Positions 1 through 20,348 of a DNA stretch of 20,348 nt are shown here, piece by piece (within the stretch, counting starts at the first letter, position 1; the number at the start of each line of letters is the position of its first letter). The stretch comes from a virus. The stretch covers positions 1 to 20,348 of IMG/VR virus record IMGVR_UViG_3300030406_000302, one strand, 5' to 3'. The notes beneath the pieces are model-generated. The model had not been told where the DNA came from, did no database searches, and saw only the letters and a program-made list of their open reading frames with translations. The position numbers and the translations under genes were made by a program.

Positions 1-123
1 GCTCTTAAACGTCATGCTAAACATCACACCTCTAAGCATATGTCGAGCATGAAAAAGGACATGATGGCAGGAATGTCATTTGGACAATCGCATAAAAAAG
101 CCATGAAGAAAGTTGGGAAGTAA
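1..123 (+). CDS. Small His/Lys/Met-rich phage protein, C-terminal part
   Basis: The first 40 codons of the window are open in frame 1 and end at TAA 121-123, so this is the 3' part of a gene whose start lies upstream. The visible residues are very rich in His, Lys and Met (for example HHTSKHMSSMKKDM and SFGQSHKKAMKKVGK), giving a strongly basic C-terminus. Short proteins ending in a similar pattern are, from memory, common beside packaging genes in marine phages, but no function is known to me. The basic character would fit nucleic-acid binding, which is inference only. The next gene starts 20 bases downstream with its own ribosome binding site. Confidence 0.75.
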   Translation, partial: ALKRHAKHHTSKHMSSMKKDMMAGMSFGQSHKKAMKKVGK

Positions 124-143
124 TTTTATAAGGAGAATGTATT

Positions 144-347
144 ATGGCTATACCAAAAAGTAATAAAAAAAGTTTGTTAAAATCAAAAGCCAAAGTTAGA
201 AAAATGGCTAGTTTAAATAGTCGAGAATTAAGAGACTATGTAACGGAAAGAGGCATGGAATTTGATTCAATGACAGATGCACAAAAAAGAAAAGAACTGG
301 AAGAGATGATAAGAGATTTAGGTTTTGATCCAAGAGAATTTTATTAA
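144..347 (+). CDS. Small hypothetical phage protein (67 aa)
   Basis: This 67-residue protein starts at an ATG with a strong Shine-Dalgarno sequence, AAGGAG at 130-135, eight bases upstream. The first 20 residues are very basic (Lys-rich). The remainder is a charged, probably helical segment with MTDAQKRKELEEMIRDLGFD near the C-terminus. There is no membrane segment and no catalytic motif. Its stop codon TAA shares its last base with the ATG of the next gene, so the two are translationally coupled. It belongs to a run of four small genes in front of the large terminase. A DNA-binding or packaging-related role is possible from position and charge, but I do not recognise a family. Confidence 0.8.
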   Translation: MAIPKSNKKSLLKSKAKVRKMASLNSRELRDYVTERGMEFDSMTDAQKRKELEEMIRDLGFDPREFY

Positions 348-607
348 TGGCACTATCTAAATCACAGAGATCACTTCGTGCATGGACAAGACAGAAATGG
401 AGAACCAAATCAGGTAAACCTAGTACACAAGGACCAAAAGCTACTGGTGAACGTTATCTACCTGAGAAAGCGATTAAGGCTCTTTCTGCCAGTGAATATG
501 CCGCCTCTTCGGCTAAAAAGCGAGAGGCAACTAGAAGAGGTAAACAAGTATCTAAACAGCCCAAAAAGATTGCTGCAAAAACGAAAAGATACAGAAGCTA
601 CTCGTAG
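347..607 (+). CDS. Small basic protein, resembles DUF5872 family
   Basis: This 86-residue, strongly basic protein carries the run WRTKSGKPSTQGPKATGERY in its first half, followed by a Lys/Arg-rich tail ending KTKRYRSYS. I recognise the Gly/Pro/Lys motif as like the family named DUF5872, found in phages and some large viruses. The assignment is from memory and the function is unknown. No Cys/His metal site or membrane segment is visible. The ATG overlaps the upstream TAA by one base (TAATG), so translation is probably coupled. The upstream purine run AAGAGAA is only a weak ribosome binding site. High charge and position next to packaging genes would suit a DNA- or RNA-binding role (inference). 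Confidence 0.82.
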   Translation: MALSKSQRSLRAWTRQKWRTKSGKPSTQGPKATGERYLPEKAIKALSASEYAASSAKKREATRRGKQVSKQPKKIAAKTKRYRSYS

Positions 608-615
608 GTTACAGA

Positions 616-810
616 ATGAGCTTTCTACACACATTAAAGATTGAAGAAAGAAGAATACTTCGTGAGGTTGTGAAAAGGGTACACCTCAAACATCATCCTG
701 AACAATTCTGTACTGACCGAGAGGCAGATAAAGTTATAGCTGTTATTGGTCCTGAGACTGTAGACAAGTTATTGAGGATCGGAGTTAATACAAACATTGA
801 TAACGTTTAA
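616..810 (+). CDS. Small hypothetical protein directly upstream of the large terminase
   Basis: This 64-residue soluble protein overlaps the start of the large terminase gene by 14 bases. It has an N-terminal charged helix-like segment (EERRILREVVKRVHLKHHP) and a second part, DREADKVIAVIGPETVDKLL. Similar short proteins occur just before terminase genes in related phages, as far as I recall, without known function. Its position is where a small terminase subunit often sits, but it is shorter than usual for that subunit and I see no clear helix-turn-helix, so I do not call it one. The ribosome binding site is weak (GTAGG, 604-608), so coupling to the upstream gene, which ends at 607, is likely. 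Confidence 0.72.
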   Translation: MSFLHTLKIEERRILREVVKRVHLKHHPEQFCTDREADKVIAVIGPETVDKLLRIGVNTNIDNV

Positions 811-2317
811 GTACAAACCTGATGGTGATGTAGCTAAAGCTTTCTTAAAGGATGATACTTTTTTTAGAGGTATAAGAGGTCCAGTAGGAAGTGGCAAATC
901 AGTTGCTTGTAGTATTGAAGTCTTTAGAAGAGCCTTACAACAAGCAAAATCTGCAGATGGTAAACGAAAAAGTCGTTGGGCTATCATAAGAAATACTAAT
1001 CCACAACTAAGAACAACTACAATAAAGACTTGGCTTGATTGGTTTCCAGAAGAAGATTGGGGTAGGTTTCAGTGGTCTGTTCCTTATACACATAGAATAA
1101 CAAAATCAGATTTAGACTTAGAGGTAATTTTTCTAGCACTTGATAGACCCGAAGACGTAAAGAAGCTTTTATCTTTGGAGTTAACAGGCATTTGGATAAA
1201 TGAGGCAAGAGAAATTCCCAAAAGTATTATAGATGCTTGTACTATGAGGGTAGGAAGATATCCATCTATGAGAGATGGAGGTCCAACTTGGACTGGTGTA
1301 ATAGCTGATACTAATGCTCCTGAGGAAGATCATTGGTGGGCTATCATGGCAGGAGATGTTCCAGTGCCTGACCATATACCTATTGAAGAAGCAAGGATGC
1401 TAATAAAGCCTGATAACTGGAAATTCTTTACACAACCTTCAGCAATGCTTGAGGACAAAGATGATGAAGGTTCTGTTTTAAATTATTCTAAAAATCCAAA
1501 AGCTGAGAACTCAAAACATATGATGCAGAACTATTACTCTAACTTGATACAAGGTAAGACCAAATCATGGATAGATGTTTATGTCATGAATAGATTAGGC
1601 AGTATTCAAGATGGTAAACCAGTTTACAATATGTTTTCTTCTGAAATGCATATAGCAAAAGAAGATATACCCGTTGCAGATGGACAGCCAGTTTATATTG
1701 GAGTGGACTTTGGACTTACTCCTGCTTGTGTGTTTGGGCAAAAGGTAAGAGGAAGATGGTTACTTCTGCAGGAAATAGTTGCTTTTGATATGGGTATAGT
1801 AAGGTTTGCAGAGTTACTAAGGCAGGAGATAGCAGTCAGATATAATAACTGTGAGGTAAATATTTTTGGTGATCCTGCAGGAGATTTTAGAGCACAGACA
1901 GATGAAAGCACACCTTTTCAGATTTTAAGAGGTGCAGGCTTACGAGCAAGACCAACACATAGTAATGATGTATCATTAAGGATTGAGTCAGTTACATCTG
2001 TTCTTACAAGAATGATAGAAGGTCAATCAGGTATTTTAATTGATAGACGTTGTAAAGAACTAATCAAAGGTTTTGAGGGTGGGTATCATTACAAAAGAAT
2101 ACAAGTATCAGGAGAGAGATATGATGATAAACCAAACAAAGATAGGTTTTCACATATACATGATGCTTTACAATATTTAATGCTTGGCTCTGGTGAGGGT
2201 AGGCAAGTCATGGGTCACTTCAAACAAGCCAAAACATTTACTGCAAGAACAAGTTTTGATGTATTTACAAGACAACCTAAGCAACAAAAGCGACAAGGTT
2301 TTTGGTCAAGGCTTTGA
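797..2317 (+). CDS. terL: Terminase large subunit (packaging ATPase and nuclease)
   Basis: This 506-residue protein is the DNA-packaging motor that translocates phage DNA into the procapsid and cuts the concatemer. Walker A is GPVGSGKS at residues 28-35. Walker B is LTGIWINEARE at 129-139, with Glu136 as the likely catalytic glutamate. The RNase H-like nuclease follows, with acidic motifs GVDFG (Asp304), GDPAGD (Asp359, Asp363) and HDALQY (Asp456). Order and spacing are normal for a Terminase_6-type protein and all key residues are present. The start is a TTG: it keeps the usual short lead before Walker A, there is a GGAG at 781-784 (12 bases away), and it overlaps the upstream gene by 14 bases. 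The stop codon overlaps the first copy of the GATTTGTGCGTT motif. Unlike T7, this gene lies upstream of the portal. Confidence 0.96.
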   Translation: MITFKYKPDGDVAKAFLKDDTFFRGIRGPVGSGKSVACSIEVFRRALQQAKSADGKRKSRWAIIRNTNPQLRTTTIKTWLDWFPEEDWGRFQWSVPYTHRITKSDLDLEVIFLALDRPEDVKKLLSLELTGIWINEAREIPKSIIDACTMRVGRYPSMRDGGPTWTGVIADTNAPEEDHWWAIMAGDVPVPDHIPIEEARMLIKPDNWKFFTQPSAMLEDKDDEGSVLNYSKNPKAENSKHMMQNYYSNLIQGKTKSWIDVYVMNRLGSIQDGKPVYNMFSSEMHIAKEDIPVADGQPVYIGVDFGLTPACVFGQKVRGRWLLLQEIVAFDMGIVRFAELLRQEIAVRYNNCEVNIFGDPAGDFRAQTDESTPFQILRGAGLRARPTHSNDVSLRIESVTSVLTRMIEGQSGILIDRRCKELIKGFEGGYHYKRIQVSGERYDDKPNKDRFSHIHDALQYLMLGSGEGRQVMGHFKQAKTFTARTSFDVFTRQPKQQKRQGFWSRL

Positions 2318-2341
2318 TTTGTGCGTTGTGCAAGTAATTTT
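2316..2341 (+). promoter_or_regulatory. Candidate late promoter, copy 1 (GATTTGTGCGTT)
   Basis: The 12-base word GATTTGTGCGTT lies at 2316-2327, overlapping the terminase stop codon. The same word occurs at 5527 and 15455. Copies 1 and 2 share 14 bases, and the 14 bases after the word keep six positions identical in all three copies. It leads into a 56-base gap before the gene at 2374. A good sigma-70 -10 box is not seen at the right distance from TTGTGC. A promoter for a phage-type RNA polymerase is the best reading. RNA processing is an alternative. Confidence 0.5.
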
Positions 2342-2373
2342 GCGTATGTAATTGTAGGATAAAGGAGATTGAT

Positions 2374-2592
2374 ATGTGTTTGCCAAGTAGAAGTCCAAGA
2401 ACTCCACCACCTGATCCTATTGTTGAGCAGGAAAGAGAAGCTGCCAAAGCAGAAGAGCAAGTCAAAAAAGCTGAAATGAGACAAGATGCATTAGAAGAAA
2501 CAGTACAAAGAAAACGAAAAGGTACTGGTAGAAGGTCTTTATTAAGTGGTTCTGGTGGAGGTATTGGTTTTTATAATCGATACGATAGTTAA
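2374..2592 (+). CDS. Small PP-rich phage protein between terminase and portal
   Basis: This 72-residue protein starts at an ATG with a strong ribosome binding site, AAAGGAG at 2361-2367. It has a short N-terminus with Cys2, a Pro-rich stretch (RTPPPDP), a charged helical middle (EQEREAAKAEEQVKKAE, probably coiled coil), and a C-terminal RKGTGRRSLLSGSGGGIGFY segment rich in Gly and Ser. The layout of MC, prolines, charged helix and GRRSLL-Gly is one I recall from small proteins between terminase and portal genes in many marine podoviruses and siphoviruses. Function is unknown. Cys2 might suggest a lipoprotein, but there is no signal peptide. It is the first gene after candidate promoter copy 1. 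The portal starts two bases after its stop. Confidence 0.85.
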   Translation: MCLPSRSPRTPPPDPIVEQEREAAKAEEQVKKAEMRQDALEETVQRKRKGTGRRSLLSGSGGGIGFYNRYDS

Positions 2593-2594
2593 AT

Positions 2595-4124
2595 ATGAAT
2601 TTTGCTGATATATATTTGAAAAAATATGAAAAAGCTAAGACAATACGTCTGCAGTTTGAAGATTTGTATGATGAAATCTTTGATTATTGTTTACCAAAAA
2701 GACAAGGTTTTAAAAGTTACACCCCAGGTCAAAGGCGAGATGATCTTATTTTAGATGAAACTGCAGTCGTTGGTATACAAGAATTTGCTTCAAGATTGCA
2801 GTCAGGTCTTGTGCCTAACTTTGCAAGATGGGCTGACTTTGTTGCAGGCAGTGAAGTTCCCGAAGAAGAGTCAGATACAATCAATAATGAACTTGATAAG
2901 GTAACTGAGTATGTTTTTGAGATAATACAAACATCAAACTTTGCACAAGAAATACATGAATGTTTTATAGACCTTGCACTTGGCACTGCAGTTTTATTAG
3001 TAGAAGAAGGTGATGCAGTAAATCCTATAAGGTTTCATTCTATTCCATTACCTCATGTTGTACTTGATACTGGACCTGATGGCAGGATAGATCATGTTTA
3101 TAGAGAAAGAGAAATTAAATCAGAAGATATGGCAATAGCATATCCCAATGGTGTGTTTTCTGAAAACATGACTAAGAACATGGAGATGGGTGATAAGAAG
3201 TGCAAGATAGTTGAAGTATCATGTCGTATATATGATAATCCAAATGAAGAACACTATGCCTTTATGGTGATAGATGTTGAAAATAAACATTTAATTTTAA
3301 GAGAAGATTTCAAAGGTGTTGGATCAAACCCATTTATTGCTTTTAGATGGAGCAAGGCTAGTGGTGAGATATATGGCAGAGGTCCTGCAGTAAATGCTTT
3401 GAGTGCAATAAAGAGTTGCAATCTTACTATGGAATTAGTTTTTGAAAATGCTCAGATGGCTATATCTGGTATTTATCAGATGGATGATGATGGTGTTGTT
3501 AATACAGATACAATCAATCTAGTCCCAGGAACTGTTATTCCAAAAGCCCCAGGGTCACAAGGTTTGCAACCTATAAGAGCCGCAGGTTCATTTGATGTAT
3601 CAAATTTAATTTTAAATGACATGAGAAATAATATTAAGAGAGCATTATATAATGATATGCTTGGTGATCCAAATAGAACACCTGCATCAGCAACAGAAAT
3701 AGCAGAACGTATGGCTGATTTATCAAGACGTATTGGATCAGCATTTGGAAGACTTCAATCTGAAATGGTAACACCATTATTGCAAAGAATTATCTTCTTA
3801 CTTCGTAAACAAGGTAGAATAGAAATACCAACTGTAAATGGAAGAGAAGTTAAAATCAAAAGCGTTTCTCCCCTAGCTCAGGCACAATCAAATCAGGATA
3901 TAGTTTCTTTTGACAGATTTTTGGAACTTATCCAAGGAAGATTTGGTCCAGAGGTAACGAACCTTCTAGTCTCCTCCGAAGAAGCTGCAGTTTATCTGGC
4001 TAAGAAATTTGGTGTGCCTGACAACCTTATTCGTGATGTCGGTGAAAGAAAACAGATAGTAGAGATGGCACAACAAATGCAACAACAAGGATTACAAGAG
4101 AATGTCCAAGCACTTAGGGGTTGA
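2595..4124 (+). CDS. Portal (head-tail connector) protein, T7 gp8-like
   Basis: This 509-residue protein matches the podovirus head-to-tail connecting protein family (T7 gp8). It would form the dodecameric ring at one capsid vertex through which DNA enters and leaves. Recognisable parts are the N-terminal helical region with LYDEIFDYCLPKRQGF, the run ETAVVGIQEFASRLQSGLVP, the middle GEIYGRGPAVNALSAIKSCN, and RTPASATEIAERMADLSRRI, all typical of this family. The last 30 residues are Gln-rich (EMAQQMQQQGLQENVQ). Length is close to the T7 protein (about 536 aa). No Shine-Dalgarno is seen before the ATG, which lies two bases after the preceding stop, so coupling is likely. Its 3' end overlaps the next gene by 23 bases. 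Confidence 0.95.
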   Translation: MNFADIYLKKYEKAKTIRLQFEDLYDEIFDYCLPKRQGFKSYTPGQRRDDLILDETAVVGIQEFASRLQSGLVPNFARWADFVAGSEVPEEESDTINNELDKVTEYVFEIIQTSNFAQEIHECFIDLALGTAVLLVEEGDAVNPIRFHSIPLPHVVLDTGPDGRIDHVYREREIKSEDMAIAYPNGVFSENMTKNMEMGDKKCKIVEVSCRIYDNPNEEHYAFMVIDVENKHLILREDFKGVGSNPFIAFRWSKASGEIYGRGPAVNALSAIKSCNLTMELVFENAQMAISGIYQMDDDGVVNTDTINLVPGTVIPKAPGSQGLQPIRAAGSFDVSNLILNDMRNNIKRALYNDMLGDPNRTPASATEIAERMADLSRRIGSAFGRLQSEMVTPLLQRIIFLLRKQGRIEIPTVNGREVKIKSVSPLAQAQSNQDIVSFDRFLELIQGRFGPEVTNLLVSSEEAAVYLAKKFGVPDNLIRDVGERKQIVEMAQQMQQQGLQENVQALRG

Positions 4125-4386
4125 TGGATTTCCAAGACCACAAGAAGAAGACCAAAAGATATCTTTAGATTTATTAGCTACGTTTAATACACCTAGTGGT
4201 AAATCAACATTACAATATTTAAAATCGGTAACAATAGAAGCTATATCGGGTGGGGCTATTACCAATGATGAACTTCGTCACATGGAAGGTCAGCGCTATC
4301 TAGTAGCAATGATTGTTAAAAGAATTAACCATGCTGAAAGGATAAAAAATGGAAGAACAAGCACAACAATCAGAAACACAGGTTGA
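4102..4386 (+). CDS. Small Bbp19-like phage protein between portal and scaffold
   Basis: This 94-residue protein contains FNTPSGKSTLQYLKSVTIEA (residues 28-47) and NDELRHMEGQRYLVAMIVKR (55-74). The pattern of a TPxGxxxLxYL segment followed by LRHxEGQRYLVxxI is the one I recall for the Bbp19-like phage domain, named after a Bordetella phage protein. These sit between portal and scaffold or capsid genes in podoviruses and have no established function. The gene starts within the portal gene (23-base overlap), with AAGGA at 4087-4091 ten bases before the ATG. Its 3' end overlaps the scaffold gene by 38 bases. The Bbp19 link is from pattern memory and moderately certain; a small structural or assembly role is inferred from position. 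Confidence 0.85.
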   Translation: MSKHLGVDGFPRPQEEDQKISLDLLATFNTPSGKSTLQYLKSVTIEAISGGAITNDELRHMEGQRYLVAMIVKRINHAERIKNGRTSTTIRNTG

Positions 4387-5089
4387 AGCATCTGAACAAA
4401 CATCAGTGCAAGAAACTGTTGCACCACAAGTTGATAGACCTGAGTGGTTGCCTGAAAAGTTTCAAACACCTGAAGAATTAGCTAAATCATATGGTGAACT
4501 ATCAACAAAGATAGGTCAAAAAGAAGAAGATATAAAAGCAACTGTTCTTCAAGAATTAGAAAATGATGCTTTTTCTAATAGACCTGCAAGTGCAGGTGAT
4601 TATGTAATACCAGAAATTCTTGATGAAGCAGATGCCGCAACCAATCCATTACTTAAATGGTGGTCAGAATATTCATGGGACAATGCATTAACACAAGAAG
4701 AATTTAGTGAAGGTATAACTAAGTGGGCTGAATATACTGCAGGTAATCAACCTGATCTTGAGGCAGTTAAAAAAGATTTAGGAGATAATGCTAACTCAAG
4801 AGTTGAAGCAGTCCAACTATGGATGAATAAATTTTTTCCTGATGCTGATATGCAAGAAGCAGTAGCAGAACTAGGCAGTTCTGTAGGTGGTATAAAAGCT
4901 TTGGAAAAAGTAATAGAAGCTACAAAAGGCACATCATTAAATACAAATACACAACCAACTGGTCAAATAACACAAGCAGATATTGAAGCTAAAATGAAAG
5001 ACCCACGTTATTGGCAACAAGGAAAAAGAGATGAAGCTTTTGTCCAAGAGGTAAATAATGATTGGCAACGATTACTCAATACTGGGTAA
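4349..5089 (+). CDS. Capsid assembly scaffolding protein, T7 gp9-like
   Basis: This 246-residue acidic protein would guide capsid assembly and leave the procapsid before or during packaging. The N-terminus (1-28) is disordered-looking and rich in Glu, Gln, Ser and Thr. Next comes RPEWLPEKFQTPEELAKSY (30-48), the hallmark start of T7-type scaffolds in many podoviruses. The body is acidic and helical, and the C-terminal part has a polar NTNTQPTG linker followed by DIEAKMKDPRYWQQGKRDE, typical of the capsid-binding C-terminus. AAAGGA at 4337-4342 supports the start six bases downstream. Position directly after portal agrees with T7, but one gene (gp13-like) then intervenes before the capsid gene. 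Overlaps on both sides (38 and 32 bases) suggest tightly coupled translation. Confidence 0.93.
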   Translation: MEEQAQQSETQVEASEQTSVQETVAPQVDRPEWLPEKFQTPEELAKSYGELSTKIGQKEEDIKATVLQELENDAFSNRPASAGDYVIPEILDEADAATNPLLKWWSEYSWDNALTQEEFSEGITKWAEYTAGNQPDLEAVKKDLGDNANSRVEAVQLWMNKFFPDADMQEAVAELGSSVGGIKALEKVIEATKGTSLNTNTQPTGQITQADIEAKMKDPRYWQQGKRDEAFVQEVNNDWQRLLNTG

Positions 5090-5570
5090 ATATGCAGATG
5101 CAGAGATAGTTAAATCACAACTATCTCATGCAGAATATCTTCAACATCATTTACGAGAAACAGATAGACGGGAGTGTATGATAGCAAACTGCACACCTTG
5201 GAGAGCATTATTATATCCAATAAAATGTAAAACTGCAGAAACATATACCACGTTAATTGATGATGTGCCTGCAATGATGTTTGGTGTTGTTCCTATAGAT
5301 CAATATAATGTTGGCAGAATATGGATGCTTTGTTCTGATAAAGTAGAAGAAAGACAAAAATCTTTTGTAAAATTTAGCTTTAATATAGTCGAATATTTTC
5401 AAAACAAATATTATTTATTAGAAAACATTGTGCCAGTAGAGCATACAAAAACTATAAAATGGCTAGAATATCTTGGTTTTTTTATTCATAGAAAACCTTT
5501 TTTAATCAATGAATATAAAGTCTATCGATTTGTGCGTTGTCAAAGCGAATCTGTAGAGATTATTGTGTAA
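5058..5570 (+). CDS. T7 gp13-like internal virion protein (GNAT-like fold, DUF2833)
   Basis: This 170-residue protein resembles the T7 gp13 / DUF2833 family, whose members look like degenerate GNAT acetyltransferases. Supporting features are PAMMFGVVPID (71-81), a Trp-containing strand GRIWMLCSD (86-94), and NIVPVEHTKTIKWLEYLGF (123-141), which matches the family's NxxxHxxxxxWLxxLG region near the acetyl-CoA site. In T7, gp13 is needed for infectious particles, and whether this protein has enzyme activity is unknown. AAGAGG at 5046-5051 supports the ATG at 5058, inside the scaffold gene (32-base overlap). In T7 the gene follows the tail tubular genes, so its place between scaffold and capsid is different. 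Codons 157-161 contain candidate promoter copy 2. Confidence 0.82.
   Translation: MIGNDYSILGKYADAEIVKSQLSHAEYLQHHLRETDRRECMIANCTPWRALLYPIKCKTAETYTTLIDDVPAMMFGVVPIDQYNVGRIWMLCSDKVEERQKSFVKFSFNIVEYFQNKYYLLENIVPVEHTKTIKWLEYLGFFIHRKPFLINEYKVYRFVRCQSESVEIIV
5527..5552 (+). promoter_or_regulatory. Candidate late promoter, copy 2 (GATTTGTGCGTT)
   Basis: The exact word GATTTGTGCGTT recurs at 5527-5538, inside the end of the gp13-like gene and 135 bases before the capsid ATG. It shares two further bases (GT) with copy 1. Because it lies in coding sequence yet matches the two copies located at gene ends base for base, selection on the DNA or RNA is likely. Position just before the most highly expressed virion gene fits a strong late promoter. 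Confidence 0.5.
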
Positions 5571-5673
5571 TCATAGACAGCCTATCGAAAGCCGATTGCC
5601 CGTAAGGATAACAAGATGAAGCTAGAAGTAGACAACTGTACTGAAACTGTAACTTAACTTAAGGAGACTTATA
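5571..5673 (+). promoter_or_regulatory. Capsid gene leader region (longest intergenic gap)
   Basis: This 103-base stretch is the longest noncoding gap in the window and lies directly before the capsid gene. It has mixed composition, including a less AT-rich part (5578-5610), a short potential stem ATCG/CGAT (5584-5596) and a direct repeat AACTGTA (5634 and 5645 regions). It ends in a strong capsid ribosome binding site, AAGGAG at 5661-5666. It probably forms the 5' leader of the capsid mRNA if transcription starts at copy 2. No tRNA or terminator is seen. Confidence 0.45.
5616..5657 (+). CDS. Possible 13-codon leader peptide before the capsid gene
   Basis: Inside the capsid leader an ATG at 5616 opens a 13-residue frame, MKLEVDNCTETVT, ending at TAA 5655-5657. 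It has a good ribosome binding site, AAGGA at 5604-5608, with seven bases of spacing, and ends 16 bases before the capsid ATG. Its frame is the same as that of the upstream gp13-like gene, after an in-frame TAA and TAG. It could be a translated leader peptide that keeps ribosomes on the mRNA, or chance. There is no protein-level evidence. Confidence 0.3.
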   Translation: MKLEVDNCTETVT

Positions 5674-6486
5674 ATGGCTAATACAATTGATACAGCCTTT
5701 ATTAAGCAGTTCGAGAGTGAAGTTCATCTTGCTTATCAAAGAATGGGTTCAAAACTCATGAATACAGTAAGACAAGTGAACAACGTTCAAGGAAGTGTTG
5801 TACGCTTTCAGAAGATCGGTACTGGAACTGCTTCTACTAAATCAAGAAATGGTATGGTAACACCAATGGAACTAGCACATACCACTGTCGAGGCAACATT
5901 AAATGATTTTTATGCTGCTGAATATATCGACAAGCTTGATGAATTGAAGACAAATATTGACGAGAGACAAGCAATTGCAACAAGTGCTGCGGCTGCTCTT
6001 GGAAGAAAAACAGACGAAATCTTATACACTGCAATGGATGCAGGTGCTAATAGTACACAACTACATGATACAAGTTCTGCAGTAGAAAAAGCAGACTTGC
6101 TCTCTGCATTTGAAACTTTTGGTACTGCAAACATTCCAGAAGATGGTGGTAGATATATTGCTATGCATCCAAAGGGATATGCTGACTTATTTTTAATAAA
6201 TGAGTTTGCATCATCAGACTTTGTTGGTGAGCAAAACCTACCTTTTGCAGGTGGTATGACTATGAAAGAATTCTTAGGATTCAAGATTTTTTCAACTGCT
6301 GCAATAACTGCAGGAAAGAATATGGTTTACCATACAACTGCTATCGGTCTAGGTGTAGGTGCAAATGTAACGACAGAGTTAAATTATGTACCGGAAAAGG
6401 TTTCACATTTAGCAACATCTATGATGTCCATGGGTGCTAGTGTCATTGATGACAATGGTGTCTATGAACTCTTAGATAATAATTAA
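5674..6486 (+). CDS. Major capsid protein
   Basis: This 270-residue protein is the likely main shell protein. The N-terminus (NTIDTAFIKQFESEVHLAYQ), the Gly/Ser/Thr region around residues 38-65 that looks like an extended loop, the helix YIDKLDELKTNIDERQAIAT with the following Ala-rich stretch, and the later MHPKGYADLFLINEF and GFKIFSTAAI segments are the pattern I know from the Phage_capsid_2-like group of podovirus capsids, presumed to have the HK97 fold. It follows scaffold and gp13-like genes and has one of the best ribosome binding sites in the window, AAGGAG at 5661-5666, eight bases away. It is shorter than T7 gp10A (about 345 aa). No frameshift signal for a longer form like T7 gp10B was noticed at its 3' end. 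Confidence 0.9.
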   Translation: MANTIDTAFIKQFESEVHLAYQRMGSKLMNTVRQVNNVQGSVVRFQKIGTGTASTKSRNGMVTPMELAHTTVEATLNDFYAAEYIDKLDELKTNIDERQAIATSAAAALGRKTDEILYTAMDAGANSTQLHDTSSAVEKADLLSAFETFGTANIPEDGGRYIAMHPKGYADLFLINEFASSDFVGEQNLPFAGGMTMKEFLGFKIFSTAAITAGKNMVYHTTAIGLGVGANVTTELNYVPEKVSHLATSMMSMGASVIDDNGVYELLDNN

Positions 6487-6498
6487 TAGGAGGGTCTA

Positions 6499-6765
6499 AT
6501 GGCTTATAGTTCAAGTGGTCTTCACAAAATTGGTGGTGCTAGTGGAGTTTGTCTGTGGATTTATCAAACCACGGATGCAATTGCGGCAGTTAATTCTGCA
6601 GGCTATTTCACTGGTGAAGCAGTAAATATGTTAAATGTTCGTGACTTAATTATTGTACAAGATACGAATACACCAACAACAAACTTTGTAACTGTCTTAT
6701 CAAACAATGGTACTACTGTAGATGTTTCAGATGGTACTGCTGTTGCAGAAACAGACGGAGATTAG
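6499..6765 (+). CDS. Small capsid-neighbour protein, possible head decoration protein
   Basis: This 88-residue protein has no charged clusters and looks all-beta. It has an N-terminus MAYSSSGLHKIGG, then CLWIYQTTDAIAAVNSAGYF, then VRDLIIVQDTN and a Thr/Val-rich tail. Small proteins beginning with this SSSGL-IGG and W-Y-TxD-A pattern are, from memory, frequently found right after capsid genes in marine phages. A decoration or capsid-stabilising role is inferred from location and size only. It has a strong ribosome binding site, AGGAGGG at 6488-6494, and sits 12 bases after the capsid stop. A striking hairpin follows its stop codon. It could instead be a fibre-like head appendage. Confidence 0.82.
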   Translation: MAYSSSGLHKIGGASGVCLWIYQTTDAIAAVNSAGYFTGEAVNMLNVRDLIIVQDTNTPTTNFVTVLSNNGTTVDVSDGTAVAETDGD

Positions 6766-6795
6766 GAGTAGGGGGAGCAATCCCCCTATCTTTAT
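6764..6795 (+). promoter_or_regulatory. Hairpin splitting the Shine-Dalgarno from the tail tubular A start
   Basis: TAGGGGGA (6769-6776), loop GCAA, and TCCCCCTA (6781-6788) form a perfect 8-bp hairpin with a GNRA tetraloop. The only good ribosome binding site for the gene at 6796, AGGAG at 6764-6768, directly abuts the 5' side. Seven bases separate the 3' side from the ATG. Unfolded spacing is 27 bases; with the hairpin folded it is effectively seven. The tract after the stem (TCTTTAT) is a weak U-run, so partial transcription termination after the capsid genes is an alternative or added role. Confidence 0.72.
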
Positions 6796-7383
6796 ATGGC
6801 AAGTACAGTAGCAAATTCAGCATTAGATATAGCATCAAGAGCCTTAGTTCTTATAGGAGCAGAACCAATAACATCTTTTGACTCAAGTTCAACTGAAGCT
6901 TTGGTGGCTACTAATATGTATGAAGATATAATAAGAGCATCTTTATCAATGGCTAGATGGAGATTTGCAACTGAACAAGCAGAATTAAATCAATTAACAG
7001 ATGTTCCTACTGGAAGATTTGATATAGCACATCAATTGCCAAGTGATCTTTTAGTTCTTCATGCAGTAACTGTTAATGATAATAGAATAGAATATTCATT
7101 GTATGGTGATAAGGTTTTTTCAAACTCTTCTTCACAAGATAAATTAATAGCTGACTTTACATTTAGAGCACAAGAGATTGATTTTCCTTCATATTTTACT
7201 GTGGCAGTAGAGTACTCTTTAGCTAGTATATTTGCTACTGCAATAGCAAGAGATGATGGTCTTATGACAATGATGGAAAGAAAAGCCAATACTTTAATGG
7301 CACAAGCAAGAAATCTTGATTCACAACAACAAACAACAAGAAAACTAACTACATCAAGGTTTATTACTGATAGGAGGTCATAG
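6796..7383 (+). CDS. Tail tubular protein A (adaptor), T7 gp11-like
   Basis: This 195-residue protein matches podovirus tail tubular protein A, the ring that attaches below the portal and links it to the nozzle. The N-terminus ALDIASRALVLIGAEPITSF and the following ALVATNMYEDIIRASLSMARWRFA are the recognisable family signature, with a LP-LH-V-Y beta region in the middle and a C-terminal helical part (ARDDGLMTMMERKANTLMAQ). Length is like T7 gp11 (196 aa). No Shine-Dalgarno lies at normal distance: the AGGAG is 27 bases upstream, beyond the hairpin described at 6764-6795. The stop TAG shares its last base with the GTG start of the nozzle gene. Confidence 0.92.
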   Translation: MASTVANSALDIASRALVLIGAEPITSFDSSSTEALVATNMYEDIIRASLSMARWRFATEQAELNQLTDVPTGRFDIAHQLPSDLLVLHAVTVNDNRIEYSLYGDKVFSNSSSQDKLIADFTFRAQEIDFPSYFTVAVEYSLASIFATAIARDDGLMTMMERKANTLMAQARNLDSQQQTTRKLTTSRFITDRRS

Positions 7384-9620
7384 TGGCTAGAGTAAGAGTG
7401 CCACAAAATAGCTTTCAGTTTGGAGAGATAAGTCCTTCTTTAACATCTAGAACAGATAGTCCAGTTTATACAAATGCCGCTGAAAGAGTTAGAAACTTTT
7501 TTATTAAAGGAGAAGGTGGTGTAACTAAGAGACCTGGGACAAAAAGATGGCATAACTTTGATAGTAGTCCATCTTTTAATTCTAATTTAAGACAGACACT
7601 TAGAATTGAACCATTTATATTTTCAGATGATGAAAAATATATTGTTGGCTTTAGTAATACACAAATAGATATATTTCAGATAAGTCCTTCAACTGGCAAT
7701 GTATCAAAGATACAGACTATTACTGGGCAGTCTTGGTTAGTAAATACAACATCAGCGCCATATCTTGAAGAAATTACATTTACTCAACAAGGTGATGTAA
7801 TGTTTATTGCTCATAATACATTTATGATAAGAAAGCTAGTAAGGACTGGATTGACTACATTTACTGTTGAGACATTTGCTTTTCAACAATCAATAGATGA
7901 TTTACATATATTTCAACCTTATTATCCATTTCAAGCATTGGGAGTTACTTTAAGTGCAAGTCATACCTCTGGAAATGGAAGAACCTTAACTGCATCATCA
8001 GCTTATTTTACATCAGATCATGTTGGTGTTTATTTGAAAATTGGTAAAACAGAAGCTTTGATTACTGGCTTTACAAGTTCAACTGTAGTTACTGCTAATA
8101 TTCTAGGTACATTAAGACAACAATTAGATACAGATGCTTTTCAGACATTTGAAGGAAGTAATAAGGTATTAGTAACTCATGCTCTGCATGGTCTTGGTGT
8201 TGGGGCAAGTATTACTATTGATAGAGCAGGAGCAATAGGCGGAATAGCTATTGGTAATCTTAATGGATCAAGAACAATATCTGCAGTTATTGATGAAAAC
8301 ACATATGAGATTACTGCAGGAGCAAGTGCAACTGCTAGTGCATTAGGTGGTGGAAGACCAAGAATTGAGACTGGAGCGGCAACTACTGAGTGGCAAGAAC
8401 AAAGTTACTCTGCACTTCGTGGGTTTCCTGCGGCAGTTACATTTCATCAAAATAGATTATGGTTTGGTGGGACACTGGCTCAGCCTGATGGTATTTGGGG
8501 ATCAAAAACTGGTGAGTTTTTTAATTTTGATGTTGGTGATGCAAGCGATAATGATGCATTAGATTTAACTGCAAATGTTGGCGAAATATTTTCAATCAGG
8601 CATTTAGTGTCAAATAGAGATTTGCAGGTGTTTACAAGTGGCTCAGAGTTATTTGTACAAGCCCCGACTGACAAACCTGTTACACCTGCAAATGCCACAA
8701 TAAGAAGACAAACACCTTTTGGCTCTAGTTTTGTAAAGCCTACAGTATTTGATGGTGCAACTTTATTTATACAGAAAACTGGTAGTGCATTGAGAGAGTT
8801 TTTATTTACAGATGCAGAAGCATCTTATACGTCTGTGGCTGTATCTTCTCTTGCTCCTCATTTGATACTCGATCCAGTTCAACAAACATCAATCAAAGGT
8901 GCATTGAATAGATCAGAGTCATATGCTTTTCTTTTAAATAATGATGGAACTATAGCTGTATTTTATTCTATTCGAGGTGATAAAAAAGCAGGATGGAGTC
9001 TATGGGACACTCAAGGTAAATGGCATAGTATATGTTCAGTACATGAAAGATTATTTGTTGTTGCCTCAAGAGATGATGGATCAGGATCAACAAAATTATT
9101 TTTTGAAGAGTTTCAAGTTGATATGCCTATGGATTTTTGTGACAGTTTTTCTGGAAGTAGCAGTGTATTTTCTAGTTTAGGATCACATTTTTCAAATAAT
9201 GCAGTTGTGAAAGCTACATCAGGCAATAACTTTCTTGGTGAATTTACTATATCAGGAGCACAAATAGATGCTTCAAATACCATTACTGGAGCATCACAAG
9301 CTTTTATTGGTTATGCATTTACCCCTGAGATAAAATCTTTACCCGTTGATGCTCAGGTTGTTGGAGGTCCTTTAACTGGTGAGCCAAGAAAAGTAACAAG
9401 AGTAACACTAGATTTAGTATCTACATTATCTGTTTCTGTAAATTCTACTGATTTAATTATAAGAAATGTAACAGATGACATGAGTACAGAAAGAACTGCA
9501 GTAACTGGTAAAGAAGAGTTTCGTCTATTGGGATATGCAAGAGACCCAAGGGTTACTGTCTCTCAGTCATTCCCATTTGATTTACAAGTAAATGGTATGG
9601 TTATGGAGGTTGCGTTTTGA
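7383..9620 (+). CDS. Tail tubular protein B (nozzle), T7 gp12-like
   Basis: This 745-residue protein is the tail nozzle, which closes the DNA channel below the adaptor. The N-terminus (NSFQFGEISPSLTSRTDSPV, then RVRNFFIKGEGGVTKRPGTK) is the characteristic start of this family, and the body is beta-rich, as expected for the nozzle's propeller. WQEQSYSALRGFPAAVTFHQ with NRLWFGGT, around residues 338-366, is also typical. T7 gp12 is about 794 aa, so the length is normal. The start is GTG, overlapping the preceding TAG by one base, with a strong AGGAGG at 7372-7377. The end overlaps the next gene's TTG start (TTGA). Confidence 0.94.
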   Translation: MARVRVPQNSFQFGEISPSLTSRTDSPVYTNAAERVRNFFIKGEGGVTKRPGTKRWHNFDSSPSFNSNLRQTLRIEPFIFSDDEKYIVGFSNTQIDIFQISPSTGNVSKIQTITGQSWLVNTTSAPYLEEITFTQQGDVMFIAHNTFMIRKLVRTGLTTFTVETFAFQQSIDDLHIFQPYYPFQALGVTLSASHTSGNGRTLTASSAYFTSDHVGVYLKIGKTEALITGFTSSTVVTANILGTLRQQLDTDAFQTFEGSNKVLVTHALHGLGVGASITIDRAGAIGGIAIGNLNGSRTISAVIDENTYEITAGASATASALGGGRPRIETGAATTEWQEQSYSALRGFPAAVTFHQNRLWFGGTLAQPDGIWGSKTGEFFNFDVGDASDNDALDLTANVGEIFSIRHLVSNRDLQVFTSGSELFVQAPTDKPVTPANATIRRQTPFGSSFVKPTVFDGATLFIQKTGSALREFLFTDAEASYTSVAVSSLAPHLILDPVQQTSIKGALNRSESYAFLLNNDGTIAVFYSIRGDKKAGWSLWDTQGKWHSICSVHERLFVVASRDDGSGSTKLFFEEFQVDMPMDFCDSFSGSSSVFSSLGSHFSNNAVVKATSGNNFLGEFTISGAQIDASNTITGASQAFIGYAFTPEIKSLPVDAQVVGGPLTGEPRKVTRVTLDLVSTLSVSVNSTDLIIRNVTDDMSTERTAVTGKEEFRLLGYARDPRVTVSQSFPFDLQVNGMVMEVAF

Positions 9621-10111
9621 GTTTAATGATTGCGTCAGCAGTTATTTCTGCATTTGGAACTATACAAGCAGGTAAAGCTGCAAAGGCTGAGGCTCGTATG
9701 CAAAGGATGCAGATAGAAGAGCAAAAAAAAGATGCCGAGTTGATTGCATTGCAACAAGGTAATGCAAGGCGAAGAAACTTGCAGGATTTTCTAAATATAA
9801 ATCAATCACTTACTGGTGTTACTGGAAGAGATACAAGTGATAGATCATTAAAAGCTTTACAAGAAAGAGCAAGAAAAGAAGCAGATACTACAGAAGATAG
9901 AGCAAGACTGCAGTTTTTAACTGAACAAAGACAAAGAGATTTGGGTATAGCAGTTGCAAATATGAGAGGCAGAAACGCAATGAATGCATCATTGATAAGT
10001 GCAACATCTAGTCTTTTAATGGCAGGACATAAAGCATCTTCAGTAACTCCTAAATCTACTGGGTATCAGTCACCAGTTTATACAAGTGCAGACTTCAGAG
10101 GTTTTAGATAA
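9617..10111 (+). CDS. Ejection (internal virion) protein, T7 gp14-like
   Basis: This 164-residue protein starts with a hydrophobic segment (MSLMIASAVISAFGTIQAGK) followed by a long Arg/Gln/Glu-rich helical region (AKAEARMQRMQIEEQKKDAE, then QQGNARRRNLQDFLN). A second Ala/Arg helix lies near TEQRQRDLGIAVANMRGRNA. This layout is that of the smallest T7-type ejection protein (gp14, 196 aa), which is released into the outer membrane during infection. The start is TTG within the TTGA overlap with the nozzle stop, supported by GGAGG at 9605-9609 with seven bases of spacing. The ATG at 9626 is a possible but poorer alternative. It is the first of three ejection genes joined by overlaps. Confidence 0.85.
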   Translation: MSLMIASAVISAFGTIQAGKAAKAEARMQRMQIEEQKKDAELIALQQGNARRRNLQDFLNINQSLTGVTGRDTSDRSLKALQERARKEADTTEDRARLQFLTEQRQRDLGIAVANMRGRNAMNASLISATSSLLMAGHKASSVTPKSTGYQSPVYTSADFRGFR

Positions 10112-12156
10112 TGGCAGAATTTCTAACACCAAAACGTAATTCATTTATTAACAGAACTGTAGGTGTTGTATCTACAAATACTGGTGCTGCTCAAGTTGGA
10201 AGAGCCATAGAACAAGCAGGTGCTAGAGCAACACAAATGTTTTATGAAGAAGCAGTTAAAGAACAAAAGAAAGTTGGTGTTGAGACTGTAAGAAAGATGC
10301 CTTCTGTTATGACTCGTAACGATCAAGGTGAGTTAGAGTTTGAAACATTACCAGAAAACTTAAGTGATGTAGCAAGAGAAACTGCAACACCATATCTTTT
10401 CAAACGATATGCAAACCAATTAGACAGACAAACAAGTGAACATATTGGTAAATTATCAGTTGAAACAAAAGATTATGATGAATTTAATAGTAAAGTAAAA
10501 AGCTATTTAGAAGCCACAGAAAAACAGTTAAGTGCTGATAATGTAGGAAGAGACCTAATAGGTATGTTTCGTGACTCAGCAAGCAAATTATCGGCACAGT
10601 ATGGCATTAAAAAGTATCAAGCACAGATCAAAGAAGAAGAAGCTAATGCTATAGAAGATTCTCTATATCTTGTTGATCGATTTACAAATGATATGGCTAT
10701 GTTTGTTCGTGAAGGTTTAAATGATAGTGCCTCTATAAATAAACAAGAAGCATTAAATGAACTTGAATTATTGAGAGGAAGAATACCAAAACGTACTTTT
10801 GATGCTTATAAAGCAAGATTAGTTGTTGCAGAAAAAACTGGTATTATTACTAGAACAACAAGAGGTATGTCTTCATTAGAACTTAATCAAGTTGAAAGAG
10901 CTATAAGAGATAAAACATTTGAGGGATTACCAAAAGATTTAAAAGAAAAATTAAATAAAGCAGGCATAGATAATGCTTATTTTAGAGATATGTCTGAAGC
11001 AAATATAAGTGAAGTGCAAACAGATATTGCAGCTAGGGCAAGCAATCAAGCAACTATTGAAACTGCACTAGCAAAAGATACTGCTGATACTGTAAGTAAC
11101 AGTCTTGCTTTAAGTGGTGTTGCATCAAATACAGTAAAATCAAGAGAAAGTTTTAGTAGTGCATTTCCAGAATACGCTAATCCAGTTAGTTGGGCAATCA
11201 ATCCATCACTTATAAACAATAAGAAGGAATTGAATAAGTTAAGAGTATCTAACATTATGCCACAAACATTAGTTGATGGTTTAAAGTTAGTTGAAACATC
11301 AACTACCATGAATCCAAATCATGTTATGTTACTAAATAACTACAGAAAACAATTTCAATATGTTGATGGAAAATCAAAGGCAATGCCTATAAGTAATGAG
11401 TTGCTTGCAAAGTATGAGGTCTTTGATCGTTTTCTGCAGTTTTATGGTGTTGATAATGCAGAGCAAGCCTACAACATGGCATTTGGTGAAGCCCCAGGAG
11501 ACAATCAAGCAAGAGATTTTGAGATACAAAGAAAGTTAGGTGGCAATACAAAAGCCAGTGCTGATGGTTTAATAAATGCAAAGATTATGAAATTAGCACA
11601 AGATAATGATTTTGCATCAGAATCTATACCATTATTAAAAACTTTGGCATTTGGAATATTAGGAAATAGAAATGTTTCTTCTGATATGGCAGATGAAATA
11701 ATAACAAATCTTTATTCTCAAATGTTTGTTCAAAGTAATTTTACATTCTCACACCTTACTGGACCAAAGGTAGACTCAAGATTTGCACCTGAGAAATATT
11801 TAAAAGGTGATAAATTAAATGAGTTTGTTACTGGTGCAGATGCAAAGCTTTCAATGTCAGGTAGTAAATTAAAACTAGGAGAAAATGCTTTTCTTCTTCC
11901 TGATCCTAAGAGTGGTGATAATGGGGCATTGTATTATGCAGTCAATGATGCAGGTGTTCTTATATTAGATAAGAATAATCAACCTATACAATTTAGAACA
12001 AACAATATTTTAAAGAGTGTTTTACAAAGCCGATTGCGATTACAACAAAAAATTGATAGAGCAACCAAAACGCAGATACAAAAAGAAAACCCAGTTCTTG
12101 ATAAAGATAGTAAATTACCACCTAGTTTTGGTGTAGACATAAAGAAACAAATGTAA
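10111..12156 (+). CDS. Ejection (internal virion) protein, T7 gp15-like
   Basis: This 681-residue, mostly helical, charged protein occupies the position of T7 gp15 (747 aa), one of the core proteins ejected to form the periplasmic channel. The N-terminus NRTVGVVSTNTGAAQVGRAI followed by ARATQMFYEEAVKEQKK is common in marine podovirus members of this class. The rest is low in recognisable motifs, as usual for the family. No enzyme domain or membrane segment is evident. TAATG overlaps join it to its neighbours on both sides, and AGAGG at 10097-10101 may serve as its ribosome binding site. Assignment rests mainly on order, size and N-terminal pattern. Confidence 0.85.
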   Translation: MAEFLTPKRNSFINRTVGVVSTNTGAAQVGRAIEQAGARATQMFYEEAVKEQKKVGVETVRKMPSVMTRNDQGELEFETLPENLSDVARETATPYLFKRYANQLDRQTSEHIGKLSVETKDYDEFNSKVKSYLEATEKQLSADNVGRDLIGMFRDSASKLSAQYGIKKYQAQIKEEEANAIEDSLYLVDRFTNDMAMFVREGLNDSASINKQEALNELELLRGRIPKRTFDAYKARLVVAEKTGIITRTTRGMSSLELNQVERAIRDKTFEGLPKDLKEKLNKAGIDNAYFRDMSEANISEVQTDIAARASNQATIETALAKDTADTVSNSLALSGVASNTVKSRESFSSAFPEYANPVSWAINPSLINNKKELNKLRVSNIMPQTLVDGLKLVETSTTMNPNHVMLLNNYRKQFQYVDGKSKAMPISNELLAKYEVFDRFLQFYGVDNAEQAYNMAFGEAPGDNQARDFEIQRKLGGNTKASADGLINAKIMKLAQDNDFASESIPLLKTLAFGILGNRNVSSDMADEIITNLYSQMFVQSNFTFSHLTGPKVDSRFAPEKYLKGDKLNEFVTGADAKLSMSGSKLKLGENAFLLPDPKSGDNGALYYAVNDAGVLILDKNNQPIQFRTNNILKSVLQSRLRLQQKIDRATKTQIQKENPVLDKDSKLPPSFGVDIKKQM

Positions 12157-15100
12157 TGGCAGAACTGAATCCAAGATTTGGTAAACAAACTATTGTAGGT
12201 GTACCACTTACTAATTATTCGCAAACAGCCAAAGCTGATCCTACATTTGGTGAAAACTTCTTAGCACAACTAGGATATACATATGCACCTTTATATGGGG
12301 CAGTAGAAGAAGAGTTACGTTTTGGTAATTTAAAACGTAAAAAGATGGCTTTTGAACTTGAAGAGTTATCAGGATATGAAGATCATATAGACTATCTTGT
12401 TCGTGCCAAAAACAATGAGCATCTTGAATATCTCAAAGCACAGATAGATGAAAACAGAAAACGTAGAGATATTATAGGTAGATCAAACTGGTATGCTCCA
12501 TCATCTTTGATTGCAGGTATTGTTGATCCTTTAAATATTACATTTGCATTACCAGTATTTGGACAACTTGGAATGTTAGTAAGAGGTGGTATGACTCTTG
12601 GTCAGGCGGCAAAAGCAGGTTTAAAAGGTGGTGCTGTATATGCAGGGGCAAGCGAAGGTATTCGTGCACCATTTGATGAACTCAATACTTTTGGTGAATC
12701 ATCTGTCAATGCCATATCAGCTATAGGTTTGGGTACTGCTATTGGTGTTGCACCAAATGCATTTAGAGCTTTGATGCCAAAATTTAACAAGACAAGTGAA
12801 AACCTTCAAGCTATGGCTCAAGGAGAAAAAAGAGTTGATGTAGAAAACTTAGGTAAAGAAATCAAAGATGGTGAAGTATCAGAAGATTTAGTTAAGACAT
12901 TCTATACTAAATACCTTATGCATCTTGTTCCAAGTGCAGGAAAACGTATTGCCAAAAATGGCACCCAACTTATGAAAAACTACTATGAACGTATAAATGG
13001 TCATGCAGTTTTAGCAAAAGAAAAAGACTTGATGGGTGTTGGTAGTAATCAAAGTATATTACAAAGAGAAGCTTACTATAATGTAGATGCTAACAAGTTT
13101 GTTAATGATTTCCAAGAGTTTTATACAAGAGCAATTACTGGTGATCCAAATAGAAAAGCACCTTCACAATTTATGGATTTTAATATTGACTCTGCAAAAG
13201 CTAGAATAGGTCAAACATTTGGTGGTGAGACACCTACATTTCAGCAGTTTTTTGATGATGCATTTAAGAAATATATTTTATCTAAAGACCCAAAAAATCA
13301 AAGGCTACTTGGTGAATTAACTGATGATGAAAAAATTATGCATACAAAGTTCAAAGAGTATTTTGACAAATATAAAGAAGATGCTCAATATGTTGGATTA
13401 TTAAAAGATGATGCATCATTACAAAGAGAAATAAAAATATTAAAAAAGACTTTAGATGATCTTGATTCAAGAACAAAGTATTTACAAGGATTAGATGATG
13501 CAAAAGGTCTTACTCAAAAACAAAGAGCAGAACTTATTGGGCAAGATGCAAAGGTATTTGAGTACACAAAAAAGTTAAGATGGGCTGAAGATACATTAGA
13601 AATGGGTATATATAACAAGTTTATTGCACCTATTTATTATAATAAAAAATTATTAAAAGAAAGCGCTGAAGCTAGAGAAGGTCTTACTAAAATATTTGAA
13701 AGACATCTTACTCGCAATCCTGCTCGTGTGTGGGATGATGAAGCACAACAATATACTCAAAGATTAGTACAGAATCCAAGACAGTTTGCTAAAGAAACAG
13801 TTGCATCAATATTAGAGGAAAATGCAGATAGTATAGAAAACTTTACAAACAAACCTGGGAGTGGAAAACATCTTAAACACAGAGTTTTGAATATACCTGA
13901 GTATGAAATAATAGATTATATAATTACAGGACCAGAGGTAATGTATAGTTATGCAAACCGAATGGGTAAACGTATTGAGTGGGCAAGAAACTTTGGTGAT
14001 AAAAATATAGATGATGTCTTAAATGAAATCGAAGTTGATATGAGAAACAAAAACTTTGATGAAAAAAAGATAGCTTCATTAAAAAGGGATTTTTCAGAAG
14101 AAATAAGAAGAGCAACGGGTAATATAATAGAAGACCCTGATACCCTTAATAATCAAACTGCACAGATACTAAGAACTATATCAGGCACTACATTTTTACA
14201 TGGTGCAGGATTAGCAGCAGTTGGTGACTTAGGTGTTACTGTTATTGAAAGAGGATTTAAAAAGATAGGTGTTCCTTTTTTTAATGCTGCAGATCGTAAA
14301 GCTTTTTTCAAAAATGCAAAAAACTCTAACTATATGATTGATAATATTGATCTTGCAAAAGCATTGATACAAAAACGTATGATTGAAGATAGTGTAAAAC
14401 GTATTCAACCATCAGGAACAGAAAGAGTTCTTAACCTAGTAAATCAAACATTTTATAACGTACCAATAGTAGGTAACAATTTAGGTGTGTTAACTAAATA
14501 TATGAAGATGATGGATGGTGGTTTTAGGCAATCAGAACTTATTGATATGGCAGTAAAAATTAAGAACAATACTGCTACTAATTTTGATGTACAATTTATG
14601 AGTCGATATGGATATAGCATTGATGATGCAAAGATATTAGCTGATATGCCTTGGGAAAAAGGCGATCATATGTATTATGCTAATACAACTCAGTGGTCAC
14701 AAAAAACTGCACAAGATAGAGAAGTTTACAGACGATTTCAAACTGCATTAGATACTGGTGTTAGTAATGTTATTCTTCATGCTACCTCTTTTGATAAACC
14801 AATGCTTGTTAATGGTGTGTTTTATATGAGACATAGACCATGGATGAAGAGTGTAAAAAATCCTTTTACTGGCGCTGAGTTTTTTCCAATAGATAAAAGA
14901 GCATCTACTAAAAATATAGGAATGGTAAGATTTGAAAATCAGTTATTAGGTTTACCATTTCAGTTTATGAACTTTGGTATGGGTGCATTTACTAGAATTA
15001 CTGGTGGTATGTTTGATGTTGCAAGAAGACATAGACTTGCAGGTGCAATGGCTATGATGTTTTTAGGATATTCTGTATTAAATATACGAAATAGAAATAG

Positions 15101-15455
15101 ATCATACTTTTTTGAAAAAGAACCTACAGATTTATTAGCTAGAACAATCGATCAATCAGGACTTTTAGGTGTATATTCAGATATTTTTTATATGTCATTA
15201 CATGGAATGATGGGATCAGGCATTATGAATGACTCAGAATACCTAAGAGGTAAGTATAAACCAGATGCAATAGATGCTTTGGTTGAGCCATTTGGTGCAT
15301 CAGTAGGACAAATGGTTGATTTTGGAAGAGTTGTTTATGATTACATGAATGGCAATGATAATGAAGCCTCAAGAAGACTTGCTAGAAATATACCATGGAT
15401 TCAACTTTATGGTATGAATGATGATTTCAAAGATTTACTAAGATCACGCAATTAG
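12156..15455 (+). CDS. Large ejection (internal virion) protein, T7 gp16-like, no transglycosylase domain seen
   Basis: This 1099-residue protein occupies the T7 gp16 position, where it would form the core stack and, after ejection, the channel across the envelope. It has Gly/Ala-rich hydrophobic stretches at about 117-165 and 183-206, a central charged helical region, then TFLHGAGLAAVGDLGVTVIE, and near residues 960-980 a hydrophobic AGAMAMMFLGYSVL. These resemble the membrane-active parts of other gp16-type proteins. T7 gp16 (1318 aa) starts with a lytic transglycosylase domain, and I see no such domain here, consistent with the shorter length. The start overlaps the upstream TAA (TAATG). 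The stop TAG overlaps candidate promoter copy 3. Confidence 0.88.
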   Translation: MAELNPRFGKQTIVGVPLTNYSQTAKADPTFGENFLAQLGYTYAPLYGAVEEELRFGNLKRKKMAFELEELSGYEDHIDYLVRAKNNEHLEYLKAQIDENRKRRDIIGRSNWYAPSSLIAGIVDPLNITFALPVFGQLGMLVRGGMTLGQAAKAGLKGGAVYAGASEGIRAPFDELNTFGESSVNAISAIGLGTAIGVAPNAFRALMPKFNKTSENLQAMAQGEKRVDVENLGKEIKDGEVSEDLVKTFYTKYLMHLVPSAGKRIAKNGTQLMKNYYERINGHAVLAKEKDLMGVGSNQSILQREAYYNVDANKFVNDFQEFYTRAITGDPNRKAPSQFMDFNIDSAKARIGQTFGGETPTFQQFFDDAFKKYILSKDPKNQRLLGELTDDEKIMHTKFKEYFDKYKEDAQYVGLLKDDASLQREIKILKKTLDDLDSRTKYLQGLDDAKGLTQKQRAELIGQDAKVFEYTKKLRWAEDTLEMGIYNKFIAPIYYNKKLLKESAEAREGLTKIFERHLTRNPARVWDDEAQQYTQRLVQNPRQFAKETVASILEENADSIENFTNKPGSGKHLKHRVLNIPEYEIIDYIITGPEVMYSYANRMGKRIEWARNFGDKNIDDVLNEIEVDMRNKNFDEKKIASLKRDFSEEIRRATGNIIEDPDTLNNQTAQILRTISGTTFLHGAGLAAVGDLGVTVIERGFKKIGVPFFNAADRKAFFKNAKNSNYMIDNIDLAKALIQKRMIEDSVKRIQPSGTERVLNLVNQTFYNVPIVGNNLGVLTKYMKMMDGGFRQSELIDMAVKIKNNTATNFDVQFMSRYGYSIDDAKILADMPWEKGDHMYYANTTQWSQKTAQDREVYRRFQTALDTGVSNVILHATSFDKPMLVNGVFYMRHRPWMKSVKNPFTGAEFFPIDKRASTKNIGMVRFENQLLGLPFQFMNFGMGAFTRITGGMFDVARRHRLAGAMAMMFLGYSVLNIRNRNRSYFFEKEPTDLLARTIDQSGLLGVYSDIFYMSLHGMMGSGIMNDSEYLRGKYKPDAIDALVEPFGASVGQMVDFGRVVYDYMNGNDNEASRRLARNIPWIQLYGMNDDFKDLLRSRN

Positions 15456-15480
15456 ATTTGTGCGTTTTAGAAAAGATTCT
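15455..15480 (+). promoter_or_regulatory. Candidate late promoter, copy 3 (GATTTGTGCGTT)
   Basis: The exact word GATTTGTGCGTT lies at 15455-15466, overlapping the stop codon of the last ejection gene and 33 bases before the fibre ATG. As at copy 1, the G of the word is part of the upstream stop codon. Downstream positions follow the same partial consensus as copies 1 and 2. It begins the only gap (44 bases) between the ejection genes and the fibre genes, as expected for a promoter of the fibre unit. Confidence 0.5.
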
Positions 15481-15499
15481 TCCACTGTAAAGTCCTATT

Positions 15500-16651
15500 A
15501 TGACTATAGCTTTAAGTGCAAATACCCCCAGGGTTTCATATACTGTGTCGCAAGGAGCAACACAGACATCTTTTACTGTACCATTTGTATTCTTTACTGG
15601 ATCAACAGATTTAAATGTATTTGTTGATGGTACAGAACGTACTTTTGATGCAAGTACAAGTAATACAACTTTATATACTGTAAGTGGTGGCGATGGTTCT
15701 ACTGGAACTGTAACAACTTCTGTCACTGGTGCTACTGGTGGCAGTACTGTCGTTATTACTCGTGATATACCTTTATCAAGAACAACGGACTTTCCAAGTT
15801 CTGGTGCTTTTGAAATATCAAAACTGAATACAGAATTGGATACTATTGTTACTTTGATTGCTGATGCTGATGATGAAAACTCAAGAGCATTGAGATTAAA
15901 GGAATCAGATGCCGCAGTTGATTTAACATTGCCTTTAAAGGCAGATAGATTAGGAACTGTATTAGGATTTAATGCTACTACTGGTGCGGCTGAAGCAGGA
16001 CCAACAATAGCAAATGTAAATAGCTTGTCTGCTATTACTGCAAACATAAATACAGTAGCAGGTATAAGTGCTAATGTTACTACAGTCGCAGGTATCAGTA
16101 GTAACGTTACAACAGTAGCAGGAATATCTAGCAATGTGACTACAGTTGCAGGTAAGGCATCTGAAATTACAGCTTTAGCAGCATCTAGTGTGATTGCTGA
16201 TATGGCATTATTAGGTAATGCAGATGTTATAGCTGATATGGCTTTACTTGCTGATAGTGATATTATTGCTGATATGAACACACTAGCTACAAGTGATATA
16301 GTTTCAGACTTAAATACTTTAGCTACTAGTGATATTGTTACTGATCTCAATCTATTGGCTACATCAGATAATGTCACAAATATGGCAACACTAGGTGCTA
16401 GTGGTGTAGTAGGAAATATTGCTACAGTTGCAGGTGTATCTAGCAATGTTACAACAGTTGCAGGTATTTCTAGCAATGTCACAACAGTTGCAGGAATAAG
16501 TAGTAATGTAACTTCAGTAGCAGGAGTCGCAAGTAATGTTACTACAGTTGCTTCTAATATTTCAGATGTAAATACAGTAGCATCAAATATATCTACAATA
16601 AGTGAAAAAGCATCAAAAGGATTTGCTACTGCAATGGCAATAGCATTGTAA
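15500..16651 (+). CDS. Tail fibre protein with T7 gp17-like N-terminal domain and repeat stalk
   Basis: This 383-residue protein starts with about 150 residues resembling the virion-attachment domain of T7-type tail fibres: YTVSQGATQTSFTVPFVFF, DLNVFVDGTERTFD, and VVITRDIPLSRTTDFPSSGA followed by NTELD. It continues with a repeat stalk: decapeptides of the NVTTVAGISS type (about 182-221), six 12-residue units of the IADMALLADSD type (231-302), and decapeptides again (about 305-366). It ends almost at once (EKASKGFATAMAIAL). There is no distal receptor-binding domain, so this part is probably supplied by proteins encoded downstream. T7 gp17 is 553 aa. No clear Shine-Dalgarno precedes the ATG. 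Confidence 0.9.
   Translation: MTIALSANTPRVSYTVSQGATQTSFTVPFVFFTGSTDLNVFVDGTERTFDASTSNTTLYTVSGGDGSTGTVTTSVTGATGGSTVVITRDIPLSRTTDFPSSGAFEISKLNTELDTIVTLIADADDENSRALRLKESDAAVDLTLPLKADRLGTVLGFNATTGAAEAGPTIANVNSLSAITANINTVAGISANVTTVAGISSNVTTVAGISSNVTTVAGKASEITALAASSVIADMALLGNADVIADMALLADSDIIADMNTLATSDIVSDLNTLATSDIVTDLNLLATSDNVTNMATLGASGVVGNIATVAGVSSNVTTVAGISSNVTTVAGISSNVTSVAGVASNVTTVASNISDVNTVASNISTISEKASKGFATAMAIAL
16043..16162 (+). repeat. Decapeptide-coding repeats, block 1 (fibre stalk)
   Basis: Four tandem 30-base units encode INTVAGISAN, VTTVAGISSN, VTTVAGISSN and VTTVAGKASE. The DNA copies differ mostly at synonymous positions, so the protein period rather than the DNA is conserved. This is the first part of the repetitive fibre stalk. 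Confidence 0.85.
16190..16405 (+). repeat. Six 12-residue-coding repeats in the fibre stalk
   Basis: Six tandem 36-base units encode VIADMALLGNAD, VIADMALLADSD, IIADMNTLATSD, IVSDLNTLATSD, IVTDLNLLATSD and NVTNMATLGASG. The period (12) differs from the flanking decapeptide blocks. Neighbouring units are most alike, which fits stepwise tandem duplication. Confidence 0.88.
16412..16597 (+). repeat. Decapeptide-coding repeats, block 2 (fibre stalk)
   Basis: About six 30-base units encode NIATVAGVSS, NVTTVAGISS (twice), NVTSVAGVAS, NVTTVASNIS and a degenerate DVNTVASNIS. The same repeat type as block 1 resumes after the 12-residue insert and decays toward the C-terminus. Confidence 0.85.
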
Positions 16652-16662
16652 AGGAGAAGTAA

Positions 16663-16989
16663 ATGGCACAAGATTTTGAAAGAAATACAGCAAATGCAGT
16701 TGGCACTAGTGCAACGACACTAAGAACAGCAAACTCAGATGATGCCATAGTTGGAATAACAGTAGCAAACGTACACACAGCACAGATTACAGTAGAAGTT
16801 TACATTAATGATGGTTCTAACGACATACATATAGTTAAAGATGCACCAATACCGGTAGGAGGAACATTACAGATTCTTGATGGTGGTGCTAAGATTGTGA
16901 TGGTTTCAGGTGATGCCTTAAAAGTAAAGGCAAGTGTTGCAAGTTCGGCAGATGTTTGGGTGTCTGTTGTGGATGCAATTAGTACATAG
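16663..16989 (+). CDS. Small beta-rich structural protein of the fibre region
   Basis: This 108-residue protein looks like a single beta-sandwich: alternating hydrophobic strands such as IVGITVANVHTAQITVEVYI and VKDAPIPVGGTLQILDGGAK, then KIVMVSGDALKVKAS and VWVSVVDAIST. I recall close patterns (KDAPIP-G-LQ-LDGGAKIV) as small tail-region proteins in many marine phages. Function is not established, and a fibre tip, baseplate-like or decoration role is inferred. AAGGAG at 16651-16656, overlapping the fibre stop codon, with six bases of spacing gives a good start. It is the first of the small cistrons following the fibre. Confidence 0.85.
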   Translation: MAQDFERNTANAVGTSATTLRTANSDDAIVGITVANVHTAQITVEVYINDGSNDIHIVKDAPIPVGGTLQILDGGAKIVMVSGDALKVKASVASSADVWVSVVDAIST

Positions 16990-16997
16990 GAGTAAAT

Positions 16998-17447
16998 ATG
17001 GCTTATATTGGAAATGTAGTACCTGCTAACTTCCAAGCTCCACCTGCAGTCGTAAGATTTAGTGGTGATGGTTCTGATACAACCTTTGCACTTGGAAGAA
17101 CAATAGGTTCGGTACAAGAAATACTTGTAAGTGTTGATGGTGTTGTCCAGGATAGTTCAGCTTACACTGTACCTGATGGCTCAACATTAACATTTTCAGC
17201 AGCACCTTCAAGTGGCACAAACAATATCTTTGTATACTTTCTTGAGTTATCAGCAGGAACAATTACACCTACAAGTGAGTTCAAGGGTAACTTCAAGAAT
17301 GGTGGTATGTTCAGAACTAATGCACAAGCCTTAGATACAAATATAACAATACTTGCCACAGAAAATGCACAAGTTACTGGAACACTCACTGTAAATAGTG
17401 GGATTACATTGACTGTCAATGATGGTGGAAGGTTGGTGGTATCGTGA
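16998..17447 (+). CDS. Fibre-related protein with T7-fibre-like beta domain
   Basis: This 149-residue protein begins MAYIGNVVPANFQAP and carries a beta domain, TFALGRTIGSVQEILVSVDG followed by VVQDSSAYTVPDGSTLTFSA and NIFVYFLEL. This echoes the fibre N-terminus (DLNVFVDGTERTF) and the partial protein at 20101 (VYQNGILLVPGDDYTAT). The second half is a Gly/Asn/Thr-rich tail, FKGNFKNGGMFRTNAQALDT, ending in a repetitive TGTLTVNSGITLTVNDG strand pattern of the kind seen in phage fibre shafts. It is probably a fibre component or adhesin that attaches to the virion. AGGAG at 16988-16992 lies five bases before the ATG. The end overlaps the next GTG start (GTGA). Confidence 0.83.
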   Translation: MAYIGNVVPANFQAPPAVVRFSGDGSDTTFALGRTIGSVQEILVSVDGVVQDSSAYTVPDGSTLTFSAAPSSGTNNIFVYFLELSAGTITPTSEFKGNFKNGGMFRTNAQALDTNITILATENAQVTGTLTVNSGITLTVNDGGRLVVS

Positions 17448-17890
17448 GTACAATCAAGGTAGATACAATACAAACTCGTGGTGGTGTATCAGAGATAGCC
17501 ATTGATAAACTAAAGGGTGTGTCTAGTACATCATCTATATCTGTAGTTGCAGAAGGTGGTTCAACTACTACAAACTTACAACAAGGTTTAGCGAAGTGTT
17601 GGCATTTACATGACCATGCTGGAGGTGCAACATTAGATTCTTTTAACGTAACATCTTTTACAGACCAAGGAACTGGTCATTACAGAACTGTAATAGCATC
17701 AGATATGGCTAGTGCCAACTATGTTACAACAGGTAGTAATGTGCAAGGAGACACAGAATTTTTTAGTATGTTAATATCTGATGGTGATGTTAATACAGCA
17801 ACAAACTGTGATTACAAAATTGTTAATACGAGTGGTTCAGTCAATGATAACGACATTATAAATGTTGTAATACACGGAGATTTAGCATGA
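17444..17890 (+). CDS. Fibre-associated protein, HGDLA family member 1
   Basis: This 148-residue protein starts MSTIKVDTIQTRGG, a beginning I associate with marine phage fibre proteins, and contains LQQGLAKCWHLHDHAGGATL followed by DSFNVTSFTDQGTGHYRTVI. The latter matches the widespread GLAKxW ... DSxNVSSxTDxGTGxY pattern of phage tail or adhesin proteins. It ends HGDLA. The two following genes share this layout and ending, so the three form a paralogous set. The start is GTG in the GTGA overlap. Its last codons contain the ribosome binding site of the next gene. A host-recognition role is inferred from location and family pattern. Confidence 0.82.
   Translation: MSTIKVDTIQTRGGVSEIAIDKLKGVSSTSSISVVAEGGSTTTNLQQGLAKCWHLHDHAGGATLDSFNVTSFTDQGTGHYRTVIASDMASANYVTTGSNVQGDTEFFSMLISDGDVNTATNCDYKIVNTSGSVNDNDIINVVIHGDLA
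17872..17889 (+). promoter_or_regulatory. Ribosome binding site inside HGDLA codons, copy 1
   Basis: The sequence ACACGGAGA TTTAGC ATG encodes the HGDLA ending and supplies GGAGA (17876-17880) six bases before the next start. The same arrangement follows the other two family members. Confidence 0.75.
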
Positions 17891-18312
17891 GTACAATCGT
17901 AACAGACACAATCACAGGCAAGTCCACTGCAACAACCATAACCATTGGCTCAACACCTGTAGTTAGTGCAAGTGCAAACTCTATGACTATTAGAGGTGAG
18001 GGTTCAGCACAGACAAGTATTCAGCAAGGGTTGGCAAAGTGTTGGCTTTTTGCTGCTAGTGATTCAGCTTTAAGTGACAGTCTTAATATAGCATCTAATA
18101 CAGACAACAGCACAGGAAATTACACTTATACTTTTACAAATGCTTTTTCAAATGATGACTCATCACAAACTGTGACAGCAAATTCAGGTACAGATAGAGG
18201 TGCTAATACATCAGGAAGAGCTACAGGTAGCTTTACTCTTGAAGTGTTTAACTCATCTGCTAGTAATGATGACTGTGCTCACAGTGGCACATTACACGGA
18301 GACCTAGCATAA
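17887..18312 (+). CDS. Fibre-associated protein, HGDLA family member 2
   Basis: This 141-residue paralogue of the previous gene has MSTIVTDTITG at the N-terminus, IQQGLAKCWLFAASDSALSD followed by SLNIASNTDNSTGNYTYTF in the middle, and the ending HGDLA. The central Thr/Ser/Asn-rich part (around SGTDRGANTSGRATG) differs from its neighbours, so the three proteins diverge most after the GLAKCW core. Two Cys residues (in KCW and near DDCAH) are present, as in member 1, but reducing or disulfide state cannot be judged. Start by ATGA overlap with GGAGA at 17876-17880. Role as for member 1, inferred. Confidence 0.82.
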   Translation: MSTIVTDTITGKSTATTITIGSTPVVSASANSMTIRGEGSAQTSIQQGLAKCWLFAASDSALSDSLNIASNTDNSTGNYTYTFTNAFSNDDSSQTVTANSGTDRGANTSGRATGSFTLEVFNSSASNDDCAHSGTLHGDLA

Positions 18313-18314
18313 TG
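18294..18314 (+). promoter_or_regulatory. Ribosome binding site inside HGDLA codons, copy 2
   Basis: ACACGGAGA followed by CCTAGCATAATG encodes the HGDLA ending and supplies GGAGA (18298-18302) nine bases before the next ATG. The joint is TAATG rather than ATGA, so spacing is three bases longer than at copies 1 and 3. Confidence 0.72.
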
Positions 18315-18722
18315 GCAAACGGAACAATAGCATTTGATACATTACAGACAAGTGGACAGATAACAGGCACAGCCAAGTCTGTTGATACAGATTTTGTTGT
18401 TAGTGGTAGTGCGAAGGCTTTATGCCATGTTAGTGCAGATGGTGCTACTGCTTCAAACACTTTAAATATTTCAAGTTTAGATGATGATGGCACTGGAGAC
18501 AGAGGAATTAATTTTAGTTCAAATATGGGAAATGCGACATATATAGTTACTTTTGCATCTGAAGATGGGAATTCAGGTAGTCTTAATAGAACTTGTGATG
18601 TAAGTGATGGAACTATGGCAACAGGTGCTTTTGATTTTGAGTCTGTTATGACAAGCTCAAGTAGTAACAGAACTAATACAGATACTATAAATTTTGTAAA
18701 TGTACACGGAGACTTAGCATGA
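18312..18722 (+). CDS. Fibre-associated protein, HGDLA family member 3
   Basis: This 136-residue protein is the most divergent of the three. It starts MANGTIAFDTLQTSGQI. The core is SAKALCHVSADGATASN followed by TLNISSLDDDGTGDRGINFS, where SAKALC takes the place of GLAKCW. It ends NFVNVHGDLA. The same order of N-terminal strand, AKxxC core, xLNISSxxDxGTG motif and HGDLA end supports common descent. No membrane segment or enzyme motif is visible. TAATG overlap with the previous gene and ATGA overlap with the next make this a tightly coupled run. Confidence 0.8.
   Translation: MANGTIAFDTLQTSGQITGTAKSVDTDFVVSGSAKALCHVSADGATASNTLNISSLDDDGTGDRGINFSSNMGNATYIVTFASEDGNSGSLNRTCDVSDGTMATGAFDFESVMTSSSSNRTNTDTINFVNVHGDLA
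18704..18721 (+). promoter_or_regulatory. Ribosome binding site inside HGDLA codons, copy 3
   Basis: ACACGGAGA CTTAGC ATG again encodes HGDLA and gives GGAGA (18708-18712) six bases before the start of the next, unrelated gene. This keeps the exact spacing of copy 1. Confidence 0.75.
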
Positions 18723-19207
18723 CAATAGAAACACCTGAATTTCAAGGCACACATCTTTGGGATAGATTGTGTTGGGCAAAAGAAAAGCTAGAGCCACACA
18801 GAACAGAATATTGTGTTGTATGGGAAGACCCAGAGACACCTGATGAACCTGCAAAGGTTACACATCCTGACCCTAATTGGATGGCTTGTGCATTGCAAGG
18901 TGGCATACTACCACCTGTAGAAGTTTATTGGGAACTCAAGAAAGATGAAGATAAGCCTGACTTTGTAAAGCATACAAGAGGTTACTTGTTACACAACACA
19001 AAGCCTATTGAAGCAATGACAGAAGAAAGAGCAATAGAATATCTTATTATGAAAGACTTACCGAGACATGTATGGCAAGACTACGACAAAGCCAACAAGC
19101 CACGAATGGTTATTTGTAATAAGTCACAGTTACCAAGCACTAGAGTGTGGCGAAATGCTTGGAAAATTAATGAAGAACTAACCACACAGAAAGAAGAGGT
19201 AGCTTAA
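18719..19207 (+). CDS. Probable tail-fibre assembly-type protein with RxWRNAW motif
   Basis: This 162-residue soluble protein has HLWDRLCWAKEKLEPHRTEY near the N-terminus, a middle part with DPNWMACALQGGILPPVEVY, a helix TEERAIEYLIMKDLPRHVW, and a C-terminal PSTRVWRNAWKI. The last motif resembles the P(S/T)DRxFRxAW signature found in small proteins beside phage fibre genes, some of which are thought to be fibre chaperones; the next gene has it too. There is no beta-repeat or Gly-rich shaft, so it is unlikely to be a fibre itself. The chaperone role is inferred. It starts by ATGA overlap with an upstream GGAGA. Confidence 0.75.
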   Translation: MTIETPEFQGTHLWDRLCWAKEKLEPHRTEYCVVWEDPETPDEPAKVTHPDPNWMACALQGGILPPVEVYWELKKDEDKPDFVKHTRGYLLHNTKPIEAMTEERAIEYLIMKDLPRHVWQDYDKANKPRMVICNKSQLPSTRVWRNAWKINEELTTQKEEVA

Positions 19208-19579
19208 ATGACAACAACAAATATCGTAGATAAAGATGGCAACACCATTGCAGCATCAGATGCAACTGTACCATCAGATAGACACTTTAGAGGTGCTTGG
19301 ACATTATCAGGTAAGACTATTTCAGAGGACTTAGCTGAATCTAAAAAGATTTTTCAAGACAAAATCAGAGAAGTTAGAACTCCGCTATTAGCTGAAGAAG
19401 ATGTAGTCTATATGAAAGCATTAGAAGCAGGAGACAGTTCTGCTCAATCTGCAAGTGTAGCAAAGAAGAAAGCACTTAGAGATGCACCTGCTGCAAAGGC
19501 AATATCAGATGCAGACACTATTGCAAAGCTAAAGGCTGCTTGGGATACAAGTGTATTAGGTGACAGTCCATACGCATAG
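19208..19579 (+). CDS. Probable tail-fibre assembly-type protein with PSDRHFRGAW motif
   Basis: This 123-residue protein carries VPSDRHFRGAWTLSGKTISE near the N-terminus, followed by a long charged helix KIFQDKIREVRTPLLAEEDV with YMKALEAG, then a helical C-terminus with KKKALRDAPAAKAI and KAAWDTSVLGDSPY. I recall this order (DRxFRxAW, RxPLLxxxDxxYMKAxE, KQxLRDxP, and a final W) as a common phage tail-region protein related to fibre-assembly proteins. It would act before or during assembly, not as an adhesin (inferred). The ATG directly follows the upstream TAA with no gap, and the purine-rich AAGAAGAGG just upstream can act as ribosome binding site. Confidence 0.8.
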   Translation: MTTTNIVDKDGNTIAASDATVPSDRHFRGAWTLSGKTISEDLAESKKIFQDKIREVRTPLLAEEDVVYMKALEAGDSSAQSASVAKKKALRDAPAAKAISDADTIAKLKAAWDTSVLGDSPYA

Positions 19580-19588
19580 GAGTAACGG

Positions 19589-20101
19589 ATGGCTTTGACT
19601 CAAATAATAGGCAGTGGCATTAGTGGTGTAACAGTGCCTAATTTTATTGCTGAAGCAGACCAGTTTAGATTAACTTCTGACTTAACTTCTAATGCAGACC
19701 CAATATCATCTAATTTAGAAAGAGTTGATGATGCTACATTTGCAAAAATAGGAACTGGTATGTCATTTAGTAGTGGTATTTTTACTTTTCCCTCTACTGG
19801 TTTATACTTAATAAGAATGTTTGTAACAGGTAATGCCGTAATAAATGATAATGTTACATTGAAACTGTTTGCGACACAAAATAATTCAACTTACGACTCA
19901 CTTATAAGTATGTTAGAAAGTGGTGATGCAGGAACGGGTTCTTACAATATGTCTGGTGAAACATTTGTTAATGTAACTGACACTTCTAACGTAAAAGTTC
20001 AATTTCAAGCTTCAAGTATAAATTCTGGAAGCACTTTACAAGGAGATACCAACCAAAATAAAACATATTTTACATTTATTAAATTAGGAGCAAGTCAATA
20101 A
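19589..20101 (+). CDS. C1q-like jelly-roll fibre-tip or adhesin protein
   Basis: This 170-residue protein looks like a C1q/TNF-type jelly roll. The tokens are FRLTSDLTSNADPISSNLER, then FAKIGTGMSFSSGIFTFPST leading to GLYLIRMFVTG, alternating strands with VTLKLFATQNNSTYDSLISM, and a final strand KTYFTFIKLG. The sequence GIFTFPSTGLYLI corresponds to the well-known F-x-P-x-x-G-x-Y strand of this fold. Such trimeric heads are frequent receptor-binding tips of phage fibres. AGGAG at 19578-19582 lies six bases before the ATG. The short N-terminal stretch (MALTQIIGSGISGVTVPN) may attach it to the fibre or virion. The end overlaps the next ATG (TAATG). Confidence 0.85.
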   Translation: MALTQIIGSGISGVTVPNFIAEADQFRLTSDLTSNADPISSNLERVDDATFAKIGTGMSFSSGIFTFPSTGLYLIRMFVTGNAVINDNVTLKLFATQNNSTYDSLISMLESGDAGTGSYNMSGETFVNVTDTSNVKVQFQASSINSGSTLQGDTNQNKTYFTFIKLGASQ

Positions 20102-20348
20102 TGTCATATATAGGAGTCAGTCCTTCTAACGGAGTACGAAACAGATTTCAATATCAAGCAAGTGCAGGGCAAACTAGCTTCAGTGGTTCTGATGCTAACT
20201 CACTGACACTAACCTACACAGATAGCTTGTATATGGATGTGTATCAGAATGGTATCCTGCTTGTGCCAGGGGATGACTATACTGCAACTACAGGTACAAC
20301 TGTCGTACTTGTACAAGCAGCGAGTTTGAATGACATCTTAGAAATGGT
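20101..20348 (+). CDS. Fibre protein with T7-fibre-like N-terminal beta domain, 3' end outside window
   Basis: From the ATG at 20101 the frame stays open to the window edge, giving 82 codons. The start is MSYIGVSPSNGVRNRFQYQA, followed by AGQTSFSGSDANSLTLTYTD and then MDVYQNGILLVPGDDYTATT. This is a familiar N-terminal domain of marine phage fibre and adhesin proteins and parallels the domains at the start of the genes at 15500 (fibre) and 16998. AGGAG at 20086-20090, inside the end of the previous gene, is the ribosome binding site. A longer fibre with a distal receptor-binding region probably continues downstream. Confidence 0.85.
   Translation, partial: MSYIGVSPSNGVRNRFQYQASAGQTSFSGSDANSLTLTYTDSLYMDVYQNGILLVPGDDYTATTGTTVVLVQAASLNDILEM

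Follow-up and report, generated by a model that had tools for sequence, protein, structure and literature searches.

How late gene expression is timed in T7-like marine phages that do not encode an RNA polymerase is the question addressed here. The DNA analysed, referred to below as the window, is the whole of an IMG/VR record of 20,348 bases and represents a fragment of a T7-like phage, with genes for TerL, portal, scaffold, capsid, tail, internal virion and fibre proteins. The 12-mer GATTTGTGCGTT is found in the window at positions 2316, 5527 and 15455, in each case on the + strand. The analysis suggests that this word is probably the conserved core of the late promoters in an abundant group of uncultured marine phages without their own RNA polymerase. 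Its reader appears to be the host polymerase together with a small phage DNA-binding protein, and not a T7-type polymerase.

Copies of the word and their conservation in relatives

No other exact copy of GATTTGTGCGTT is present in the window, and 100 dinucleotide shuffles gave a mean of 0.00 copies and a maximum of 0. Two 12-mers occur three times in the window, the second of which lies inside the repetitive fibre gene. A sequence-only reading of this DNA had pointed to three copies on the + strand alone, two over stop codons and one in a coding gene, and both their number and their placement were borne out. The search with up to two mismatches that it had suggested returned one further match in the window, on the - strand.

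The conserved unit among relatives is the decamer TTGTGCGTTG, whereas the leading GA of the 12-mer varies. All sites and genes of the window described here are on the + strand. The first copy of the 12-mer overlaps the stop codon (TGA, 2315-2317) of the terminase large subunit gene (TerL, 797..2317, PHROG 2). The decamer at this T site (2319..2328) lies just past the stop, upstream of a small protein gene (2374-2592), which is the first gene downstream, the portal gene (2595-4124), with which the block 2374..4124 ends, and the scaffold gene (4349-5089). The second copy is located within the ORF 5058..5570, labelled 'vp5' and belonging to the internal-virion-protein family phrog_308, where it is read in frame as R-F-V-R-C. 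Its decamer (C site, 5530..5539) is found in the end of this ORF, 144 nt before the ATG of the major capsid protein gene (5674..6486). The third copy overlaps the stop codon (TAG, 15453-15455) of the internal virion protein gene (12156..15455). The corresponding F site (15458..15467), located directly past this stop and before the fibre gene (15500..16651), reads TTGTGCGTTT, one base off TTGTGCGTTG.

Relatives were retrieved by TerL (80) and by the capsid protein (80). Among cultured phages, Pelagibacter phage EXVC031P Hodr is the closest, with a TerL identity of 68%, followed by Methylophilales phage MEP301 with 43%. The word is missing from Hodr, and the analysis found it in no phage in culture. 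In the Hodr record (OQ414635.1) the locus tags read EXVC032PBaldr and all proteins are called hypothetical. The decamer was found on the late strand at the fixed boundaries T, C and F in dozens of contigs, which agrees with the earlier proposal that the sites act in cis at the head of each late gene block and with the outcome anticipated for related phages. T sites lie 1-8 nt past the TerL stop (35 loci), C sites 138-156 nt before the capsid ATG, within the last part of the preceding gene (24 loci in the first of the two sets of relatives), and F sites directly past the stop of the internal virion protein gene, between it and the fibre gene. Some relatives contain U sites located still farther upstream, where they precede terS and another gene. 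A literature search for the word yielded only unrelated primers and sequences, and a search for Hodr yielded nothing relevant.

Among 14 long contigs, TTGTGCGTTG was found 38 times on the late (forward) strand and never on the reverse strand, whereas one-mismatch copies were equally frequent on both strands (17 vs 17), near background. In nine word-bearing genomes the decamer ranks first of all 10-mers, with 25 forward and 0 reverse copies against 0.45 expected. When word-free phages were searched for a counterpart of the word, mostly coding repeats came up.

At the T and F junctions, the word is located in spacer DNA that is present only in word-bearing phages; in word-free phages the next gene usually follows immediately or within about 40 nt. 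On the TerL tree the state of the T site changed 8 times, at least five of these on supported branches, and the C-site decamer tracks the T-site state (17/17 with, 1/31 without). The contigs G058-G061 share a variant, TTGTGAGTTG, at both T and F, and in G060 and G061 also at terS. The coding C site in these four contigs remains TTGTGCGTTG, where the same change would replace Arg by Ser. The concerted change at several non-coding sites is as expected for sites that are read by one factor.

A second local variant, TTGTGCATTG, was observed at the terS-side and c15 sites of G001 (oriented, 6192 and 6705) and G003 (269); the T, C and F sites keep TTGTGCGTTG in such cases.

Two-part geometry of the sites

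Numbering from the first T of the decamer as 0, TG is found at +27/28 in 42 and TA at +30/31 in 35 of the 67 non-redundant sites, with a background of 0.15 for each. If a -35 element is taken to begin with the final TTG of the decamer, this TGnTA follows about 17 bp further on. A -35 TTG, a spacing of about 17 bp and a TG before the -10 are the marks of an extended -10 promoter of sigma70, and by this spacing the TTGTGCG box that makes up the rest of the decamer is placed at -42 to -36. In the window, the T site is followed by TG-TAATTG (2347..2354) and the F site by TG-TAAAGT (15486..15493), both of which resemble an extended -10, with TG at +28 and TA at +30. The C site has a candidate -10, TATTGT (5561..5566), at +31 and is without TG at +27/28. 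Starts would then be expected at about 2361 for T, with AAGGAG just past the predicted start and the ATG at 2374, at about 5572 for C, and for F at the fibre ATG itself (15500, +42), as a putatively leaderless mRNA.

The terS promoter lends independent support to this geometry. In word-free relatives it reads TTGACA-N17-TATACT (Hodr) or similar, and in word-bearing relatives TTGTGCG is fused to TTGACA. These observations suggest that the decamer and TGnTA are the upstream and downstream parts of a bipartite promoter. The sequence-only reading had instead described a single block of about 26 bases, in which the 14 bases downstream of the word also matched; among relatives only the TG and TA are conserved in that region, and the element consists of a decamer and a separate TGnTA.

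The remainder of the promoter is weak. The -10 sequences at T and F resemble TATAAT no better than shuffled sequence does, those at U1, U2 and C do so slightly better, and at T, C and F the -35 is poor past its TTG. Since the -10 is weak apart from TG and TA, the argument for sigma70 is carried by the placement of these dinucleotides and by the terS promoter. No dyad or second half-site was found in or around the decamer. The T, C and F sites are very probably promoters.

Many relatives, word-bearing and word-free alike, contain twin runs of at least seven G (GGGGGGG-aacacaa-GGGGGGG) in the interval from the terS promoter to terS, for example in L059 (6588-6670), L085 (881-965), L056 (189-250) and G026 (about 22,400-22,440 in the oriented contig). 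These may represent a packaging (pac/cos) site.

Across the site catalogue, the ATG follows the decamer at distances between 42 and 156. No distance below +42 occurs, and several unrelated genes begin at exactly +42/43. The fibre ATG is at +42 in all ten near-complete genomes and also in the window (15458 to 15500). This limit is consistent with transcription starting at about +42. At some of the sites with an ATG at +42, the Shine-Dalgarno sequence overlaps the -10, and a transcript starting at +42 would lack it; the sequence may serve read-through mRNA. A Shine-Dalgarno sequence at +26 to +36 was considered as a bar to the use of sigma70, and this objection was dropped given the terS promoter, the placement of TG and TA, and the TA that F sites keep at +30.

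A location at gene junctions and small inverted repeats downstream of some T sites would also fit an RNA element, such as a processing site, a leader structure or a translation signal. Folding z-scores were near 0 for all classes of sites, however, the window gave no Rfam match, and the distance to the ATG is as variable as described above, which makes such an element very improbable. As an observation in its own right, the leader of the capsid mRNA, a ACGGCCTGTAATGCACTGAGCGACCC-like sequence at 5565-5625 of the window (roughly +47 to +110 when counted from the decamer at C), is conserved in nearly all relatives and is possibly a structured 5' leader.

The location of the C site within a gene raises the question of coding constraint. 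Many relatives without the word keep R-F-V-R-C or a near variant. The codons in word-bearing contigs are TTT GTG CGT TGY, whereas in those relatives the third codon of the site varies (GTA, GTT, GAG, TTT or ATA). Coding constraint as the cause of the whole C-site word was rejected, because the choice of codons is kept beyond what the protein demands; the sequence-only reading had likewise judged it insufficient. That the copies are recombination or packaging sites, or a product of chance and coding constraint, for which the copy inside a coding gene could speak, is practically negligible in view of this codon choice, the fixed places at gene starts and the spacer DNA found only with the word.

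The C-site look-alikes of word-free phages keep TG (12/16) and TA (11/16) at the same spacing. Since TG and TA are kept without the word, the capsid promoter is probably ancestral, with group specificity limited to the TTGTGCG box. The idea that the -10 is weaker at word-bearing than at word-free C sites failed (p = 0.53). In the word-free contigs L134, L135, L146, L190 and L201, the position of the capsid promoter shows CGTTG and, after it, a TATAAT or TATAAA close to the consensus, a pattern that suggests an ordinary host promoter there.

Candidate readers of the word

The repetition of the word before the capsid and fibre blocks parallels the T7 promoters phi10 and phi17. The sequence-only reading had compared the placement before the capsid gene with the strong late promoter of T7, and had proposed that the sites are read by a single-subunit phage RNA polymerase of the T7 type. 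The search for such a polymerase gene, which it had recommended, gave no PF00940 match in 17 IMG/VR contigs of the group, in Hodr and MEP301, or in nine further long word-bearing contigs (30.8-33.8 kb), whereas the T7 control was detected with E = 1e-109. The 26 IMG/VR contigs, nine to thirteen of which exceed 30 kb, are fragment records, so that the absence is strong, not complete. No unassigned ORF of the size of a polymerase was found in G020 or G029. Nor is there one contiguous conserved block of about 17-23 bp around the start, as in T7-type promoters; two separated elements are seen, 17 bp apart, and the box is fused to TTGACA at terS. Promoters for a T7-type polymerase are thus scarcely credible, and of the earlier interpretation the set of late promoters stands and the single-subunit polymerase does not.

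An alternative or phage sigma, or a sigma-like protein, might itself recognise TTGTGCGTTG and TGnTA without a separate activator. The near invariance of the decamer and the departure of the -10 from TATAAT would agree with this. No Sigma70_r2 or Sigma70_r4 match was obtained in 14 contigs in which the controls were positive, a search that a very divergent sigma would escape, and the terS promoter keeps TTGACA with or without the box. We consider a dedicated sigma unlikely. Among known activators, MotA (PF09114) was found in 0/14 contigs (T4 control, E = 3e-63), and the match to Phage_CII (PF05269) reached 13.4 bits, under the cut-off of 21.3.

The leftward operon encodes ERF, YqaJ, RusA-like and DUF932 proteins and a small HTH_3 protein, c28, an XRE-type protein of 85-107 aa with a single HTH. 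Among the leftward proteins scanned, a DNA-binding domain was found in c28 only. Its match to PF01381 (HTH_3) scored 31.6 bits in G020, against a cut-off of 23, and 19 bits in G029, below the cut-off. The AF2 model is a compact helical HTH domain (pLDDT 81.5), and the Foldseek neighbours were HipB, P22 C2 and restriction controller proteins, with a probability of 1.00 and E above 0.001. P22 C2-like proteins usually bind dyads, and the decamer is without one. The c28 region is outside the window, which contains no early region; the near relatives G001 and G037 have c28, and the HTH protein of Hodr (15437-15634) is a relative of c28 with a different helix.

The recognition helix of c28 co-occurs with the word. 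The helix SL[IV][HG]KWE was present in 18/18 contigs with both c28 and the word, eight of which came from the TerL or capsid searches and ten of which were chosen by helix, and other helix types were present in 8/8 contigs with c28 and without the word. Helix type and word state thus agree in 26/26 contigs, an association whose independence is lowered by shared ancestry. In the reverse test, contigs chosen by helix alone carried the word in 20/20 cases, and all ten near-complete genomes chosen in this way had T, C and F when the TTGTGAGTTG variant is counted. The co-occurrence is consistent with binding of the box by c28.

An activator other than c28, from the phage or the host, could act at the same promoters. 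Word-bearing and word-free phages also differ in several further genes, and most of the small genes of the leftward operon are unassigned. In a leave-one-out test of genes against the word, c28 scored 8/15, an outcome explained by the heterogeneity of the word-free class and without bearing on the choice of reader; the identities of several large proteins in this test also seemed too low to be reliable. The agreement of the helix with the word, and the DNA-binding domain found only in c28, make another activator a lesser possibility, if one of real weight.

Binding of c28 to TTGTGCG as an operator, with repression of the same late promoters early in infection, would be in line with a box that abuts the -35 and with the resemblance of c28 to the repressors P22 C2 and HipB. 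Position alone does not distinguish activation from repression. The box and the promoter at T and F, however, are either present jointly or both missing, and the poor -35 beyond TTG at all three sites fits promoters in need of an activator better than repressed ones, although this is not decisive. Repression is possible, less likely than activation, and on its own quite unlikely.

Proposed mechanism and comparison with known systems

Activation by c28 remains the preferred reading, and the scheme that we infer is as follows. Late genes of a T7-like marine phage that lacks its own RNA polymerase would form one regulon, with the T, C and F sites as its promoters. The leftward operon would make c28, which would bind TTGTGCG at -42 to -36, directly before the TTG of a mostly degenerate -35. 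Helped by c28, the host polymerase would use the weak extended -10 (TGnTA) about 17 bp downstream. Transcription of the portal/scaffold block, the capsid block and the fibre block would begin at about +42, as would that of terS and one further gene in relatives, and some of the mRNAs would be leaderless. The full mechanism, with host sigma70 polymerase and c28 as activator, is in our judgement reasonably likely. More tentative is the broader proposal that, in a T7-like genome plan, an 85-aa single-HTH activator replaces the phage polymerase, with a non-palindromic 7-bp box joined to the -35 of host promoters, leaderless mRNAs for the fibre and some other late genes, and co-variation of box and helix across the phage group.

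If so, a T7-like layout of repeated late promoters has been reached without a T7 polymerase, and a late regulon would be readable from its sequence, including sites, geometry, predicted starts and one candidate regulator. The type of helix and the DNA word would form a compact pairing, usable for promoter prediction in viromes.

The most similar working mode is that of the T4 middle promoters, which combine a MotA box with a sigma70 extended -10, often TGn, and at which MotA redirects the host polymerase (PMC2988021). MotA is active as a monomer, and its box contains no dyad (PMC2988021). The likeness consists of a phage-specific box without dyad in the -35 region, a host -10 and, with c28 as the candidate, a small phage activator. 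In T4, however, the box takes the place of the -35, with its centre at -30, whereas here it is located at -42 to -36, before the -35 TTG; the T4 promoters have a good -10 and those described here a weak one, and the MotA family was not found in the 14 contigs.

Small HTH activators also serve other systems. Lambda CII reads TTGC-N6-TTGC around the -35, and shares with the sites described here the TTG words in the -35 region; the arrangement here is TTG-N4-TTG ending at the -35, and the match to the CII family is below the cut-off. Controller (C) proteins of restriction-modification systems bind dyad operators as dimers and activate transcription from a position that adjoins the -35. C.AhdI and C.Esp1396I are, like c28, small single-HTH XRE proteins with a similar fold, but the decamer is without dyad and the Foldseek matches are above E = 0.001.

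The HTVC010P-type pelagiphages, likewise T7-like podoviruses of the sea for which the lack of an RNA polymerase is reported, are only distantly related to the word-bearing group. In the part of the published account drawn on here, Polarivirus skadi, a phage of this type, has no RNA polymerase, encodes two transcriptional regulators and depends on the host polymerase; four sigma70 promoters and two Pribnow boxes near the replication genes are listed, and the two regulators are inferred to hijack the host polymerase (PMC10504331). No repeated late-promoter word is described for skadi in that part of the account (PMC10504331) or in the further pelagiphage literature as far as it was covered.

The T7 late promoters phi10 and phi17 (NC_001604) likewise recur ahead of the capsid and fibre genes, and the gene order is the same, but they are read by the T7 polymerase, for which no gene was found in the group contigs. 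A terminator-like hairpin, GTAGGGGGAGCAATCCCCCTAT, is located at 6768-6789 of the window, after the capsid gene and a small gene and before tail tubular A, where it occupies the place of T7 Tphi.

Follow-up and report, generated by a model that had tools for sequence, protein, structure and literature searches.

A post-capsid hairpin that probably doubles as a split ribosome binding site for the tail tubular protein A gene in a clade of marine podovirus-like phages

In the stretch of viral DNA analysed here (20,348 nt, called "the window" throughout), a Shine-Dalgarno sequence (SD) and the start codon of the tail tubular protein A gene (TTPA) stand on opposite sides of a stable hairpin. The explanation that we favor, and hold to be probable, is that this is a post-capsid, terminator-type hairpin that in the window clade doubles as a split ("accommodated") ribosome binding site (RBS) for TTPA. 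Ribosomes initiating or reinitiating behind the upstream gene would bind an AGGAG that overlaps the stop codon of that gene, and the 8-bp GNRA-capped stem would stay folded and take 20 nt out of the path, leaving the ATG 7 nt from the SD. The stem itself would be of the terminator type that many phages retain downstream of their capsid genes; an SD would have stood beside it in the ancestor of the window clade, making TTPA translatable across the hairpin. An earlier, sequence-only reading had proposed the bridging. Comparative geometry supports that proposal, but the hairpin appears to be older than the SD and to be more than a bridge. The features concerned are as follows.

5674..6486, + strand: major capsid protein gene (phrog_3437, E 1.7e-53), with its own strong SD
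6499..6765, + strand: 88-aa gene, function unassigned (phrog_18004), between capsid and TTPA
6764..6768, + strand: SD AGGAG, abutting the stem; -6.1 to -6.8 kcal/mol with the 16S rRNA 3' end
6769..6776, + strand: 5' arm of the stem, TAGGGGGA
6777..6780, + strand: GNRA tetraloop, GCAA (GTAA or GAAA in relatives)
6781..6788, + strand: 3' arm of the stem, TCCCCCTA
6789..6795, + strand: exit spacer TCTTTAT, 7 nt, of which 6790-6793 can pair weakly with SD bases 6765-6768
6796..7383, + strand: TTPA gene (phrog_394, E 4.1e-34), with its ATG at 6796-6798

The SD overlaps the stop codon of the 88-aa gene (TAG, 6763-6765). The AGGAG 27 nt before the ATG, too far for direct use, and the 8-bp stem with its GCAA loop and 7-base exit had been described to the base, and the layout is exact: the gap between SD and ATG is 7 nt when folded versus 27 nt in the linear sequence. 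It had also been claimed that no other RBS lies near this ATG. That holds: across the clade the exit cannot pair as an SD would (its best duplex has +0.6 kcal/mol), and nothing SD-like lies nearer the TTPA start except a GGGGGAG inside the stem. An alternative start codon was considered and dropped, as the frame offers no earlier start than 6796 and the N-terminal end of the protein is conserved.

Most other genes in the window carry an ordinary SD, for instance those for the capsid (-9.2 kcal/mol), the 88-aa protein (-10.7 kcal/mol), and tail tubular protein B (-11.4 kcal/mol), so the host of this phage likely uses SDs. The nearest isolates infect SAR11; the TTPA of one of them, Hodr, is 44% identical to that of the window. 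Elsewhere in the window (17444-18722), three consecutive small genes (17444, 17887, and 18312) each end in HGDLA, and the GDLA codons (GGAGATTTAGC and variants) serve as SD for the gene that follows, such that a conserved C-terminal peptide doubles as an RBS. On the minus strand, a 414-aa open frame (15427-16671) lies antisense to a repetitive gene (15500-16651) and is probably a shadow ORF of the repeats.

The hairpin is the only perfect one in the 20,348 bases with at least 8 bp, at least 5 G-C pairs, and a loop of 3-8 nt. Sixty dinucleotide shuffles contained a mean of 0.2 such hairpins (maximum 2) anywhere in the window, and the expectation for the GGGGGAGNAATCCCCC core is 0.00 occurrences. 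No other 30-nt stretch of the window is as stable (-16.2 kcal/mol); the hairpin is rich in G and C (5 G-C among 8 pairs) and has a core of -14.1 kcal/mol. A search of the window against Rfam gave no family match above the gathering score. Folding predicts that the hairpin forms with near certainty, and in the window fold the minimum-energy structure extends it by a weak lower helix (GGAG/CUUU, one base bulged), which pairs the SD (6765-6768) with the exit (6790-6793). Freeing the SD is computed to cost ∼1.5 kcal/mol, against -6 to -7 kcal/mol gained from pairing with 16S rRNA. To free the SD, exit, and start together would take ∼7 kcal/mol with the stem intact and ∼22 kcal/mol if the hairpin were melted as well, which makes initiation with the stem folded the plausible route. 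The weak SD-exit helix could reduce translation.

A search with TTPA yielded 80 IMG/VR loci at 76-92% identity, and further scans added more distant loci. As loci from separate searches are in part the same contigs, all counts given here are of distinct sequences only. The window clade supplied 51 distinct junctions, of which 33 bear the hairpin and 18 were scored as hairpin-less. Every one of the 33 carries an AGG-containing purine tract at the base of the stem (AGGAG, AAGGAG, AAAGGG, AAAGG, or AAGGGA), with the proviso that the L270 group does so only when the outer ATCA/TGAT pairs of its minimum-energy fold are counted as stem. The exit had been expected to be a constant 7 bases. It is near-constant, at 5-8 nt in 31 of the 33, but reaches 11 nt in L261 and 12 nt in L270 (7-8 nt with the longer stem). 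Between the upstream stop codon and the stem lie anywhere from 1 to 14 nt, yet the SD keeps its place against the stem; it is therefore tied to the stem and not to the stop codon.

Within the aligned set the core helix is 100% paired and seven of its eight pairs are invariant; the outer pair occurs as T-A, G-U, G-C, or A-T, and loop variation is confined to GNRA, with a 5-nt loop in L062. Inner pairs differ in the L245 type (TAGGGGGAGA/TCTCCCTCTA), in L361 (TGGGGGC/GCCCCCA), and in L270, the stem of which is unrelated. This last group has a different hairpin in the same arrangement, with AAAGG at its base and an exit of 7-8 nt. L361, whose TTPA is 62% identical and which has no 88-aa gene, reads AGGGG, TGGGGGC, AAAA, GCCCCCA, 9 nt, ATG. 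Taken jointly, the core and lower helix have a covariation score above those of 500/500 shuffles and of all slid versions. Because seven of the eight core pairs do not vary, the evidence for covariation comes from the outer pair, the replaced hairpin, and L361. The compensatory changes that the sequence-only reading suggested looking for in relatives are thus present, both in the outer pair and as a replaced hairpin of the same geometry.

Seventeen relatives without hairpin or SD form one clade on the TTPA tree (SH-aLRT 99), and their TTPA genes start 5-7 nt past the upstream stop codon. Stem-less relatives with a normal RBS had been named as evidence that would speak against bridging; in this main hairpin-less lineage the SD and the hairpin were lost together. 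A possible exception is L018, a single contig in which the 3' half of the stem is deleted and the remaining GGGGGAG, 8 nt from the ATG, makes a conventional RBS.

Scanning 2.9 million viral contigs of IMG/VR for AGGAGT followed by this hairpin returned 103 stretches in 67 distinct contexts. In 65 of these, a TTPA start follows 6-7 nt after the 8-bp stem (60 were labeled as TTPA by a keyword filter, and five of the other seven by reading). Of the two left over, one ends at a contig edge and the other comes from an unrelated 250-kb contig. The 65 are all members of a single homologous family, and the count therefore speaks of strong constraint and not of repeated origin. Among the matches listed (L082-L200), GGGGGAGNAATCCCCC, a hairpin with a G5/C5 stem and a GNRA loop, recurs widely between the genes of unrelated viral contigs and is often accompanied by a T-tract. 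Also among the matches listed, unrelated phages with exits >12 nt have an SD downstream of the hairpin in 50 of 71 cases. Three candidates for independent split sites were set aside: L099 (AGGAG, GCGGGGGA, GCAA, TCCCCCGC, 7 nt, ATG), as the ORF behind it looks spurious, and L087 and L173, where the purine tracts pair with their own T-rich tails in a terminator-like manner. In addition, L386, L401, and L410 have starts at the T-tract end of a TAGGGGGAGAGCAATCTCC-type hairpin, with no SD before the stem. Similarly, gp50 of Pelagibacter phage HTVC034P (L364:665-730) starts right behind a terminator-like hairpin, AGGTGGGGAGAAATCCCCACCTTTTTATG, and may be a further start codon joined to a terminator.

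The hairpin also occurs without bridging. In a sister clade with TTPA ∼46% identical, a simple stem finder placed a hairpin in 48 of 52 distinct junctions, the other four being two larger branched hairpins, one gene insertion, and one misassigned start. An SD before the stem is absent from all 48 (no flank reaches -4 kcal/mol; median +1.65 kcal/mol), though the capsid genes of this clade do carry SDs (L280-L359). Many of these hairpins are 11-12 bp long with a T8 tract and resemble intrinsic terminators, others have no T-tract, and the terminator score is positive in 38 of the 48. SAR11 phage Hodr has a 13-bp hairpin at the junction with neither SD nor T-tract. In Vibrio phage D453 and Yersinia phage YeP5 the hairpin does have a T-tract, and a separate SD comes after it. 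Within the window clade itself, L267, L075, and L403 have a gene inserted before TTPA. The inserted gene has its own SD, and the hairpin and purine tract remain behind the 88-aa gene. The insert (L267:1145-1230, L075:990-1075, and L403) encodes a short lysine-rich protein, MSIPKKKKKSLLK..., which in L403 begins MSKKKKPSLL; it resembles the window gene at 144-347. Given the hairpins without SD in the sister clade and Hodr, the retention on the capsid side, and the commonness of such hairpins elsewhere, the hairpin cannot exist only for bridging. It appears to belong to the end of the capsid block, with some role there, and the SD contact would have been added in the window clade; it probably descends from a hairpin of the transcription-stop type after the capsid genes. 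A search of 12 long relatives for a T7-like RNA polymerase gave no match, and neither did its positive control.

How much of this can be explained without a split RBS? The hairpin may be only an intrinsic (partial) terminator after the capsid genes, with TTPA translated by coupling or without an SD, and with a purine tract that is there by chance or as the complement to the pyrimidine-rich tail. We regard this as unlikely. It would suit the terminator-type hairpins at or near the junction in the sister clade, D453, and YeP5, the position that the hairpin keeps on the capsid side after insertions, and the presence of the TTPA gene in relatives with neither hairpin nor SD. In the window, too, the tail TCTTTATATG has a terminator score of d = 16.8, and the lower helix pairs the SD with the exit. 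The T-rich tail is nonetheless unconserved among relatives of the same geometry (d from -21 to +17, 20/33 positive), and what is conserved is the SD contact and the exit length. Moreover, the SD is retained where the exit is unpairable (AACCAAC in L140, ACATTT in L245, and ATAATAT in L062), SD-exit covariation alone falls within the shuffles (43/500), and a pure terminator needs no exit of 6-8 nt. A translational brake, in which the SD is partly sequestered by a CUUU or UCUU exit and opened by ribosomes finishing the upstream gene, strikes us as improbable. In its favor, the predicted ensemble has the SD bases paired for the most part (probability of being unpaired, 0.16-0.48), 89.7% of cells are paired in the SD-exit helix, with AGGAG/CUUU and AAAGG/UCUU variants, and in most members the stop codon either overlaps the SD or ends immediately before it. 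However, this lower helix is weak (∼1.5 kcal/mol), rich in G-U, and missing from L140, L245, and L062, and its covariation, once considered as proof of a brake, was dropped as not significant against the same shuffles. As regards a FourU-type thermometer or other SD sequestration, most members have a four-pair SD-exit helix and several lack it. A brake would be compatible with bridging, as a layer of tuning.

That the hairpin is a 3'-end stabilizer or processing signal of the capsid message, with no part in translation or termination, is hardly credible to us. It does follow the capsid/88-aa block in all hairpin-bearing clades, including members without a T-tract (L303, L307, and Hodr), but such a role leaves the fixed SD contact and exit length of the window clade unexplained. 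For the split RBS speak the AGG at the stem base (33/33), the exit length (31/33 at 5-8 nt), and the scan (65/67). Against it, the sister clade keeps the hairpin without an SD, so that it is not conserved for bridging there, and the purine tract persists in L267, L075, and L403 despite an inserted gene with its own SD. We infer from the comparisons that ribosomes use the split site and that some terminator or 3'-end function may remain. More tentatively, and with rather less confidence than even, both roles could be exercised at once: a converted terminator hairpin would give a partial stop after the capsid genes and bridge the SD on read-through RNA. If so, one 30-nt element would set the ratio of capsid to tail proteins at both levels.

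To our knowledge, few split RBSs have been described, and it is those of T4 that are generally cited. Comparative support for the site in the window runs deep, with dozens of distinct sequences, a hairpin replaced in the same geometry, the joint loss of SD and hairpin, and insertions that separate the hairpin from the start. It suggests a route by which split RBSs may originate, namely an SD arising beside an existing terminator-type hairpin. Sites of this kind will be missed by gene finders that look for an SD 5-12 nt from the start.

Among intrinsic terminators after phage capsid genes, the textbook example is T-phi of T7. The window hairpin shares with T-phi and with the hairpins of D453 and YeP5 its position after the capsid block, its G/C-rich stem, and its stable tetraloop. 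Unlike them, it has no T-tract conserved in its clade, an SD abuts the stem, and a start codon lies within 6-8 nt. The split RBS of Escherichia coli thrS contains a hairpin that stays folded and is accommodated by the ribosome (Sacerdot et al. 1998, as cited in PMC3936740); that site has an upstream single-stranded domain and a hairpin essential for autoregulation, and no such domain or repressor is known for the window. Closer to hand are two genes of phage T4. The sequence-only reading had supposed that either role of the window hairpin would lower tail protein output; in both T4 genes the hairpin raises translation (PMC3014915). In gene 38, a different gene in a different phage with a different hairpin, a gap of 22 nt between SD and AUG is likewise cut, to 5 nt (PMC3014915). 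In gene 25, the split or accommodated RBS attributed to Nivinskas et al. 1999 and Malys and Nivinskas 2009 (as cited in PMC3014915), a gap of 27 nt is reduced to 11 nt. The earlier appeal to gene 25 as an established mechanism agrees with that source, and gene 38 is a second case of its kind. As in gene 25, we find a late structural gene, an SD 27 nt from the AUG with a gap-shortening hairpin in between, and conservation in close relatives with absence from distant ones. The differences are that 7 nt are left here, that the stem is G5/C5 with a GNRA loop, that the phages are unrelated and marine podovirus-like, and that the hairpin appears to be of terminator type and older than the SD. With its distant SD, bridging hairpin, lack of an alternative SD, and conservation in close relatives, the window site is best supported as a split RBS of the T4 gene 25/38 kind, a mechanism already known from phage T4.
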